DNA of 64,000 nucleotides, taken from positions 1 to 64,000 of IMG/VR virus record IMGVR_UViG_3300027810_000002; one strand, 5' to 3'. The notes beneath the pieces are model-generated. The model saw nothing but the letters and a program-made list of their open reading frames with translations. It made no database searches and had not been told where the DNA came from. The DNA is from a virus. Below, piece by piece: positions 1 to 64,000 of the stretch. Position numbers and translations under genes: made by a program. The first letter of the stretch is position 1, and every line of letters starts with the position of its first letter.

Positions 1-949
1 TTGTACCTGATTCCCAATCAAAATCTACAACTTCTTTGTAGTTATTCATTAATTGAGCTAGCGATTGCTTTGCTCTTGTTTTAGATTTACCACCGACTGG
101 GATGATAAATTTCATTCTATAAGATGAGTTTGTTACAGCCCAGATTACTCTAGTGTGTTCCATAATTCTCATCAAGTTAAATGATCTTACTAAACGTTCT
201 AAGTAACTTACTCTAGATGCTGTGGTAATAGATGAATAAGAAATATAAATGATCTGTGCGTCATATAGGACTCTCTCTTTAACTGGATCGTCCATGAATT
301 GGGTCCATACTTTCTTACCATCATCTTTATTATATCCAGGAACTAGTGTTATTGGATCAATTTCTTTAAATCCAATAATTTCAGTTTGTTCTGGGTTATA
401 GATAATTTCAAATGATAAATAACCATCAACTAAGAATTTTCTAAAATAATACCAAGCTGATTGATCTTGCGTAAATCCAAAATATTGGTAAATATCTCTA
501 AAGGATTTATTTAAGTCTTTCTGTACATCATCACTAACATCCATCCCAATAATTTCAGGATTTACGAAAAAGTTTTTATTGTCATATACAACCGACTCAT
601 CACATAAAATATCTAAGATATCTTCAATTTCATCGTATGTTGAGAATGCTCTTAATTCATCACGCTTACTTTCATAACCTTTATCAAAGAAAGGGATATT
701 CTTACGCATGTTGGTATCTGACATAGAGAGGGCTGCGAAAGCGCCATACATATCATCATTATCCAGACCCATCTGGTTCATCATACCGAAGCCAATTTCA
801 TCCTCCATTGGACCAATTGCTTGCGATTGTCTAAGTACTAAATCGTCATAATACATACCAAAAGAACTTAACTTCTTAAGTTGATCTCTCAGTGTAAATG
901 ATTTTTTATTGTAACTTAAAGGGCCATTTCTATCTACGAATCCTGCCAT
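1..949 (-). CDS. 20: Portal vertex protein, gp20-like (3' part beyond left edge)
   Basis: The first 316 codons of a portal protein are in the window; the C-terminal part lies beyond the left edge and no stop is reached. The portal forms the dodecameric DNA-entry ring of the capsid vertex and nucleates prohead assembly. I read the frame directly: it starts MAGFVDRNGPLSYNKK and contains the gp20-type segments RIMEHTRVIWAVTNSS, FIIPVGGKSKTRAKQ and NNYKEVVDFDWESGT, which correspond to the conserved part of T4 gp20 around the clip and stem. The ATG at 947-949 lies 21 bp downstream of a TATAAATA box. In T4 the genes after 20 encode prohead core, the gp21 protease and the major capsid protein, so these probably lie just left of the window. 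Confidence 0.88.
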   Translation of the reverse strand, partial: MAGFVDRNGPLSYNKKSFTLRDQLKKLSSFGMYYDDLVLRQSQAIGPMEDEIGFGMMNQMGLDNDDMYGAFAALSMSDTNMRKNIPFFDKGYESKRDELRAFSTYDEIEDILDILCDESVVYDNKNFFVNPEIIGMDVSDDVQKDLNKSFRDIYQYFGFTQDQSAWYYFRKFLVDGYLSFEIIYNPEQTEIIGFKEIDPITLVPGYNKDDGKKVWTQFMDDPVKERVLYDAQIIYISYSSITTASRVSYLERLVRSFNLMRIMEHTRVIWAVTNSSYRMKFIIPVGGKSKTRAKQSLAQLMNNYKEVVDFDWESGT

Positions 950-969
950 TGTTATTATTTTATTATATT

Positions 970-977
970 TATTTATA
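970..977 (-). promoter_or_regulatory. T4-like late promoter box TATAAATA upstream of gp20
   Basis: The minus strand reads TATAAATA here, exactly the T4 late-promoter -10 consensus recognised by RNA polymerase carrying gp55. It lies 21 bp upstream of the gp20 ATG in an otherwise untranslated gap. A gp55 homologue is encoded 1.1 kb away. AT-richness makes chance matches possible. Confidence 0.5.
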
Positions 978-990
978 TATTCAATTTTTA

Positions 991-1575
991 TTAGCTAAAA
1001 AACAACCTTCTAATATTTGCAATTGTGGTTCCATTTAATTCAATAAAGTCACACAGTGCAATATCAGGCCATTTTGTGTAACTAACTACACTTTGTCTTG
1101 ATTTACCAGTAGGTACATATTGTCTAATTGCAAAATCATAGCCATCTTTTTTAAGATATGATTTTATTCCATCATATGTTATTTTTAATGGAGCTTGTGT
1201 TTTTGCATCATAGTATTTTGAACCTGTTGTTGCGTTTTTAATTTGACCTTCCATTCTATTATATAAGTCATCTAACAATTGTTCTTTAAAATCAACTGGT
1301 AAAAGATTTAAATTAATACCCAGATCGTTTTCACCTTTATGTTCTATTGCTAATACAACCGGGTTTGCATCAAACCAGGGTAGGTTCTGTGTGATAGGTC
1401 TGTAATCAAATACATATATCTTGCCCGGTTCAAATCTGTTTCTTGTTTTCTGAACTTCATTTAAAGATCTAGATTTTGAGCTTTCTTCGAACCAATCCTC
1501 TGCGGTACGGCGAGCCGACTTTCGGCTGCCTGCTTCTTTAATTAATTCTTTTATTTTATTTTTAACGTAACCCAT
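991..1575 (-). CDS. Conserved T4-like virion-region protein, unassigned
   Basis: A 194-residue protein encoded between gp4 and gp20 and overlapping the end of the gp4 gene by 14 bp, so it is co-translated with head genes. The N-terminal 45 residues are basic and likely helical or disordered. They are followed by a globular region with the segment PGKIYVFDYRP, then NLPWFDANPVVLAIE and LGINLNLLPVDFKEQLLDDL. I recall similar 'PYYD-P-hydrophobic / G-x-NLHYLP' segments in proteins of marine T4-like phages, but I cannot attach a T4 gene name safely; a gp2-like DNA-end protector is one possibility. It does not resemble gp53, which is of similar size. There are no membrane segments. Confidence 0.55.
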   Translation of the reverse strand: MGYVKNKIKELIKEAGSRKSARRTAEDWFEESSKSRSLNEVQKTRNRFEPGKIYVFDYRPITQNLPWFDANPVVLAIEHKGENDLGINLNLLPVDFKEQLLDDLYNRMEGQIKNATTGSKYYDAKTQAPLKITYDGIKSYLKKDGYDFAIRQYVPTGKSRQSVVSYTKWPDIALCDFIELNGTTIANIRRLFFS

Positions 1576-2050
1576 TCAATATAGTATCTTCAGTTAAAAC
1601 AATAAATTTGTAATTTCTACCATCACAAAACTCTTTAGCTGCATTATATTTATCCATATTTTTTACATACTGTTCTGCAAGAAATTTATATGATTTAAGT
1701 GCTTTTTTAGAGTTTGTTTTAGGCGGCTGTGGTTTTGTTATCTGTGACTTTGGTTTAATTTCAACAATATACTCTAGCTCTGTACCGTCTTGTTGTATTT
1801 GTTTAAAATAAAAGTCTGGATAATATTTATGGGCCTTTGAATCTTGTCGTGACCAGTATTTAATCTCTACTGGTTCGCTTGACCACTTTAATACTTTGTC
1901 ATTCATATCACACCAAATACAGAACTTACGTTCCCATGAGCTCCTATATATTATCGGAGTAGGGCCTACATATTTTTCAGGAAATATAGGGACATAATAC
2001 CCTTGACTGAATCCTGAGTTCTTTGTTGGTTTGAGATTCTTTATTGACAT
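1562..2050 (-). CDS. 4: Head completion protein, gp4-like
   Basis: This 162-residue protein matches T4 gp4, about 150 residues, which acts on filled heads before tail joining and has a nuclease-like fold. Diagnostic segments are IIYRSSWERKFCIWCD (residues about 34-49), WSSEPVEIKYWS, KYYPDFYFK and the catalytic-looking YIVEIKPKSQ (about 95-104). The PDF...EIKP arrangement is the PD-(D/E)xK-like signature seen in gp4. The C-terminus ends KFIVLTEDTI, as in gp4. It follows the gp55 gene by one base and runs into the next gene with a 14-bp overlap, placing it in a head-completion transcription unit. Confidence 0.85.
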   Translation of the reverse strand: MSIKNLKPTKNSGFSQGYYVPIFPEKYVGPTPIIYRSSWERKFCIWCDMNDKVLKWSSEPVEIKYWSRQDSKAHKYYPDFYFKQIQQDGTELEYIVEIKPKSQITKPQPPKTNSKKALKSYKFLAEQYVKNMDKYNAAKEFCDGRNYKFIVLTEDTILNGLR

Positions 2051-2425
2051 TTATAGCGTATAGATTCCTCCGCCATCTCCATCTCCTCCGCCGTTTCCGC
2101 CGATTGAAATAGTTCCACCGTATTTTTTAGGATGAATCTTGTTCCAGCCTTTTGCGTATCCTCTCTTTGCAATCTCTGTAAAGTATGCAAACGCATTTGG
2201 ATATTTAGGATTAAAGTTTCGCCAGTATTTAAGAAGATCTAACATTGCGAATTGTAAACAATCATTACGATCGTCTTCACTAACGTATCTCATTTTGTTG
2301 ATTGTCTTCTCAGCTAATAGGATTAACATCTTCTCAGCTTCTTTGGTTAGCTTGTCTGCATCTTTGGATAAAACCATTTGTGCATAGAAGTCTTTGTTGT
2401 TTAAATAATTTTTTTTACGAGCCAC
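2051..2425 (-). CDS. 55: Late-transcription sigma factor, gp55-like
   Basis: A 124-residue homologue of T4 gp55, the small sigma-like protein that directs RNA polymerase to late promoters. The start NYLNNKDFYAQMVLSK parallels the T4 gp55 N-terminus. EDDRNDCLQFAMLDLLKYW and NFNPKYPNAFAYFTEIAKRG correspond to the sigma region-2-like helices. T4 gp55 is 185 residues and ends in a hydrophobic clamp-binding motif. Here the protein is shorter and instead ends in a glycine/aspartate tail (about residues 107-121, GGNGGGDGDGGG) followed by IYTL. The start is GTG; a TATAAATC box lies 23 bp upstream. It sits directly ahead of gp4, whereas in T4 gene 55 is near 46/47. Confidence 0.82.
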   Translation of the reverse strand: MARKKNYLNNKDFYAQMVLSKDADKLTKEAEKMLILLAEKTINKMRYVSEDDRNDCLQFAMLDLLKYWRNFNPKYPNAFAYFTEIAKRGYAKGWNKIHPKKYGGTISIGGNGGGDGDGGGIYTL

Positions 2426-2447
2426 AGTATTAATTTATATTTGTTTA

Positions 2448-2455
2448 GATTTATA
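2448..2455 (-). promoter_or_regulatory. Late-promoter-like box TATAAATC upstream of gp55 gene
   Basis: The minus strand reads TATAAATC, one base off the T4 late consensus, 23 bp ahead of the GTG start and just downstream of the preceding gene's terminator. A promoter is needed here because of that terminator. Confidence 0.4.
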
Positions 2456-2482
2456 CCGTTAAATGTTGTTTTGTTTCTAAAT

Positions 2483-2507
2483 AAAAAAAGAGACCCGCTA
2501 GGATCTC
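2483..2507 (-). terminator. Intrinsic terminator
   Basis: On the minus strand GAGATCC-TAGC-GGGTCTC forms a 7-bp stem (one G:U pair) with a 4-nt loop, followed directly by seven T. It ends transcription of the 250-residue protein gene whose stop is at 2536. Confidence 0.85.
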
Positions 2508-2535
2508 TCTTTCATGATTGTATAAGGTTTTAAAA

Positions 2536-3288
2536 CTATGCTTGTAATTCAGCAATCTTAGTTTCCCAAACTGAAATTTCTTCGTTAATTAGAGCATCTG
2601 CTGCTTTAATTTCTGAAACCGACTTATCAGCCTCAGCTAATAAACCTCTTTGGTCTTTTAAGAATGAAATCATATCTTTAAAAGAATTAATTGTTGCTTC
2701 ATTTTGTGCAATTTCCTGAGCCTGTCCTGTAACTAATTCACTTAAGAAAGTAGCTGCTGATAAACCAGTTTGTTCGTTTACAAAATCTACCGCTGCATTT
2801 GCATTAGTAGCTTCAAAAAACTTTGATATTCTGTTTGCCGTGTTGAATCTAGAAACATATACTTTTTCTTCGATTTTAAATACATTAACAATATTATCTT
2901 TTCCTTCGAATGTTGCTGCGAAATCTAATTGTACGAAATTCTCTAACATAACTGGTAAAGATTCGAATAACTCTGCGGTTCCTTTATTTTCATATCTCAC
3001 TAATCCACTTGATAATACGTGTTTTGTGAAATTTTCAATAACTGTATCTCCTACTGCGAAAGTAGATTCAGATAAGTTATAAGTAAATTTAGAAGCTCCG
3101 TGAAACCACTTTACTGTATTTGCTGAAAATTCAAAAGATTCAAAAGCTGCAATTGCATTTCCTAAAGTAGAATCAATAGATTCTGTTTCTGTGATTGTAT
3201 TGTCAGTCATTTCAAAAACTCTACCATTAACGTAGAATTTAAAAGAATTTTCTGTTTTTACAAATGGGGCTAAAATATTAGTCGTCAT
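2536..3288 (-). CDS. Unknown protein in its own transcription unit, likely virion
   Basis: A 250-residue protein I do not recognise. The first 170 residues look like a mixed beta-rich domain with many F, T, N and V residues, for example NSFKFYVNGRVFEMTD and IVNVFKIEEKVYVSRF. The last 50 residues form a probable coiled coil (NSFKDMISFLKDQRGLLAEAD through VWETKIAELQA). There is no signal peptide or membrane segment. It has a GATATATA element 24 bp upstream and a strong terminator 29 bp downstream, so it appears monocistronic. That layout is typical of abundantly made structural proteins. It sits between gp15 and the gp55/gp4/gp20 block. A head decoration, neck or scaffold role is possible but unproven. 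Confidence 0.6.
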   Translation of the reverse strand: MTTNILAPFVKTENSFKFYVNGRVFEMTDNTITETESIDSTLGNAIAAFESFEFSANTVKWFHGASKFTYNLSESTFAVGDTVIENFTKHVLSSGLVRYENKGTAELFESLPVMLENFVQLDFAATFEGKDNIVNVFKIEEKVYVSRFNTANRISKFFEATNANAAVDFVNEQTGLSAATFLSELVTGQAQEIAQNEATINSFKDMISFLKDQRGLLAEADKSVSEIKAADALINEEISVWETKIAELQA

Positions 3289-3311
3289 ATTAATTTTGTT
3301 TTTATTTTTAT

Positions 3312-3319
3312 TATATATC
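3312..3319 (-). promoter_or_regulatory. Putative late promoter element GATATATA
   Basis: GATATATA on the minus strand, 24 bp upstream of the ATG at 3288. The same octamer recurs upstream of seven other virion or cargo starts in the window. Confidence 0.4.
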
Positions 3320-3326
3320 TTTTATA

Positions 3327-4118
3327 TTATTTGGTATTTTCGTCAATTACATTAATTTCTCCTGGGGTGTTTTGTGTTTTATCTGATTCCGGAACAATCG
3401 CGGAATTAATTTCAAACATTCTATTACCAGCGTGTCTTTCTGATTCCCAATCAAATGAAGGAATTGAAGTGTTAATTTCTATTGGAAAAGTTATTTTATA
3501 TTTGTCTTTATCTTCAAATGTGTAATCAATTGGTCTTTGTATATCATAATCGTCTGGCATTGCGTAGTATGAATTTAATCGGTACGTTGCCTCGTTTAAA
3601 TGACCAACTTCAACATTAAATGAATTTGATTTATAAAGTCTCTTGATAAGCATCTCAGTCACCTTAAATGCATCCAGTGTAGAGCTAACTAATATTTCAA
3701 CATCTATGCCCAAAGTGACAGGAATCATCTCGAATTCTGCCGAGTAACCTTCCATAGCGCCTTCTTCATTCATTTTAGTATAGGTACCCATGTTTCTTTT
3801 ATTAACTAATTTACCAGAATCGATTGACATTCCTGTTAAACTAACTACTCCACGTGGAACTGCATCATAATTTGCATCCGCAAACGCTTGATCAGGGTGA
3901 CAGTCTACTCCAGTTGTGGTAGTGAATAAGAAATTATCTCGCAGAAACTGATCATCGCCTGTTATTGAGTAATAGAAGGGAATATCAATTGCTACTCTAT
4001 CGTTCTCGTTTAATTGTCTCCAAAAATAAACCTTGTTATTTAAATCAGCCAATAAACCTATGATAACGTGTCTTACTACACTATCGTCTGAATTGTATTT
4101 TAAATTGTAACTTGCCAT
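3327..4118 (-). CDS. 15: Tail sheath stabiliser / tail completion protein, gp15-like
   Basis: This 263-residue protein fits T4 gp15 (272 residues), which forms the hexameric ring that caps the tail tube and sheath and joins the tail to the head. The pattern is shared: an N-terminal block VVRHVIIGLLADLNNKVYFW then VAIDIPFYYS, a middle EFEMIPVTLGIDVEILVSS followed by the helix DAFKVTEMLIKRLYK, and a beta-rich part YKITFPIEINTSIPSF. Identity to T4 is low, so this rests on order of secondary structure and short matches. It lies next to other head/neck genes. The ATG is only 8 bp from a GATATATA element. Confidence 0.65.
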   Translation of the reverse strand: MASYNLKYNSDDSVVRHVIIGLLADLNNKVYFWRQLNENDRVAIDIPFYYSITGDDQFLRDNFLFTTTTGVDCHPDQAFADANYDAVPRGVVSLTGMSIDSGKLVNKRNMGTYTKMNEEGAMEGYSAEFEMIPVTLGIDVEILVSSTLDAFKVTEMLIKRLYKSNSFNVEVGHLNEATYRLNSYYAMPDDYDIQRPIDYTFEDKDKYKITFPIEINTSIPSFDWESERHAGNRMFEINSAIVPESDKTQNTPGEINVIDENTK

Positions 4119-4125
4119 ATAAATC

Positions 4126-4133
4126 TATATATC
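4126..4133 (-). promoter_or_regulatory. GATATATA element close to the gp15-like start
   Basis: Same octamer as at the other late-gene starts, but only 8 bp upstream of the ATG at 4118. If it is a -10 box, the transcript would be leaderless, so its role here is doubtful. Confidence 0.25.
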
Positions 4134-4137
4134 TATA

Positions 4138-5811
4138 TTATTCTATTGTTTCTATGTCAAATTTAGAAAATCCATTCTCTTTGTATATTTGAATTTTCTT
4201 ATCAAATAATTCATGAGGAAGTACTGAGTGATTTATCACAAATGTATTAATCTTACTCTCTTTGATTACTTGACTTAATATTTTTAAAATATTATGAACT
4301 CCGTCTGCATCAACTGAACTTAATAATTCATCTAAGAAAAGTAGGTTTAATTGTGGAAACCTTAGTTTTAATATTTTAATGATAGCGATAATGATTATAA
4401 AATCTGCTTTTTTACGTTCGCCTGTTGAAAGGGTCATTGGATTAATCTCTTCTCCTAAGTGATTAATAATACAATTAAACTTTTCATCAAATCTTAAATG
4501 AAAGGGTAAGTGCATGGTTTGTGCCATCGCTGCAATATTAGTATTTAAACCAGGTAGTATTGTTTTAATTGCAAGATTCTTAACACCATCTTCACCTAAT
4601 ATCTCTTCTAAATTCTCTAAAAAATAATATTCACTATTAACTATTGATTTAGACTTTGTCTTTTCGTTCTCTTGTGTTTCAAACCCATCTATTAAAGATT
4701 GCATATGGGCGAAGCTATCCCCGTTATTTAAAGAGTCTTTTATCTTTATTAGTTCTCCTTTAAGATTTCTAATATTTGTATTAATAACTGAAACTTTATC
4801 TCTAACTGCTCGATCTTTACTTCGAAGAGATATCATGTCTTCTTCGATTTGAACAACCTTTGCTTTTTCTAAAGCAATTTTAGATGGTAGAGTTTCGATA
4901 TTGTTTTCTATATCTGTTTTACGATCGTTGTGAAATTCTGTTGATAGTTCTCCTTCACACGTCGGGCAGGTGTTATTTTCATAAAGGCTTAATTTCCGAG
5001 TGAGAGCCGCTAACTCATATACCAGTTTTGTTTTATCATCATTAGTAGATTTTAAATCTATAGTAACTTTTGATAAACTATCAGAAATAGTATTTTGTGC
5101 TTCTTCTAGTTTGGTTTTATTAGCAGTATATCTAACTAGAGAATCTTTTAACTCTTGGATTTTAGCCTTGTCTTTTTCATTAGACTCTGCCATTAATTCG
5201 TTTAACTTCATATTAACTGAAGTAATGTTTTCGTTTAGCTGTGTAAGTTCTCTTTCATATACATCTAAATCAACCTTCAAGCTTTTACGCTCTTCTTTAA
5301 TATTTTGTTGCATTTCATTTAAAATAGAAAAGCCAAACATTCTATCAATGATCTGTTTTTTATCGTTGTTTGTCATTGTTAAAAATGACTTAAAATCATT
5401 TACCGATAGGATAATGATATTTTTAAATACATGATATGGGATGCCAAAGATTTCTTCTTCTAAATATTCTTGAACTGACCTTTTACCTGCTTTATCAAAT
5501 TCAATCCCGTTAAGCTTAACTTCAAATTTACTGGGGGCCAATCCTCTTTCAATAGATACTTCTGTAGTTTTACATTGTAGATTAATTTTTACCCAAAGTT
5601 CTTTGTTAATACGATTAGGCAAGTCTGCCATCTTCACACCTTCAACTTTACCATATAGCGCAAACACAATAGCATTTGCAATCGTAGTTTTACCATGGCC
5701 GTTTTTACCAAGTGTTAGGAATAATTCTGAATTGTCTTCTTCGAATTCTAATCTTTGTATTGAATTTCCATAACTTGCAAAATTCTTAAACTCTATAGAT
5801 TGTATTCTCAT
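4138..5811 (-). CDS. 46: Recombination nuclease ATPase subunit, gp46 (Rad50/SbcC-like)
   Basis: A 557-residue SMC-type ATPase that partners the Mre11-like gp47 in resecting DNA ends for recombination-dependent replication. The Walker A motif is GKNGHGKT (35-42). A coiled coil of about 170-280 and 300-400 flanks a zinc hook CPTC (282-285). The ABC signature LSTGERKKADF is near 461-471, and Walker B LFLDEL is near 491-496. T4 gp46 is 560 residues, so it is full length. The start ATG overlaps the gp47 stop by 4 bp, giving translational coupling and the usual 47-46 pair. Confidence 0.95.
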   Translation of the reverse strand: MRIQSIEFKNFASYGNSIQRLEFEEDNSELFLTLGKNGHGKTTIANAIVFALYGKVEGVKMADLPNRINKELWVKINLQCKTTEVSIERGLAPSKFEVKLNGIEFDKAGKRSVQEYLEEEIFGIPYHVFKNIIILSVNDFKSFLTMTNNDKKQIIDRMFGFSILNEMQQNIKEERKSLKVDLDVYERELTQLNENITSVNMKLNELMAESNEKDKAKIQELKDSLVRYTANKTKLEEAQNTISDSLSKVTIDLKSTNDDKTKLVYELAALTRKLSLYENNTCPTCEGELSTEFHNDRKTDIENNIETLPSKIALEKAKVVQIEEDMISLRSKDRAVRDKVSVINTNIRNLKGELIKIKDSLNNGDSFAHMQSLIDGFETQENEKTKSKSIVNSEYYFLENLEEILGEDGVKNLAIKTILPGLNTNIAAMAQTMHLPFHLRFDEKFNCIINHLGEEINPMTLSTGERKKADFIIIIAIIKILKLRFPQLNLLFLDELLSSVDADGVHNILKILSQVIKESKINTFVINHSVLPHELFDKKIQIYKENGFSKFDIETIE

Positions 5812-6923
5812 ATTTCACTATCATAATTATATGCACATAAATCATGCAGTCTTTTTATTCTATCTTTGATTTGTCCTTTTGTTTCATCATCCTTAGGCAT
5901 TCCATCAATATACATATTACATAGATGTAGAATGTTATAGTTCTTATACATATCTTCGATCTCTTCCATGTCGTACATGTCTTTATCGATAAAAGTATCT
6001 TGTTCGTATATGTTTGGTTCTATCTTTCTACCTACATTTTGGATTTGGTTGATAAATTTAGAAAGTGAATTACTTGCAGCAACGTGAGAAGGTACAAACA
6101 GATCAACAAAATTATTTTCAATCTGCTCTTTAAATTCACCCAAGGTAACATTGTAAAGACTTGTAAGATACGTTTTCACAAACTTTGGTGATCTATCATT
6201 CTCGAAGAAAGTTTCGCTCATGTCACTTAAATCAATTAGGTCAAATCCTTTTGCGTTGTTTGCGTCAGATCTTGTTAATTGATATGGAACACCAACCATT
6301 CTTAATTTACCTTTATTTTGTCTATAGTGAATATGTCCAGACCAAACTCCATCAAAATTATCATATGAATTTGCTTCAACTCCGTGTAAATTAGTAACCT
6401 TTGAATTTAGTTTAATTCCACGAACCTCTGAATGACAAAATACCATATTTGCCTGAGGATATTCTGCAAGGGTTTCAACTTCATGTTCTGTATCTCTTCT
6501 CCAAGGCATTAACAATACCTTCTTTTCTCCCCAATTAAAAAGCTTAGGTTCTTTATAGATCTGAACATTTGGAATCCACTTTAAACTATCAATTGAAGTG
6601 ACATCATTACTTTTCTTAGCCCAGATATCATGGTTTCCGCAAATAATATGTGTTGGTAGAATTTCACCTAATCTTTCAAATAGATTCACAGCATAATTTA
6701 ATACTTTTAAATTTATACTTTGTCTATTATCGAATGCGTCTCCGACCTGAATTAATATATCTCCGGGTCTAACTTTTTCTTTTAGGGTTGGGATAAATAC
6801 GTTTTCATAGAAATCCTTTTGGATCTCTAACCATTCCATTGAATTTGATCTGATACCTAAGTGCATATCACCTAAAACCCAGATCCGTTTCACGGGATTC
6901 TTTAAGATTTTATTGTCAATCAT
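5808..6923 (-). CDS. 47: Recombination nuclease subunit, gp47 (Mre11/SbcD-like)
   Basis: A 371-residue metallophosphoesterase nuclease. Metal-binding motifs are all visible: GDMHLG (D19, H21), GDAFDNR (61-67), GNHDIW (96-101), FCHSEVRG near 162 and SGHIHY near 196. The C-terminal region would carry the Rad50-binding helices. It forms a complex with gp46 and is translationally coupled to it by a 4-bp overlap. It begins one base after the gp33-like gene stop, so it is part of an operon running from gp41 to gp46. Confidence 0.95.
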   Translation of the reverse strand: MIDNKILKNPVKRIWVLGDMHLGIRSNSMEWLEIQKDFYENVFIPTLKEKVRPGDILIQVGDAFDNRQSINLKVLNYAVNLFERLGEILPTHIICGNHDIWAKKSNDVTSIDSLKWIPNVQIYKEPKLFNWGEKKVLLMPWRRDTEHEVETLAEYPQANMVFCHSEVRGIKLNSKVTNLHGVEANSYDNFDGVWSGHIHYRQNKGKLRMVGVPYQLTRSDANNAKGFDLIDLSDMSETFFENDRSPKFVKTYLTSLYNVTLGEFKEQIENNFVDLFVPSHVAASNSLSKFINQIQNVGRKIEPNIYEQDTFIDKDMYDMEEIEDMYKNYNILHLCNMYIDGMPKDDETKGQIKDRIKRLHDLCAYNYDSEI

Positions 6924-6924
6924 A

Positions 6925-7377
6925 TTAAAACAATCTATTGATATTCTTCTTTTGTAGTATATTTGTTCGAGCGTCTAGCTCTTCAATTAATTCTTCTTTA
7001 AATTTGTTTCCAAGTGATTGATAAAATCGAGTAGGGTTTACATTAAAGTAGTCACACATTTCTGAAAATATATCAACTAGAGAATGTGATGCTCTTGTTT
7101 CATCCGATATAAATTCATACACTTCATTAATATCTATTTTGTTTAATTTAACAGTTTGGTGGAATTCATCAATCTTATTAAATTTCTTAAATCTAGAGTT
7201 TATGATTAAAGAATGTATTTCATCTGCTATTAATTTAGTTTCAATCTTGTCTTCTTCAGATCGATTGTCAACTACTCTTGGTGAGAGAGCGAAAGACATC
7301 GATGTGTCATACTCGTATTCTGTTTCTTCGAACGTGTTATCGAATATTTTATCTCTTTTTGTTCTTCCTGTTGACAT
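6925..7377 (-). CDS. 33: Possible late-transcription co-activator, gp33-like
   Basis: A 150-residue acidic, helical protein. Its C-terminal half, with SLVDIFSEMCDYFNVNPTRF then FKEELIEELDARTNILQK, resembles the helical core of T4 gp33, which bridges RNA polymerase and the sliding clamp to activate late promoters. It ends in a hydrophobic NINRLF, reminiscent of the clamp-binding ends (LDFLL/LDFLY) of T4 gp33 and gp55. The N-terminal 40 residues look disordered. It sits between gp41 and gp47 and overlaps gp41 by one base. The assignment is by pattern only; an unrelated small accessory protein cannot be excluded. Confidence 0.5.
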   Translation of the reverse strand: MSTGRTKRDKIFDNTFEETEYEYDTSMSFALSPRVVDNRSEEDKIETKLIADEIHSLIINSRFKKFNKIDEFHQTVKLNKIDINEVYEFISDETRASHSLVDIFSEMCDYFNVNPTRFYQSLGNKFKEELIEELDARTNILQKKNINRLF

Positions 7378-8690
7378 TATAAACTGTGTATATTTGAGTT
7401 TGTTGTTTCATCGGTTTCTGTAAGTCTCATGTAATTATAATTAATATCTAATTTACATTTAGTTCCTTTACCTTCACCGTCCCTGATTTTCAGGATTTTT
7501 AACCAATATTCATAACTAGATCGCATTAAGTCATCTTGTATAATACCTAACATCATATCTGCAGTGTGTGATAGGCCTGCAGATTCTGCAACGTCTCCCA
7601 TTCCAATATCACTGGAGTTATAGTTATTTCTATTAATCTGAGTTGCCGTTACGATTAACCAACCGTTACGTGTTCCCATTGCTCTTAAATCTTCGGCAAT
7701 TTGCTTAATCTTTAAGTATGTGTTTTCACTGTTTGGATTTCTAAAATTTGCTAAGATGTTAATGTAATCAATTACAATTGCACCTAATTTAATCTTTCTT
7801 TCCTCTTCAATTTGTTTTAAATAAGCTTCTATATCGGTAACAGTCGCTTGAGATGTTGGGAATTGTTTAATGAATAGCTGGCCTGGAGGCGTTAATCCAT
7901 TTCCGACTGTTTCAAGCTTTCTTTTCATTAGATCCTGGTTCTTTGCCTTTTCATCATAGTCATTCATTTGAATACTTAAAAGGTTTGCACCGATTCTTTT
8001 TAATACCTTTGGAGCTGACATTTCAGCAGAGATAAAAGCCGTATTAACTCCCATCTTTACGAAATTAGCAGCATCGTTTGCTAAAAAGATTGATTTACCA
8101 ATATTCTGTTCTCCGACATAAACTACTAAGGAACCGTCTTTATCATAACCTCCGTTAAGTACCCGATCAAGGAAGTTATATCCTGAACTTACTTTAACTC
8201 GATCTTCGCTATAGTGATCTTCTGCATTAAAAAAATCTAATCCGATATCTGAATTAAATACAATCGAATTTCTATCGTTGATTAAAGTCTTTACCTTTGA
8301 TACAATACTATCTACATTTTCTGGAGTAACTTCTGTTGTTTTTACATATTCAATAGTGTCCATTAAGGTACTATTGAAATTACTCCACTTAATCCATGCC
8401 TCCGTAGTTTGAGTTAACCACTCTTCTTCGTATTGTACTAAATCTACCTTATATACTAATTCTATAACTCCTTCATCGATCTTTCCTTTAACTTTAGGAG
8501 ATCCTGCTAATGAAAGCATTTGTGCTAGCGTTGGAGTTTCATGAAATTTAGAATGAAATTTATGAGCTAATGTATGCAATAATGCAATATCTTCTGACGT
8601 ATAGAATGATCTATCAATCGTCTCAAAGTATTTAGGTTTAGAAAGAGAAAGTTTAAAAAATATCTTTTCTTTATCAGCTTCGAATTTCAT
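7377..8690 (-). CDS. 41: Replicative DNA helicase, gp41 (DnaB-like)
   Basis: A 437-residue hexameric 5'-3' helicase that unwinds the fork and works with primase gp61. The N-terminal helical domain (about 1-130) is followed by a RecA-like ATPase domain with Walker A GEQNIGKS (193-200), a DnaB-type FISAEMS motif, Walker B LGAIVIDYINIL and LIVTATQINRN. T4 gp41 is 475 residues. The promoter TTGAAACT-N16-TATAAC lies just upstream of the ATG. The gene heads an operon with the gp33-like gene and gp47-gp46. Confidence 0.93.
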   Translation of the reverse strand: MKFEADKEKIFFKLSLSKPKYFETIDRSFYTSEDIALLHTLAHKFHSKFHETPTLAQMLSLAGSPKVKGKIDEGVIELVYKVDLVQYEEEWLTQTTEAWIKWSNFNSTLMDTIEYVKTTEVTPENVDSIVSKVKTLINDRNSIVFNSDIGLDFFNAEDHYSEDRVKVSSGYNFLDRVLNGGYDKDGSLVVYVGEQNIGKSIFLANDAANFVKMGVNTAFISAEMSAPKVLKRIGANLLSIQMNDYDEKAKNQDLMKRKLETVGNGLTPPGQLFIKQFPTSQATVTDIEAYLKQIEEERKIKLGAIVIDYINILANFRNPNSENTYLKIKQIAEDLRAMGTRNGWLIVTATQINRNNYNSSDIGMGDVAESAGLSHTADMMLGIIQDDLMRSSYEYWLKILKIRDGEGKGTKCKLDINYNYMRLTETDETTNSNIHSL

Positions 8691-8710
8691 ATTTGTTGTT
8701 TTGTATACAA

Positions 8711-8740
8711 GTTATATTGATATAACTCAGTTAGTTTCAA
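8711..8740 (-). promoter_or_regulatory. TTGAAACT-N16-TATAAC promoter for gp41 operon
   Basis: On the minus strand TTGAAACT (8733-8740), exactly 16 bases, then TATAAC (8711-8716), 20 bp ahead of the gp41 ATG. The same arrangement with the same spacing occurs ahead of gp45, gp32 and the operon starting at 23061. A 7-bp inverted repeat GTTATAT-TG-ATATAAC (8711-8726) covers the -10 box and could be an operator. Confidence 0.7.
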
Positions 8741-8742
8741 TC

Positions 8743-9315
8743 TTATTCTAGGATAATATGACCTTGTCCGACTGACCATGGTTCTTCAGCCCATGCATTA
8801 ATCGCGATAGCTCCTCTGATACCTGATGTTACTTTATCAACGCCATGTACAACCGAACCTGGGTTAAATATAACTAATCTGTTTGGTTTGGTTTTAATTA
8901 CCTCCGGAGATTTTCCCTCTCCATCAGTATAGATATGTAAATCTCCTCCTTCGAATTCAAAACCAGCAGGATAATAAACACAGCCTAAAACTGGGAACAT
9001 TCTTTGACCTTTCTTTTCTCTAAGCATAACGTCATCGTCTAAGTGTAGTTCTAAGAAATTTCTACGACCATCTTGATCTGCTCTTTGAATTCCGGTCCAG
9101 TGTTCGAATCCGTCTAATTGCATATTTAATTGAACAGGTAGCTGATCGTTCCAGATATACTTTATTAGTTTTTGTTTAACTGTTTTTGGTTCGTTACTCC
9201 ACCATCCTTTCCAATATGTATATTGGCCGGTTGGATAGAAGAAAGCATCTCCTTGATCTGCTATCTCTTTTAATAGGGTTTCATCTTTTATGAAATCGTC
9301 AAATACTGCTATCAT
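8743..9315 (-). CDS. 2-oxoglutarate/Fe(II)-dependent dioxygenase
   Basis: A 190-residue prolyl-4-hydroxylase-type dioxygenase. The iron triad is visible: HLD (H91, D93) and VVHGVD (H157). The 2OG-binding arginine is R167 in SGIRGAIAINAW. The jelly-roll strands GCVYYPAGFEFEGGDLHIYT and NRLVIFNPGSVVHG fit the family. These enzymes hydroxylate proteins or small molecules, and some act on nucleobases; the substrate here is unknown. It overlaps the following small gene by 4 bp and lies next to uvsX, with a beta-glucosyltransferase 10 kb away, so a role in DNA modification is conceivable but only inferred. Such genes are common in marine T4-like phages. Confidence 0.85.
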   Translation of the reverse strand: MIAVFDDFIKDETLLKEIADQGDAFFYPTGQYTYWKGWWSNEPKTVKQKLIKYIWNDQLPVQLNMQLDGFEHWTGIQRADQDGRRNFLELHLDDDVMLREKKGQRMFPVLGCVYYPAGFEFEGGDLHIYTDGEGKSPEVIKTKPNRLVIFNPGSVVHGVDKVTSGIRGAIAINAWAEEPWSVGQGHIILE

Positions 9316-9623
9316 TTGTATGGGTTTATTTTTATTTCGTATGTTTCTTTTCCTTCTTCGAATTTGATTTGCTCTAACAAACCTAATTGAATGCCTCTTT
9401 TTAATCCTTCGGCTGCGTTCTCTACATTACCTTTACTATGATATTTCATTAAAGCATGTTGTGTGAATGTTTCCTTCTGTCGAGAGGGATTCTTTACAGC
9501 TTCGGTAATGAATATGTATAGTATATCGAAAGCATCAGGAAAAGCTTCTAACTTATCCTGGATGCCTAAGATATATTTTATTGGTAATTTATCTTCGTTG
9601 ATTGTGTAAACGTCGGCTTTCAT
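9312..9623 (-). CDS. Unknown small protein between UvsX and the dioxygenase
   Basis: A 103-residue protein with alternating helices, for example YILGIQDKLEAFPDAFDILYIFITEAV, and a C-terminal winged-helix-like stretch AAEGLKRGIQLGLLEQIKFEEG. It shares one base with the uvsX stop and overlaps the dioxygenase by 4 bp, so it is clearly part of the uvsX operon. I do not recognise the family. The helix-turn-strand ending suggests a small DNA- or protein-binding domain. Confidence 0.7.
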   Translation of the reverse strand: MKADVYTINEDKLPIKYILGIQDKLEAFPDAFDILYIFITEAVKNPSRQKETFTQHALMKYHSKGNVENAAEGLKRGIQLGLLEQIKFEEGKETYEIKINPYK

Positions 9624-10732
9624 TATGATTCTACCGCATCGTTTAACATCTCTTCGATATCTAATGAACTTGATTCTGAATTATAATTAAATAGAGGTTT
9701 AATGTGTGTTTCGATTCTTTCTAATACTTCTCTAGTAAATACTTTATCTGTGAAGAATTCTTTATTTGGAACTGCTTCATCTAAGTGTTCGCAAATCCAT
9801 CCTCTTGCCGTTGCTTTAGGAACTTTCTTTCCTTTTTCAATCGAGCCTTTAGTAATTCCACAGATATCCCAAGTAGCATATTGTTCTAATCCAACATACG
9901 GATTCATACCTTCACTAAAATTTAGGTGGAATTTAATTGGAGTTGGTTTTGCAAAACGATTCTTTGTAGGTTTTGCAGTTACAATAATACCAACTTTATC
10001 CGCTCCATCTTTTAATTGTGCCTTATTTAACATAAGCACGATTGATGCTGCGTATTCTGGACCAGTTCCTCCACCTGCAATTTGCATTGGAATAAACGAT
10101 TGAGATTGGTATGTGTGATTTGTAAATATAAATGGAATCTTTAAATCTGCCAATGGCGTCATTATAATTCTAAATATAGATTTTAAGATCTTTGAACGAG
10201 TCATATCTGATTTTTCACTACCAGATGCTGCATCGTCGATTTCCTTTCTTGTTGCCAAGTTACCTGCAGAATCTAAGATGATCATAAGCTTTGGAATCTT
10301 TCCGCCGTTTCTTTTGATCTCTTGCATCTTTTGAGTAATTGTTGTAATAGAAGTTCTGAAATCTTGAACAGTATTCATTGGCTGATAATTTACCTTAGTA
10401 ATATCAATACCAAACTTGATCATTTGTTCTTTATCTACAGCTGCTTCACTATCATAATAGATTATACTATAACCCATGTTGATTGCTTCTCTTACAGAAT
10501 TTAAGGTAAGGAATGTTTTACCAGTTCCTGAAGGACCTGCAACTGAACAAGATCTGTTATTAGGCCAACCTCCGAAAAGGGAACCTGATACACATGCATT
10601 TAGGTGATAGTTTCCGGTAGGAATCCATTCGGTAACTTCACTAAAATTTGATTGATCCATCACGGATCCTAGTGGATTTAAATTTGCTAATTCGGCATTT
10701 AAATCGTTAAATGTAAAATCTTTTTTAGCCAT
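9623..10732 (-). CDS. uvsX: Strand-exchange recombinase UvsX (RecA-like)
   Basis: A 369-residue RecA-family recombinase that coats ssDNA displaced from gp32 with help from UvsY and drives strand invasion, repair and recombination-dependent replication. Walker A is GPSGTGKT (66-73), followed by SIIYYDSEAAVDKE, as in RecA/UvsX. Walker B lies in LMIILDSAGNL (about 148-158), followed by ATRKEIDDAASG and the loop PFIFTNHTYQSQ. T4 UvsX is about 390 residues. The acidic C-terminus SSSLDIEEMLNDAVES is typical. It overlaps the upstream small coiled-coil gene by 8 bp. Confidence 0.94.
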   Translation of the reverse strand: MAKKDFTFNDLNAELANLNPLGSVMDQSNFSEVTEWIPTGNYHLNACVSGSLFGGWPNNRSCSVAGPSGTGKTFLTLNSVREAINMGYSIIYYDSEAAVDKEQMIKFGIDITKVNYQPMNTVQDFRTSITTITQKMQEIKRNGGKIPKLMIILDSAGNLATRKEIDDAASGSEKSDMTRSKILKSIFRIIMTPLADLKIPFIFTNHTYQSQSFIPMQIAGGGTGPEYAASIVLMLNKAQLKDGADKVGIIVTAKPTKNRFAKPTPIKFHLNFSEGMNPYVGLEQYATWDICGITKGSIEKGKKVPKATARGWICEHLDEAVPNKEFFTDKVFTREVLERIETHIKPLFNYNSESSSLDIEEMLNDAVES

Positions 10733-10925
10733 TGTCTTCTTCTTTATTTTTATCTTTGTTTCTCATTTTCTCAAGAGTATCTATAAGATCTGCAGTCTCA
10801 TCTTGAATCTCTGCCATTTGAGATTTTAGAATCTTTAGTCTCATGTATACTTTTTGATAATCTCGAACTTGCACCTTTTGTTCAGCTGTAAGTTCCTCTG
10901 TAATCTTTTTAGGATCTATTTCCAT
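10725..10925 (-). CDS. Small coiled-coil protein upstream of uvsX
   Basis: A 66-residue, highly charged helical protein; residues about 20-58 form one coiled coil (KVYMRLKILKSQMAEIQDE). It overlaps uvsX by 8 bp and the next gene by 17 bp, so expression is coupled to recombination and polymerase genes. I do not recognise it. An accessory or assembly factor for a neighbouring enzyme is possible. Confidence 0.65.
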   Translation of the reverse strand: MEIDPKKITEELTAEQKVQVRDYQKVYMRLKILKSQMAEIQDETADLIDTLEKMRNKDKNKEEDNG

Positions 10926-11100
10926 AATTTTCTAAATCTTGAAATATCGTTATTTGATTTGAATCAGTTGATACTTCTGGTTCTACTTGTTTTGCGTCTT
11001 CAATTTTATTAATTAAAGATCTTATTGAATTTCCTAAATCCATGTTGTTAGGCTTAGACTTAGTAAGGCTGTGTACTATTTCATAAAAGGTTGGTTCCAT
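10909..11100 (-). CDS. Small unknown protein after DNA polymerase C-half
   Basis: A 63-residue protein, MEPTFYEIVHSLTKSKPNNM onward. A longer reading from 11157 is open, but it would overlap the polymerase C-terminal gene by 55 bp. The ATG at 11098-11100 follows that gene's stop (11103) by two bases, so I chose it. The sequence has an N-terminal helix, a low-complexity middle and the hydrophobic patch SNQITIFQDLENY, which faintly resembles clamp-interaction peptides. The function is unknown. Confidence 0.6.
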   Translation of the reverse strand: MEPTFYEIVHSLTKSKPNNMDLGNSIRSLINKIEDAKQVEPEVSTDSNQITIFQDLENYGNRS

Positions 11101-11102
11101 AT

Positions 11103-12302
11103 TTAAAATAATGATGTTGAGTAAATTAAATTTCGGTTTAAGAGTTGTAGTGAACAAGCTTTAAGCACTCTGTTTAATGGATCAATTACACTTTTCTCAA
11201 ATTGTATTTCATAATCAACTTCAGGTGCTATTTCATAAGGATGATCCCCTGGCATATATGCGAACATATCACATGTTTGATTTTTACAGTGGTATAATTT
11301 TAGTTTCTCTCCGTTACCAATCATCTTGTATTTGTTCTTATACTTTGGATTAGTATTCATTAAGAAATTATAAAATCCTGCGGCCTTTACATTAGGAGGA
11401 CATTTTGATCCAATTTGAAATTCAATAGTATCATCTACAATATATTTTTCTATATTGTTAGTTCTCTTATTGAATGCTATTTGATCAATATCTGCCAGCT
11501 TAAATTCTTTTTTACATTTCTTTAAGTAGTCAACTAGTTTCTTTAATAAGGCTGCTGTTGGTTTTTCAGATAGAACTAATTGAAGAGCTTCTGTTAAGTG
11601 CTTACGTGCTAGCGCAGGAGTTGAACTTTGTATTGTATCAAATCCAATTGTTTTAATCTTCTTTAAGGAAGGGTATCTATCGTCTTCATCTAGTTTATCC
11701 TCCCACGCTATATTCTGTAAGTATTTTTTCTTAGCTAACCAAATCCCAGAATATGCTATCGTTTCCATATCGAAATACAGGAAATTATCTGTATTTGTAA
11801 TTTCAGCATATTTTGCCATGCACTTTGTAATGTAGTCCTTGATTCTAAAATTATATAGCTCCATAATAAACTTATCAATTGAAAGTTCTTCACCAAGCCA
11901 TTCAATAGATTCATACATTTCTTCAAATTGAACATAACAAGAATCTGTATCGATATAAACAACTGATGGTCTAACTAATCTGCCTTTAACATTAATATTT
12001 AAATGTTTATGTGATGCAGTGTCTTTAGTCCAGAATTCTTGGAAGTATTTGTTTAATATCTTTTCAGAATATAGAATTGCAGATTGACCTTGTAGGGTAA
12101 TTGATTCTGCAATTTCTATATCAAAAAAGTGAAACCACTTATTTCCAAATGCACCATAAATAGAGTTTAGAGTTACTTTAACCGCTTGTTCATATGCCGT
12201 ATATTTAGCTGACATTTGTTCATAGTGCGATATTAAAGTTTGAGTTTCCTCAGGCGTAAGCTCTGCTTCTGGCTTTTCTATTAGTTGTTCAATTTCGATC
12301 AT
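11103..12302 (-). CDS. 43B: DNA polymerase, C-terminal half (gp43B; palm B/C motifs and thumb)
   Basis: A 399-residue protein holding the C-terminal part of a family B T4-type DNA polymerase. An extra helical stretch (residues 1-40) leads into motif B KVTLNSIYGAFGN (42-54), then motif C YIDTDSCYV (116-124) with its two catalytic aspartates, then the thumb. It ends RNLIYSTSLF, a plausible clamp-binding tail like the T4 gp43 end. Exonuclease and motif A are absent; they are encoded by the separate gene at 17098-18495. The two halves total 864 residues against 898 in T4 gp43, so together they make a complete enzyme split in the fingers. It begins directly after the gp45 stop. Confidence 0.93.
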   Translation of the reverse strand: MIEIEQLIEKPEAELTPEETQTLISHYEQMSAKYTAYEQAVKVTLNSIYGAFGNKWFHFFDIEIAESITLQGQSAILYSEKILNKYFQEFWTKDTASHKHLNINVKGRLVRPSVVYIDTDSCYVQFEEMYESIEWLGEELSIDKFIMELYNFRIKDYITKCMAKYAEITNTDNFLYFDMETIAYSGIWLAKKKYLQNIAWEDKLDEDDRYPSLKKIKTIGFDTIQSSTPALARKHLTEALQLVLSEKPTAALLKKLVDYLKKCKKEFKLADIDQIAFNKRTNNIEKYIVDDTIEFQIGSKCPPNVKAAGFYNFLMNTNPKYKNKYKMIGNGEKLKLYHCKNQTCDMFAYMPGDHPYEIAPEVDYEIQFEKSVIDPLNRVLKACSLQLLNRNLIYSTSLF

Positions 12303-13058
12303 TTACGCTCCAGTATTACATGTTGCAATAGTTAATAAAGTTTCAGAGTCATTTGACTTCATAACAACTCTATTTTCTAGAACATTAGCTGTATAATCTT
12401 CTTTGTCTAGTAAGTTTAAGTATTTTTTAAATAAGGTTACTTTTTTACCTGAAGTTCCTTCATAATCTGGAGTTACTAACATGTTGTATGTGTTACCTGT
12501 TAATTTTACTCCTTTACCATTTGCTTCGATTGAGAAAGTTTCTTCTTTATCTAATCCGAAAAGGTTTTTAACTTTGTTTAAAGTTCCATAATCCATTTCA
12601 AATTTAAAGCTAGCATCATCTACATTAAAGATACTTGAGATTTGAGAATCTGTAAGATCTTTATATCCTAAAGAAGGCTCTGAACAAGCTAATTTAATTT
12701 CTAATTCGTCGTTAAAGATACGGAAGCTAGTTGCTACGAAATCTTCATCGTTTTCTAAGAATTCAATTTCACCTTGAATTGAATCATAATCAAACTGCTT
12801 AAATGCATCTGTTAATTTTTGTGCATCAAAGAAAGCTACTTTTAACTCTTTTGTTGTTGTGATTGATCCTTCTTCAATTTGAAAAATCTGTCCGATTGGA
12901 AGTCTGTGATGTTTCACAGCATCGCGTTGTGGTAAATAAGCCGAAGCTTGGATAGTTCCACCTTTAATTTTAAAATAAACGAAAGAATCGATTACCTTCA
13001 GTCTGTTAATGAAGTTAATGAAATTAGTTTGATCTACTTTTTGAATTGTAATTTTCAT
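12303..13058 (-). CDS. 45: Sliding clamp, gp45-like
   Basis: A 251-residue protein matching T4 gp45 (228 residues), the trimeric ring that tethers polymerase and, for late genes, RNA polymerase. Evidence is length, acidic beta-alpha-beta composition and clamp-like segments such as NFINFINRLKVIDSFVYFKI, TKELKVAFFDAQKLTDAFKQ and EETFSIEANGKGVKLTGNTY, plus position directly ahead of a polymerase gene. Identity is low, so the call is pattern-based. It has two candidate promoters upstream (TTGAAACT-N16-TATAAT and TATAAATA), which would suit early and late expression of a protein used in both phases. Confidence 0.75.
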   Translation of the reverse strand: MKITIQKVDQTNFINFINRLKVIDSFVYFKIKGGTIQASAYLPQRDAVKHHRLPIGQIFQIEEGSITTTKELKVAFFDAQKLTDAFKQFDYDSIQGEIEFLENDEDFVATSFRIFNDELEIKLACSEPSLGYKDLTDSQISSIFNVDDASFKFEMDYGTLNKVKNLFGLDKEETFSIEANGKGVKLTGNTYNMLVTPDYEGTSGKKVTLFKKYLNLLDKEDYTANVLENRVVMKSNDSETLLTIATCNTGA

Positions 13059-13085
13059 TTTTTGTTTTTAGATTTAATACAATGT

Positions 13086-13093
13086 TATTTATA
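13086..13093 (-). promoter_or_regulatory. TATAAATA late-type box upstream of gp45
   Basis: Exact T4 late consensus on the minus strand, with its promoter-proximal end 28 bp from the gp45 ATG. It lies 3 bp downstream of the -10 box of the TTGAAACT-type promoter, so gp45 may be transcribed both early and late. Confidence 0.4.
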
Positions 13094-13096
13094 GGT

Positions 13097-13126
13097 ATTA
13101 TAAACAAAATAAGTAAAAAGTTTCAA
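13097..13126 (-). promoter_or_regulatory. TTGAAACT-N16-TATAAT promoter for gp45
   Basis: On the minus strand TTGAAACT (13119-13126), 16 bases, TATAAT (13097-13102). It starts just past the upstream terminator's T-tract and would serve gp45, gp43B, uvsX and following genes. Confidence 0.72.
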
Positions 13127-13130
13127 AAAT

Positions 13131-13158
13131 AAAAAAACCAGGATTGAAGTCCTGGTTT
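13131..13158 (-). terminator. Intrinsic terminator
   Basis: AACCAGGA-CTTCAA-TCCTGGTT, a perfect 8-bp stem with a 6-nt loop followed on the minus strand by seven T. It ends the two-gene unit 13976-13181. Confidence 0.88.
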
Positions 13159-13180
13159 AGTGTAGTGTATTGGTGAAATA

Positions 13181-13510
13181 TTAAAATTTAAACTTTCTTC
13201 TTTTCATAATTTCTTTTATTAACTTCTTACAATCAACTTCCATTCCAGGTGCTCTGAATTGTCCTCCAATTCTATTTGTCTCTTTTTCAATATGATCTAT
13301 TAATTCACTAGTCATAAATCTAACATCTGCTAATAGCCCTTCCATTTCTTCATCTTCATCGTCTGAAATTAAACCGCCATCTCTTTGTTCGTCAACTCCT
13401 TGTATGCTTGATCCATATGTTGCGATCCATTCTTCTTTGGTCATGCCTGCTTGATCAGCTTGCATTTGCAAATGGTCTTGCCATTCGTTTAAATCTTTAA
13501 CATGTTTCAT
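13181..13510 (-). CDS. Unknown small acidic protein, leader-like N-terminus
   Basis: A 109-residue protein starting MKHVKDLNEWQDHL, which faintly recalls the MKHIKLFEQF leaders of the 23-36 kb island but lacks the cleavage-like NEA. The middle is strongly acidic (ISDDEDEEMEG), and the C-terminus is basic (KKLIKEIMKRRKFKF). It is co-transcribed with the gene upstream and ends at a strong terminator. I do not recognise the family. Its position in a unit headed by a GATATATA element suggests late expression. Confidence 0.6.
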   Translation of the reverse strand: MKHVKDLNEWQDHLQMQADQAGMTKEEWIATYGSSIQGVDEQRDGGLISDDEDEEMEGLLADVRFMTSELIDHIEKETNRIGGQFRAPGMEVDCKKLIKEIMKRRKFKF

Positions 13511-13529
13511 GATAGATTAAATTATGTTT

Positions 13530-13976
13530 TTATAATGTTCTTGTGAATGATTCAAATGTTTTCACGAATTTTAATGAACTGTTAGATTTGCTTTCATTAA
13601 TACCATCACCTGTATAATTCCATTTCATACCTTTAGCTTGAACATCGCGACCTAAGAAACAATACATTCCTTTTACAAAACCTTCAAAGAATACAGCAGA
13701 ACCCATATCTTCTAGATCTTCAGCATATTGCCTTGCGTCAGCATCTTCAATTGCTTGAAGTTTAGTACCATCTTCTTCGTATGAAAATAAGATTCCTTTT
13801 TTAAATGTTAATACGTCTCCAGTATATACCCATCCATCTTCATCTTCTACTTCTTTACCCATTTCGAATTGTTCGAATTGTTCTTTTCCGTGAGCTAATG
13901 CTTCTTTTTCTGTTTTGAAGAAATCTACTCCTCCTTCACCTTCGTTGTGATTAATCACGTAAAATACTTTTGCCAT
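13530..13976 (-). CDS. Unknown protein with C-terminal leader-like motif
   Basis: A 148-residue acidic protein, MAKVFYVINHNEGEGGVDFF onward. Its short beta strands and repeated EQFE/EDED segments do not match a family I know. The last residues, SLKFVKTFESFTRTL, resemble the capsid-targeting-like leader (MKxVKxFESF) found at the N-termini of proteins in the 23-36 kb island, here placed at the C-terminus. A GATATATA element lies 30 bp upstream. Together these suggest a packaged or head-associated late protein encoded inside the replication region. Confidence 0.6.
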   Translation of the reverse strand: MAKVFYVINHNEGEGGVDFFKTEKEALAHGKEQFEQFEMGKEVEDEDGWVYTGDVLTFKKGILFSYEEDGTKLQAIEDADARQYAEDLEDMGSAVFFEGFVKGMYCFLGRDVQAKGMKWNYTGDGINESKSNSSLKFVKTFESFTRTL

Positions 13977-14005
13977 TTTAAATTGTTTTTGTTTATTTGT
14001 TAATC

Positions 14006-14013
14006 TATATATC
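14006..14013 (-). promoter_or_regulatory. Putative late promoter element GATATATA
   Basis: The octamer lies 30 bp upstream of the ATG at 13976 and immediately downstream of the nrdA terminator, where a new promoter is expected. Confidence 0.45.
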
Positions 14014-14017
14014 TATG

Positions 14018-14058
14018 AAAAAATGGGGTAAGAATAGTAGCGAACTTTTTCTTACCCC
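14018..14058 (-). terminator. Intrinsic terminator of the polymerase N-half/nrd operon
   Basis: GGGGTAAGAA (10 bp) pairs with TTCTTACCCC across a 14-nt loop, followed on the minus strand by ATTTTTT. It is the last of four hairpins after the nrdA stop. Confidence 0.8.
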
Positions 14059-14061
14059 GTG

Positions 14062-14106
14062 CCGTTAACTAAAACGGTCCTAAAATCCAACCATATTTCA
14101 GGTTGG
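14062..14106 (-). other. Two further hairpins in the nrdA 3' region
   Basis: After the nrdA stop the minus strand has CCAACC-8 nt-GGTTGG (6-bp stem, 14087-14106) and then CCGTT-6 nt-AACGG (5-bp stem, 14062-14077), before the terminator hairpin. Neither is followed by a T-tract. They may stabilise the transcript end or form one folded RNA element. Confidence 0.45.
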
Positions 14107-14119
14107 CTATTTCAGTTTT

Positions 14120-15949
14120 TTATCCATCACAACTTAGACAGTCAGGATCCATCGCTTGCGCTGCTATATCTCCTCGCAATACTGATTCTGTTCTCATATA
14201 ATATAGGGTCTTAATCCCTTGTTCGTATGCTTCTAAGTGTACTTTATTAATAAACTTAGGTTCTGCTTCTTTAGGGAAAGCTAAATTTAATGAAACAGAT
14301 TGATCAACATATTGTTGTCTAATTCCTGCTTGTTTTACTAATTCTAATTGATTAATTTCTTTAAATGTTTTAAAAACATCTCCCATTGGAATATAATCAT
14401 CTTGTGAAATTACCGGTAATTTCTCTAATTGTTTTTTAGTGATTGCCTTTCCTGATCCACTTTCGTGATCTGATTTAGTACCTGTTAATACATAGTAATC
14501 GCTAATCCAATCCAGTCCTAAAACACTTCCACCATCTCTTAAGATTTGATCCCATGTTACTTTAGTATTTTTACCAATTTTTTCTAGTGCTATTTCTAAC
14601 GTTGGATTCTTTCTAATGAATGTTCCTTTAGCAGTTTGTTCTGTAAAAACGTTTGCTGCCCATGGTTCAATACCTGGAGAATTGTTTCCACTTAACTTAG
14701 AATTACTTACAGTTGGAGCGATAGCTCTTAAGTGTGTGTTTCTCATTCCAGTACCAACACACCATAAAGGTTCTCCATATTCTGTTGCTAAATCTCTACT
14801 TGCTCTTTCACTTTCAACTTTAATTTGAGAGAATATCTTTCTTGTTTCAAATTGACCTGATAAAGAATCAAAAGGAATATTTTTATCTTGTAGGTATGTA
14901 TGCCATCCTAAAACTCCTAATCCTAACGCTCGGCCTTTTTCTGCAGATCTTACACTGTTTTCAAAGCCTCTCATGTATTTTGCTCTGTTGATGAATTCTG
15001 TAAGAACTCCATCTAAAAATATAGTAGCAGTATATACTAAGTCTGTATCTTTCCACTCTTCGAATTTCGCAAGGTTTAAAGAACTTAAACAACATACAAA
15101 TGAATGTGATTCGTCAGTGTGTAACGTTATTTCAGAACAAATGTTTGTCATGTAAACTTTAAGACCATTTTGCTTGTATGCTTCTGGATTTGCGTTATTT
15201 ACATTTCCTTTAAACATTATATATGGTTCTCCACTAGATCTACGTTTTCTAATAACTGCAGTCCATCTTTTTCTTGCTTCTTTATCTCCGGCTTTTACCT
15301 TTTGCATAAATCCATCAGAAACTACAACACATTGGTGTAAATTTAAACATTGTCTGTTTACATCTCCTTTAGGCTCTCTAATCTCTAACCATTCCCAGAA
15401 ATCATCGTGTTCAATATCTATATTAACACTTGAAGCTCCTCTTCTAACTGAACCTTGATTTGTTGCAAGAATAGTTGAATCAAATATCTTAGCAAATGGC
15501 AATACACCATCACTTGTTCCGTTTCCAGTAATCTTAGCACCTGCTGGTCTAATTTGATTAATTCCTACTCCAACTCCACCTCCGTGTTTTGCAAGTAACA
15601 TTAATTCTAAATTCTTGTTTCCAATATCATATATAGAATCAGCTACATCAATACCAAAACATGAGATTGGTAATCCTCTCTCTGTTCCTGTGTTTGAAAG
15701 AACTGGGCTTGCTAAGTTTAACCAACCTTTCCAAATGTAATCAAAAAACTTACTTGCTAATTCTGGTTTATCTAGTCTTTTTGCAACTGTGGTTGCAACT
15801 CTCCAATATGCATCCTTTGGAGTTTCACCCGGTAATAAATATCCGTTACTAATTGTTTTAACGTATATTTCTGTATTTGCCCATGTAGGAAAATGTGTTC
15901 CTAATTCCCATCCTAGCTCCTCACCGTGGTTTTTAATTTCTTTACTCAT
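14120..15949 (-). CDS. nrdA: Ribonucleotide reductase class I, alpha subunit
   Basis: A 609-residue catalytic subunit that reduces ribonucleoside diphosphates to supply dNTPs. Visible features are SNTGTERGLPISCFG (C97, one of the redox pair), the active-site segment NICSE (269-273; equivalent to Asn-x-Cys-x-Glu of class I enzymes), VCCLSSLNLAK and the C-terminal shuttle CLSC (604-607). It is shorter than E. coli NrdA (about 760) because it starts without the N-terminal ATP-cone, so it should lack dATP feedback inhibition, as would suit a phage. It follows nrdB by 13 bp. Confidence 0.95.
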   Translation of the reverse strand: MSKEIKNHGEELGWELGTHFPTWANTEIYVKTISNGYLLPGETPKDAYWRVATTVAKRLDKPELASKFFDYIWKGWLNLASPVLSNTGTERGLPISCFGIDVADSIYDIGNKNLELMLLAKHGGGVGVGINQIRPAGAKITGNGTSDGVLPFAKIFDSTILATNQGSVRRGASSVNIDIEHDDFWEWLEIREPKGDVNRQCLNLHQCVVVSDGFMQKVKAGDKEARKRWTAVIRKRRSSGEPYIMFKGNVNNANPEAYKQNGLKVYMTNICSEITLHTDESHSFVCCLSSLNLAKFEEWKDTDLVYTATIFLDGVLTEFINRAKYMRGFENSVRSAEKGRALGLGVLGWHTYLQDKNIPFDSLSGQFETRKIFSQIKVESERASRDLATEYGEPLWCVGTGMRNTHLRAIAPTVSNSKLSGNNSPGIEPWAANVFTEQTAKGTFIRKNPTLEIALEKIGKNTKVTWDQILRDGGSVLGLDWISDYYVLTGTKSDHESGSGKAITKKQLEKLPVISQDDYIPMGDVFKTFKEINQLELVKQAGIRQQYVDQSVSLNLAFPKEAEPKFINKVHLEAYEQGIKTLYYMRTESVLRGDIAAQAMDPDCLSCDG

Positions 15950-15962
15950 AGTTTATAATGTT

Positions 15963-16976
15963 TTAAAATAATTCGTCTTCGTCCCAGTTCTCATCTTCAC
16001 CAGCCTTAGAATAATCTGTAGGTCTTACTGCAAAGAAATCTGTATGTGTTGTTCCTCCTGTTAAATGATAAAACCAATCTAGTTCACCGGCAGAATCTTC
16101 ATCGTATTCCATGAAAGGTCCTTTAGTATATCCTAGTTCAGCAATCTTTTCGTTTGTTCTTTTTAATATAAATTGTTTTAAGTCATTTGCTTTAAGGTTT
16201 TCTAAATCACCTTGTTCAAATATCATATCAATGAATTTGTGTTCCATTTCAACCATAAGCTCTGCAGCTCTTAAAACATCGCTCTTAACATCTTCATGTA
16301 GTTCTGGATATTCTGTACACATTTGTCTAAATAACTGACATCCCATTTTAGAATGTAGGGATTCATCCCTAACTGACCACTTCATTTGTTGTCCAATACC
16401 CTTTAATGTGTTTCTCATTTGGAAAGAATATAATACTGCAAACGATGAATATAATGAAACTCCTTCAGCGAATGCTGAGAAGATTGCTAATGATCTTGCT
16501 ACTTGTTTTCTAGCCTTTGCGTTTGTTTCTAAATCTTCATGAGTCCAATCAGCTTCAATTGATGTTAAATGTTCAAATTTCTCTGCAGTTGCTGGTTCGT
16601 GTAAGAATGCTGAAAAATCATCCAGTCCTAATGTCTCGTTTAAATATGAGTATGCAGTTGCATGTATAGTTTCTTGAGAACCAAAGGCCATTGCCATTTG
16701 TTTAATTTCCCATTTTGGAAACCATTTAGTAACCATTCCTGTCCAGTAATCTGAAACGGCACATTCAGTTTGTGCAAATCCTAAAAGGATATTTCCAACT
16801 AAATTCTTTTCTGATGGTGTTAAGTTTTCATTCCAATCTTTAACATCTCCTTGCATTGAAATTTCAGTATGTAACCAAAATGCTTGCATTTGTTTTAACC
16901 AACCTTCTGTGTAATATTCAGGATATTCAAAAGGTTTATATTCTAATCTCTCTTTAAATAATTTAGAGTTGCTCAT
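15963..16976 (-). CDS. nrdB: Ribonucleotide reductase class I, beta subunit
   Basis: A 337-residue ferritin-like subunit that houses the di-iron/tyrosyl radical cofactor. Ligand candidates are E71 (31 residues ahead of E102, as D84 and E115 in E. coli), E102 and H105 with the radical tyrosine Y109 in ETIHATAY, E171 in AEGVSLY, and E205/H208 in RDESLH. Having Y at H+4 supports a class Ia-type tyrosyl radical. The C-terminus is acidic (AGEDENWDEDELF), typical of the R1-binding tail. It precedes nrdA in the same operon. Confidence 0.95.
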   Translation of the reverse strand: MSNSKLFKERLEYKPFEYPEYYTEGWLKQMQAFWLHTEISMQGDVKDWNENLTPSEKNLVGNILLGFAQTECAVSDYWTGMVTKWFPKWEIKQMAMAFGSQETIHATAYSYLNETLGLDDFSAFLHEPATAEKFEHLTSIEADWTHEDLETNAKARKQVARSLAIFSAFAEGVSLYSSFAVLYSFQMRNTLKGIGQQMKWSVRDESLHSKMGCQLFRQMCTEYPELHEDVKSDVLRAAELMVEMEHKFIDMIFEQGDLENLKANDLKQFILKRTNEKIAELGYTKGPFMEYDEDSAGELDWFYHLTGGTTHTDFFAVRPTDYSKAGEDENWDEDELF

Positions 16977-17009
16977 CTTTTATACTTTTTTTAATTTTCG
17001 TTATAGGCT

Positions 17010-17038
17010 AATAAAGACCTTCAATAGAGGCCTTTATT
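17010..17038 (-). other. Hairpin between polymerase N-half and nrdB
   Basis: AATAAAGGCCT and AGGTCTTTATT form an 11-bp stem with one G:U pair and a 7-nt loop on the minus strand. No T-tract follows, so it is a poor intrinsic terminator; it may be a processing or attenuation signal. The rest of this 121-bp gap shows no conserved promoter. Confidence 0.5.
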
Positions 17039-17097
17039 CGTAGTAGTAGATTATATATTTAGGTAATCTAATACGTTAAAGACTATTGCTTAAAATA

Positions 17098-18495
17098 TTA
17101 TGTTAATCTTTTCTTAAGGTTATCTGCTTTCGTAAAATACTCATAAGACGTATTCTTGTACTCAACCCTTTGTTCATATAAATCAGAAAGTATTCTTCTA
17201 AGAACTGAATCTTCTTTTGAATAAACTACACCATTATCACATACAATAACATTGGTATCTTCTCTTCTTTCTTTAATTTGACTCTTTTGAACCTGTTCAA
17301 TATATGCATCCGGAGAAATATTAAATTGTCTCATTATTGATGGATATAGAGAAGCAAAATCATATGCAGTTACTCCGGCGTAATATCCAACGATTGGTTC
17401 TTTTACATAAGCTCCCGCATACTGTGTACTTTTCTCGTAATCTTCTTTCTTTTCAGTTCCAATTCGCATTCCTTGTTCAGCTAATTTTCTAGCCATTAAA
17501 GATTCTGTAACTGCCACTGGGCTAGCTGCTTTATATAGAGGCATTTTTGTAATGTTTGCTAAAGTTAATAGAACTTCCATTGACTTTAACTTTTGATCTA
17601 TATAATATACAAGAACTGAATCGACTACGTTATAATAGATATACTTTACAAAATTATCTCTATAAAGATCTTGTAGACCTCCGGTGTATTTAATCTTCTT
17701 AACATTTAATACTTGTCCTGATACATAATCAAGTGAGTTAGATTCTTTAACCTTTACACTACGATCATATTTATCATACAGTTGCATGTAATCTAAAATT
17801 CCAATATGTAATGGGCGTGAATCGTTACGATCTAACTTATTAGTCATACCAACTTCAGTAATATCTATTTGTAATATTTTACACCTGTTTACAATATATT
17901 GCCAGTCATAGTTAATAAAGTTCCAGCCAGTCATCATTGGAAACTTAGGTAAGAATTTCATTAAGAATGTATATACCATATCATATTCACTCTTGAACTT
18001 ATGGTATTTAAATTCCCAGTCTTGATCAAAGTCTTTGAAATACTCATTAGTATCGTCTTCAATCTTTTGAATTTTATCTGGAGCCATATCCTCTAATCCT
18101 AATACAATTGCTTTACGCTCCGGCGTTATAATTGAGAATGAAAGAATTCTTGTTTTAGCTTCTTCAGCTTTTGGAAAACCATCAACAATTTCTGTTTCAA
18201 TATCGACAAAATACGTTTTAGGTAAATTGTATGCTAAAATTTCTTCTTTATCTTTTTCTGGTAATCCATCGATAAAGTAATTAAGAGAAAACTTATTAAA
18301 TTGTCTACCATATCCTAACTTAACAGGACGGCCATCCCAGTTTTTAAATTCAGTACTTACTCCTTTTTCTTTTTCTCCACAGATATACCAATTCTGATAT
18401 TGCGCTATCGGATATTGCTTGTATGCAACTTTACCTTCTTTATCGTAATACGATACGATTACGTCTTTTTCTCTTTGCTCAATATCTAATATCAT
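17098..18495 (-). CDS. 43A: DNA polymerase, N-terminal half (gp43A; exonuclease and motif A)
   Basis: A 465-residue protein holding the N-terminal and proofreading exonuclease domains and the start of the palm of a T4-type family B polymerase. Exo I is FVDIETE (D98, E100), Exo II WNFINYDW (191-198), Exo III YNVVDSV (288-294) and polymerase motif A DFASLYPSIMRQFN (379-392). The reading frame ends within the fingers (DNLKKRLT). Motifs B and C are in the separate gene at 11103-12302. This is not a recent frameshift, because gp45, nrdA, nrdB and two other genes lie between the halves. It overlaps the dUTPase stop by one base. Confidence 0.94.
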   Translation of the reverse strand: MILDIEQREKDVIVSYYDKEGKVAYKQYPIAQYQNWYICGEKEKGVSTEFKNWDGRPVKLGYGRQFNKFSLNYFIDGLPEKDKEEILAYNLPKTYFVDIETEIVDGFPKAEEAKTRILSFSIITPERKAIVLGLEDMAPDKIQKIEDDTNEYFKDFDQDWEFKYHKFKSEYDMVYTFLMKFLPKFPMMTGWNFINYDWQYIVNRCKILQIDITEVGMTNKLDRNDSRPLHIGILDYMQLYDKYDRSVKVKESNSLDYVSGQVLNVKKIKYTGGLQDLYRDNFVKYIYYNVVDSVLVYYIDQKLKSMEVLLTLANITKMPLYKAASPVAVTESLMARKLAEQGMRIGTEKKEDYEKSTQYAGAYVKEPIVGYYAGVTAYDFASLYPSIMRQFNISPDAYIEQVQKSQIKERREDTNVIVCDNGVVYSKEDSVLRRILSDLYEQRVEYKNTSYEYFTKADNLKKRLT

Positions 18496-18962
18496 TAATA
18501 GTTGTTTTTCTGACGGTTAACATTCTCTTCGGCTTTTGCGAAGTAGTAGTTGTATGCTGTTTTTGCGTCTAATCCGATTGAGGCTGCATAGTTGATAAAG
18601 AAGTGTAGAATATCTACCCATTCCATATACAATTCTTTTTTGTCTCCTTCAGACATGTCAGAAATCTTTAATGTATCGTATTTTGTAAAGTCTTTTTTCC
18701 AGTATTTCCATACTGCATTTCCACTTCCGTCTTTAATACCTCCGAGTGCATCTGTCATTTCGTGAATTTCATCAACAACTGCATGTGTATTACAGTGCCA
18801 GAAGTTCATGATTTCTCGAATTGTCATATCTTCAAAGTTAAAACCATAAGTCTGCTCTTGCATCTTTTTCTGGTTTTCCATGATATCTGCGAGGTGTGTG
18901 TTTGATTGATCATAAAAGTCTTTTACTTCAAGATCTTTGCATTCATTATCTATATTTGCCAT
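18495..18962 (-). CDS. Dimeric dUTPase-like all-alpha NTP pyrophosphatase
   Basis: A 155-residue helical protein of the dimeric dUTPase/MazG superfamily. Metal-binding acidic helices are VVDEIHEMTDALGG (E..E) and KELYMEWVDILHFFINYA (E..D), and the C-terminal signature is NYYFAKAEENVNRQ. Such enzymes hydrolyse dUTP to dUMP and pyrophosphate, protecting DNA from uracil and feeding dTMP synthesis. It sits in an operon with polymerase and ribonucleotide reductase, a fitting context, and shares single bases with both neighbours' start and stop codons. Confidence 0.82.
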   Translation of the reverse strand: MANIDNECKDLEVKDFYDQSNTHLADIMENQKKMQEQTYGFNFEDMTIREIMNFWHCNTHAVVDEIHEMTDALGGIKDGSGNAVWKYWKKDFTKYDTLKISDMSEGDKKELYMEWVDILHFFINYAASIGLDAKTAYNYYFAKAEENVNRQKNNY

Positions 18963-19999
18963 TACTTATTTATTTTAAAAGTTATATCTAGTCGATCGAA
19001 TAAGTTTCTTAATTCTTTCTTTTGTCTTGCGATTAAATCGTCTGAATAGGACGCTACTAATTTCTCAACATCTTTGTTTGATTTTACGTATAGTTTTTCA
19101 CGTAATACAGGATCTTGTATCAGCAGCATGCTTGGATCGTATTCGATTTGAATTGCAGCTAGACAATCGCTTGCCATAGTTTCATAAAAACGAAATGTCG
19201 TTACATTATCTAAGTGTTCTGCGTCTCCTAATATTAAACTTGCTTTACTTTTTGAAATAGTATCTAATAAAACAGAGTGTTCCATCTTCTTTGCGAAAGT
19301 TGTTGGAACCTTTTTAGTTTTATAACCAACTAGTAGGCTCTTTTCGCTATGCGGCATATACTTTCGAACTTGTTGTTCTCTAAATGCTGCTCGATTATCT
19401 CCATAGTAAATAGCATCCCATTCTTTTTTAGGAGCATCAAAATCAAATAAGGCATTAGTTTGCTTGTTATCTAACTTGCCTGCCATTCGATGTTTAAACA
19501 TGTAGGTAAACCAATCTAATTTTTCCCAGTTTTTAGGTGTTCTACCTAAGAATTTTGAGATGTCTTTACCAGGGAATAGGTAGGTTGCGTTCTCAATGAT
19601 CTCGGACCACTCAGATTCAAGATCTTGGATTAGATTGAATCTTTTCAATACCTTAACTGGATCTAAGAAATCTATCCGAGGATCATTTACGAGTGTGTAT
19701 ATTTTACCACCATAACCTGCAAGTGCTCGAGCTATTGGTTCTGTATGTTCTCCAACTTGACCTCCGAAGAAATTAGCAGTACTTAATTGAATAAAGACTG
19801 CGTCATAAGATTCCCAATCAGCATCTGTGTAATTTACGTAAAAATCAAAATCTGCTGTATTTCTATTTTTCTTACCGATCAAATCTACCTCATATCCATT
19901 CTCTTCTAAGAGTTGTTTGAAATATGTAGCTTCTAAGCCTCTGTGGTTTTTACTATTATAGGTTAGATTTGAAAATACTGATGTGATTGCTACTTTCAT
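18962..19999 (-). CDS. Beta-glucosyltransferase-like DNA glycosyltransferase
   Basis: A 345-residue GT-B enzyme close in length and pattern to T4 beta-glucosyltransferase (351 residues), which transfers glucose from UDP-glucose to hydroxymethylcytosine in DNA. Shared segments are the N-terminal MKVAITSVFSN, NFFGG (76-80), IYTLVNDPRIDF, IYYGDNRAAFREQQV and the nucleotide-binding end LILGDAEHLDN with TFRFYETMASDCLAAI. No dCMP hydroxymethylase is in the window, so the acceptor base and the sugar are unknown. A deoxysugar dehydratase 2 kb away makes a sugar other than glucose possible. It would protect phage DNA from restriction. Confidence 0.85.
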   Translation of the reverse strand: MKVAITSVFSNLTYNSKNHRGLEATYFKQLLEENGYEVDLIGKKNRNTADFDFYVNYTDADWESYDAVFIQLSTANFFGGQVGEHTEPIARALAGYGGKIYTLVNDPRIDFLDPVKVLKRFNLIQDLESEWSEIIENATYLFPGKDISKFLGRTPKNWEKLDWFTYMFKHRMAGKLDNKQTNALFDFDAPKKEWDAIYYGDNRAAFREQQVRKYMPHSEKSLLVGYKTKKVPTTFAKKMEHSVLLDTISKSKASLILGDAEHLDNVTTFRFYETMASDCLAAIQIEYDPSMLLIQDPVLREKLYVKSNKDVEKLVASYSDDLIARQKKELRNLFDRLDITFKINK

Positions 20000-20268
20000 T
20001 ATTTACTTTCGTTTACATAGTTATCAAGTCCTTGAATATATGCAACTGCATCTAATAAATTATCGCGCTTGTGGTTGTAACTTTCTCGAGAGAATTTAAG
20101 AGATACTAAGGCCTTAAACATATCTGCTCCTGTTACTTCATGACCTGTCATTCCTTGAAAGATCATTGCAGCACGATCCATGCCTTCTGAAAAAGGACCA
20201 TAATTACGATCTGCTTCTTCACTTCTGTTGTTTACGATGTCATTCGCTTCTTCTAATATACTTTTCAT
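19999..20268 (-). CDS. Conserved small phage protein (unknown function)
   Basis: An 89-residue helical protein with the segments DRNYGPFSEGMDRAAMIFQG and DMFKALVSLKFSRESYNHK, then DNLLDAVAYIQGL. I recall this pattern (NYG-PF, LK-R-y-HK-DNL-DA-AY) from many small phage proteins of unknown function near nucleotide-metabolism genes. It overlaps the glycosyltransferase start by one base. The promoter with a degenerate TTGAAACT box lies 21 bp upstream, so this gene probably leads the glycosyltransferase-dUTPase-polymerase-nrd operon. Confidence 0.7.
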   Translation of the reverse strand: MKSILEEANDIVNNRSEEADRNYGPFSEGMDRAAMIFQGMTGHEVTGADMFKALVSLKFSRESYNHKRDNLLDAVAYIQGLDNYVNESK

Positions 20269-20288
20269 TCTTTATTTATTTAGTAACT

Positions 20289-20318
20289 ATTATACGTAAT
20301 ATTTTGTAATTGTTTCTA
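20289..20318 (-). promoter_or_regulatory. TAGAAACA-N16-TATAAT promoter (degenerate -35)
   Basis: On the minus strand TAGAAACA (20311-20318), 16 bases, TATAAT (20289-20294). Six of eight -35 positions match the class found at gp45, gp32, gp41 and 23.1 kb, with identical spacing. It would drive the small gene, glycosyltransferase, dUTPase and polymerase N-half. Confidence 0.55.
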
Positions 20319-20519
20319 ATTAAGTTTGGTTAGAGGGTTCCATCTTCCGTTTTTAAATTTATGTGGAACTCCATCAATCATCATATAGCCGGATGGTTTA
20401 ATTTCTTTTTCATCTTTAGCAGTTGCTTTTTTAATTAGATCTGCGAATTCTTCAGCTGTTGGCTTTTCTCCTTTAACTGCGTGCATTTTGTACTCCCAAG
20501 GGTGTTTGTGTTTGATCAT
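20316..20519 (-). CDS. Small unknown protein
   Basis: A 67-residue basic protein, MIKHKHPWEYKMHAVKGEKP onward, with the segment PTAEEFADLIKKATA and a C-terminal beta-hairpin-like YMMIDGVPHKFKNGRWNPL. The function is unknown. The ATG follows the 49-residue gene's stop by 7 bp, and its stop overlaps the next promoter. Confidence 0.6.
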   Translation of the reverse strand: MIKHKHPWEYKMHAVKGEKPTAEEFADLIKKATAKDEKEIKPSGYMMIDGVPHKFKNGRWNPLTKLN

Positions 20520-20526
20520 GTTGTTT

Positions 20527-20676
20527 TTATTTATTTTTAGTTATTAAGTTTTCTAATTCAATCGCAAGATCTTCCATACCTTCATTATATGCCCATTGTG
20601 TTTCGTCTTGAGGCTGTGCATATTTGATATTGTCTGCTGCTCGTTCTAATAAGATTTGTAATTCTTCTAATGTCAT
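20527..20676 (-). CDS. Very small acidic protein (49 aa)
   Basis: I read this short frame directly: MTLEELQILLERAADN, then IKYAQPQDETQWAYNEGMED, ending LITKNK before a TAA at 20527-20529. It is mostly helical and acidic. Support comes from its position: a conserved promoter cassette ends 10 bp upstream of its ATG, and the next gene starts 8 bp after its stop. The function is unknown. Confidence 0.55.
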   Translation of the reverse strand: MTLEELQILLERAADNIKYAQPQDETQWAYNEGMEDLAIELENLITKNK

Positions 20677-20685
20677 AAGTTATAT

Positions 20686-20712
20686 ATTTGTTATATGTAA
20701 ATATAAACAAAA
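20686..20712 (-). promoter_or_regulatory. Repeated promoter-like element, copy 1
   Basis: The minus strand reads TTTGTTTATATTTACATATAACAAAT (reported in two overlapping parts: TTTGTTTATATTTAC and ATATAACAAAT). It is nearly identical to elements at 21021 and 33322. Each follows a terminator and precedes a gene by 10-25 bp. TATAAC may be the -10 box. Confidence 0.6.
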
Positions 20713-20740
20713 AAAATGAACCAGAAAAATTCTGACTCAT
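20709..20740 (-). terminator. Intrinsic terminator, cassette copy 1
   Basis: ATGAGTCAGAA-TTT-TTCTGGTTCAT forms an 11-bp stem with two G:U pairs and a 3-nt loop, followed by eight T on the minus strand. It ends the gene at 20757-21008; the T-tract runs straight into the next promoter element. Confidence 0.82.
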
Positions 20741-20756
20741 TTATTTTTAAAATTTA

Positions 20757-21008
20757 TTAATATGTTTGAGTTTCTGACTGAGAATATCTTGAGCAAGTAA
20801 AATAAACTTTCATAACTCTTTCAGCCAATTCAGTCGGTAGCTTTAATCCTTCAATTTGCATTTCATCGTATAAATATCCATCAAATAAACCATACATCAT
20901 ATTTGTTAATTTAGAAGAATGCGATCTAATCTCGCTAATTAGGTCCATAATTTCTCTTCTTGTTTCTGAATCCATTGATTCATGTCTGTTAAATCTTGTG
21001 TAGCTCAT
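20757..21008 (-). CDS. Small unknown protein, monocistronic
   Basis: An 83-residue helical protein, MSYTRFNRHESMDSETRR onward, with no recognised domain. It lies between two near-identical terminator/promoter cassettes and so forms a one-gene transcription unit. That layout resembles early host-takeover genes of T4-like phages, which are often small and individually transcribed; this role is an inference. Confidence 0.6.
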   Translation of the reverse strand: MSYTRFNRHESMDSETRREIMDLISEIRSHSSKLTNMMYGLFDGYLYDEMQIEGLKLPTELAERVMKVYFTCSRYSQSETQTY

Positions 21009-21020
21009 TTGTGTTTGTTT

Positions 21021-21045
21021 ATTTGTTATAAGTAAATATAAACAA
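21021..21045 (-). promoter_or_regulatory. Repeated promoter-like element, copy 2
   Basis: TTTGTTTATATTTACTTATAAC plus AAAT on the minus strand, one base different from copies 1 and 3, 13 bp upstream of the ATG at 21008. Confidence 0.6.
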
Positions 21046-21075
21046 AAAAAGTGAACCAGGAAAATCCTGACTCAC
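21044..21075 (-). terminator. Intrinsic terminator, cassette copy 2
   Basis: GTGAGTCAGGA-TTT-TCCTGGTTCAC, an 11-bp stem with two G:U pairs, followed by seven T on the minus strand. It ends the operon that includes the dehydratase, cytidylyltransferase and the 70-residue protein. The stem sequence is close to copy 1. Confidence 0.82.
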
Positions 21076-21111
21076 TTATTTTAAAGAAGTTATTAACAAT
21101 TTTTCATAATA

Positions 21112-21324
21112 CTAATTGTTTCCATAATACTTATTTAGTGCTGCCAATCTATCGTCGGCGTCTACTAACATTGTTAATGCTTCTTCTGCATTTTTGTAAA
21201 AATCACCAGTAGAGTGATCTCCAATACCTGTTCCTTTATTTCCTAATAGATCTAAAGACAATAGGGCCTTTGCTTTATCAGCCTCTGCTGAGGTTTTAAG
21301 CATTGTAATTAAATGTGCATTCAT
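21112..21324 (-). CDS. Small unknown protein after the dehydratase
   Basis: A 70-residue protein, MNAHLITMLKTSAEADKAKA onward, with two helices joined by a Gly-rich turn (NKGTGIGDHSTGDF). It overlaps the dehydratase stop by 4 bp (coupled translation) and is followed by a terminator. No family is recognised. Confidence 0.6.
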   Translation of the reverse strand: MNAHLITMLKTSAEADKAKALLSLDLLGNKGTGIGDHSTGDFYKNAEEALTMLVDADDRLAALNKYYGNN

Positions 21325-22253
21325 TGATTTTTGTTTTTAATTGTGTTTACTTGTTCTAATAAAAATTCTTTAAATGAGAGTGTTTCCCAATCTGAAAATA
21401 ACTCTCTTACTTTTGACGAATCAACTGCGTATCTTCTATCATGTCCTAATCGGTCTGCTACAAATTCAAACTTTGGTTTTTTACCTAGCATCTCTCCGAT
21501 CATGTTTATTATTTCAATATTCTCATATCTTTCCCCAGATCCAATATTATAAACTTCACCTTGTTCTTTAGATAACATAAGATTGTATAATATCTGTGTA
21601 TTATCTTCTACGTCAATCCATTCTCTTACCTGGTTACCATCTCCATATACTGGGATTGTTAAATCCTCTGCAATAGATTTCATAATCTTTGGAATGAACT
21701 TCTCTGCATTTTGCTTAGATCCATAATTATTGCATGTTCTTGTAATTAAGTATGGTAATCCAAATGTTCTTCCAGCAGCTTCTACTAAAAGATCACTTGC
21801 AGCTTTAGTTGCTGAGTAATAAGAAGATCCTTTCAATCCGAAAGTTTCGTTAGATTCTGCATCCCAGCATATATCATCCATATCTCCATAAACCTCATCG
21901 GTTGAAATATGAATAAATTTCTTAAGGTCTTTGTTTTGTCTGGCACACTCTAATAAATTAAATGTTCCTTCAACATTAGTTCTAACAAATGGTTTTCCAT
22001 CTTTAATAGAGTTGTCTACATGACTCTCTGCTGCAAAGTGTACGATATAATCATAAGAACCTAAGTCCTCTGCGGTTACATCACAAATATCCATATTAAG
22101 AAAATCAATATTAGGTACATTAACTCTACGAGCATCTGCCGCATACGTTAAGTTATCAACTACCAATACTTCTGCATTTGGGTTTTTTCTTCCGATTGTG
22201 TTTACGAATTCAGATCCAATAAATCCAAATCCACCTGTTACGATTATTCTCAT
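21321..22253 (-). CDS. dTDP-glucose 4,6-dehydratase-like SDR enzyme
   Basis: A 310-residue extended short-chain dehydrogenase of the RmlB type. The NAD-binding GGFGFIG is at 7-13, the catalytic T118-D119-E120 lies in STDEVYG, and YxxxK is Y146/K150 in SYYSATK. NNYGSKQNAEKFIPK and REWIDVEDN are typical of nucleotide-sugar 4,6-dehydratases, which make the 4-keto-6-deoxy sugar precursor of rhamnose and related sugars. Next to a cytidylyltransferase and near a DNA glycosyltransferase, it may supply an unusual sugar for DNA, virion or host surface modification. RmlA, C and D are not in the window. Confidence 0.9.
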   Translation of the reverse strand: MRIIVTGGFGFIGSEFVNTIGRKNPNAEVLVVDNLTYAADARRVNVPNIDFLNMDICDVTAEDLGSYDYIVHFAAESHVDNSIKDGKPFVRTNVEGTFNLLECARQNKDLKKFIHISTDEVYGDMDDICWDAESNETFGLKGSSYYSATKAASDLLVEAAGRTFGLPYLITRTCNNYGSKQNAEKFIPKIMKSIAEDLTIPVYGDGNQVREWIDVEDNTQILYNLMLSKEQGEVYNIGSGERYENIEIINMIGEMLGKKPKFEFVADRLGHDRRYAVDSSKVRELFSDWETLSFKEFLLEQVNTIKNKNQ

Positions 22254-22828
22254 GCGTTGTCTAATAATTCTTTAATTCCGTTTTTATATTGTTCTTCCGA
22301 AAGACTACCTTCAACATATTGCGCGATTTCATCTCTAATGGCTAACATTAAATGTTGAGCTGCTGTAGTATCTACATCTTGTTTTGCTCTATCAATTAAC
22401 TCTGGGTTTTGTTTTACGGTTTGCATTGTAATTAAATCTTTTAGTTTAGTGGTCGACCATCCATGTGATCTTGTTGTATATACAACATCAATTGGTAAAT
22501 TATCACCGGTGAATCTTTTACCGATATAATCATCTCCTAATATTCTAACATCAGGCTTATAAAATTCCATTAACTTTATTAAGTCTTCTTCATTTTGGTA
22601 TGTGACAACCTCATCAATATATTTAATTGACATTAATGTCTTATATCTTTCGTATAACGGAATAACTGGTTTGTATTTTGTAAATCTTGTTTCAGAAGGA
22701 TCTACCTGTAAAAAGACCATAAAGTATTCACAGTGTTCCTTTGCTGTTTCAAAAGTGTAAATATAACCAGGATGTAATAGGTCAAAGTTACCTGCAGTAA
22801 ATCCTATTTTCTTTTTTAAGTTGCTCAT
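22250..22828 (-). CDS. Cytidylyltransferase-family enzyme (TagD/RfaE-C-like)
   Basis: A 192-residue nucleotidyltransferase. The N-terminal TAGNFDLLHPGYIY (11-24) is the TxGxFDxxHxGH motif of glycerol-3-phosphate, ethanolamine-phosphate and heptose-phosphate cytidylyl/adenylyltransferases, with Y22 where the second histidine is usual. RYKTLMSIKYIDEVVTY and WSTTKLKDLI (the STT segment) fit the family. It would join a nucleotide to a sugar or alcohol phosphate. It overlaps the dehydratase start and the upstream small gene by 4 bp each, so the three are co-expressed. The altered HxGH histidine leaves activity uncertain. Confidence 0.82.
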   Translation of the reverse strand: MSNLKKKIGFTAGNFDLLHPGYIYTFETAKEHCEYFMVFLQVDPSETRFTKYKPVIPLYERYKTLMSIKYIDEVVTYQNEEDLIKLMEFYKPDVRILGDDYIGKRFTGDNLPIDVVYTTRSHGWSTTKLKDLITMQTVKQNPELIDRAKQDVDTTAAQHLMLAIRDEIAQYVEGSLSEEQYKNGIKELLDNA

Positions 22829-23061
22829 ATCCTATTTCTTTTTAAGTTTAAAGATAGGTATAGCTGTTTTGATATATCTTGGACTTGTGTGTCTTGATAT
22901 TTTTCATTAAGAGCCATTGTTAAAATAAAATGATCTATCATAACTTTCGCTGAATCTAAATGTGCTTCAGTTATACATGATGCTATTACCTTTTCTATCT
23001 TGTTAAGAGACTTTACAGACCATTCTGCATAATTGTCAGGTTTAAATAAAAATTGATTCAT
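22825..23061 (-). CDS. Small helical protein, first gene of sugar operon
   Basis: A 78-residue all-helical protein, MNQFLFKPDNYAEWSVKSLN onward. No family is recognised. It overlaps the cytidylyltransferase start by 4 bp and lies 33 bp downstream of a TATAAT box whose promoter is covered by an inverted repeat. Confidence 0.6.
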   Translation of the reverse strand: MNQFLFKPDNYAEWSVKSLNKIEKVIASCITEAHLDSAKVMIDHFILTMALNEKYQDTQVQDISKQLYLSLNLKRNRI

Positions 23062-23081
23062 TAATTATCTTTTTAAATGAG

Positions 23082-23109
23082 GAATGCCCTGTAATTATAC
23101 AGGGCATTC
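23082..23109. promoter_or_regulatory. Perfect 12-bp inverted repeat over a -10 box
   Basis: GAATGCCCTGTA (23082-23093), ATTA, TACAGGGCATTC (23098-23109): perfect 12-bp arms with a 4-nt spacer. The TATAAT of the promoter (23094-23099) sits at its centre. No T-tract follows on either strand, so it is more like an operator or RNA hairpin at the 5' end of the transcript than a terminator. Confidence 0.65.
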
Positions 23110-23123
23110 TTAAATAGTTTCAA
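23094..23123 (-). promoter_or_regulatory. TTGAAACT-N16-TATAAT promoter for the sugar operon
   Basis: TTGAAACT (23116-23123), 16 bases, TATAAT (23094-23099) on the minus strand. A second partial inverted repeat, TTCAAC-5 nt-GTTGAA (about 23119-23135), overlaps the -35 box. Confidence 0.7.
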
Positions 23124-23156
23124 CACGTGGTTGAATTTTTCCGATGATACGCGGAA

Positions 23157-23720
23157 TTATTTTACTTTTGCTGTTGCTAAATATCCTTGGATTTCAGTGT
23201 ATTGAGATCTGAACTTAGTTTCACCAACAACTGATCCCATTGTGAAAGAAACAAATGTTCCTTCTGGTTTTTTCATAGCTGATTTATATAGAGCAACTGC
23301 TTCTTCTTGTGTTGCAAAAACCCCAAGAATCTTTTTATTAGTTGTAGATCCAAATCTAGCACCGCCTTCTAATCTAACCTCTTGACCGTTAAAGCTTACT
23401 TTATTATTAGCCATTACTAGATATTTAGTTTCTCCTTTTGCTGGAGCTTCTGATGAAAACTGTTCGTATTCACTTGTAGTAAAATAGTAAGAGCTCATTG
23501 ATTCGTTTAACGCTGGGTTGCTTTCATTTAAGAAAGATTCTAATCCTTTAATGTGTTTCATTATTTTCTTTTTCTTTTTATATTCTTCTTCAGCGTCTCC
23601 ACTACCTGCTGGAACATCTCCTGATCCAACTTGCGTTGCTGTTGGTAATAAAGTTGCTCCCATACCTCCAATACTTGCTGGAGTTATATTTTCATCTATA
23701 TCGTTTTTTCTGATATGCAT
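23157..23720 (-). CDS. Leader-bearing protein with Gly-rich N-terminal extension
   Basis: A 187-residue protein whose residue 54 begins MKHIKGLESFLNES, a variant of the island's shared leader. The preceding 53 residues are low-complexity (PASIGGMGATLLPTAT, GSGDVPAGSGD) and end in a lysine run. The first ATG (23720) follows the previous stop by two bases, so I keep it, but a start at 23561 giving 134 residues is also possible. The C-terminal domain (YYFTTSEYEQF through YTEIQGYLATAKVK) is unrecognised. It is the last gene of the cargo island. A packaged head protein is inferred from the leader. Confidence 0.6.
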   Translation of the reverse strand: MHIRKNDIDENITPASIGGMGATLLPTATQVGSGDVPAGSGDAEEEYKKKKKIMKHIKGLESFLNESNPALNESMSSYYFTTSEYEQFSSEAPAKGETKYLVMANNKVSFNGQEVRLEGGARFGSTTNKKILGVFATQEEAVALYKSAMKKPEGTFVSFTMGSVVGETKFRSQYTEIQGYLATAKVK

Positions 23721-23722
23721 GA

Positions 23723-24151
23723 TTAATATGTTGGAGTTTCTATTATCTTCAACTTAACAAGTTCAGCAATAAATTCTCTGAATTTCATTTTAATAGCTCT
23801 ACTAATAATAGTTTTATCACCTTCTACAAGATCACCGCCGTCAAAGTAATATGACTTGCCATTGTTTGCTGCTGTCTCTATAACGTTACCCAGCATAAAA
23901 TCAGAAGGACATCTTCTCGCTCCTGATAATGTTTTTACAACATCTTTTCCCCATGAAGATAAACCCATTTGTTCAGATACCTGACTATCATATCTAATTG
24001 GATTTCCAGGTAATGCTTGAACAGCGTCGCCTTCTGGTGTTCCATCAACGGCATAATGATATGCAAGAATAGCGTTAGCTAATGCTTCATCTCTGCCAGC
24101 TTTTAATCTTGCTTCGTTAACAAACTGTTCAAATAATTGTAAGTGTTTCAT
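23723..24151 (-). CDS. Leader-bearing putative capsid cargo protein
   Basis: A 142-residue protein starting MKHLQLFEQFVNEARLKAGR, one of the clearest copies of the island's leader with predicted cleavage after NE. The remainder (DEALANAILAYHYAV, SSWGKDVVKTLSGARRCPSD, SYYFDGGDLVEGDK) has no family I recognise. By analogy with T4 internal proteins it would be incorporated into the prohead, trimmed by the prohead protease and injected with DNA. It is located between the large polyprotein-like gene and the Gly-rich leader protein, all in the same direction. Confidence 0.65.
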   Translation of the reverse strand: MKHLQLFEQFVNEARLKAGRDEALANAILAYHYAVDGTPEGDAVQALPGNPIRYDSQVSEQMGLSSWGKDVVKTLSGARRCPSDFMLGNVIETAANNGKSYYFDGGDLVEGDKTIISRAIKMKFREFIAELVKLKIIETPTY

Positions 24152-24170
24152 TTTAGTTTTCTTTTATTGT

Positions 24171-27100
24171 TTACCAGGCGTAATCAAATTTCTTGATTTT
24201 ACCTACTTTATCTTTAATTTCTTTAGCGTAATTCTGAGACTCTTTTTCAGCATAACTAGATGTGTATTTCTCTGCTTTAGCTTGTTCAGCTTGTTTAGTG
24301 TAATCAACGTATCTGCTATAATCATCTAATATCTGAGACATATGATTAGATGCGTCTCTCATTTTAGCTTCTCTACCCTTAGAATTTCTTCCAATAATAA
24401 TATCTCCGTATCTTCCTTTTTCATTTTTAGCTAAACCATCTTTAATTTGAGCGGTTAATGCATCAATTGAATCTGCAACCATTTTATCTAATGGTAATTT
24501 AGAAGCTTTAGTTGCTAATATTTCTTGGTACCTTGCTTTGTTTGCTTTTTTGAAGTCTTGATCGCTTTCGAATGCAACTGCACCGGCTTTTTGATCAACT
24601 CTTCTTTTAACATCTTCTGCTGAAGATTTAGTAGGATTATTTAAACTGAATGCAATTGCTCTATCTGCTAAATCTGCGGCTCTTTTAATTGAAGAAACTC
24701 CAGTTGCATCATAACCTTTATATGCTTTGTTTCCACCAACTGCCATTCTATCATCTCCACCTTTTAAAGTTTTAGTGTTCTTCTTTGCTCTAAATCCAGT
24801 TTTTTCATATTGAACTCCTAAGAAATCTTTTCCTCTTGTTAACGCTAATATTCCTGGAGCAACTTGACCTGTTCCGAATGGATTATGTTTTGCATTATCT
24901 ACTACGTAAAATACAACAGCTTCTCTATTGTTAGCATACGCTTTATAAGCTTCTTTAGGTGTCATGTCGATTAAATCTTCGTCTCCGATTTGATCTAACT
25001 TCATTTTAGTTAATTGATAAAATGCTTTAGGTAATTGAACATCGTTCTTACCCCATCCCATCGCATCTGACATAGTTAATAAGTTTCTTAACTTAGAAGA
25101 TTTAAATGCTTCGTTAATTACTGATTCCTTTACGAAATTCTTAAGATCATCTGGATCTATAGAGTATTCTACTTCATCAGCATCGCTCCAAAGAATAACT
25201 TCATCTTTACCAATTTCGTAAATTTCGAATGATGAGTTTTTTAAGATTTCAGATCCATCAACGTCGTTAGTTTTATCATAAACATCTCCATCAAAATCAT
25301 CGCTATCGCTTTTGGCTTTAATATATTGTCCTTTTTTAAATTTAGCTTCGTTAATTACTGATTCAGCGACGATAGTATCGTAATGTACCTCTTGAACATC
25401 ACCATTATAATCAGCATAAACATCAATAGACCATTCTTTACCATTATCATCTTTACCTAACCAGAATTGATCTTGTCCTTCGTTACCGTGATCATCAATA
25501 ACATCTTCGTAATCAAATTCTACTTTATGTAATTTGCTACCTACTTTAAATTCAACGTAAGGCCATTCTTTCTTAATAACTTTAGCTGATTTAGCTTCAA
25601 TAACTAAAGATTCGGATTCATTTAAAGAGTTTATAAAATCTCCGAATGATTCGTAAATAAATTTTGTTTTCATATTTGTGTTTGTATTTTCATTTAAATC
25701 TAATGACCATCCATATTCTACGTATGATATTGCTTCATCTGGATTTACTTTATGTTTTTTAGCTACTTTTAATACTACATCTCTTGTTATTTGAGAATTT
25801 GGAAGTTTAGCAATTGCTTTATCAAACCCTGAAGGAACCCATATTTCTGGATTCTCATTGGTTGCTTCCTGTAATTTCATTTCTAGAGGCTTTGTATTTG
25901 TAGGCTCTTTTTCGTTTATTGTAATTGAAGCTAGTGCTCTATTACCGAATTTACTTAAAGAAATACCTTCTTCTGATACATTAAAATATCTAGTATTGTT
26001 CTTAGCCCATCTTTTACCATTAGTTGATAATTCTTTTAAAATATCATTGAATTCATCTTGTGTGATTTTACCATCACCAATAGCTTCTAACATTTTATTA
26101 CGTACATTTGCACGTTTACCTACAGTAAGTGCTGGATGATTTTCAGTATATCTTCTTTTAAGAGTTATTTTAGATTCATCTAATCTTTTATTAGTACTGT
26201 CTTTAGATAAAATTACTTTAAAGTTTTTACCTTTTAAATCAGTTGTTGCAACTGACCAACTTCCTGTTGCTGCGTTTCTTACAACTAAAACATCTCCTTC
26301 TTTGCGAATAAAATAAGATCCTCCTGCATATTCTCCAGTTGCTCTAGGATCTACTCCTTCTTTATCTTCAATATCTAAATCAAATGAATGTGGTTCAGTT
26401 CCTGGAGTTACATTAAATTTTAAACCGTCTTTCTTAGAATCTTCTTTAGTCCATTCGTCAGCAACTTGCTGTGCGATTTTCTCAGTTTGTTTTTTATTTA
26501 AAGTTATATCAAGTCTCATAAGCCTAGACTCATTATAACTTGCGATGTCAGAGTAATTAATTTCATGCTCTTCACCGTCTTGATCTAATGCAAAAATAGA
26601 TTTATCATTCCACATTGCATCATTTTCATCATTACCATTATCATAAGCATATATGATATATTCCTCACCATTAGCTAATTGAATAATACCATCATCGGCT
26701 TTCATAGCTTTCATTAACTTCTTCTTGTCGAATTTAGCTTCATTAACTACTGATTCAAATACACTAACTGCGACGTTAGTAGATTTTAAATAGCTTTTTA
26801 ATTCCATTCCCATTGCATCTGCTACCAGTTTCATTTCTGGTTCACTCATGTAAGTTGAAGTTCTAACTTCATAACCATTTTTACCTTTTTTAGCTATTTT
26901 CTTAATAGCTTTAATGCTGTTACCTGTTGCTTCTTCAAATTTCGTTGGAAATTCATACTTAAAGTCTGACATGTTGCCGTCATACGCTTCATTAGCCATT
27001 TCACCGTATAAAGATTCAACCCACTCTACTGAGTCTGCTGTTTTCTTAATCTTAGCACCGAACTGCTTAAAAAAATCTTTAGTAAAAGATTCAATATCCT

Positions 27101-27197
27101 TTGAGTCGTTTGCTAATTGATGAATATCTGACATTGTTCCTTCTAATAGAGAAGCATAGTCTTTTTTATTTTCTGATAAAAATGATTTAAAATTCAT
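24171..27197 (-). CDS. Large polyprotein-like capsid cargo protein with repeated cleavage-like sites
   Basis: A 1008-residue protein with no single recognisable family. It starts MNFKSFLSENKKDYASLLEG, a short leader-like sequence. Cleavage-like segments recur inside: FESVVNEAKF (cut predicted after E153), SLVIEAKSA (after E534), AESVINEAKF (after E617) and KESVINEAFK (after E696). They would release pieces of roughly 153, 381, 83, 79 and 312 residues. Around residue 509 a second leader-like start, MKTKFIYESFGDFINS, suggests fusion of two ancestral genes. The small 83- and 79-residue pieces are acidic and beta-rich (YVEFKVGSKLHKVEF; KKGQYIKAKSDSDD). A GATATATA element lies 35 bp upstream. Confidence 0.7.
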   Translation of the reverse strand: MNFKSFLSENKKDYASLLEGTMSDIHQLANDSKDIESFTKDFFKQFGAKIKKTADSVEWVESLYGEMANEAYDGNMSDFKYEFPTKFEEATGNSIKAIKKIAKKGKNGYEVRTSTYMSEPEMKLVADAMGMELKSYLKSTNVAVSVFESVVNEAKFDKKKLMKAMKADDGIIQLANGEEYIIYAYDNGNDENDAMWNDKSIFALDQDGEEHEINYSDIASYNESRLMRLDITLNKKQTEKIAQQVADEWTKEDSKKDGLKFNVTPGTEPHSFDLDIEDKEGVDPRATGEYAGGSYFIRKEGDVLVVRNAATGSWSVATTDLKGKNFKVILSKDSTNKRLDESKITLKRRYTENHPALTVGKRANVRNKMLEAIGDGKITQDEFNDILKELSTNGKRWAKNNTRYFNVSEEGISLSKFGNRALASITINEKEPTNTKPLEMKLQEATNENPEIWVPSGFDKAIAKLPNSQITRDVVLKVAKKHKVNPDEAISYVEYGWSLDLNENTNTNMKTKFIYESFGDFINSLNESESLVIEAKSAKVIKKEWPYVEFKVGSKLHKVEFDYEDVIDDHGNEGQDQFWLGKDDNGKEWSIDVYADYNGDVQEVHYDTIVAESVINEAKFKKGQYIKAKSDSDDFDGDVYDKTNDVDGSEILKNSSFEIYEIGKDEVILWSDADEVEYSIDPDDLKNFVKESVINEAFKSSKLRNLLTMSDAMGWGKNDVQLPKAFYQLTKMKLDQIGDEDLIDMTPKEAYKAYANNREAVVFYVVDNAKHNPFGTGQVAPGILALTRGKDFLGVQYEKTGFRAKKNTKTLKGGDDRMAVGGNKAYKGYDATGVSSIKRAADLADRAIAFSLNNPTKSSAEDVKRRVDQKAGAVAFESDQDFKKANKARYQEILATKASKLPLDKMVADSIDALTAQIKDGLAKNEKGRYGDIIIGRNSKGREAKMRDASNHMSQILDDYSRYVDYTKQAEQAKAEKYTSSYAEKESQNYAKEIKDKVGKIKKFDYAW

Positions 27198-27230
27198 GTT
27201 TAGTATTTTGTTTTATTCTATATTATAAGA

Positions 27231-29120
27231 TTATATATCTTGGTTATTTATGAATTGTTCAAAGGTCATCATGCTGTTATCTAATTCGATTGATTCTGAA
27301 ACCAAGTCCATTGATTTTTCAAGTTCAGACTTTAAAGTGCCATACATTCCATGAATAGCCTTTGGCGTCATTTTCTTAAAAGTCTTTTCGTCTCCGTCTA
27401 TCATCGCATTTCTAACTTGAGTTGCTGAGATATTGTCATCTGTTCTTGGAATTTCAAATAATCCAAAGTCAGATCTTACGTTTAATTGATCTCTATATGA
27501 ATCATTATTAACTTGATATCCATAACCTTTTAATCTATCTGTTCCAGTTCCCCATAAGGTTGGCTCATACTTAGGTCTTAGTGCATTGAATATAGTATCG
27601 ATTCCTCCAGTCGGTATAATAAGAATTTCTTTTAGAAACTTATATTGCTTTTTAACATTGTTAAACATTTTAATTTGTAAGTCCGAATCGTATGGTTTTG
27701 AAAATTCATCTCCTTTTTTACGTTTTGGATTTTTAGATTTAACTAAAAGCACTACTACTGGAAATCCATTCTCTTTATGAATAGCCTCTAATACTTTGGC
27801 ATGACCTAATGTAAATGGTTGGAATCTACCAACAAACATATTTACTTGCTCTTTACCTTGTTCAGCGTGTTTTACGTTTAATGCCTCATTTAAGCTTACT
27901 GATGTTTTAATCTTATTGTGCATCATAAAATTATTGTAATCATATATTGAATTCTCATCTGTATTTTCAACGAACACTAATTCGTTTATTTTATCAACCA
28001 CGCTATTTAACTGCAAGACCATATCATCATTAATTATATCTGTTGCTTTAGTCTTTTGCTTTCTAAATGTTCCGATTGTTATTTTAAATAGAGAAGATAA
28101 AACTTCGTTTGATACGTGTGTTAGTGTTTTATCGTTCTTGATGAAATTTGTATTTAACTTAAAAGAACTTGAATTTGAAAACTCTGCGTTATCAAAGTTA
28201 ACTCCAATATATCTCGAAGCATTCTTAGAAATATAGTCATTAAATACTACTGACATTAATTCTAAATATCTGCGATTTGCATCTTCTTCATTTAATTGAA
28301 TTTCTTTAAAGTCATATGTTGTAAAGTGCTCTAGTATATCTGCTATCGCGATTTGATACATGTGAGAACTTTCTCTTTTTTCACTTATATTAGTTTTTGT
28401 AAAATCTTCTAATTTAAATGAAGTTATCTTTTTTCCTTCTGAGAAGTTTAAAACCAATCCTTCAATTTCTTGTTCTAAATCATGTTGTAAAACAGTAGAG
28501 TTTGAGCTTGGATTAAATATCTTATATATTTCTTTTGTAAAGCTTGTTTCAGCTTCAGTTTCAATATCATAATCAAATGACTCTGAAAATTCTTTGTCAT
28601 TCATCTCTAATAATTTGATTAATCTATCAACCTGTACTTGGTCTAACACTCCATCAAAAATAACTTCTTGTTTTTGAGTGTCTAATACTTTAGCCCACTT
28701 AGATATAATCGCCGGATCTATTATAGTCTTTTTAACTTTATTAGATTCGCTCATATGTTGAACGTGAGTTAGTATTAAATTATTGGTTGGTACTTTATCA
28801 TATGATATTGAAGATACGTTTGTTTCTGGTAAATATTCAAATCCAAATCTATAATCAGATGGTAGCTCTTCTTTGCTTTCTGGATTTAAACTTTGAATAT
28901 GTTTAATAGCAACTTCATATAATGACATTATAGTTCTATCAATGATTGTAAGAGGATTTCCATTCGAAGATTTATAATATTCAAATTTATCATTTACTCT
29001 CCTAACATAAAATGATGGAGCTGAGATTTTCTCAACTACCATTACTCTATTTTTTAATAGCCTTTGGAACTCGTTAGCATTTGCTGATTGAAAATGCTCT
29101 CTTAATTTTTGTAATGCCAT
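27231..29120 (-). CDS. Ligase-like nucleotidyltransferase fused to NMN-adenylyltransferase-like domain
   Basis: A 629-residue two-domain protein. Residues about 20-240 look like an RNA-ligase-type covalent nucleotidyltransferase: motif I VVEKISAPSFYVRR with candidate lysine K31 (the usual DG replaced by SA), FGFEYL (92-97), motif IV EGLVLNF (220-226) and motif V FKLED (235-239). From 428 an NadM/NMNAT-type domain follows: MFVGRFQPFTLGH (431-440 core) and SATQVRNAM (565-573). The linker contains VSLNEAL with a cleavage-like site after E412. The C-terminus MMTFEQFINNQDI resembles the island's leader. It could join or cap RNA and make NAD or another adenylylated cofactor; substrates are unproven. 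Confidence 0.75.
   Translation of the reverse strand: MALQKLREHFQSANANEFQRLLKNRVMVVEKISAPSFYVRRVNDKFEYYKSSNGNPLTIIDRTIMSLYEVAIKHIQSLNPESKEELPSDYRFGFEYLPETNVSSISYDKVPTNNLILTHVQHMSESNKVKKTIIDPAIISKWAKVLDTQKQEVIFDGVLDQVQVDRLIKLLEMNDKEFSESFDYDIETEAETSFTKEIYKIFNPSSNSTVLQHDLEQEIEGLVLNFSEGKKITSFKLEDFTKTNISEKRESSHMYQIAIADILEHFTTYDFKEIQLNEEDANRRYLELMSVVFNDYISKNASRYIGVNFDNAEFSNSSSFKLNTNFIKNDKTLTHVSNEVLSSLFKITIGTFRKQKTKATDIINDDMVLQLNSVVDKINELVFVENTDENSIYDYNNFMMHNKIKTSVSLNEALNVKHAEQGKEQVNMFVGRFQPFTLGHAKVLEAIHKENGFPVVVLLVKSKNPKRKKGDEFSKPYDSDLQIKMFNNVKKQYKFLKEILIIPTGGIDTIFNALRPKYEPTLWGTGTDRLKGYGYQVNNDSYRDQLNVRSDFGLFEIPRTDDNISATQVRNAMIDGDEKTFKKMTPKAIHGMYGTLKSELEKSMDLVSESIELDNSMMTFEQFINNQDI
27232..27239 (-). 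promoter_or_regulatory. Putative late promoter element GATATATA
   Basis: It lies 35 bp upstream of the ATG of the 1008-residue polyprotein-like gene, overlapping the stop of the preceding gene. Confidence 0.4.
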
Positions 29121-29149
29121 ATTTTTTTATTAATTTTCTTAATTATTGA

Positions 29150-29863
29150 TTATGCAAATGCTTCAATATCCCACTGGATTCTCTGCATCGGATCTTCTCC
29201 TCTAAAGTTCTTCTTTACCCAATCAATAAGTCCATTTTCGTTTTTAGCATTTTGTGCCATATCAAAAGCATTGAATGCTCCTCCGTTTGCTGCCATGTCT
29301 TCTAACCACTGATCATATTTCTTTTGATTCCATTTAACCTTCTTAGCGGCCTTCTTATGTGGACCATCTCCTAATTTAGAAGTAGCTGCATCATAAGAAC
29401 CTGGAAGAAATACTCCAGTTGTTCCTTTACCATATCCGATTTGCTTTCTAAACCTTCTTAGTGAATAATTAGCAATATCGATTTGCTTTTTTGTAGAAAC
29501 TTCTCCTTGCTTTTTACCAAGCTCTCTTTTCATTTCTTCAGCAGTTTTTTCGTCAGTTTCAAAATGCAGTGCTTTTGTTAAATCTGCAATATTATCAAAT
29601 TTACCTTCAGTAATCACTGATTCACTAAATAATCTCTTACCTGTTTTATCTTCTAAATGTATAAGTGCTTTAGGATATTTTTCTTGCATTACATTAAATG
29701 TAGCAGGAGCAACTTCTGGAGTACTTACAGGTTCTTGATGGATAACTTTACCATCTTGTACAACTACAATAACAGCAGGATAACTTCCTTGCTTTGCTGT
29801 TTTATGTACTTTACCTTTATTAGCCTCAGCTATAAAACTTTCAAATAATTTTACTTTTTTCAT
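29150..29863 (-). CDS. Leader-bearing putative capsid cargo protein with a second cleavage-like site
   Basis: A 237-residue protein starting MKKVKLFESFIAEANKGKVH, a clear leader with predicted cleavage after E13. A second site, FSESVITEGKFD, would cut after E86. That gives a 73-residue beta-rich piece (YPAVIVVVQDGKVIHQEPVS) and a basic 151-residue C-terminal piece (KKKQIDIANYSLRRFRK is not exact; the readable core is DIANYSLRRFRKQIGYGKG, then HKKAAKKVKWNQKKYDQW). The basic piece may bind nucleic acid. No known family. It is flanked by the two nucleotidyltransferase-like genes. Confidence 0.65.
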   Translation of the reverse strand: MKKVKLFESFIAEANKGKVHKTAKQGSYPAVIVVVQDGKVIHQEPVSTPEVAPATFNVMQEKYPKALIHLEDKTGKRLFSESVITEGKFDNIADLTKALHFETDEKTAEEMKRELGKKQGEVSTKKQIDIANYSLRRFRKQIGYGKGTTGVFLPGSYDAATSKLGDGPHKKAAKKVKWNQKKYDQWLEDMAANGGAFNAFDMAQNAKNENGLIDWVKKNFRGEDPMQRIQWDIEAFA

Positions 29864-29870
29864 AATATAT

Positions 29871-31160
29871 TTATCCTCCGTATTTTATGATACCCATTAG
29901 CTGGTTGATTGCTGCAAAAGTACCTGTTAGTTTCATTGTTTTTCCTTTATATACAAATACAATACCTTCAGTTGGTATAATTGATTCAACACCTCCGATT
30001 CGATCTAATCTTTCTAACTCTGAAATTACTTTATTAACTTGAGCAACTTCTCCACCCTTTTTAATTTTGTCAGCTTCAGTTCTAATTTGATTATGTAGTC
30101 TTTGCATTTCAGCGTCTGGATTAGCTGCAACAAAATTACTTGCATTTTTAAGAATGATAGATCCTAGTTCTAAGAAAAGGTCTTCAAACGGTCTAATGTT
30201 TTCTTTTTGTTTTACTTTAATATCTTCTTTATCAAATTTCTTTATAGCGGCTGCTTCGTCTTTACCAATCTCTTTTGCAAGTGATCTCATATTTAACGTC
30301 TTTTTGTCGCCATAGGCCCATCTTAATAATAAACCTTCTTTATAGTCTTGTTGTAAATCTGGAAAACTTGTATCAATTGTTTCTCTCCACCACATTTCGT
30401 GATATTTAGAAACTTGATCAGAGTCTGCTAATTTATATTTGTTCTTTAGATCTTCTACTTTCTTAATAAATTTAGCTTTATTCTTTTCAAAATCTAAATC
30501 TTTTCCTAATTTAATAATTTGCGGTGGGATAACTGTAAATGTTTTACCAACATTAATTTTAAGATCTTTCATTGCTTTCGCTATTGATCTTGCTGGTTTG
30601 TTATCATCTCCTATAATGTTTCCTTCTCCGTCTGTTTTCTTAATACCATGAAATTGAATAACATCACGATCATAATAAATTACATTTGGATTCTTAGAGT
30701 AAATTAACTCCATGTTCATCCAGTTTTTACCATTATCGAAAACTTCTAAATCTTTAGGGGATAATTTATTTAGCGAGTTTGCTAAGTCTTCTGCTGCGAA
30801 TTGAAAAGTATCTTGTACTAATTTACTTGGATGTCCTTCGAACTTTTGACTAAACGTAGCAAGATCCATTGGATTCTTTAATTCACCTTTATTTCTAGCA
30901 AATTTAACCTCTCCATCTTGTACTGTTGCAAATACGTTTTGGCCATCTGTTTTTTCAGTTGCTTCTTCCTCAAAGTTTAGTTCACCTTGTAAACCTGCCT
31001 CGATAATTTTCTTAAAATCTCCGAATGTTAAATCTTTTTCATCAAATGGATGGGACATGTGTCCTGCTGCTCCACCTTCTAAAATTAACTGAGAATCTTC
31101 TAATAATTCTTGATTTGTCCTTTCGACTAAAAAGTCTTGAAATGATAATAGTTTTTTCAT
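29871..31160 (-). CDS. Ligase-like nucleotidyltransferase with leader
   Basis: A 429-residue protein. The leader MKKLLSFQDFLVERTNQELL is followed by QLILEGGAAGHMSHPFD, where ILE|GG fits a prohead-protease site. The enzyme part has motif I EKTDGQN (K70 as the candidate nucleotidyl-lysine), then VKFARNKGELKNP, NWMNMELIYSKNP (motif III-like), EGLLLRWAYG and near the C-terminus EGIVFVYKGKTMKLTG (motif IV/V-like). This resembles a family of ATP-grasp-unrelated, ligase-fold proteins I recall from T4-like phages without an assigned role. RNA or DNA end joining, or protein modification by nucleotidylation, are options. The leader suggests it travels in the capsid. Confidence 0.68.
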   Translation of the reverse strand: MKKLLSFQDFLVERTNQELLEDSQLILEGGAAGHMSHPFDEKDLTFGDFKKIIEAGLQGELNFEEEATEKTDGQNVFATVQDGEVKFARNKGELKNPMDLATFSQKFEGHPSKLVQDTFQFAAEDLANSLNKLSPKDLEVFDNGKNWMNMELIYSKNPNVIYYDRDVIQFHGIKKTDGEGNIIGDDNKPARSIAKAMKDLKINVGKTFTVIPPQIIKLGKDLDFEKNKAKFIKKVEDLKNKYKLADSDQVSKYHEMWWRETIDTSFPDLQQDYKEGLLLRWAYGDKKTLNMRSLAKEIGKDEAAAIKKFDKEDIKVKQKENIRPFEDLFLELGSIILKNASNFVAANPDAEMQRLHNQIRTEADKIKKGGEVAQVNKVISELERLDRIGGVESIIPTEGIVFVYKGKTMKLTGTFAAINQLMGIIKYGG

Positions 31161-31164
31161 ATTG

Positions 31165-31467
31165 TTATTTTGACCAAGGATGATTCTTAGCCACCATTTT
31201 TTTAAAGTTAATAAGTCCTAAAACATCTCTGTCCTTTAAATCATGATGCAATCTGTAATCGTCGTGATTATATCGCCAATGAGCTTCTTTAGAACCCTTT
31301 CTGTGACCATATGTGACATCATCTTTTTTATCGTAAATTATTACGTTATCTGGGTGAAGTTCCTTGTATGACTCTTTAAACTTGTCGAAGGTATACCCTA
31401 CGACCTCATTATAAGTCCTGAATATTCCTTCACTAACAAATTGTTCGTATAATTTAATATGTTTCAT
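31165..31467 (-). CDS. Leader-bearing small putative cargo protein
   Basis: A 100-residue protein starting MKHIKLYEQFVSEGIFRTYN, with predicted cleavage after SE. The mature part of about 87 residues is rich in H, K, D and Y (KKDDVTYGHRKGSKEAHWRY, HDDYRLHHDLKDRD) and ends in a basic KKMVAKNHPWSK. No family is recognised. It starts 3 bp after the upstream stop, so it belongs to the operon of leader-bearing genes. Confidence 0.62.
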   Translation of the reverse strand: MKHIKLYEQFVSEGIFRTYNEVVGYTFDKFKESYKELHPDNVIIYDKKDDVTYGHRKGSKEAHWRYNHDDYRLHHDLKDRDVLGLINFKKMVAKNHPWSK

Positions 31468-31470
31468 CGT

Positions 31471-31791
31471 TTAATAATTTTTATGTCCTCCATTGATTCT
31501 TTCAATCTCATCATATTCTCTTCTAGAATAATTAGATGAGTCTCCGGAAATACTAATACCAGAACTTCCACCGTAAGTCATTCCAGCTTTCATTAATTTT
31601 TCATCAATGTCTTCTGCAATATAGTCAGGTGCGTCGCTACCTATAATAATATCAATTTCATTCCATTTAGTAACTAACATTACTGTAAATGGATATTTTG
31701 ATTTACTTAATATTTTAACTACTTTGTCAAAATATTTTTTATCTACTTTTGCTTCGTTTACGAATTGTTCAAATAATCTAATATGCTGCAT
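31471..31791 (-). CDS. Leader-bearing small putative cargo protein
   Basis: A 106-residue protein starting MQHIRLFEQFVNEAKVDKKY, with predicted cleavage after NE. The mature part has a small alpha/beta domain (FDKVVKILSKSKYPFTVMLV, EIDIIIGSDAPDYIAEDIDE) and a Gly/Ser/Tyr-rich end. It is packed within two or three bases of both neighbours. The function is unknown. Confidence 0.62.
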   Translation of the reverse strand: MQHIRLFEQFVNEAKVDKKYFDKVVKILSKSKYPFTVMLVTKWNEIDIIIGSDAPDYIAEDIDEKLMKAGMTYGGSSGISISGDSSNYSRREYDEIERINGGHKNY

Positions 31792-31792
31792 C

Positions 31793-32443
31793 TTATTTAT
31801 TCATTATATCTTTTAAAGTGTCAGCCATGCCTCTACCAAAAGAATAGCTTGAGTTTTGTAATCCAATTGTATCATAATTTGTACCAGTACTGTAGTTAAT
31901 CATAACTCCACCGTCTGATGAGTTATACTGATCTAATACAAACATTAATTCGTAAATCTCTTGAAACATTTTATCTTTAACGGATTTATTAATTCCTCCA
32001 CCGCATGTAACTGCGATTAAATAAGAATTATTACCATTGCTAAAGTTTGCTCTACCATCAATAGTACCACCTACTGTAGATCTCATTGTTCCAGAATATC
32101 CACCAGCAGCTCCTGTTGAAGATTGTTCAACTTCATTTTTCTTATATTTCTTAATTACCTTAGAAATCTTCTCTGCTAATTGATATGCGTTTCTTCCTTG
32201 AAATACATCATAAGAATCTTGTTCGATATCTCCTTGAACATTTAGATGTTCTTTGTAGTTTGGTAATTTACCGGATTTTGCAGATGCTTCCGCTTTTGCT
32301 AATACTTTTTCGTATGAACTTCCCCATTTTTCAACAGCGATCTTTGCGATTCTAACTTTATCTTCTAATTTAGCTTTAATACCTTTTTTATCAAAAGATA
32401 CTGCTTCATTTATAAAAGATTCAAATAATTTTACTGGTTTCAT
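31793..32443 (-). CDS. Leader-bearing putative cargo protein
   Basis: A 216-residue protein starting MKPVKLFESFINEAVSFDKK, with predicted cleavage after NE. The mature part has a helical N-terminal half (RIAKIAVEKWGSSYEKVLAK) and a Gly/Ser/Asn-rich beta half (GAAGGYSGTMRSTVGGTIDG, SYLIAVTCGGGINKS). I recognise no family. It lies 17 bp after the esterase-leader fusion gene and is co-oriented with the whole island. Confidence 0.62.
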   Translation of the reverse strand: MKPVKLFESFINEAVSFDKKGIKAKLEDKVRIAKIAVEKWGSSYEKVLAKAEASAKSGKLPNYKEHLNVQGDIEQDSYDVFQGRNAYQLAEKISKVIKKYKKNEVEQSSTGAAGGYSGTMRSTVGGTIDGRANFSNGNNSYLIAVTCGGGINKSVKDKMFQEIYELMFVLDQYNSSDGGVMINYSTGTNYDTIGLQNSSYSFGRGMADTLKDIMNK

Positions 32444-32460
32444 TGTTTTTATATTTTAAT

Positions 32461-33306
32461 TTATGATATGTCCATTGCGTCATCATGATCACATACAATA
32501 CCTTTTTTAGCTATTTGTTTACATAAAGCATCTAGCTCATCAGTTTCGTATGTTGATGGAACTTTATCTGTTATTTTAATAGATTTTAGAAAGGCTTGTA
32601 CTTCGTCTAATCCGAATTTAACCCTATGACCTACATTTGATGTTTTTGCAACATCATATAAATACGCTCCATAAAATCTACCACGCTGTTCTGTGTATGT
32701 AAAATTAATTCCTTTAACTCTGAAAGGTTCGTTTTGAGCAGATATTGCCTTTGCTTCGCTTACGAATTGTTCAAATAATTGTACGTGTTTCATTGTATAT
32801 TCACTTTTTTCTATTTTATTATATATCTCACTCATACTCAACATATCTTTAATACTATTGATAAATGCATCAGCAGGAACCCTATGACCTCCGTCATATA
32901 CTGTATGATTAAAAGATACTTTATTGTCTTTAAAGTATTTTCTTACTTCTTTTCCGCTAACGACTGAATCGCTCTTGCCAAATCTTATTTCTATTTTAGT
33001 CTTTTTTAAATCAGAATCATCTACGACTGGATCGAATGTTCTACCAACCATTGCTGGATTAAATAACAACACTGGGATTGAAAGCTTGCTTCCAATTAAA
33101 TAAGAAACATATCCTCCCATTGAAGATCCTACAATAAGATCTGGATTTAATGATTTAATATCTTTGTATAATTTATCAAAAGTACTATCATCTCTATAGT
33201 TTATTGATGGCATATAAGCCTTGTCAAAGTTTTCATTTAAAAATATAATCTTTGGGTCTTTTTGATCAATACTAGATTCTAAACCATGTAAATACGCTAT
33301 CTTCAT
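32461..33306 (-). CDS. Esterase-like domain fused in frame to a leader-bearing protein
   Basis: A 281-residue open frame. Residues 1-165 resemble small YqiA/YcfP-type alpha/beta hydrolases: MKIAYLHGLES, nucleophile elbow GSSMGGYVSYL (S62 within GSSMG), KTKIEIRFGKSDSVVS and GGHRVP (H141). At residue 172 the frame continues into MKHVQLFEQFVSEAK, a full leader, followed by a 95-residue domain (FRVKGINFTYTEQRGRFYGA). No stop separates the two. A GATATATA element lies 27 bp ahead of the internal ATG (32793), so a separate 110-residue product from 32461-32793 is also likely. Either the fusion is a polyprotein or a lost stop joined two genes. Confidence 0.7.
   Translation of the reverse strand: MKIAYLHGLESSIDQKDPKIIFLNENFDKAYMPSINYRDDSTFDKLYKDIKSLNPDLIVGSSMGGYVSYLIGSKLSIPVLLFNPAMVGRTFDPVVDDSDLKKTKIEIRFGKSDSVVSGKEVRKYFKDNKVSFNHTVYDGGHRVPADAFINSIKDMLSMSEIYNKIEKSEYTMKHVQLFEQFVSEAKAISAQNEPFRVKGINFTYTEQRGRFYGAYLYDVAKTSNVGHRVKFGLDEVQAFLKSIKITDKVPSTYETDELDALCKQIAKKGIVCDHDDAMDIS
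32820..32827 (-). promoter_or_regulatory. GATATATA element inside the esterase-leader fusion
   Basis: The octamer lies inside the open frame, 27 bp ahead of the internal ATG at 32793, a spacing like that of the intergenic copies. It suggests an internal late start for the leader-bearing part. Confidence 0.35.
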
Positions 33307-33321
33307 CTTTATCTTTATCTT

Positions 33322-33347
33322 ATTTGTTATATGTAAATATAAACAAA
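33322..33347 (-). promoter_or_regulatory. Repeated promoter-like element, copy 3
   Basis: TTTGTTTATATTTACATATAAC plus AAAT on the minus strand, identical to copy 1 (20686), 16 bp ahead of the ATG at 33306. Confidence 0.6.
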
Positions 33348-33378
33348 AAAAATGACATAAAAAAATATTATGCCACTT
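33346..33378 (-). terminator. Intrinsic terminator, cassette copy 3
   Basis: AAGTGGCATAA-7 nt-TTATGTCATTT, an 11-bp stem with two G:U pairs, then eight T on the minus strand. It follows the stop of the gene at 33392. Confidence 0.72.
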
Positions 33379-33391
33379 ATTTTGATTTATT

Positions 33392-33985
33392 TTAAGTTTT
33401 AGGTCTTCCTAATAATATCTTATCGTGCATTTTGCCTCCAAGTTTTCTAGAATACCAGCCATTTCCAGGTGATCCTTCTTTTAAACCTATCCAATCTACT
33501 TTTTTACCTAATACCTTTTCAACAGTTTCTAGATCTGAAACTAAAGGTACATTATATGAATCTAATAAGATCTCTGCGATCCTACCTGAAACTTCAATGT
33601 AAAAACCTAACTTATTAAGATCTCTTCCTCTAGCAGCGATGTATTCTCTTTTTGCTGCGGAAGTACCATCATGACCTACTCCTGAATATTTTACTCCGAA
33701 TTTGGTTTTTTTACCAAACATTATCATATCGAAATCTTCATCTCCGTGAAGGTCTAGACCTTCCCAATAATTCCAATCTGGATCTCCAAAAACATCGTCT
33801 GGCGATTTAATCTTTGCATGTCCACCTATTACAGAATATGCAGTAGATATTAACTCAAAGAATTCCCCAGCAAGCTCTGGATATTTTTTATGGTTAAACT
33901 TAGTAATTTTACCTCTCTTAGGTTTAATTAATTCACCACTAGTTTTTTCATTGATAAATTCTTCGTATAACTTTATATGTCTCAT
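33392..33985 (-). CDS. Leader-bearing putative cargo protein (conserved phage domain)
   Basis: A 197-residue protein starting MRHIKLYEEFINEKTSGELI. An upstream in-frame start at 34006 exists, but it would lie inside the preceding terminator hairpin, so I chose the ATG at 33983-33985. The domain has SVIGGHAKIKSPDDV, DWNYWEGLDLHGDEDFDMI, FGKKTKFGVKYSGVGHDG and LGKKVDWIGL. I recall similar sequences (HAKIKSP-D-DWDYW, FGVK-GMGHDG) as conserved proteins of unknown function in other T4-like phages. It forms a single-gene unit between two terminators. Confidence 0.65.
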   Translation of the reverse strand: MRHIKLYEEFINEKTSGELIKPKRGKITKFNHKKYPELAGEFFELISTAYSVIGGHAKIKSPDDVFGDPDWNYWEGLDLHGDEDFDMIMFGKKTKFGVKYSGVGHDGTSAAKREYIAARGRDLNKLGFYIEVSGRIAEILLDSYNVPLVSDLETVEKVLGKKVDWIGLKEGSPGNGWYSRKLGGKMHDKILLGRPKT

Positions 33986-34000
33986 CTTGATATATTGTAA

Positions 34001-34032
34001 AAGCATGACCTTGAAAAATCTAGGCCATGCTT
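34001..34032 (-). terminator. Intrinsic terminator after the 746-residue polyprotein-like gene
   Basis: AAGCATGGCCT-10 nt-AGGTCATGCTT forms an 11-bp stem (one G:U pair) followed by TTTAC on the minus strand; the T-tract is short (TTTT counting the stem end). Confidence 0.68.
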
Positions 34033-34041
34033 AACTTATTT

Positions 34042-36282
34042 TTATCCTAATGAAGATGTTAACATCCCAACGGCTGCTCCGTAATCTCCATCAGATTTTG
34101 ATAAGATTCCGTCTACAATTTCTTGTCCTTTAGCTTCGTCAAAATCATCTCCGAATGCTTTCTTTAAAATCGTGAATGCATATTCTTGAAATTCTTCGTC
34201 AGATTTAATTTCTGCTTCGTTAACTACTGATTCTTTAATACCGAATTCTTTAGCTAACATAGTTTGTACGTCTCCAACGTTTGCACCAGATATTTCCATA
34301 CCTTCCGTGTCGTTTGCTGCGAAATCTTCAGGTTGAGCGTATACAAATTTAAGTAATAAATCTTCGACGTCGTTTATGTCTTTTTTATTTTTATTGTAAA
34401 CATCTTTTAATTCTTTCATAGTAACTGAAAGACCTAAGGCACCGTGCTCATCAGAATCAATATCTAATTGAAATAATTCTTTAGCTTCGTTAACTACTGA
34501 TTCTTTAACAAATATTGCTTCTTTATCACTATATCCAGGTTCTAATGAAAGTCCGTGTTTTTTCATTAATGATTTATATTTATCAACGTTATTAATAAAT
34601 TCAATAGCAACGTCATCCATATCGCTTGGATCTGTATTTAGAAATCCTGTATAATCATCGTGTTTTTTATCAAATTGATAGTCTTTAGAAATCATTGCTA
34701 AGAACGCATTAACTTCTGATTTACCTTCAGTAACTACTGCTTCATTGTATAAATGAACATAGTTGCTTCCTTTTTTAGAATAAACTGATTCGATTTTAAA
34801 AGATCCGTCATTTTTACCGGCGTAATGTGCTCTAAAGAATAAATTATTATCAAGCTCTCCAAAGAAATGAGATAGTTTACCGATAAAGAATTCAGCGTTT
34901 GGATAAAGCTCTAAAACTTCTTCTTTTGTTTTCGCGTTTAAAACATCTCTATTAAAATCTTTTACGAATTTAGCTTCAGTAACTACTGATTCAAATGCTG
35001 GAACTAATCCTGAACCTTGGTAAAGATCTGCCATCATCCATTTTTTAGATTTTTCATCCCATAAGTATACGAATTCTGCTCCACCGTCTCTATCTGCGTC
35101 TTTTAAATAATTATCTATATTTTTAATAGATCCGGTAGTGTTTGCAGTACCGTCATTATAAAAGTTGATTTTAGAAATATCTGTAGATAAACCGCTATTA
35201 GCTCCTTTGCTAAGTACATCGTCTACATTTTTACCGTTTTTAAAAGATTTCTTAATAATTGGTAACATGTTGTCTGGGTAAGAATCATAATGAGTATATA
35301 CTGAAGTAATATTTCCAGCCTTGTCTATTTTACCAAATTGACCTCTTGTTCCTTCGTTAAGAACCGTAGATTCATTAACTGTTACTGGGTACATTTTACC
35401 GTTAAATTCAAATTCTTCTAAATCTTCTTCAATCGCTTTAGCTCTTGCTCCTAAAAATGCATTACGCTCTTCTAGTTTAGTAGTTTCATCAGTAACTGTA
35501 ATTAGTTCAACTTCATTTGATTCGTTTAGTTTAGAATCTAAATCAATTCTAACATCTTCTCCTTCGAATGCTTGGTTAAACTGATTGACTGCAGCTTGTC
35601 CCATTCCTTCTTGTTTAATCTGCTCTAAGTAAAGTGCAGTTCCTTCAACAATTCCTTGACCTCCCCAGCCAGCAGCATTTGCTATGTCTGAATAATATTT
35701 GTCTAATATAGTTTTAATTGTTGCAGGTCCAATTTTAATAAAGTGACCTCCTAATCCGGCCATTTTAATTTCTAAAGGTTTAATGTTTCCTTTAATCATT
35801 TTAGAAACTGGTAGTGCTTCTCTATGGAAGTTTGCATCAACCATCGCTTCGTGCATTAAATACTTAATACATCCTAAAATAGATTCACTAGACATTGCTC
35901 CTAAATCTACTAATACTTTGTTAAATATTTTATTATATACAGTTACAACTTTCTTAGCGTCTCTTTTACCTTCAACTTTAATAGCTTCAGTAATTTCTTC
36001 AACTTCTTCTTCATCACTAACAACAGGCACATCATCTTCTGATTCTGAATTATCTGATTCTTCTTCAGAAATTTCTCCAAATAATTGTGAAATTATAGCT
36101 GTTTTTTGTTCTTCGTCTAATCCTTCTAGTGAAGTGATTTCCATTGAATCTAATATAGATGCAATTTTTGTGGATAGTTCTTCTCTTTTAGTGTTGTTTT
36201 CTACTGCTAACTTAATTGTTGCTTCATGTGCTAACACATCTGAGAAAGACTTAAAAGATTTGATTTTATTCATTTCTGCCAT
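34042..36282 (-). CDS. Large acidic polyprotein-like capsid protein with repeated cleavage-like sites
   Basis: A 746-residue acidic protein starting MAEMNKIKSFKSFSDVLAHE. Residues 70-100 are almost all acidic, as in prohead scaffold proteins. A conserved-looking domain (about 108-240) includes VLVDLGAMSSESILGCIKYL and AAGWGGQGIVEGTALYLEQI. From residue 300 cleavage-like segments recur: STVLNEGTR (after E310), FESVVTEAKF (E436), NEAVVTEGKS (E519), KESVVNEAKE (E599) and KESVVNEAEI (E689). They would release pieces of about 126, 83, 80, 90 and 57 residues. It may be a scaffold-fused cargo precursor. A GATATATA element lies 35 bp upstream and a terminator follows, so it is monocistronic. Confidence 0.7.
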   Translation of the reverse strand: MAEMNKIKSFKSFSDVLAHEATIKLAVENNTKREELSTKIASILDSMEITSLEGLDEEQKTAIISQLFGEISEEESDNSESEDDVPVVSDEEEVEEITEAIKVEGKRDAKKVVTVYNKIFNKVLVDLGAMSSESILGCIKYLMHEAMVDANFHREALPVSKMIKGNIKPLEIKMAGLGGHFIKIGPATIKTILDKYYSDIANAAGWGGQGIVEGTALYLEQIKQEGMGQAAVNQFNQAFEGEDVRIDLDSKLNESNEVELITVTDETTKLEERNAFLGARAKAIEEDLEEFEFNGKMYPVTVNESTVLNEGTRGQFGKIDKAGNITSVYTHYDSYPDNMLPIIKKSFKNGKNVDDVLSKGANSGLSTDISKINFYNDGTANTTGSIKNIDNYLKDADRDGGAEFVYLWDEKSKKWMMADLYQGSGLVPAFESVVTEAKFVKDFNRDVLNAKTKEEVLELYPNAEFFIGKLSHFFGELDNNLFFRAHYAGKNDGSFKIESVYSKKGSNYVHLYNEAVVTEGKSEVNAFLAMISKDYQFDKKHDDYTGFLNTDPSDMDDVAIEFINNVDKYKSLMKKHGLSLEPGYSDKEAIFVKESVVNEAKELFQLDIDSDEHGALGLSVTMKELKDVYNKNKKDINDVEDLLLKFVYAQPEDFAANDTEGMEISGANVGDVQTMLAKEFGIKESVVNEAEIKSDEEFQEYAFTILKKAFGDDFDEAKGQEIVDGILSKSDGDYGAAVGMLTSSLG

Positions 36283-36316
36283 TTTATTAAATTTATTTTA
36301 TGTTTTACTTGTTTAA

Positions 36317-36324
36317 TATATATC
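36317..36324 (-). promoter_or_regulatory. Putative late promoter element GATATATA
   Basis: It lies 35 bp upstream of the ATG at 36282, immediately after the uvsW stop. Confidence 0.42.
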
Positions 36325-37824
36325 TCATTCAAAAGAGACTCTTTTAATATTATAATCAAACTTCTCTTGTTTGTATATTGATTGCCTTGCTTTTCCGTGT
36401 TTCCATAGATAATTATCCCACTCCTGTGTTCTAATATTATCTACAAAATCTACTATTAATACCTTGTCCTTTGACTCATGTTGTCTTAAACCACGTCCAA
36501 TTGACTGTCTTATTATTACCTCCGACTTGAACGATTCAGTAAAGAATATACTATGGATTTTTTTAATGGATATACCTGTTGAAAACGTACCATAACTCGC
36601 GACAATAACGACTTCATCGCCTGCTTCCATTTTTTTCTTATACTCTTCTCTAATATCTTTATCTGTCCCACCATCAACATAAAAAACTCTTTTGCTGCTT
36701 TCCTGTCTAAGCTTTTCATATAACCTTTTACCATGTTCAATCCTGTGGAAAAGAACAAGGGAATTCCGGGGTACTCTACTAATAACACTTGAAACAAAGT
36801 CAAGGCGAGCCTCGCTAGTAATGACAAAGTTTTGTTCAAGCGAAAATACATCTTTTCTATCATATTTATTTTGTGCTAATTCTTGGAATGCAAGTCTTTG
36901 CTTATCTGTTGCATAATTCATTTCAATTACCTTAACTACGCATTTTGCGATATGCCCTTGGTTTTGTAAAAAGTTTGCCTTGACTTCGCTAATAACTGGG
37001 CCAGTCTGGCTCATTAATGTTAACTTGTCCAATGTTCCTTCTTTAGGAATTGTTCCAGACAAACCAAATTTGTATTGTGCACTAGTACATTTCTGTAAAA
37101 TTGTCTTTATTGAATTACTCTTTGCTTTATGTGTTTCATCAACAAGTACTGCATCGAACTGTGCAAAGTATTCAGCGTTCTTTTTTACTAACGACTGATA
37201 CGTTCCAATAATAATATTTTTATTTGATTTGATTTTTTGACCTGCAAAGATTTGTTGAATCTTTAACGGTACTTTATTCATGTAATTATAGTCATGAAAA
37301 TCTTCGTGTGCCTGTAATACTAATGAAACATTAGGTACAATCATTAAGATTTTTTCAGCCTTTCCTTTTTCTAACATATATGCTATAGTTAGGAAACTGA
37401 TCAGTGTCTTACCTGCGGACGTAGCAAGCTCCGCTAGACACTTTCTAAATTTAAGTATATTATATGCTGTTTCAATTTGATAATCTCTAGGTGTAATCTC
37501 AGCTCCTTTAAAAAAGTCAAGTGCCCATTTTTCAAATGTCTCTGCATTTATATTAGGATCTATTAAACGTTTGATTCCGTTCATTTCAATCTCTAAATTA
37601 TAGTCTTTGCATATTTGTAAAACATGACGCCATAATCCGGCTGGAATCCATTTGTCATCTTTTATATAAGATACATATCCATCCCAAACTCCTCGCTTTA
37701 CTAACGGGTTAAATCTCCAGCTCTCGATTCTTTTCGTGAGGGAGATTGTAATTTGTTCTAATTCAAGTTCAGTTGCATCATCAATTCTTAAGAACTGATT
37801 ATCATCTGTTAATGTGAGTATCAA
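36325..37824 (-). CDS. uvsW: ATP-dependent helicase UvsW-like
   Basis: A 499-residue superfamily 2 helicase. In T4, UvsW unwinds R-loops and branched DNA and controls the switch to recombination-dependent replication. Residues 1-90 form the N-terminal DNA-binding part. Motif I is ELATSAGKT (132-140), motif II LVDETHKAKS, motif III FGLSGTIPKEG, and motif VI RQSIGRGLRQHESKDKVLIV. T4 UvsW is about 500 residues. It lies 18 bp after the uvsY-like gene, the T4 neighbourhood for these two genes. Oddly for a late T4 gene, it sits at the end of the gp32-gp61 group. Confidence 0.93.
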   Translation of the reverse strand: MILTLTDDNQFLRIDDATELELEQITISLTKRIESWRFNPLVKRGVWDGYVSYIKDDKWIPAGLWRHVLQICKDYNLEIEMNGIKRLIDPNINAETFEKWALDFFKGAEITPRDYQIETAYNILKFRKCLAELATSAGKTLISFLTIAYMLEKGKAEKILMIVPNVSLVLQAHEDFHDYNYMNKVPLKIQQIFAGQKIKSNKNIIIGTYQSLVKKNAEYFAQFDAVLVDETHKAKSNSIKTILQKCTSAQYKFGLSGTIPKEGTLDKLTLMSQTGPVISEVKANFLQNQGHIAKCVVKVIEMNYATDKQRLAFQELAQNKYDRKDVFSLEQNFVITSEARLDFVSSVISRVPRNSLVLFHRIEHGKRLYEKLRQESSKRVFYVDGGTDKDIREEYKKKMEAGDEVVIVASYGTFSTGISIKKIHSIFFTESFKSEVIIRQSIGRGLRQHESKDKVLIVDFVDNIRTQEWDNYLWKHGKARQSIYKQEKFDYNIKRVSFE

Positions 37825-37842
37825 TATTCATAATACTATTTT

Positions 37843-38274
37843 TTATAACTTAGACATGTCTAGGCGATTCTTTATTGCAAAGCCCATATTGTCTAAGGTT
37901 TTCACAGTGCCTTCAAAAAAGGCTTTCTGTGATTCTAGTAATTCTAGCAGTTGATTGTCTTCTGCTAAATCTGCTAGTAAAAACTTTTCACGTTGTTTGT
38001 CTGTTAGTTTATAATCATAACTATAATACTCAATCCACTTTGTTTTATATTTCTGGTCAACTGTGGTTTTTTGGGAGCGTATTCTAATCGACATTGACGT
38101 TAAGCTTTCAATTAATATCTGTCTATAACTTAAAGAGTAAGAGCTAACTTGTTCTAAATTATTACCTAATTTTAAATCTTCAGTTAGTGCTTTGATTTTA
38201 TCTGTCCATTCTAATCTCTGCTTTCCTAGATATTCATCTAGTTTTAGTATTTTACTTTTTAAGTCTGTTGCCAT
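37843..38274 (-). CDS. uvsY: Recombination mediator UvsY-like
   Basis: A 143-residue helical protein close in length to T4 UvsY (137), which loads UvsX onto gp32-covered ssDNA. The best match is the C-terminal SQKAFFEGTVKTLDNMGFAI ending KNRLDMSKL, corresponding to the 'AIKSRGFAIK..DM' end of T4 UvsY. The rest is basic and helical (SKILKLDEYLGKQRLEWTDK; YSLSYRQILIESLTSM), as expected. The location next to uvsW supports the call. Confidence 0.8.
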   Translation of the reverse strand: MATDLKSKILKLDEYLGKQRLEWTDKIKALTEDLKLGNNLEQVSSYSLSYRQILIESLTSMSIRIRSQKTTVDQKYKTKWIEYYSYDYKLTDKQREKFLLADLAEDNQLLELLESQKAFFEGTVKTLDNMGFAIKNRLDMSKL

Positions 38275-38284
38275 TTATTGTATT

Positions 38285-38506
38285 TTAAAATAATTGGTTT
38301 TTGTTAGTTTTAAAATTCTTTATATACACTGTCGTGTTAATTTTCTTTTTTAATTTCGGATCAGATATTACCATGTTCTTTTCATTATAATTAATAATTG
38401 AACTACTAAAGCTAATTAATTCTTTAATATTTTTTCTACGGTTTTTATCTTCTTCGAATTCTAAGAATTCCTCATCGATCATATCGATTACATTATTTTT
38501 TATCAT
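38285..38506 (-). CDS. Small unknown protein between uvsY and primase genes
   Basis: A 73-residue protein. The N-terminal half is acidic and helical (MIDEEFLEFEEDKNRRKN) and the C-terminal half basic (DPKLKKKINTTVYIKNFKTN), ending NQLF. It overlaps the primase stop by 4 bp, so it is translated with the replication operon. No family is recognised. Confidence 0.6.
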   Translation of the reverse strand: MIKNNVIDMIDEEFLEFEEDKNRRKNIKELISFSSSIINYNEKNMVISDPKLKKKINTTVYIKNFKTNKNQLF

Positions 38507-39630
38507 AGGTAAAATGCATCTAGTTTTGAGTTACTAAAATACTTTGAAAGATCTTTAATACAGTTATCTTTTAAATAATATGCAACTCTAACCAGGTCAT
38601 TTAAATCACCTAATTCTTTAGGATATTTATCTCTGTTATTTTTGTCAATAGATTCCAACCATTTATCATACCTTAAGTCTAATCTGGTGTCATCTAAAAA
38701 CTTAGTCCACATAAATATCTCTTTGCCTCTTCGAAGCTTTTCCATCATCTTCTTTTTACCAGTAACATCATTGTCAAACATATAACGTATTGTAGGTATC
38801 TCATCAAACTCATCAGTAGATCTACCTGCAGTTGCTAGTCCAATACTATTTTGCATAAACATTGCATCAATAGGTCCTTCAAACATCGTTACCTGTCTTT
38901 GTAAATCAACTAATAAAACTCCGAATAGGGTTGATATTTTCTTTAGACTTATTAATTCATCTATAGAAACTCCCATATCCTTTTTCATTTCCTGATATAT
39001 TTTTTCAATATCATAAGTCAGATATCTAGCACTTTTATGTTTTGATAGGGCTCTAGTTTGAAATCCAATAACTTTACCGTTTGGCGCTAAATTAAGAACT
39101 ACCATCCTACGATCTTTAGGAGAATACATAAAGTTTTCTAACTTATGAGATAACATTCTACCTCTTAAATAGAAATAACCAGGATCTCCTGCTTCAATTT
39201 CTTTAAATCCAAAAGTGGCTTTAAGTTCATCTCTGGTTGGTGCTAAATCATATATCTTTTTAAATACATCATGTTCTAAGACTTCAACTGTTGATGCTGT
39301 TATCTTATGTTCTTGTATAAAATCAATAACTTTAATAGAATCTTCTCTATCCTGAAATCCAATGTGATGATCTTTTAATAAGCTATAAACGTCGCCGTGT
39401 TGGCTACAGTTAAAACAGTGATATTGTAAACTATCCCAATATATACTGCCTCTTTTCTTATAAGTATCATCGTGGCTGTCTCCGCAATAAGGGCATGCCA
39501 GGCTTAAACGGCCTGGCATTTCCTTAAGCATCCTTTTATTAGGGTCAGCATGTTGGGTTGTAACAACCTGTTTTACTAAACTTCTAATTTTAGATTTTAA
39601 TGATTCGTCTATCTTAGATGTCGAGGTCAT
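38503..39630 (-). CDS. 61: DNA primase, gp61-like
   Basis: A 375-residue DnaG-type primase that works with helicase gp41 to make RNA primers for lagging-strand synthesis. The zinc-binding domain has CPYC (46-49) and HCFNC (71-75). The catalytic TOPRIM has FEGPIDAMF (E251) and YMFDNDVTG (D286-D288). T4 gp61 is 342 residues. It overlaps the gp32 stop by 17 bp, placing it under the gp32 promoter. Confidence 0.93.
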   Translation of the reverse strand: MTSTSKIDESLKSKIRSLVKQVVTTQHADPNKRMLKEMPGRLSLACPYCGDSHDDTYKKRGSIYWDSLQYHCFNCSQHGDVYSLLKDHHIGFQDREDSIKVIDFIQEHKITASTVEVLEHDVFKKIYDLAPTRDELKATFGFKEIEAGDPGYFYLRGRMLSHKLENFMYSPKDRRMVVLNLAPNGKVIGFQTRALSKHKSARYLTYDIEKIYQEMKKDMGVSIDELISLKKISTLFGVLLVDLQRQVTMFEGPIDAMFMQNSIGLATAGRSTDEFDEIPTIRYMFDNDVTGKKKMMEKLRRGKEIFMWTKFLDDTRLDLRYDKWLESIDKNNRDKYPKELGDLNDLVRVAYYLKDNCIKDLSKYFSNSKLDAFYL

Positions 39631-40528
39631 TCAAGAAAGAATCTAGATCATCACTGTCTTCTGTAGTAGATACAGGTACTGGTGATGGATTAGTATTCAT
39701 TGCTTCACTTCCTGCTGCAACCGCTACTTTAGCTTTAACTGGTGCTGCTTTTGGTTTTGAAGTAACAGTATCCATCGAGCTACCTGGATTCAGGTATTGT
39801 CTTAGGATTCCGTTAACGAAGTCTCTTGCATCTCCGTCCCAAGCTTTATATTCATAAGGCTCTAGTGATGGTGCAGCGTCTAGTTCAGCTTTAATAGTAG
39901 CCATAGACTCTTTACTTCTTTCTGCAGGCTCTCCTTCAATTGAGATTGCTGAGCGACTTGCTGAGAATTTAGATTTATCGTAGTTGTTATATTCACCTTG
40001 TCTTGTGATAATTAACTCAAAGTTTTTACCTTCAAATAGGTCAAATACTTGTGTTGGTTCACCAAAAGCTGGCTTTAATTCCTCATCGATCTTTTCTTTG
40101 ATCTTATAACCGAACTTGTATACCATATATTGGCCTTCCATTGCGGTATTTTGAGGGTCTTTTACTACTTTAATAAGTGCGTAGTATTGCTCACGTCTTT
40201 TAAGTTTCTCACTCATCTTACGGTCTACTGCTGAATCACTGTTACGTAATTTGAAAAATGATTCTGCAATCGGACAAGTTTCTCCAACAGAACTCGGTGA
40301 ATCGACTAATCGACCGTTACCTGAAGCATCTGTTAGCCAGTGTACGTATTTTTTAACTAATGAGTTACGTGGATTTGATGGATTTGGAACGAAACGTATT
40401 AACGCTTTGTAGGTTCCATCTTTACCTTGATCAGCACTAGGTTTGTAGATTACATCTGTCTTAGTGTTTTGTTGATCGTGTGTTTCGACGTCTGAGACGC
40501 CTAAATTGAAAATGTCAAAATCTGCCAT
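39614..40528 (-). CDS. 32: Single-stranded DNA-binding protein, gp32-like
   Basis: A 304-residue protein matching T4 gp32 (301 residues), which coats ssDNA and organises replication, recombination and repair. The core has RFVPNPSNPRNSLVKKYVHW, CPIAESFFKLRNS and YALIKVVKDPQN with YMVYKFGYKI. The C-terminal tail is acidic (TTEDSDDLDSFLNDLDI), as in T4, for binding partners. Only one cysteine is seen in the core, so the T4 zinc site is apparently absent. Its leader carries a perfect promoter and three AATTAAAG repeats next to the ATG. Confidence 0.9.
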   Translation of the reverse strand: MADFDIFNLGVSDVETHDQQNTKTDVIYKPSADQGKDGTYKALIRFVPNPSNPRNSLVKKYVHWLTDASGNGRLVDSPSSVGETCPIAESFFKLRNSDSAVDRKMSEKLKRREQYYALIKVVKDPQNTAMEGQYMVYKFGYKIKEKIDEELKPAFGEPTQVFDLFEGKNFELIITRQGEYNNYDKSKFSASRSAISIEGEPAERSKESMATIKAELDAAPSLEPYEYKAWDGDARDFVNGILRQYLNPGSSMDTVTSKPKAAPVKAKVAVAAGSEAMNTNPSPVPVSTTEDSDDLDSFLNDLDI

Positions 40529-40530
40529 GT

Positions 40531-40554
40531 CTTTAATTCTTTAATTCTTTAATT
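40531..40554 (-). repeat. Three tandem AATTAAAG repeats in the gp32 leader
   Basis: Three exact 8-bp copies of AATTAAAG end 2 bp before the gp32 ATG, within a leader of about 80 nt. T4 gp32 represses its own translation by binding an upstream pseudoknot and then a run of UUAAA-type repeats over the start; this looks like the same kind of operator. Confidence 0.6.
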
Positions 40555-40614
40555 TGTTAAACTTTAAATTCTTTGATCGTTAATTCTTTCGGTACCTTTA
40601 ATAAACTTTCATGT

Positions 40615-40644
40615 ATTATATAAGAGACTTTGTAAAAGTTTCAA
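40615..40644 (-). promoter_or_regulatory. TTGAAACT-N16-TATAAT promoter for gp32
   Basis: TTGAAACT (40637-40644), 16 bases, TATAAT (40615-40620) on the minus strand. Transcription would begin near 40608, leaving an 80-nt leader ahead of gp32. It also serves gp61, uvsY and uvsW. Confidence 0.72.
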
Positions 40645-40655
40645 ATATAATTAAA

Positions 40656-40844
40656 CTATATATCGAAATTATATAGAGCACCTTCCTCGTCAACAAAGTT
40701 CTTACCATCTGCTGATATACTAAGCCCGGCTTTCTCTAATATCTCTAAGCTTTCTTTTTTTGTTATTCGGTCAGTTGAGACCATCATGTCTAAAGTACGT
40801 TTTAAATCCATAAGGTTGTGGGATCCTATTTTATTGTTTTGCAT
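40656..40844 (-). CDS. Small unknown protein upstream of gp32
   Basis: A 62-residue protein, MQNNKIGSHNLMDLKRTLDM onward, with two helices (DMMVSTDRITKKESLEILEK) and a C-terminal beta-like ISADGKNFVDEEGALYNF. No family is recognised. It has its own untranslated gaps on both sides; the 76-bp gap upstream has an imperfect inverted repeat around TATAC...GTATA but no match to the other promoter classes. Confidence 0.55.
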   Translation of the reverse strand: MQNNKIGSHNLMDLKRTLDMMVSTDRITKKESLEILEKAGLSISADGKNFVDEEGALYNFDI

Positions 40845-40920
40845 TATTATTAAATTATTTTTGTTAGTTATGAAACTTTATACCCGAAGTACAGTATAAG
40901 TTATGTCTTTAAGCTGAAAG

Positions 40921-41571
40921 TTAGATATGGTTTAAAGTTTGAATATAAGAGTTCAAGAAGTAGGCATCCACCAAGTCATCAAAGGGTTTTGGAATCTTAG
41001 TTGTTTCACCGATTTCATTAACACAAAAAAGAAGGAAGTCAGAGTCTCTAATAATCTCGTCAGTTCCTGTTCCATTTTCAATAAAGACTTTCCATAACTG
41101 AGACTTGTTCATGTTACCTTTACCAGCATGCTTCTTTATTGTTGAAGGTGCTACTGTCTCAATTGTTATTGGATTAAAAGCTTCTAAAATCTTAAGTTTA
41201 AGTATTGCGGCACCAGCTGCCATATCAATGATATTATTAGTTCCTTGCTTTGAGCCGAAACTAGTTCCTTCAAATGCAAAAACAAATTGAGTTTCCCCCT
41301 TTGTAAGATCTTTAATAATTTTAATAATATCGTTTGCTGATGTGATATATCTGTTAATCTTACCTAATTCAACTGAAGAGTATTCTCCAACATTAGTAAA
41401 ATCAGGTTGCTCTTTTAAAATAACATCAGATAGTAATCCCATGTCTTCTTGTAACAGCTGTTGTTTTTTAGTTCCGGATTTCGGTTTTAAATAAGAAATA
41501 AAATGGTAAGTGTCTTTGAAAATACAAACACCTGGTGAATTTAATGAAAAGTCAATTGTTACGTATGTCAT
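40921..41571 (-). CDS. RuvC-like Holliday-junction resolvase
   Basis: A 216-residue RNase H-fold nuclease. The catalytic acids are visible: D7 in YVTIDFSLNSPGV, E101 in FVFAFEGTSFGS, and D198/D199 with D202 in PFDDLVDAYF. IETVAPSTIKKHAGKGNMNK corresponds to the RuvC region that contacts junction DNA. It would resolve branched replication intermediates so DNA can be packaged. T4 uses the unrelated endonuclease VII (gp49) for this, so this may be a functional replacement. It shares its boundary with the first virion gene at 41572, one base apart. Confidence 0.85.
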   Translation of the reverse strand: MTYVTIDFSLNSPGVCIFKDTYHFISYLKPKSGTKKQQLLQEDMGLLSDVILKEQPDFTNVGEYSSVELGKINRYITSANDIIKIIKDLTKGETQFVFAFEGTSFGSKQGTNNIIDMAAGAAILKLKILEAFNPITIETVAPSTIKKHAGKGNMNKSQLWKVFIENGTGTDEIIRDSDFLLFCVNEIGETTKIPKPFDDLVDAYFLNSYIQTLNHI

Positions 41572-41940
41572 TTATAAAGCTTTACCGATAGCAGCACCTA
41601 AAGCGGCTCCGACTAGTCGTGAGGTTAACATATCATAAAATACTCCTTTTTGAATCCCTAATACTTTGGCAATAGTTTTACCAACGGTTTTACCAAGAGC
41701 AAATCCAGTTAATCCTCCAAATATAGAACCAAACATTCCTTCATTAGTCATTTCATCATTAAAAGATTTAATGTCGTAAGAACCATCTTCTAATTGGTAT
41801 TCTTTCGCAAATTCCTCTAATGCCGCATCAACTTTTTCTTCAAGTTCAGTTGTCCATTCAGATTGTAAAGACTCAGTTAATACACTAAGCTCTTTTTCAG
41901 TTATGTCTTGTTCCTTAATTAATTCTAAAAATGTTTTCAT
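41572..41940 (-). CDS. Leader-like protein with Gly-rich hydrophobic C-terminus
   Basis: A 122-residue protein starting MKTFLELIKEQDITEKE, close to the T4 internal-protein leader MKTYQEFIAEA as I recall it. The first 70 residues are acidic and helical; then EMTNEGMFG fits a prohead-protease site, followed by a Gly/Ala-rich hydrophobic half (IFGGLTGFALGKTVGKTIAK; LVGAALGAAIGKAL) with GxxxG repeats. It could be a prohead core or pilot peptide that interacts with membranes. A small membrane protein unrelated to the head is the alternative. Confidence 0.55.
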   Translation of the reverse strand: MKTFLELIKEQDITEKELSVLTESLQSEWTTELEEKVDAALEEFAKEYQLEDGSYDIKSFNDEMTNEGMFGSIFGGLTGFALGKTVGKTIAKVLGIQKGVFYDMLTSRLVGAALGAAIGKAL

Positions 41941-41945
41941 ATAAG

Positions 41946-41953
41946 TATATATC
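41946..41953 (-). promoter_or_regulatory. GATATATA element close to start at 41940
   Basis: The octamer ends 6 bp from the ATG, too close for a normal leader, as at 4126. Its role here is uncertain. Confidence 0.25.
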
Positions 41954-42505
41954 TTAGTCTATTTCTAACTTTAAATTAAATTTGTTATAATAGAAGTTTA
42001 TGGTGAATGTACTAAAATCTGCAATGTTAGAACTCATATTTAATTCTAGTTCAGTAATTGAGTTCATGATTGGTTTTTCAAACACAGCACTCATTACATG
42101 AATTCCTTCTCCATCTAATATTTGTAATTTTAAATCGTCTAAAAAAGGTTTCTTAGTTTGCCTTGCGTAATAATATAAAAGAGTATCTTGCATTATCCAA
42201 TAGTTAATATAACCATCCAGTAATTGCATCTCAATAGTAAATTGTCTTTCTACTGTGTTTTGAATAGGTACTGCTCCTCGATGATATGTTGTTGTTCCGT
42301 CATTTGAAGCCTGTTCAATAGGATCAAAAGATAAACCAGGAATTCCAATTCCTTGTACTGAGTAATTTATAAAATCGATTGGCTCAGTTAATAAATTGCC
42401 AGGAACCCTATTCAGGTAATTTCTATACTTTTCAGCTACTTCTTCCGGTATAAACTTTCTAGGAAATTTAAAATTAAATAAATTATTTCTACTGTTTAAA
42501 ATCAT
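41954..42505 (-). CDS. Tail-tube-fold protein (baseplate/tube component)
   Basis: A 183-residue protein with a tail-tube-like pattern: a beta hairpin region (INYSVQGIGIPGLSFDPIEQ), then TVERQFTIEMQLLDGYINYW, and a late ILDGEGIHVMSAVFEKPIMN followed by FSTFTINFYYNKFNLKLE. T4 tube proteins gp19, gp48 and gp54 share such a layout, ending in a strand pair 'E-TF-V-F'. I cannot say which tube or baseplate protein it is. It shares one base with the 686-residue tail protein gene. Confidence 0.5.
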   Translation of the reverse strand: MILNSRNNLFNFKFPRKFIPEEVAEKYRNYLNRVPGNLLTEPIDFINYSVQGIGIPGLSFDPIEQASNDGTTTYHRGAVPIQNTVERQFTIEMQLLDGYINYWIMQDTLLYYYARQTKKPFLDDLKLQILDGEGIHVMSAVFEKPIMNSITELELNMSSNIADFSTFTINFYYNKFNLKLEID

Positions 42506-44565
42506 TATATGATATTTACTTTTCCGTAATATAATAAAGACTCTGTGTCTCCATTCTTTAGGTTAATATAAAATTTGTCAGGAAATATGTTCGTGTCCTT
42601 TTGATCAAATCTACTTGCAATGGCTTTAGATACTTTAAATAAAACTTCACCTTTTCCTAAATCTATATCTGGAAAATTAGGATCATGATATACTTGTTGT
42701 TCTCTCGATCCACTCTTAATAATAAGAATAATATCGTCAGCGTTTACTAAACTAATAGATTCTATATCATTTCCCTTTGGTCTTCCAATGCTAAATTTAA
42801 CAAAGTTGTCTGAAACCTTTGAAAGAGTGATTATTGTTTCTCCTTCTGGCTGGTAATTTATTTCGCTAATTGATCTTGCTTCAGTAGCTTCTAAGGTTAC
42901 ATTTGTAGAACCTGCTAAAATTCCGTAAGTATCTAAAGCAACCGGTACGTATTTTGTTTCTCCGATTGCAGGTCTTATTGAATTAACAAATTGATTTAAT
43001 TCTCTATTAACTTGCGTGTTTGCTAATTTATTATAAACGACGGTTGGTGTTAAATTGTCGCTTAAATTAATTCTACTCATTCTTTTTCCATACTTCTTAG
43101 GCTTGTTATAAACTAAAGAAGCAATCTTTAATATTTGAGTATTATCTGTTTCATTATAAATTCTCATACTAACAGTTAGCAAAAAGTTACTTGATACTGC
43201 TGAGTTTAAAATTACAGGTCTATATATAATAGGCTCGTCGTAATTTGCTATTTGAGAAAAAGATGTTCTATATGTACTTACATAATTTAATCCTAGTTGT
43301 TCACTAACCTCTACGTCGTAAAAAACTGTAATATCATCACCAGAACTTTGAAGTCTTCCATTAATATAATTTTCAAATCCGGAAGTTGATCCGTCTTTTG
43401 TTCCGTATATCTCAAAATAATCACCAGCGTTTGACTCTTGTAATGTAACTGCAATATCTACAAATTCATCTTCACTAGAAAGTGTTAACTCTCTAGAATC
43501 AGATATTTCTATATAGTCATATCCATTTACTGTCTTTACTGTTTCAATTAAATTTAATTTAATTTCATAGTTAGCTGCATCATCTACCGATTGTTGACCT
43601 GTTCCGAAAAAAGAATCGTTAAACTCTTTATTTTTTGCAGGGTCATTCATGTATACTAATGAAGGAACCTTTATTTCTATGTATTTTGAAAAAGAACTAT
43701 CAGAAAGTGTAAATGGCTTAGGGTTTTGAATTTCAAAACTAGAAGAGTTTAAATAAACTAAAGAAGTAAAATAATTATATTCTCCATCAGCTTCTTTTCT
43801 TGCCTTTACTTGAAAGTTAAAACCTTCATATCCTCTTCCACTAAAAGAATATCCTGTTCTTAAGTGAAGTCTTATAGTATCGTACCATACTGCTTGTACA
43901 TTATTAGTAGGGACTACTGTTAAACTACTAGATGGATCTCCTGCCCATTCATTTGAATCTAAATAATCTAATCCATTATTTAATAAAGCCAATACACTGC
44001 CATTACTAGTAGGTACTGCATAATATCTGCCTCCTTCTCCGGGAGCAGTCTTAATAGTATTACCTGTTTCTTGTAGAGGTCTAGCGTATAAAGAATTTGC
44101 TCTTTCTCCAACTACTATATTTCCTCCAACTAAAACTTCTCCTGCTAAATCATTATATGTATATTCGTATGAACCATTTGTATTAGGTGTGAAAGTTACA
44201 ATTCCGCTTATTGGTGATTGTTGAATTCCATTAATATAAAATCCATTAATATTATCTATACTAGGATCATTTAGATCAAACTTATATGTTAATCCATTCT
44301 TAACTAGTAATTCTCGTGCTGCGAAATTATTAACATAAATATATCCGTTTGCTACGTTAACTGTAAAATTAACAACATCAGATCCTAATTCATGAATTAA
44401 CATTCTAGGTGCCGTGTTGCTTCCTGCTACTGTGTTTAAGTACTTCAGCTGACTTCCGTTATCATCGTTCTCGATTTCCACTAAATCAGGTGCACTTTGA
44501 TCATTGTAGATAAATTCTAATAGAATATCCTCGTCTAATCTTGCAAACTTTGATGATTGTGCCAT
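42505..44565 (-). CDS. Tail/baseplate structural protein, beta-rich
   Basis: A 686-residue protein with no family I recognise. Composition is typical of virion beta domains (many S, T, N, Y, V, few C). Segments look like repeated Ig-like or jelly-roll units, for example FNFQVKARKEADGEYNYFTS, YIEIKVPSLVYMND and TFTPNTNGSYEYTYND. The C-terminal domain (EGETIITLSKVSDNFVKFSI; GEVLFKVSKAIASRF) is distinct. It lies between a tube-fold protein and a membrane protein, in the fibre/baseplate block, and probably forms part of the distal tail. Confidence 0.6.
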   Translation of the reverse strand: MAQSSKFARLDEDILLEFIYNDQSAPDLVEIENDDNGSQLKYLNTVAGSNTAPRMLIHELGSDVVNFTVNVANGYIYVNNFAARELLVKNGLTYKFDLNDPSIDNINGFYINGIQQSPISGIVTFTPNTNGSYEYTYNDLAGEVLVGGNIVVGERANSLYARPLQETGNTIKTAPGEGGRYYAVPTSNGSVLALLNNGLDYLDSNEWAGDPSSSLTVVPTNNVQAVWYDTIRLHLRTGYSFSGRGYEGFNFQVKARKEADGEYNYFTSLVYLNSSSFEIQNPKPFTLSDSSFSKYIEIKVPSLVYMNDPAKNKEFNDSFFGTGQQSVDDAANYEIKLNLIETVKTVNGYDYIEISDSRELTLSSEDEFVDIAVTLQESNAGDYFEIYGTKDGSTSGFENYINGRLQSSGDDITVFYDVEVSEQLGLNYVSTYRTSFSQIANYDEPIIYRPVILNSAVSSNFLLTVSMRIYNETDNTQILKIASLVYNKPKKYGKRMSRINLSDNLTPTVVYNKLANTQVNRELNQFVNSIRPAIGETKYVPVALDTYGILAGSTNVTLEATEARSISEINYQPEGETIITLSKVSDNFVKFSIGRPKGNDIESISLVNADDIILIIKSGSREQQVYHDPNFPDIDLGKGEVLFKVSKAIASRFDQKDTNIFPDKFYINLKNGDTESLLYYGKVNII

Positions 44566-44580
44566 TTTCTTTTTATTATT

Positions 44581-45378
44581 TTAAAATTTTAACCAAGCCG
44601 GTGAATAATAAACGCCGATCCCAATTGAAGGCCCTGTGCTTATTACTTGGTTGTTATTTAAATTGATTCCGTATCCGAAACCAACTCCAATTGACCAACC
44701 TGCTTTTTTATTATATGTTTGATTTAATTTATCATTAACTATATTAATATTTTCAATCGAAGTAAAATTTAAACCAGGATATGGAGTTGTAATTCTTAAA
44801 ACTTCTCTTCCTTCCTCTAAAACTAATGCAGTTGTTAAACTAATACCTTGATTAAAATCAAACCTAGAGGATTTAATAGTAAACATTGAATCTAATTTTG
44901 TTAGTTTCAATTCTCCAGTAAACTCTCTGTAATTATATTTATCCCAGTTTTTATTGTCACTAAAATTAAAAGTAACAGTGTCTTCACTTTGTGAAACTGC
45001 CACGTTTGAATTTAAAATCGAATCTTTGATAGTTAAATCAGTTGAGATTAATGTGTTTATATTTTCAAGTTTTGTTTTTTCTTTAAGTACCCTGTTATAT
45101 CTATTTAACAAATTAGATTTATCAGACTCTAAAACCTCAACGTCGTATTCAAATGAAGTTATTCTAGAAACTAGTTGCCCGCTTTTATTTTTCTCTACTA
45201 AGATCGAATCCTGTGCCGCTTTATAGTTATTAAAATTTCTATCTGCAATCTTTTCAGTACTTTGTAAATCTTCTTTAAGGTTTGAAATTTGATTACACTG
45301 TTTTAAAACTAATAAAACGACAATAGCGATTCCTATGAATCGCAATAATGTCTTATTATTTAATATATTTTTTATCAT
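44581..45378 (-). CDS. Membrane-anchored coiled-coil protein, possible spanin
   Basis: A 265-residue protein with one N-terminal membrane segment (about residues 11-26, LLRFIGIAIVVLLVLK), then a periplasmic coiled coil (about 30-110, LKEDLQSTEKIADRNFNNYK; VLKEKTKLENINTLIST) and a beta-rich C-terminus with glycine/aromatic alternation (GWSIGVGFGYGINL; GPSIGIGVYYSPAW) reminiscent of outer-membrane strands. I recall similar layouts in phages of Bacteroidota. A spanin that fuses inner and outer membranes at lysis is a reasonable guess; no holin or lysozyme is next to it in the window. Confidence 0.5.
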   Translation of the reverse strand: MIKNILNNKTLLRFIGIAIVVLLVLKQCNQISNLKEDLQSTEKIADRNFNNYKAAQDSILVEKNKSGQLVSRITSFEYDVEVLESDKSNLLNRYNRVLKEKTKLENINTLISTDLTIKDSILNSNVAVSQSEDTVTFNFSDNKNWDKYNYREFTGELKLTKLDSMFTIKSSRFDFNQGISLTTALVLEEGREVLRITTPYPGLNFTSIENINIVNDKLNQTYNKKAGWSIGVGFGYGINLNNNQVISTGPSIGIGVYYSPAWLKF

Positions 45379-45381
45379 TAT

Positions 45382-47874
45382 TTAATATATTTTTGAAAGC
45401 AATTGGACTTCGTTATTCGCTCCTGGTCCGTTTCCGGTTCCAAAGTAATAGTTTAGTTGTAAAACCCAATTACCACCACTAGGTATACTGGTAATATCCC
45501 ATGTTATATCAATGCTAGCCCCGGGCTGTATTGTGAAGACTGTAACGCTATAGTCTGTATTAGTATTTCCATTGTTAAGAGACTGGTTACCTGTACTTAC
45601 AAATTGCTGCTGAATACTTGAACTTGCGCTCGGTTGGTACGCTATACTAGCGCTTACACTACTTCCTGAAATTCCGGTAGAATCAACACCTTTTAATCTA
45701 ATGTTAACTTGTTGATCTGTATCATTCTCGATATACCAGTGTCGGTTTGGCTCATTTATCTGACCTACATACTTTTGACCGTAATTAGTACTGTTCCATG
45801 TGTTATTACCACCAGTCCATCCTGTTGAGTACCTAACATACGGTTTAGTTTCATACGATGCAATGCCTGAGACATTAATAGTAGTACTATCAGTTGTTCC
45901 TCCAGTCACAGAACTTGAATCTGCAAAATCGTTATCTTGTATATTTATTTCTAGTTTCACTGCATCTGTGTTTGTAACAGGTACAAGGCCATCGACTGTT
46001 CTATATGTGTGATTTAATACTGTTAAATCGGCAGTTCCAGAAGTAGCAGACCCTCTTGGGGTACCACTTCCTCTATATGTATATGGCAAGGTTGGTGTTT
46101 TACTAATATCAAAGTATTTACCGGAAGGTGCCGTTAATGTAAACGTTGAAAGGTTTACTGTATCTCCTGGTGTGGCAGTTTTATTTTGTGATGTAGGGCT
46201 TGCTGTCCATGAACCACTTGATGGGTTTAACTGATATGTATTTGTTCGTGTTGCTATTGCGCTAATATGACCTGTAGAATCATATGTTAATGATACAGTC
46301 CCTCCCTGTGGTTGAGCACTTACAGTAACATTTATAGTAATGTCCTGTGTTGGTAGTGATCCTGAAAGATTTGAAACTGTAGAAGACGATACTGGTCCTC
46401 CTATCGCATCAGCAGATACGGTTGGTAAAGTATTCCATTCATATCCATTAGGCGCTGCTACGTTAACTGAGAACGAGAATGATGATCCTTCAACCTGCGT
46501 CTTTATTTCATTAATTGTTGTTAATCCTCCAACTCCTTCGTTTGAATCTGTAAATCTATATGTTACCGCTACTGGCGCAGATTGATTAGTACCTTTATCA
46601 TGCCAGAATAAATCTTCAGTTCCTAAATAAACTATTTGCGGTAATCTTTTTAAGACGAAAGTAGTTCCTGCACTATCAGACGTTATTGATTGAGTTGATG
46701 TTGATATTGTTGGTGTTGTTACTGTATATGTTGGAGATGAATATGCCGCTAACATTGATATATTAGCACCTCCTATTATATTTGTTTCTGTGTTCGTAAC
46801 AGATGCATCTCCCTGGCTGTCAGAGTCAATTGTTGCTGGATTCTCATCAATACTATATGAAAAAGAATTTAAATCCTCTGTTTGATACGAAAGATAAGCT
46901 TGTACTGCTGGGTTAAGATTGTTTACCCATTCTTGACCATTACATAAATACCATCCCGCGAAATTATTAATACCTGATCCTACTCTAATTTGAATAGGTT
47001 CATCTGAGGGTGCAGTGACTGCTGTCTCGGTTAGTATAAAATTAGAATTAGTAAAGAAAGCAGGATCAACTGAAACAATAGTTCCAATTGGTACTACTCC
47101 TCCGATTTCATCAACAGATTTAAAATCTATTGTTCCATCAGTATCTCCTGAAACTGCGATTTTACCAACGTCAGGTGCCGATACGGTACCTCCTATTTTT
47201 AAACTATTATAAACATTAACAGGTTGATTAAATCTAGATTCAGTATTAACTACTAATCCATTAGTGTTATCAAGTTCCATGATAGGTAGAACTGATTGTT
47301 CACTATGCCAAATCCATTTATCAGCGTATTGATGTACTATATAATCTACTGACGTAGATCCAACAGGTCTAAACCCCGTTGTCATTCTTTTTGCTGGTGT
47401 GCCGTCCGGCTGTGTCGTATTTGATAATCTGTAATAAAATGCAGGGCCCTCTCCTTCTGATCTTAACTCTAAGTTGTTTTCAATAACCGAGTCTTTATTA
47501 ATTAAAAGAGAAGCATCTGATTGTCCTCCGCTAAGATAAAATGGATCATTTGATCTGTACCCTATTGCAATGGTAGGTGGATTTGCATCATTAGAATCAT
47601 GTACCGGTAGGATGGTTTTTGAACTAGAACCTAGGTTCTCTTGCCAAATGTCATCTCCGCCGTCCCCTGGTTCTCCTGGAATACCTTGATCTCCTGCAAC
47701 TCCAGTATCTCCCTGGTGTCCAGTTAATCCTTGATAACCAGTAGCGCCCGGTGCTCCTGTATTTCCTATTGGCCCTCCGCCATTGGCAACAATTTGATCA
47801 AAGTTATAATTAACTTTGTCTAATTTTATTATATCATTATCTATTAGCGATATTTGTTTTAAATTGATTGCCAT
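45382..47874 (-). CDS. Tail fibre protein with collagen-like repeat (1)
   Basis: An 830-residue fibre. The N-terminal adaptor (KLDKVNYNFDQIV) leads into a collagen-like Gly-X-Y run (about 34-73, for example GPIGNTGAPGATGYQGLTG). A tail-collar-type region follows (VVPIGTIVSVDPAF, FAGWYLCNGQEW), and then a long Thr/Ser/Asn-rich beta region with bacterial Ig-like repeats (FVLKRLPQIVYLG; YDSTGHISAIATRTNTYQLN). It ends NEVQLLSKIY. Fibres of this kind form trimers and bind host surface receptors. It is a paralogue of the next gene in organisation, though the C-terminal halves differ. Confidence 0.85.
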   Translation of the reverse strand: MAINLKQISLIDNDIIKLDKVNYNFDQIVANGGGPIGNTGAPGATGYQGLTGHQGDTGVAGDQGIPGEPGDGGDDIWQENLGSSSKTILPVHDSNDANPPTIAIGYRSNDPFYLSGGQSDASLLINKDSVIENNLELRSEGEGPAFYYRLSNTTQPDGTPAKRMTTGFRPVGSTSVDYIVHQYADKWIWHSEQSVLPIMELDNTNGLVVNTESRFNQPVNVYNSLKIGGTVSAPDVGKIAVSGDTDGTIDFKSVDEIGGVVPIGTIVSVDPAFFTNSNFILTETAVTAPSDEPIQIRVGSGINNFAGWYLCNGQEWVNNLNPAVQAYLSYQTEDLNSFSYSIDENPATIDSDSQGDASVTNTETNIIGGANISMLAAYSSPTYTVTTPTISTSTQSITSDSAGTTFVLKRLPQIVYLGTEDLFWHDKGTNQSAPVAVTYRFTDSNEGVGGLTTINEIKTQVEGSSFSFSVNVAAPNGYEWNTLPTVSADAIGGPVSSSTVSNLSGSLPTQDITINVTVSAQPQGGTVSLTYDSTGHISAIATRTNTYQLNPSSGSWTASPTSQNKTATPGDTVNLSTFTLTAPSGKYFDISKTPTLPYTYRGSGTPRGSATSGTADLTVLNHTYRTVDGLVPVTNTDAVKLEINIQDNDFADSSSVTGGTTDSTTINVSGIASYETKPYVRYSTGWTGGNNTWNSTNYGQKYVGQINEPNRHWYIENDTDQQVNIRLKGVDSTGISGSSVSASIAYQPSASSSIQQQFVSTGNQSLNNGNTNTDYSVTVFTIQPGASIDITWDITSIPSGGNWVLQLNYYFGTGNGPGANNEVQLLSKIY

Positions 47875-47927
47875 CTTTAAATTTAATTTATTTTATATTC
47901 TATATATTCTTTTTATATTACTGGTTG

Positions 47928-50489
47928 TTATCCAATAGCATTAAACGTACTCATTATTGAATCATCCGACGATTTGTGTAATCTAATGTATAATTCCATA
48001 TCATAATCGTCTTCATTACCAAGCGAATTGAGTGTGTAGTTTAGGTTGGTTGCTACACCTTGAGAATTTAAAGTAAAATTCGTACCATTTCTCCATGTAC
48101 CATCTTCTTGATTAATCGGACTAGTCGAAGCTCCAGTTATTCCTGGACCACTAATAGTTATTGATCCTTCAAATGCGTCACTTGAATATACTCTCCAACT
48201 ATAATAATATTGATTAGTATCTCCAGCTTGTCCATTTACCGTAATGTAGTATAGTGTATCTAGATCGTCTCCGTTGTCTGACGTAGACATTTGAGGTGCT
48301 GATATACAGCTAGCTACCCCTGGATCATTTGTAATTTTAGAGTTAAATGTTAAGGTACCTCTCTCACCTGATATACCATCGTAAAGCTGCTGCCATGTGT
48401 TCGAGGATCCTGGTCTATTTTGGCTACTTATACTAACTAAATTACTTCTACCAATATTTGCACTTGTATTAGATACCCATCCGTCATTAACTAATACAAC
48501 AGGACCCTGGTCCTCTAAAAACTGCAACCTATTCGACGTTGGAACAGTATTATTTGATGAACCATAGTATATGTCGATTGCCGCGTTATTAGCACTACAT
48601 GCGCCAGTACCGAGGCTTTCATATGGTATCATTTTTCCAACGTAGTGCATGTAGTCCAGCGCCGTTCGATATTGAACTACTGTACCGTTCCAATAAGCTC
48701 TATACCATGCGCTTTGGCCAAGTTCTGCTGATCTATACCAGCCAGCTGGCGGTGATGTTCCGTCTGCATTTTTAATTATGTAAGCAAATTTAAATGTAGT
48801 GGCACTAGCACCATTAGCGTCTTCAATTAGATAACCATTAGACCCTGTTGAAGGCGGTTGTGTCCAGTTTAAATCCCTAACATCTTGTTTATAAAGTAAT
48901 TCATATGTATCTAACTGTAAACAGATTTGAACGTCAGTCCATGCAGTACCGCTCCACTCCCTTGCTGTTGAGTCTTTTTCATACCAACCTGCAGATGCTA
49001 GTGATCCATTTAGATACAACTGTGTTCCTGTAATTCCGCTACCACCATTGCCAGTTATCCAATTTACATCAATACCTGTCCACATATAATCATTTATAAA
49101 TGTAGTAGTACATGCAGCAGCTGCAGTGTTTGATACCTCTGATAGTGTAATAGGTTCTGTAGTTACAGATGTAGATGGTTCTGACTTCCATTGTAATGTA
49201 GGTTCTCCTAAATTAATAATATGTACCATTTTAGAATGTTCATATGAACCATTCTGTTGTCTCGACGCAGGTTGATTAAAGTTAATTGAAGAATCCGACG
49301 TTACAATATTAATTGTTTCTATATCGTATGCTCCACTTGATGAAATATAATTTGCTCGAACTTGTAAACTAGCTCCACCAATTAGTATCTGTGAGTTGTC
49401 CCCTCCATTAATTATAGCAGGTTGCCCTGTTGTTTCGTTGATATTATTTCCATTGTTACTATCAATATTAAAAGTAAAAGAATTTAAATTAGGAACATCG
49501 TGTGATGTAATACCCTGTTCCCATACTTGCCCGTTACATAAGTACCATCCTTCGAATGGAGTGTCTACTCTACCTCTACCTTGGTTATTTAATAATAATC
49601 CGTTTGGTTCAGTTTCTGGGTTTCCATTTAAATTAAAATTAGCATTATTGAAATGCTCTTCTTGTATTGACATAATAGATCCAATAGGTAATGCACCAAA
49701 AACTTCGTATTTACTTTTCCAAATTACAGTCCCATCAGTATCTGTTGACACTATAACTTTATTAGGTCCTTCATTAGTAACCAGTCTTAAACTGCTATAT
49801 GTTTCAACAGGTCGATTAAAATCTGTTTTAATACCTGATGTAACTAAATCACTTGTAAAAGATAATCCAGTAGGGATTTGATCAAATGAATTTTCTTTAC
49901 CTATAAATATTCTGTTAATTGAGTGTATAGTACCTCCTATATTTTGTACAATATGAAAGTCTGATGCTCCTAAAAAATCTCCAACAGTCAACTCATTACC
50001 GGCAAGGGAATGTGGGGCTGTTGTTGCACCTCCTCCTTCATAATCTAATGCAAAGTTAGGTCTATTGATTTCTCCATAAAAAACAGCAGCAGTTGAGTTA
50101 GGCCCATCAAATGGTAATGAAGTATAATAATCACTATTACTTTGATTTTTTTTACCTGTTATAAGACCTACTGCTGAAAATTCAATACCTTGCATTCTAG
50201 TAGGTAATAACGTTATACCATCAGACGTGCTGTTAATTTTCCATATTGAATTAGCAGGAGTTCCTTCTAACCCCTGTTCCCCTCGCGGTCCTTGTACTCC
50301 TTCATATCCTTGAGTTCCTTGTAATCCTGTTAAACCAGGAGTACCTTGGTGACCTGTTGGTCCGGGCATTCCTCCTTTTTGTAGTTGGCCAAAGTTAAAA
50401 TTGAGTTTATCTACTTTATCCTTTGCCCACCAATTCAAACTGTTAGGATCTAAATCACTCTTAAATATTTCTTTAATATTTATTGACAT
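47928..50489 (-). CDS. Tail fibre protein with collagen-like repeat (2)
   Basis: An 853-residue fibre organised like its neighbour. The adaptor VDKLNFNFGQLQKGG is followed by collagen-like Gly-X-Y (about 39-78, GPTGHQGTPGLTGLQGTQG) and then the collar-like GALPIGSIMSIQEEHF and GWYLCNGQVW. The C-terminal half has W/Y-rich segments that repeat partially (LYLNGSLASAGWYEKDSTAR; AGWYRSAELGQSAWYRAYW), probably receptor-binding or carbohydrate-interacting modules. It starts 5 bp before the 1557-residue gene's stop ends. Two such fibres suggest a branched fibre or alternative receptor binding. Confidence 0.85.
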   Translation of the reverse strand: MSINIKEIFKSDLDPNSLNWWAKDKVDKLNFNFGQLQKGGMPGPTGHQGTPGLTGLQGTQGYEGVQGPRGEQGLEGTPANSIWKINSTSDGITLLPTRMQGIEFSAVGLITGKKNQSNSDYYTSLPFDGPNSTAAVFYGEINRPNFALDYEGGGATTAPHSLAGNELTVGDFLGASDFHIVQNIGGTIHSINRIFIGKENSFDQIPTGLSFTSDLVTSGIKTDFNRPVETYSSLRLVTNEGPNKVIVSTDTDGTVIWKSKYEVFGALPIGSIMSIQEEHFNNANFNLNGNPETEPNGLLLNNQGRGRVDTPFEGWYLCNGQVWEQGITSHDVPNLNSFTFNIDSNNGNNINETTGQPAIINGGDNSQILIGGASLQVRANYISSSGAYDIETINIVTSDSSINFNQPASRQQNGSYEHSKMVHIINLGEPTLQWKSEPSTSVTTEPITLSEVSNTAAAACTTTFINDYMWTGIDVNWITGNGGSGITGTQLYLNGSLASAGWYEKDSTAREWSGTAWTDVQICLQLDTYELLYKQDVRDLNWTQPPSTGSNGYLIEDANGASATTFKFAYIIKNADGTSPPAGWYRSAELGQSAWYRAYWNGTVVQYRTALDYMHYVGKMIPYESLGTGACSANNAAIDIYYGSSNNTVPTSNRLQFLEDQGPVVLVNDGWVSNTSANIGRSNLVSISSQNRPGSSNTWQQLYDGISGERGTLTFNSKITNDPGVASCISAPQMSTSDNGDDLDTLYYITVNGQAGDTNQYYYSWRVYSSDAFEGSITISGPGITGASTSPINQEDGTWRNGTNFTLNSQGVATNLNYTLNSLGNEDDYDMELYIRLHKSSDDSIMSTFNAIG

Positions 50490-50494
50490 GTTGG

Positions 50495-53400
50495 TTATGC
50501 TTGTATTTTAATATGCAGTTTTAAATGATATTTAAAACCTGGTTTTTTATTATATATTAATCTAAAACTTAAACCATCATTTTGATAACCTTGGATATCA
50601 AAATTAGTTTGTTTAGTAAATCTACCGTCTGTTAATTCTTCTGGTGAATTTACCGATTTAAATTCAGTTGTTATGTTCTTACCCGCGATTCCATATATTT
50701 CGGTGTTTTCTATAATAAACCTTGAAACAATGTTAGAATAGACATATTTTTCTAGATCATCTAGGATAGTTGATTTATCTCCGAATGAATTTTCAGCAGT
50801 TAAATACTTGCTAAACTTAGACTGTATTCCATCTTCTAATAATTCATTGTATATTGTCTTAGGTAAATAAAAATCTGCAATTATTTCAGAATCGTTTTCG
50901 ATCCAGTGAATCGCTGTTTTATTTAATTTGTTAAATCTAATATAATCTAAAGAATCTAAAGACGTTTCATTTGTTTGTGAAAAGCTAGTTAAATCATATT
51001 GATCTCTAACCTTCATGACGGTCGATGCCATAAAGGATTTTAATTCAACAGGACTCAATGTTCCATACACATTCTCACCAACCGATCCTGGGATAGATTT
51101 TACAAAATAATCACTAGAATATTTAGATTTAAAAATATTAAAATCTTTTTTATCTATTGCAATCTCTCCAATTGCAGGGTATAACGGTAACTTGTCTGAT
51201 GTTTCAGACAGTTTTAATAAGTTTTTAGAATCTTCATCATTTACCTTGTGATAGTGATAATTACTAATATAGCCATAAGATTCGTTTACATTCTTATAAG
51301 ATGCAAAGGCAATTCCTAGATTTTTAAATTTATTATAAATTAATCTTTCTCTCCATCTATCTTCTATTTCAGATGTGTATAATCCAATAGTTTGTTGGGT
51401 TAATGTCGCTTCAGCGTCCGATTGACTTCCTGGATGGTCTATTGGGTAAGGTATAATAATACCTACTAGATCCCCACCTATTCCAGCGTTAGCAAAATTT
51501 CCAGAGCCACTACCAGATCCAGATCCAGATCCTGTACTTTGTAATAATCCTTCAACTGTATTTAAATCTGGTATTAAAGTAGATTGTATTGTGTAGATGT
51601 CTGTAAAATCTACAACATCTTTAAAAAGTGGATTGTATTCACCGTTAAATCTACGTAAAAGTGTAAAATATCCACCATCTTCTCTCTCTTTTAATATTTT
51701 ACCAATCTCCTCAGAACTTAATTGATAAGATCTTGGTCTGTCTCCATCGGGTGACGTGTCTAACACGGATGGCTTAACAATATCTACTCCATCTTGAATT
51801 TCTAAAACAAAGTCGTTAATAAATTCATCATCCGGAAATTCAGAACTAACTCTAGTGTATACGACATCTCCAAACTCGTTAAATCTTTTTGCAAAATTAT
51901 AAGAAACTACTTCTTCTAGTAGATTCTTCCAACCAGCAGAACCTGTTTTCCAATATTTAAAAGTAGTGGATGAAGATGGTATGTAATGCAATAGTTGACT
52001 GTCTAAAGGAGACCCACCAAAATAAGGTCCTGCCTCAATGGTAAATGGAATAGGTAAACCTGAAACAACTATTTGCTCATCGTTAATTATTGAAACAACT
52101 TGCATACATGCATATAAAGAACCTCCAGTATTTGGGTCTGTGTCGTATTGAAAATATATCCATGAATATTTTCCTTCATCATTTAAAGTTATTTCTTTAG
52201 TAAATGCAGATTGTCCACCGCTAATCGATAATTGACTGGCATATACTATAGTTTCAACACCAGAATCTTGCGGCCACGCAGAGCTACTTAAATCTATTTC
52301 AAAAGATAGATCAGTATCAATAATTGTTATGACAGGATCTCCATTATAATCTGTTATCAAATTACCATCAACATCGTATGTGAAGTTTTCAATATCTTGT
52401 AATTCATATACAGAAGCTCTAGATAAATAATTAACAACGTTTGGTTGCACTGCAATATCAATAAATACACAAATAAATTTAAAAGTGTCGTTTTTAATAA
52501 CATGATACTTTACGCCGTTAGGCTCTCCTTCTGGTGCTTCTGTATAACTTAAAGTTACTCCAAACTTGTAAGAATTTACATCAGTTGATGTTTCAAACGC
52601 TGTAGGTGCATCTTTAAAAGACTCTTTTCTTTTCTTGTAAATATATCGTAATCCTCTAAATAATGTGCTAGATTCTAACTCTGACGTGCCTCCGTTAAAT
52701 TTAGAATATAGATTTCTAGATTTGTCGTCGATCCACATTCCATCATTTTGATTAACCGCTCCGTTCCATCTAAAATAAAGACTAAAATAATCTACATCAG
52801 TAGATTTAAGTTGGTTAATACTTATTCCGTCAGTTGTTGTAAAACTAGTATATGAGGATAGTCCCTTAATTGTGTTGTTATCGTGGAAGTTGTCAGGTAT
52901 TTTATTAAAATGGAAATGTTCCATGTTTAAATTGTCGTAATTTCTACCCGATTCTAATTTAATTTCTGGGGAAATATTATTAGTACCAAACGCCTCATTC
53001 ACGTTTAAAATATAAGGTAGGTTTCTTGCGTTAGTACCATTCTTTAAAGCGTATTTCATAATAGTAGGTACTATCCTACTTTTTAATGCGGTTTCTTTTA
53101 ATGTATTTTCATTAAGTCTATCATATTCTGAATTAATATCTGTTGAAACTGAATCATCATTAGATGTTTCCTGGTATAAAACAGAAGATATTCCTGTAAA
53201 TTTTTCTAGTGGGCTGTAATTGGTTCCAAATGATTCATAAGCCAATTCTCCTAATTCAGAATTTTTAGTTGAATAAAAATCAAAATCAAAATCTTTTAAT
53301 TGATACGCACTAAATTTACCAAAAGTAGGTGTAAACTTATTGTATAATTGAACTATTCCATCACTAGGTAACTTATATGCTGTATCTAAAATAACTCTAT

Positions 53401-55168
53401 AAGTTTCACTGTTAGCATTGTCTCTAACTATATCTATTATCCTAGAAAATTTAGTTAGCTTTGCATGTTTAACATACTGTCCTATAGCAGCTTCGCCTAA
53501 TTCATCAGCATTCACTAAAAAACTAGCTCCTATTTTAGAGCCTCCTCGTGCTGTGTGCAAATTCCAGTCAGAAAACTGAGTTCCTGTATAGTTTTGTAAT
53601 CCAACATAATCTTCCTTTGCTGCTTCTACATTTATGAAATCTGAAATGTTTAAGTCATAAATACCAAAAGACATTCTATTTCTATTATCTCCACTACCAT
53701 AGTCCTCAATAATAACAGAGGATCCTTCCGCTCTAGTGTTGTAATTAGATATGTCTTTAATCAAACTACTAATAGCGATTGCAATTTGTCTTAAAGTACC
53801 TTTACTCGAAAAGTTGTTCCCAGAGAAAGTACCTGCAGGTATTGTATCATCAGCAACTGCCATGAAGCCGTACATTTCGTAGTTTTTTATTTCAATTTCA
53901 GTTTTATCACCGATGTAAAATCTATCGTTCGTGATAGGTTTGCTTATGATTTCAAACTTAATAAAAGGCTTATTTGAAACATTTGTTGAAATTGATTGTA
54001 ATTTATTATTTGATATAGTATAATTTGTATTTTTCAACAAGTTTTTAATATCAATATTAGAAGTAACTGGTATTTTTAAACCATCTACTTCTGTATTATT
54101 TTTTATATGTAAGAAAGAGTTATCACCTAGATTGATATAGGAAAGTACAGGAACCTTTAGCTCTGGAGTTTTTGGTAACATATCTTCGTGAGTTATTCCC
54201 GCTCCGATCACGTCGTAAACCGTGTGAGTAGTTCCCGGTTCAATACTTACTATATTATCTGAAGAGATAGAATTAATCTTAAAAGAACCTTCTTCGATGT
54301 CATCAACATAAAGTCCAAAATATCTATAAATATTATAATTCACAGCAGATGCGTCGTCAAACATAAACTCCATGTTAATTAAGTTAGCTGAAATTACACC
54401 ATGTCTTTCAAATCCTTTTGTAATCAATTCATTTGCATTAATCTCTAAATTATCTTGCTGAATATAATCATCTGCGATAAAATCTTTTTTAGAAACAAAA
54501 CCTCCTTTAGTTGAATCAATTCCTCTATACAAAACCGCTCCGCTATCTGAAAAATTAAATTCAATAGCAGATTCAGGCATGCCTTTGTCGTATACATGTG
54601 AATGCAAATATTTACCGATTCTGCTTTTTCTAGTTAAATCAAATGTTTTAACAATAGTTGCAGATTCTAATAGCTCTAAAATTCTATCATTTTGTCCAAC
54701 AACGTCTTCGGTGTATTTATTCTTATAATCGACATCGCTAACTCTATAAACTATAAATTTCTTAGGTATTCTACGATCTAACCAAATTGGTGCAAAGATC
54801 TTATATTGTTCGTCATATAGTTTAGTTGAATTAAAACTAGCTCCAAAGTTATACTGATTCTCATATTGATATGAGTAATCTGAATATGGTGTAATGTCTG
54901 AGTGTTTTCTTAATGTTTGAAACCTTTCGTTAACAGGCGTTCCTTTAAAGAATCTAGCGACGTCGTTTGCATAAATACCGGTGTCCGATACTTCAAACTT
55001 TTGATACTCTACCTTTGAAAGGACTTTATTAGCCTTGAATGCGCTTAAGAATATGTGCTCCGAAGAGTCCACAACCAACTTTAAATTACTTGTTAATTTT
55101 GGATTAGTTCTTAATAGTGCGAATGAAGATTCTTCTTCCTTGTTGTTCGTGTTAAAATTTATAGCCAT
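50495..55168 (-). CDS. Very large tail/baseplate structural protein
   Basis: A 1557-residue virion protein, the longest complete gene here. No family is recognised with confidence. It is beta-rich and contains no enzyme motif. A Gly-Ser linker (TGSGSGSGSGN) near residue 1215 separates two parts, and the C-terminus (FKSVNSPEELTDGRFTKQTN, then PGFKYHLKLHIKIQA) looks like a compact end domain. A large baseplate wedge or proximal fibre protein is likely from size and position. A GATATATA element lies 26 bp upstream. Confidence 0.65.
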   Translation of the reverse strand: MAINFNTNNKEEESSFALLRTNPKLTSNLKLVVDSSEHIFLSAFKANKVLSKVEYQKFEVSDTGIYANDVARFFKGTPVNERFQTLRKHSDITPYSDYSYQYENQYNFGASFNSTKLYDEQYKIFAPIWLDRRIPKKFIVYRVSDVDYKNKYTEDVVGQNDRILELLESATIVKTFDLTRKSRIGKYLHSHVYDKGMPESAIEFNFSDSGAVLYRGIDSTKGGFVSKKDFIADDYIQQDNLEINANELITKGFERHGVISANLINMEFMFDDASAVNYNIYRYFGLYVDDIEEGSFKINSISSDNIVSIEPGTTHTVYDVIGAGITHEDMLPKTPELKVPVLSYINLGDNSFLHIKNNTEVDGLKIPVTSNIDIKNLLKNTNYTISNNKLQSISTNVSNKPFIKFEIISKPITNDRFYIGDKTEIEIKNYEMYGFMAVADDTIPAGTFSGNNFSSKGTLRQIAIAISSLIKDISNYNTRAEGSSVIIEDYGSGDNRNRMSFGIYDLNISDFINVEAAKEDYVGLQNYTGTQFSDWNLHTARGGSKIGASFLVNADELGEAAIGQYVKHAKLTKFSRIIDIVRDNANSETYRVILDTAYKLPSDGIVQLYNKFTPTFGKFSAYQLKDFDFDFYSTKNSELGELAYESFGTNYSPLEKFTGISSVLYQETSNDDSVSTDINSEYDRLNENTLKETALKSRIVPTIMKYALKNGTNARNLPYILNVNEAFGTNNISPEIKLESGRNYDNLNMEHFHFNKIPDNFHDNNTIKGLSSYTSFTTTDGISINQLKSTDVDYFSLYFRWNGAVNQNDGMWIDDKSRNLYSKFNGGTSELESSTLFRGLRYIYKKRKESFKDAPTAFETSTDVNSYKFGVTLSYTEAPEGEPNGVKYHVIKNDTFKFICVFIDIAVQPNVVNYLSRASVYELQDIENFTYDVDGNLITDYNGDPVITIIDTDLSFEIDLSSSAWPQDSGVETIVYASQLSISGGQSAFTKEITLNDEGKYSWIYFQYDTDPNTGGSLYACMQVVSIINDEQIVVSGLPIPFTIEAGPYFGGSPLDSQLLHYIPSSSTTFKYWKTGSAGWKNLLEEVVSYNFAKRFNEFGDVVYTRVSSEFPDDEFINDFVLEIQDGVDIVKPSVLDTSPDGDRPRSYQLSSEEIGKILKEREDGGYFTLLRRFNGEYNPLFKDVVDFTDIYTIQSTLIPDLNTVEGLLQSTGSGSGSGSGSGNFANAGIGGDLVGIIIPYPIDHPGSQSDAEATLTQQTIGLYTSEIEDRWRERLIYNKFKNLGIAFASYKNVNESYGYISNYHYHKVNDEDSKNLLKLSETSDKLPLYPAIGEIAIDKKDFNIFKSKYSSDYFVKSIPGSVGENVYGTLSPVELKSFMASTVMKVRDQYDLTSFSQTNETSLDSLDYIRFNKLNKTAIHWIENDSEIIADFYLPKTIYNELLEDGIQSKFSKYLTAENSFGDKSTILDDLEKYVYSNIVSRFIIENTEIYGIAGKNITTEFKSVNSPEELTDGRFTKQTNFDIQGYQNDGLSFRLIYNKKPGFKYHLKLHIKIQA

Positions 55169-55193
55169 TCCTGATGCCTCTTTTTAGTTAAAT

Positions 55194-55201
55194 TATATAT
55201 C
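55194..55201 (-). promoter_or_regulatory. Putative late promoter element GATATATA
   Basis: It lies 26 bp upstream of the ATG at 55168, in the gap after the 1225-residue protein gene; probable late promoter for the fibre block. Confidence 0.45.
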
Positions 55202-55232
55202 ATAATTTTAAGAGGGACCTGATCGGGTATAT

Positions 55233-58200
55233 CTAAAACTCTTCTCTGATGTTAGGTAATGAAAAATCAACGCTTCTTCCTCTGAATGGTGTGTACTTGC
55301 CGCTAGTTGCATAGTTAGTTAACATTGAAGAAGTTATAGAATTTATATTCTTTCCAGTTGCTCTATACTTAGAATACACTTCAATATCAAACTGAAAGTC
55401 AGTATTGTTTGAATCTATTATATCTATACCTATTATTTTAGAGTATGTTAAGTTTTGTAGAGAATTACTAATAATTCCTCCAACTCTACCTCTACCAGTA
55501 TCCCCTGTTCCACTATAATCTGTCATTCTATATTGAAATACCATATCGATGTTTAGTGCGTTAGAGCTACTTCCTTCGATTATCTTCTTTCCTCTTTTAT
55601 TGTTAGCATCAACAACTAAAGAATCTTTTCCTAGTGGAGATACATATAAAAATGATCCACATGAATGTCCTCCTAATAGATATTGATCATTTGGTTCGAA
55701 TGAATTTTTACCAGCAGTTCTAGTTCCTAGCACTACGCCACTTCCTGCACCACTGTCTGTTCCACCACTCCCTGCTATTACTTCCACTATAGTATTTGTT
55801 AATCTAAATGGAGTTTGTTTTTTACCATATAAATCACTAGCTCTTCTAGGTGCGGTTTTAGGCATTCCAACCAATCCATTACTAGCAATACCTAATACGC
55901 TTACATTTTTCGTTAATGGATGATCTTTGTGTAGGAATATTGCGTTATCATATAGAGCTGCAGTTACTGTAGAAACCGATACACTACCTAATGTACCATT
56001 AGCACTGTCGTATTCCCCGTTCCATATATAATCGTTAGTACTTTGGCTATCTGACCATGCTGTAAATTCAGCAGCTGCAAAAGATTTAGATTTATCTGTA
56101 TTATTAGTGTTAACTCCTGATATTTGATATGCTGTGTTTATACCATACTCGAATGTGTCATATCCTGAATTATCAGATACATCAATATCTCCGCCAGATC
56201 CATCAGTACTTGTTAAATACAAACTAGTATCATTAGCAATATTCATAAACCTTGAATATAAAAATTGACCTCTTAATTGTGCAGATTGTACTGGGCTATC
56301 GTTAAAATATGACTCTGTTGATTCTGTTGCATCTAAGTTTTGATAAACTACAGGTGCTAAATCGTATTTTCCTTCTGTTGTGTAATATGTATTAGAACTT
56401 ACAACAGGATCTATTGCACCAGATTGTAATCCCCACAATGTACTTGGAGTTGAGGAATATGCAGGTTGTTCAACGTCTCCTAATATTCTTGCGATTAATT
56501 CTAGATTAGTAGCCTTCGTATTAGAAAGATTTATTTTAAAGTTTTTAGTAACGATAAACCCTTTAGAGTTTGTCGATGGTACTTCATCAATATAATATCC
56601 TGCAAATAATTTAACTTTACTGTTATTAGTTACTGGTGTTACATTACCGTCTTCGTCGATTATCTGCACTAGTAACTCCCCAAGAGTTCCATCAATTTGA
56701 GCTCTTAAAGATTCTACTTCGTTTTGAAGTTCTAAAAGTTTATCATATACTGAAATAGGATTTTGCTCTCCAGTTAAGAAACCAGAAGCTAATGACGATG
56801 CATTGTGTGCAAAATACTTTTCGTTTACAGTGAATGAATCGCCAACGTGATCGTATACTCCAACAGATTCTAAATCTTCTTTTAAAGAAACTTTTAAGTT
56901 ATCTAATTCGTTTTGTGAAATTAAACCAGCTAGTGAGTCTGTTGAAAGTTCTCCTTCTGGAAATTCTACCTTAACTATGTCAGACCAATCACTTGTTACT
57001 GGGTTAGATGGATATCCTGCTTCTGATACAGATTTAACCATAATTTCAATAACTTCACCAGATCTAATAGGTAAATCAATTGAATTAAAATTAACAGCCT
57101 GTGCGTCTTCTTCGCTTTCCACTACCCATTTGTATATCCCAGCATCGTTTAATTCTCTCTTTCTAACAGGACCTTGAACTTCAATCCAGTTTGAAAAGGC
57201 TGCAGTCTTTTTAGTGCTGTTAGTAGTATCATTAAATTCAATCTGATCAATTGTTGATGTTTTGCCAGAAGTAGATACGTATCTATATCTAGTTTTAAAT
57301 TGTACAACTTCTTGAGAAAGTTCTTCACCAACTGTTTTAGGTGAAGGTATAGGCCAGAATCCTCTAACCCTAAATTTCGGAGAGGCTGTTGAAACATCTA
57401 TTGAATCTGCTGCTGCTTTTATCTCAGCAACAATTGATCCAAATAATTTAACCTCAGATGTCTTTTCGTTTACAAGTGCTCTGAACTCATTAAGTTGCTT
57501 GTCTCTTTCAACCTTAGATTTAAATTTCTTAGTGTTTAATAAAGATTTTTTAACTTTAATAGCCTCATTAATATTCTTTAAACTTTGTTCAGCTGCTAAT
57601 TTATCTGATTTAAGTTGTTTAATCTTTTTAGTAGTCGTGTTATCAGTTAAGTGTTTATTTATTTGGATAACTTTTAAATCGCCTGATGCTAATATTGGCA
57701 TGTTTGGTTTTATACCAACTGATGCTGGTGGAATGTAATCCACACTAAGAGCCTTAATAAACTGTCCAAAGTCAGATACTTCATCCTTATAATAAGATGC
57801 TAAGTTCTTGATAGTTCCGTCCTCTGTTGATATTTGTAATTCATTTGAATAAAAACCAATACCTGGCGAATATTCATTTGAAGGTATGTTTGAGATAGGA
57901 TCAATTGGTTTAATAAATACTATTTGCTTTTCATCAAATCCTATTTTAATCTCTACATCTAAATCTACGTCAATGTCTCTATATATTGATAACACGTTTG
58001 ATCCTACTTTAATAGATTCAAATCCTTCAATTAACTCTAATTCAACCTGTGATGTAGAACTATCAATTGATCTAACAATATATCTTGTTCTTAACTCTCC
58101 TGAATTAATCACTAATGAATCTGAAACTTTTAAAACTTCAGTCTCTTGAAGCGTTTTAGAAGCATCTGAGTAACTTAACTTATCAAGCGTAAATAACTTA

Positions 58201-58910
58201 ACTGTTTTAGTTTGAGTAACTCCATCAACAATCTTTGACTTCTGTTCGTTAGATATCTTAGTGACATCATAGTCTCCGAAGTATTGTACTGTTCTGATTG
58301 GCATTTCAATTACCTCAGAATCTAAATAATATTTTAAACCGTCTTCGGCAATTCTGTCTTGTAGTTCTTTATATACAATCTCGCTTTCTCCTTTATATAT
58401 TTCATCAAATGAATCTGAAGTTGCTCCGTCTTTTAAATCAAAAATAAATCTTTCAATATAAACTCTTTCCGTTTCTACTGGAATTTGACCACTAACGTCT
58501 AATCTAATAGTTAATAAAGGATTTAAAAAGTCCTCAAAGAATTCATTTAACTTTGTGTTAAATTGAGTAGGTGCTGCAAGTGATGTGATTGGTTTAGAAG
58601 GGCCTTTAAGTTTAGAAGTGTATATTTTTCTATAAGCTCCATCTTTTAATCTTACATTTGCTCCGCTACCTTCAACACCAGAAATAGATTCTAAATTTTT
58701 ATTTAGTCTTTCAATCTCTCTTTTTAAATATCCAAAGGCAGGAATCTGTACAGATTTAACTCCTTCACCAGAAGGGTCCCATAAATCTACAGTAACTGTT
58801 TCTTTATCTGTTGAGATCGCCTCATTAATACGATTGAAAGTTTCTAGAGAATTAGTGTTTAATTCTAGAAACTGTTCAAGTAATTGCGATATTGAATTTT
58901 GTGCACTCAT
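55233..58910 (-). CDS. Large tail/baseplate structural protein
   Basis: A 1225-residue virion protein. The N-terminus is helical (ISQLLEQFLELNTNSLETFN). A beta-rich middle follows, with a coiled coil at about 420-480 (KKIKQLKSDKLAAEQSLKNI). After that comes a fibronectin-like stretch (RVRGFWPIPSPKTVGEELSQ; YRYVSTSGKTSTIDQIEFND), and a C-terminal region with FLYSRFMNIANDTSLYLTST and RGRSVDFSLPNIREEF. No T4 name can be given securely; a baseplate wedge or fibre connector is likely. It starts 3 bp after the upstream stop and is co-transcribed. Confidence 0.62.
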   Translation of the reverse strand: MSAQNSISQLLEQFLELNTNSLETFNRINEAISTDKETVTVDLWDPSGEGVKSVQIPAFGYLKREIERLNKNLESISGVEGSGANVRLKDGAYRKIYTSKLKGPSKPITSLAAPTQFNTKLNEFFEDFLNPLLTIRLDVSGQIPVETERVYIERFIFDLKDGATSDSFDEIYKGESEIVYKELQDRIAEDGLKYYLDSEVIEMPIRTVQYFGDYDVTKISNEQKSKIVDGVTQTKTVKLFTLDKLSYSDASKTLQETEVLKVSDSLVINSGELRTRYIVRSIDSSTSQVELELIEGFESIKVGSNVLSIYRDIDVDLDVEIKIGFDEKQIVFIKPIDPISNIPSNEYSPGIGFYSNELQISTEDGTIKNLASYYKDEVSDFGQFIKALSVDYIPPASVGIKPNMPILASGDLKVIQINKHLTDNTTTKKIKQLKSDKLAAEQSLKNINEAIKVKKSLLNTKKFKSKVERDKQLNEFRALVNEKTSEVKLFGSIVAEIKAAADSIDVSTASPKFRVRGFWPIPSPKTVGEELSQEVVQFKTRYRYVSTSGKTSTIDQIEFNDTTNSTKKTAAFSNWIEVQGPVRKRELNDAGIYKWVVESEEDAQAVNFNSIDLPIRSGEVIEIMVKSVSEAGYPSNPVTSDWSDIVKVEFPEGELSTDSLAGLISQNELDNLKVSLKEDLESVGVYDHVGDSFTVNEKYFAHNASSLASGFLTGEQNPISVYDKLLELQNEVESLRAQIDGTLGELLVQIIDEDGNVTPVTNNSKVKLFAGYYIDEVPSTNSKGFIVTKNFKINLSNTKATNLELIARILGDVEQPAYSSTPSTLWGLQSGAIDPVVSSNTYYTTEGKYDLAPVVYQNLDATESTESYFNDSPVQSAQLRGQFLYSRFMNIANDTSLYLTSTDGSGGDIDVSDNSGYDTFEYGINTAYQISGVNTNNTDKSKSFAAAEFTAWSDSQSTNDYIWNGEYDSANGTLGSVSVSTVTAALYDNAIFLHKDHPLTKNVSVLGIASNGLVGMPKTAPRRASDLYGKKQTPFRLTNTIVEVIAGSGGTDSGAGSGVVLGTRTAGKNSFEPNDQYLLGGHSCGSFLYVSPLGKDSLVVDANNKRGKKIIEGSSSNALNIDMVFQYRMTDYSGTGDTGRGRVGGIISNSLQNLTYSKIIGIDIIDSNNTDFQFDIEVYSKYRATGKNINSITSSMLTNYATSGKYTPFRGRSVDFSLPNIREEF

Positions 58911-58912
58911 AG

Positions 58913-60883
58913 TTATCTTATAATTTCAAGTTCGAATGTCTTGTTTATTTCGTCAACGCAAACTAATTCGATATATGGCTTATTGCTTAATAGATCTGTT
59001 TCGTTGATCGTATTTGTTAATTTCCAGTTACCTTTTTTACCTACGAATATATTAATTTTATTGTTATCCATGTGATCAATTGAAGTTTTAAAAGTTAATT
59101 TAATAACTTGTCCTACTTTAACTGGAATAACACTATCATCTAAGTATATATCTAAATCTCTTACAAAGTCCTCGTCTTCGGTATATACTCTAATTAAATT
59201 ATCATATCTTTTTATTCTTGTCCAAATACCTGTGATATCCGCTTCTTGTGGATTCCATGCAAGATCTTTGTCTATTTTAACCTCAACTCCTTCGCTTACT
59301 AAATCATAGATATGCGCTTGATTAAGACTATATCCGTTGTTTACGTTTTGTATCTTTATTTTCTGAGGATTACTCTTATCTATTAAGATTCCGTTTCCTG
59401 CAGATATGACATCTGTGTTATATTGAATAGATGTTGGTATCTTCCCGTTAATAACTTGATTTAATCTATCGTTCGTCTTAGATATAATATCTAAAATAGA
59501 ACCAGCGTTTTTAAAGTTAAGTGAAGCGTCTTCTATAGATTGCTCTAATGCTATAACTTTAGCTGAAATAGAACTTTGATCAACCGAAGTCATCATTAAG
59601 TTTTCTAATTCATCAAGCCTGTCAGACATGATATTAAATCTATGACTTGCTTCTGCTAATATTTTAGCAGCGTTCTCTAAAGAACTTGTAGTATCAAAGA
59701 ATAAATCCATTGAGAATGTAGTAAAGTCATTGATGTTTGTTTCAATACCTACATTATCTAAAGAAGAATTAAATTTAACATTTAATTTTAGTGCAAATGC
59801 ATTACCATTTAAACCTGTTACTTCGTTTGGTTTGTATTTACTTAATTCCGGTAAGTACCATCCAGTACTATTCGGATCATTTTTAAAGTTATCTAATAAT
59901 ATAACTCCGTATAGGTTTGTTGTTCTGTTACCAGGGTTAGATTTAGAATATACATCATAGTATACTAAGATCGCATTAAATCTAAAGTCTCCACCTCTTT
60001 TTGAATAATCTTGAACTGTGTTAAGCTTTGCATCACCTTCAATAGCAGCATATGTTATTGGGCTCCATTCAATACCGTAATTATAGGTTGAATTTGGATC
60101 AATATCTATCGTACCGTTATTTGAATCTGCTAAAGACCCTAAGTCTATGTTAGCATCTGGATGTGCTTGTCCGTCTCTTCCGTTAATAAAAGAACCTGGT
60201 TCATATGACGTAGCAGTCGTGTTATAGCTTGAGTTTTTAAATAAAACAGTTGGAGTATATCCAGCCGAAGTTGGCACATTAATAAAGACTTCATTATAAG
60301 TATCACCATTATAATTTTTGTCATTAGTAACATCTACGTTTCCTAAGTATCTAACTACTTGACTATATTCTGATCCACTTTGTATTGAATCATCCTCTTC
60401 TACTACTCTATTATATCCTGACGCAGCTTCCTGTGAATTAGCTGGTCTTGTTCTAAATGCTCCAATTTCGTTTAACCACTTAAAAAAGATCTTTTCAGCA
60501 TCAGAAGAATATATTGAATTATCAAAATCGTCGTCTGTTAGTATAAAGTTTTCTAAGTTAAGGGCGTAGTTTTGGAACGTGTTGGCAAAATGACGGTTTG
60601 CATTATCGTCCGGGCTGTCTCCGTCGTAATTTGGTGCAATACCAGGTACTCCGTTAACAGGGGCCACTGGGCCACCTTCGAATAAATTATTAAATTGTAT
60701 GTAATTGTTTGTTGCTCCACCAGAAGGCTCGTCAACAACTGGTAAATCTAATAACGCGAATTTTGAATACTCAAAAACAATATCTGGATTATAATATGCA
60801 CGCGTTAAATCTCTAGCGGCGCTAGAGAAAGCATACATGGTACCTCCCTGTTCTTGAGGAATTCTAATTAATGGTGTAGCCAT
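58913..60883 (-). CDS. Tail/baseplate structural protein
   Basis: A 656-residue protein starting MATPLIRIPQEQGGTMYAFS, a conserved-looking N-terminus (RIPQ-GGTMYAFSSAARDLTRA) that I recall from baseplate proteins of marine T4-like phages without a firm name. The middle is beta-rich and Asn/Asp-rich; residues about 400-480 form a coiled coil (ASHRFNIMSDRLDELENLMM). The C-terminal domain carries INIFVGKKGNWKLTNT. It is probably trimeric through the coiled coil. Confidence 0.62.
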   Translation of the reverse strand: MATPLIRIPQEQGGTMYAFSSAARDLTRAYYNPDIVFEYSKFALLDLPVVDEPSGGATNNYIQFNNLFEGGPVAPVNGVPGIAPNYDGDSPDDNANRHFANTFQNYALNLENFILTDDDFDNSIYSSDAEKIFFKWLNEIGAFRTRPANSQEAASGYNRVVEEDDSIQSGSEYSQVVRYLGNVDVTNDKNYNGDTYNEVFINVPTSAGYTPTVLFKNSSYNTTATSYEPGSFINGRDGQAHPDANIDLGSLADSNNGTIDIDPNSTYNYGIEWSPITYAAIEGDAKLNTVQDYSKRGGDFRFNAILVYYDVYSKSNPGNRTTNLYGVILLDNFKNDPNSTGWYLPELSKYKPNEVTGLNGNAFALKLNVKFNSSLDNVGIETNINDFTTFSMDLFFDTTSSLENAAKILAEASHRFNIMSDRLDELENLMMTSVDQSSISAKVIALEQSIEDASLNFKNAGSILDIISKTNDRLNQVINGKIPTSIQYNTDVISAGNGILIDKSNPQKIKIQNVNNGYSLNQAHIYDLVSEGVEVKIDKDLAWNPQEADITGIWTRIKRYDNLIRVYTEDEDFVRDLDIYLDDSVIPVKVGQVIKLTFKTSIDHMDNNKINIFVGKKGNWKLTNTINETDLLSNKPYIELVCVDEINKTFELEIIR

Positions 60884-60900
60884 TTACTTATTTTATTTTT

Positions 60901-61458
60901 TTAATTAACAAAAACTAAATCAGTGTTAGCATGTGAAATAACATACCATAAAGAATTAACTTGTCTTAATGTTAACGTTCCGTTATTTTGAACTGTAAAG
61001 TTAGCTGAAACTCCTGCAACATTAGTTGCATCGATATCAAAGTCTCCGTCTGCGATAAAAGTTACACATTGTCCTTCTACTCCTAATGCAACAACATTTA
61101 CGTTTGATAAACCTGTAGCAGATCCGTCTAATACGTAAGTTGATTTAGTGTATATTGAAGGCATAACCGTTACTGATCCTGTAGACACAGAATAAATTAA
61201 ACCATCTTCTAAAGTTAACGCTCCATTTACTGTCATTGGCTTTAATACCGTAACTAATGTTGAATCCGCTGATAATACATTAGAGATATTTAACGATGAT
61301 GCCGCTACCGCTCCTGTAAGAGTTAGTGTTTGTGTGTTTACATCAAGTAAATTACCGATGCTAATTAGCTCATCGTTCATCTGTTGAAAATTGTCGTTTA
61401 ATACGATTCTCGACGAAGATAGACTGTCTGTTCCGTTGATTGTTGTGATACTTGCCAT
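60901..61458 (-). CDS. Small trimeric fibre-like tail protein
   Basis: A 185-residue protein. The N-terminus SSSRIVLNDNFQQMNDELIS is related to the adaptor segments of the two collagen fibres (N-x-NF-x-Q). The body is a Thr/Ser/Val-rich beta repeat (ATLTGAVAASSLNISN is inexact; the clear parts are TLTLTGAVAASSLNISNVLS and TVNGALTLEDGLIYSVSTG), followed by a small end domain (TFIADGDFDIDATNVAG; TLRQVNSLWYVISHA). Such short proteins can be whiskers or fibre tips. It lies among the large baseplate genes. Confidence 0.6.
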   Translation of the reverse strand: MASITTINGTDSLSSSRIVLNDNFQQMNDELISIGNLLDVNTQTLTLTGAVAASSLNISNVLSADSTLVTVLKPMTVNGALTLEDGLIYSVSTGSVTVMPSIYTKSTYVLDGSATGLSNVNVVALGVEGQCVTFIADGDFDIDATNVAGVSANFTVQNNGTLTLRQVNSLWYVISHANTDLVFVN

Positions 61459-61459
61459 T

Positions 61460-64000
61460 TTAGATTATTTTTAATATATTTTTATTTACTGTATTTTTGT
61501 TCCCGTTAGAATCCAATAGATCTAATGATATTGTATAATATCCCTTATCGCTAAATAGGTGAGTTAATATTGGATTACTATAATATATATCTTCGATATT
61601 TAATGTATTGTTAGTTAATTTCCATTGTTGACTAATTACCCCAGGCATATTAGTTAAATCGTAAGAAAATGTCAAATGATTTAAAAGATTTAATTCTGCC
61701 ATACTATTTATAATATAGGTATCGTCAAAACTAGGGTTATAACTTATAAAGTTTATTTGTCCTTTAATTCCTACAATATCTAATGGATCTAATGGTTCTT
61801 CATTTTCTTCTATGTTACTCATCCAAACAGATTTAAAATCGTATGTTCTTGTAGGTTCTTTACCAACTGCTAGTATGTATAATAATTGATCTTCAGTATT
61901 CGGGAAAGGTGTTGAATCTCCATCGACATCGAAGGGTAAGTTATCTTTTAATATTGGATTATAATTGAATTTAGAAAGTATTGGATGTTCGTTAGAATCT
62001 AAACTACTAAGTTCATCTACAATTAACTGCCATTGAGATGTCGCGTATGATGTCGGTGGAATTATATTTACTATTTCATAACTATCCCTTAATATTGCAC
62101 CAGTTACTGAATCTTCTTGTGTAATATTAATCCATTGATTACCAGGTAATGCCCATATTTGAAATGATGAATTAATATCTGATCCTACTCTTGTCATATC
62201 CCAAGTTACATTAGGACCGTCTGCCCATACATGTTTCTTAAGAGAAGCCCATTGGTATGGACCTGCCGTTTCATTAAATCCACTTGAACTACTAGAATCT
62301 AAAAATCTTCTAACAGTCGACGCTGGTATACCATATTCATCTTCATCGTAAATATAATTAGCTCGATCCATCGATAAATAATAAGTTCCTATTACATCCT
62401 GTACGGGTAGCATATTCTCTCTTGACCAACCCCAACTAGAACCAGCTGAATCCCATGAATGTTTATATCCTTTCCAATCTAATTTCTTTGTTGCTAACTG
62501 AGTTAATCCATAAACTTCAACGTTCTTGTTTTTAACTTCAACCGCGTCTTTTAATATTTTAGTACTCTTTACGTTATATAAATCATATAGGTTAGCTTCA
62601 ACCGTATACGATCCAACATACGGTAATGTCATCGGTAAATTAATATATTCTTCAATAGGTCCTCTGAAAGATCTTAGATAATTCTTTGGTCCTCTTAGTA
62701 CCCATTCAATTTCATAAACTCCGCGATGCCACCAGTTGTTCCAAGTTAATAAATGGTCTCCTGTGTCAGTAGCATCCATGAATGAAAATTCAGCAGCATC
62801 CCATTGATCTGATATTCCGTCAATTTGTAGGGTTATTGGAGCTCCGATTGGAATTCCATCAACCGTGTTGAATGTATCTAAATTACTGTTATAATATTCT
62901 GTATAAAAATCTGTAATAGATTCTGATATATTTAATTTATCTGCAGAAGGAATTGTATTAAAATCTTGACCAAATCCTGTAAGTCTATAATCGACTTTAC
63001 GTAAATCTTCAATAAATATGTTTCTTCCTTCTGGCTTTACAACTGGGTTAAATTCTATTCCAGCTGTTTGTGTTTTTATAGATTGCTGATTATTCCATAC
63101 GTTTTGATTAAATTGAGAAAAGTAATCACCTTCACCTGTTATATCTACTATCTTAGCTTGTAGTGGTAAGTAATCTTTTTGTAATTTCTTTTTTAATCCG
63201 TATAGTTTAATTAAAACCTCATCTGGAGAATAGTCAATAGTCTCTTTAACTGTTGGAATATCCCATTCATCCTGAAGACCTGTTGGTGTATTTAATCGAT
63301 ACACTAAACTAAACCTTGAAGTTTTCTTTTGATTTGAGTTTGGTAACTCTCCTCCTTTATTTTTGTCAGCTAAAAAACCAACGACATCTTGATTTGGAAC
63401 AGCAACTGCTTTTAGTTTTCCAAAGTTTTCAGATTGTTCGTTAACATTTAACCAATATTCTTTTAGTGTGATTTTATCGTATCCAAAGAAATCAATTGCA
63501 TTTAATAGAGCTTTATAAGTTCCAATAAATGGTTTGATTTGAGAAGCTTGTAAAAGCAACTCTTTACGTTTTTGGTTTAATATAATAAAATCAGGAGATT
63601 GTTCTTGTATGTTAGAGTCTTTAAATATAAAATAATCTAAGTCATCTAAGTTCATTCCCATGTTAGAAAGTAAAGTTCTTAATCTTTCATCCTCTCCTTC
63701 AACTTCACCGTATACTTTAATTTGTGCGATCTCTCTAGTTTCAACTCCATTAATCAATTCCGTTACGCTTAAAGTCCTAATATGAAAACCTTCAGTGTCA
63801 GAATTTAATGCAACCTGTGCAGTGATTGGAGTAGCTTTTAAATTATCTGTAACTACTTTAACACCGTTAGATGTTGATACTGAAGTAGTTGCTGGAAGTA
63901 GTTGACCTACCTGTGAATTATCTATCTGTATATATAATTCTCTAGCATCTTGTTTAGCGCTATATAAAAATACATCCTCACTTGTGTTATAATCATCTTT
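61460..64000 (-). CDS. Large tail/baseplate protein (5' part beyond right edge)
   Basis: The frame is open through the right edge: 81 further codons upstream of the TTG at 63755-63757 read in frame with no stop (KDDYNTSEDVFLYSAKQDAR ... LSVTELINGVETRE), so the TTG is not the start and the gene is 5'-truncated here. The visible 846 residues contain a tail-protein-I-like segment (KPFIGTYKALLNAIDFFGYD, then ITLKEYWLN). A long beta-rich region follows, with Trp-rich parts (AGSSWGWSRENM), and a PKD/Ig-like C-terminus (HLFSDKGYYTISLDLLDSNG). A baseplate wedge protein analogous to T4 gp7 is possible. Confidence 0.75.
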   Translation of the reverse strand, partial: KDDYNTSEDVFLYSAKQDARELYIQIDNSQVGQLLPATTSVSTSNGVKVVTDNLKATPITAQVALNSDTEGFHIRTLSVTELINGVETREIAQIKVYGEVEGEDERLRTLLSNMGMNLDDLDYFIFKDSNIQEQSPDFIILNQKRKELLLQASQIKPFIGTYKALLNAIDFFGYDKITLKEYWLNVNEQSENFGKLKAVAVPNQDVVGFLADKNKGGELPNSNQKKTSRFSLVYRLNTPTGLQDEWDIPTVKETIDYSPDEVLIKLYGLKKKLQKDYLPLQAKIVDITGEGDYFSQFNQNVWNNQQSIKTQTAGIEFNPVVKPEGRNIFIEDLRKVDYRLTGFGQDFNTIPSADKLNISESITDFYTEYYNSNLDTFNTVDGIPIGAPITLQIDGISDQWDAAEFSFMDATDTGDHLLTWNNWWHRGVYEIEWVLRGPKNYLRSFRGPIEEYINLPMTLPYVGSYTVEANLYDLYNVKSTKILKDAVEVKNKNVEVYGLTQLATKKLDWKGYKHSWDSAGSSWGWSRENMLPVQDVIGTYYLSMDRANYIYDEDEYGIPASTVRRFLDSSSSSGFNETAGPYQWASLKKHVWADGPNVTWDMTRVGSDINSSFQIWALPGNQWINITQEDSVTGAILRDSYEIVNIIPPTSYATSQWQLIVDELSSLDSNEHPILSKFNYNPILKDNLPFDVDGDSTPFPNTEDQLLYILAVGKEPTRTYDFKSVWMSNIEENEEPLDPLDIVGIKGQINFISYNPSFDDTYIINSMAELNLLNHLTFSYDLTNMPGVISQQWKLTNNTLNIEDIYYSNPILTHLFSDKGYYTISLDLLDSNGNKNTVNKNILKII

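Follow-up and report, generated by a model that had tools for sequence, protein, structure and literature searches.

The question raised by this locus is why a series of otherwise unrelated proteins should begin with the same short peptide. The DNA belongs to an uncultured marine T4 relative (full record 175,162 bases), and the window, positions 1 to 64,000 of that record, had been described in an initial annotation as holding nine leader-bearing starts (33985, 32793, 32443, 31791, 31467, 31160, 29863, 24151 and 23561) within a block at 23157-34006 that was read as a capsid cargo island. All nine are present at these coordinates and lie on the minus strand, as do all other features of the window given below. 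The T4 leader given there for comparison, MKTYQEFIAEA, is correct: ipII and ipIII of NC_000866 begin with it. To judge from sequence, the tagged genes and the polyproteins look like head cargo that is trimmed by the phage's own head protease and probably injected. An expanded T4-type capsid-cargo system is very likely the best explanation of the tag, the sites and the polyproteins.

That the leaders form a real family follows from a weight matrix trained on the nine starts and applied to every ATG, GTG and TTG of the full record. It returned 13 tagged starts, whereas the reversed record and a triplet-shuffled record gave no match above 8 bits. This profile search of the full record, of a kind suggested with the initial annotation, adds four leaders beyond the window, at 82731, 83812, 85017 (a GTG) and 85483 (82.7-85.5 kb). 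A degenerate DNA pattern for M-K-x4-[FY]-xx-[FY]-xx-E, independent of the matrix, has 7 exact matches in the record and 5-11 across four relatives, and none in T4 or P-SSM4; read backwards, the pattern has no match in the own record. The 13-residue consensus is M-K-[HK]-[IVL]-K-L-[FY]-E-x-F-[VI]-[NSTA]-E/, where the slash, here and below, marks the predicted cut. Among 96 distinct leaders position 10 is F or Y in 96, position 8 is E in 85 and the P1 residue is E in 79; a short leader with fixed aromatic and hydrophobic positions and a P1 Glu is thus common to otherwise unrelated proteins, as in the T4-type capsid-targeting sequence (CTS). Once offset by three residues, the leader aligns with MKTYQEFIAE/A of T4 IPII and IPIII, and the positions conserved here (F/Y7, F10, I/V/L11, E13) match residues important in the T4 leader, in which positions 4 and 7 matter for targeting and 8 and 10 for processing (PMC9026906). 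Near-complete relatives carry 7-16 tagged starts each, against 3-4 tagged genes in T4. Copy number, described initially as far greater than in T4, does exceed that of Alt and the three IPs of T4, but at least ten ip genes are already known from the T-even relatives taken as a group (PMC12373910).

The 197-aa protein (ORF 33392-34006, dN/dS 0.06) carries the leader MRHIKLYEEFINE/K at 33947..33985, scoring 34.5 bits. The 41.5-bit leader MKHVQLFEQFVSE/A (32755..32793), an exact match to the DNA pattern, lies inside a 281-aa ORF (32461-33306) that has a UPF0227-like hydrolase domain (PF05728, E = 1.7e-8) in frame upstream. Because this fusion is retained in two close relatives, with dN/dS of 0.08-0.11 across the whole ORF, position 32793, listed as a start, does bear a leader but may be an internal site instead of, or besides, a start. 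Both the matrix and the DNA pattern recover MKPVKLFESFINE/A (32405..32443) of a 216-aa protein (31793-32443), MKHIKLYEQFVSE/G (31429..31467) of a 100-aa protein (31165-31467) and MKHLQLFEQFVNE/A (24113..24151) of a 142-aa protein (23723-24151); the matrix recovers MQHIRLFEQFVNE/A (31753..31791) of a 106-aa protein (31471-31791). In the 187-aa protein (23157..23720) the leader MKHIKGLESFLNE/S at 23561-23523 follows an N-terminal extension whose sequence is kept across 9 segments (cluster 4). Some tagged genes encode enzyme-like proteins (ligase-like, NMN-adenylyltransferase-like and ATP-grasp). The ligase-superfamily-like protein of 429 aa (29871..31160) shows KxDG, EG and K motifs read off the alignment, and PDB profile searches with its family gave nothing significant. 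Alignments reveal its divergent leader MKKLLSFQDFLVE/R, which is retained in the huge phage LR756500, and a second invariant site, LILE/GG, at residue 28. The cargo genes are under purifying selection (dN/dS 0.06-0.32), and the gene and module content of the island differs among G000, L088 and L114, as in hypervariable cargo loci.

The tag is also found at C-termini. The 629-aa protein (27231..29120), a nucleotidyltransferase with an NMN-adenylyltransferase-like C-terminal half (PF01467, 3e-8; phrog_3041, 3.7e-15; PDB 2qjo, E 0.0026), has no N-terminal leader and ends in MMTFEQFINNQDI (27234..27272). The motif terminates 37 of 37 distinct orthologues (33 by regex and four by eye, namely TFKQF three times and TFSQF), against a regex background of 118/945. 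A 148-aa protein (13530..13976) with the tag-like end INESKSNSSLKFVKTFESFTRTL is homologous to a module that in L069 is fused upstream of gp67 (E 4e-24). C-terminal tags are confined to these specific families; proteome-wide enrichment of tag-like peptides at C-termini is absent (7 versus 4.9 expected).

The cleavage-site half of the leader recurs as E-x-[FV]-[VI]-[NTS]-E/A inside a 746-aa protein (34042..36282) and a 1008-aa protein (24171..27197), 3-4 times each, and inside the polyproteins encoded between genes 20 and 21 of relatives (the gp67 slot). The 746-aa protein has a leader-like start, MAEMNKIKSFKSFSDV, predicted cuts after residues 436, 519, 599 and 689, and a conserved C-terminal 57-aa module; its structure model was poor (pLDDT 53) and gave no view of the sites as linkers. 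With this gene the block runs on to 36282. In the 1008-aa protein cuts are predicted after residues 153 (ESVVNE/A), 617 and 696 (both ESVINE/A). The strict motif ES[FVILYS][VIL][NSTAV]E occurs 10 times in the proteome versus 0.3 expected from shuffles, almost only in the tagged and polyprotein set, and the broad site motif 18 times versus 1.75 expected (maximum 7 over 300 shuffles). Neither these two proteins nor the gp67-slot polyproteins gave a Pfam match above the curated cut-off, and tblastn of both and of the L010 gp67-slot polyprotein against 50,697 phage records gave no match, nor did the region itself when compared with phage records by megablast; PADLOC returned nothing convincing.

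The site-to-site segments are sequence-conserved modules of 60-300 aa that reshuffle among polyproteins, fusions to gp67 and tagged genes that stand alone. They were grouped by strict segment clustering, loose-overlap clustering having fused most into one cluster. The 237-aa protein (29150..29863, leader MKKVKLFESFIAE/A) consists of a module at 14-86 ending in ESVITE/ and a second at 87-237, which lie apart from each other in the gp67-slot polyprotein of L012. One module is seen in three contexts: in this gene, in the L012 polyprotein and, in L109, by itself after a tag. The mature parts, described initially as unlike one another, are so in the stand-alone proteins, but some recur as modules in relatives' polyproteins. 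The L114 orthologue of the 1008-aa protein aligns over residues 1-540 only. Module order in this phage is unlike that in L088, the DNA of the same region being ~90% identical. Of the ends of local alignments, 16.6% lie no more than 5 aa from a predicted cut, versus 4.2% of random positions. The commonest module gave a structure model of pLDDT 79 with no PDB fold match, and a PDB profile search with it nothing significant.

The protease expected just left of the window is not visible in the own record because this ends at base 1 inside the portal gene 20 (1..949; PF07230 in the L015 orthologue), the gp67-slot, gp21/22 and gp23 genes lying beyond; a PF03420 search of the record gave no match and the controls were silent. 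A gp21-family (S77) protease is present in the records of 11 of 12 relatives. It lies directly downstream in L010, whose portal is 97% identical, and L008, 99.99% identical over 10.9 kb, runs on into a leader-bearing gp67-slot ORF. The order in relatives is gp20, gp67-slot gene, PF03420 S77 protease-scaffold fusion ORF (in T4 separate as gp21 and gp22) and PF07068 gp23. The gene between 20 and 21, where visible, starts with the leader in most portal loci; in one subclade this leader is degenerate (MKHLQTFNNYSSLTE/D). Its assignment as gp67-type rests on position and an acidic C-terminal part, not on sequence homology to T4 gp67. The clade's capsid protein is without the F-[VI]-N-E/A form; the invariant K-L-Y-E/D-A, compatible with (L/I)-x-E, would be the best candidate site. 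The promoter-like octamer GATATATA lies upstream of 17 genes versus 1.15 expected, preceding portal, tail and fibre genes as well as the cargo genes at 36282 (octamer at 36317..36324, 42 nt before the 746-aa gene), 27197, 82731, 83812 and 85483. The T4 late promoter TATAAATA is not enriched before cargo genes, and the octamer is the better promoter candidate.

In view of the above, we suggest that the tag, which stands at the N-terminus or, in a few proteins, at the C-terminus, attaches cargo to the prohead core, to which the gp67-slot protein with the same tag would belong. Once the shell closes, the gp21-family protease, scaffold-fused in this lineage, would cut after the P1 Glu. The large carriers (gp67-slot, 746-aa and 1008-aa proteins) would be polyproteins of small domains with the same cut site at each junction, and a single translation product could then release several cargo proteins. 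Recombination, aided by near-identical joint DNA, would move modules from carriers to tagged genes that stand alone and back. The released proteins would remain in the head, probably be injected and likely act early against host defence, like T4 IP1-3, which have only the leader in common and inhibit different GmrSD nucleases (PMC12373910). The sequences themselves show the tag, the sites, the synteny, the exchange of modules and purifying selection; targeting, cleavage, packaging, injection and the anti-defence role are what we infer. Support for the capsid-cargo reading is good and comes from synteny, from the tag on the gp67-slot protein and from the swapping of modules between fusions to gp67 and tagged genes that stand alone, and the island first proposed would need extension: T4-type capsid targeting and gp21 processing appear to be extended here to modular cargo polyproteins, C-terminal tags and a second cluster at 82-85 kb. 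It is fairly probable, too, that the prohead serves as a polyprotein-processing compartment, with tagged carriers (one fused to the core protein) each bringing several cargo domains, cut-site DNA doubling as a recombination joint for cassette-like swaps and a tag that works at either protein end.

Three other explanations can be considered. The tag might target and be cut as proposed, while the polyproteins are scaffold-like core filler, chopped and expelled with little or no functional cargo left. The gp67-slot protein is indeed a core protein, and T4 gp22, gp67 and gp68 are cut to pieces that for the most part exit the head (PMC9026906, PMC9958956). We nevertheless regard this as unlikely, since the modules are conserved and found elsewhere as stand-alone tagged proteins and the enzyme-like tagged genes are under purifying selection.

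More doubtful still is a view of the repeated peptide as a domain linker or recombination joint of no proteolytic meaning. Modules shuffle exactly at the sites, and the ESVV[NT]E codons share a pairwise nucleotide identity of 0.915 versus at most 0.787 when resampled, so that the likeness of site DNA goes far beyond what codon usage would give, as if it served as recombination joints. However, the consensus agrees with the (L/I)-x-E specificity of T4 gp21 and with T4's own leader, the strict motif is almost confined to these proteins, and the peptide is also present on the gp67-slot protein adjoining gp21 and at N- and C-termini, where a joint is unnecessary. Many tagged genes stand far from the head genes, as they might if the leader docked proteins elsewhere in the infected cell or virion, but the tag on the protein in the T4 gp67 slot and the residue-by-residue match to the T4 CTS make this the least probable of the three.

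The capsid-cargo system preferred here resembles that of T4 IPI, IPII, IPIII and Alt in its short N-terminal F/Y-x-x-F-[IV]-x-E/A leader, unrelated mature parts and variable loci. It differs in that the leader is three residues longer, that cut sites are repeated inside polyproteins and tags occur at C-termini, and that the gp67-slot core protein is tagged, whereas the T4 CTS is described as common to IPII and IPIII and absent from other core proteins (PMC9958956). With T4 gp67, gp68 and gp22 the gp67-slot protein shares gene position (20-67-68-21-22-23), an acidic tail and multiple gp21-type sites, but 0 to ~10 modules are inserted between leader and core domain, and the largest in relatives reach at least 1315 aa with 11 sites, compared with 80 aa for T4 gp67. 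In phiKZ and SPN3US many head proteins are likewise trimmed by a prohead protease (S80) and ejected, as would be the case here judging from sequence; their propeptides are for the most part long (~80-160 aa, though one has 20) and have no short tag in common (PMC5694885), and module-by-module polyproteins are not described there. Polyvalent proteins are also multi-domain and thought to be injected with DNA, but combine known effector domains, and autoprocessing by MPTase domains of their own has been proposed for them (Iyer et al. 2017, PMC5512222), whereas modules here are unknown families between prohead-protease-type sites, and Pfam at its curated cut-off showed no fused MPTase, ART, methylase or similar domains in the 746-aa, 1008-aa and gp67-slot proteins. 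The cultured Chryseobacterium phage MA9V-2 (OR513085) has a gp67-slot protein starting MKTFTYFINE/A, a 1207-aa protease-scaffold fusion with many INE/S and a capsid protein with GGFLNE/S at the T4 gp23 cut position (GSFLTE/A). Its tag has the T4 length, its tagged genes are few (4 pattern matches) and tblastn found no homologue of the present polyproteins. Among the papers searched, none joins prohead protease, polyprotein and cargo.

The function of most genes of uncultured T4-like phages is not known. The tag and cut site together offer a sequence signature for head cargo in such phages, with which large sets of candidates for injected and possibly anti-defence proteins can be drawn up using nothing but sequence. 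The core claim is testable, as a cultured Bacteroidetes phage has a related head module. The module swaps suggest a concrete route for the exchange of cargo domains between phages and, if the proposal is true, the classical T4 mechanism would reach polyproteins and C-terminal tags.

All nine leader-bearing starts proposed in the initial annotation were found where it had placed them. The leader, or tag, is M-K-[HK]-[IVL]-K-L-[FY]-E-x-F-[VI]-[NSTA]-E, with a predicted cut (marked ↓) after the Glu. A weight matrix covering the 13 residues following M gave 13 tagged starts in the 175,162-base record, whereas reversing or triplet-shuffling it left none; nine of the 13 had trained the matrix, and those at 82731, 83812, 85017 (GTG) and 85483 are new and lay outside the training set. 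With a retrained matrix, four near-complete relatives carried 12, 7, 16 and 14. A degenerate DNA pattern for the long tag matched 7 times in this record, 5-11 times in the four relatives and not at all in T4, where a shorter, T4-length pattern matches ipII, ipIII and one further start. Because the uncultured huge phage record LR756500.1 (462 kb) holds 21 exact matches to the long pattern, at starts resembling MKYIKEYEEFVNE, the expanded tag family extends, judged by sequence, to this phage, which has a related protease-scaffold gene.

The T4 leader cited in the initial annotation was also correct: ipII and ipIII start MKTYQEFIAE↓A, and ipI starts MKTFKEFTSTTTPVSTITE↓A. The gp21 specificity cited there agrees with the literature, which places the cut after (L/I)-x-E; the first ten residues of the T4 leader are enough, positions 4 and 7 serving targeting and 8 and 10 processing control (PMC9026906). 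Aligned at the cut, T4 Y4, F7, I8 and E10 correspond to F/Y7, F10, I/V/L11 and E13 of the present tag, positions that rank with the best conserved across 96 distinct leaders.

By its sequence the record is that of a T4-like phage. T4-type replication genes are recognisable in the window, and the portal, PF03420 protease and Gp23 capsid families have matches in close relatives. Since the record begins within portal gene 20, the T4 67-68-21-22-23 block falls beyond that end. Contig L008, 99.99% identical to the record over 10.9 kb, continues past the portal with an ORF that starts MKYISLFEQFVAYAVELVNEKREDVG and contains ESVVNE↓A (frame read from the DNA). In L010, whose portal is 97% identical to the record's, the gene between portal and protease (the gp67 slot) encodes about 800 aa, comprising the tag, about seven modules and an acidic core domain, with joints ESVVIE↓A, ELVVTE↓A, ESLVTE↓A, ESTVTE↓G, ESMVTE↓A, SFINE↓S and MFNE↓A; a protease-scaffold ORF follows directly. 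The L015 gene has the tag, a single module of about 95 aa, VLSE↓A and the core domain, and that of L083 only a tag-like start and the core domain, so that the slot holds no, one or many modules. The gene is assigned as the gp67 counterpart by position and acidity, without sequence homology to T4 gp67. At L015 12320-14404 and at other portal loci, one ORF of about 650-720 aa encodes both the gp21-like prohead protease and the gp22-like scaffold; Chryseobacterium phage MA9V-2 also has the two fused, over 1207 aa.

Further copies of the tag's cut-site half lie inside presumed cargo proteins, with predicted cuts at residues 436, 519, 599 and 689 of the 746-aa protein (34042-36282), 153, 617 and 696 of the 1008-aa protein (24171-27197), and 13 and 86 of the 237-aa protein (29150-29863); the strict motif occurs 10 times against 0.3 expected. 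When all proteins of the set were split at predicted sites and the pieces compared with each other, modules reappeared in different contexts. Residues 87-237 of the 237-aa protein also lie within the L012 gp67-slot polyprotein, and in L109 they follow a tag as the sole module. L099 and L100 have residues 437-519 of the 746-aa protein in other polyproteins, and L094 has residues 618-696 of the 1008-aa protein in its 746-aa-type protein. Local alignments end within 5 aa of a predicted cut at four times the random frequency, an effect size without p-value as the HSPs are non-independent. In L088 the modules of the 746-aa protein are reordered, though the flanking DNA is about 88-90% identical. 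The DNA of ESVV[NT]E sites shows 91.5% pairwise identity (80 distinct sites) against at most 78.7% by codon-usage resampling, which suggests that modules are exchanged through these short repeats.

The 629-aa NMN-adenylyltransferase-like protein (27231-29120) has no N-terminal leader. Its orthologues end in a tag-like peptide, e.g. MTFEQFINN, in 37 of 37 distinct C-termini (33 by regular expression, the other four, TFKQF/TFSQF, added by eye), preceded by a variable stretch, often with V-x-E-S. Several members of a 148-aa family (window 13530-13976) have such an end too, and the gp67-slot protein of L069 and relatives carries the module of this family as an upstream fusion. In T4, gp21 likewise processes Alt at the C-terminus (PMC9026906).

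The clade's capsid protein has an invariant K-L-Y-E↓D-A near the T4 gp23 cut position, a candidate site that agrees with (L/I)-x-E and differs from the F-[VI]-N-E form. At the position of the T4 cut, the MA9V-2 capsid protein reads GGFLNE↓S, and the gp67-slot protein of that phage starts MKTFTYFINE↓A. The N-terminal extension of the 187-aa protein (window 23608-23720) includes GMGATLLPTATQVGSGD, resembling the clade capsid segment GMGATAFPSAGGNGSGD just after the candidate site (E 0.005, 17 aa), possibly a case of shell mimicry.

The octamer GATATATA, a candidate late promoter, lies upstream of 17 genes against 1.15 expected, including portal, tail and fibre genes and the cargo genes starting at 36282, 27197, 82731, 83812 and 85483. 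A second tagged-gene cluster (record 81790-85483) includes genes for an ATP-grasp protein (g087) and for a DUF5824 protein (g089), both preceded by the octamer.

Elsewhere, a Family-B DNA polymerase is split over two ORFs (window 11103-12302 and 17098-18495), one with the exonuclease part and motif A (DFASLYPS), the other with motifs B and C (NSIYGAFGN, YIDTDS); between the two lie ribonucleotide reductase and clamp-like genes. Several long fibre-like proteins (window 45382-50489, record 95731-106782) carry collagen-like G-x-Q/G-D-Q-G repeats near the N-terminus. The ORF at record 129206-130735 resembles, by eye only, a class I glutaminyl/glutamyl-tRNA synthetase (FPPEPNGHLHLGHAK), unusual for a phage. 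Adjoining the cargo island is a nucleotide-sugar gene pair (window 21321-22828), dTDP-glucose-4,6-dehydratase-like and cytidylyltransferase-like by eye.

Shine-Dalgarno-like motifs are rarer before starts (6 of 156) than in the coding control (20), a scarcity that, we infer, fits Bacteroidetes hosts, as expected; a marine T4-like genome of 180 kb and 32% GC was assigned such a host (PMC7198788). The cargo genes have dN/dS of 0.06-0.32 (against L114 and L088). Their products include NMN-adenylyltransferase-like and UPF0227 hydrolase-like proteins recognised by sequence, a ligase-superfamily-like protein read from motifs in alignment A2 and, outside the window, the ATP-grasp protein. In T4, IP1-3 each inhibit a different GmrSD nuclease (PMC12373910), and IPIII is required for infection of E. 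coli ECOR17 (PMC9391042). It is a plausible guess that the cargo of the present phage would act early in infection, in anti-defence or repair.
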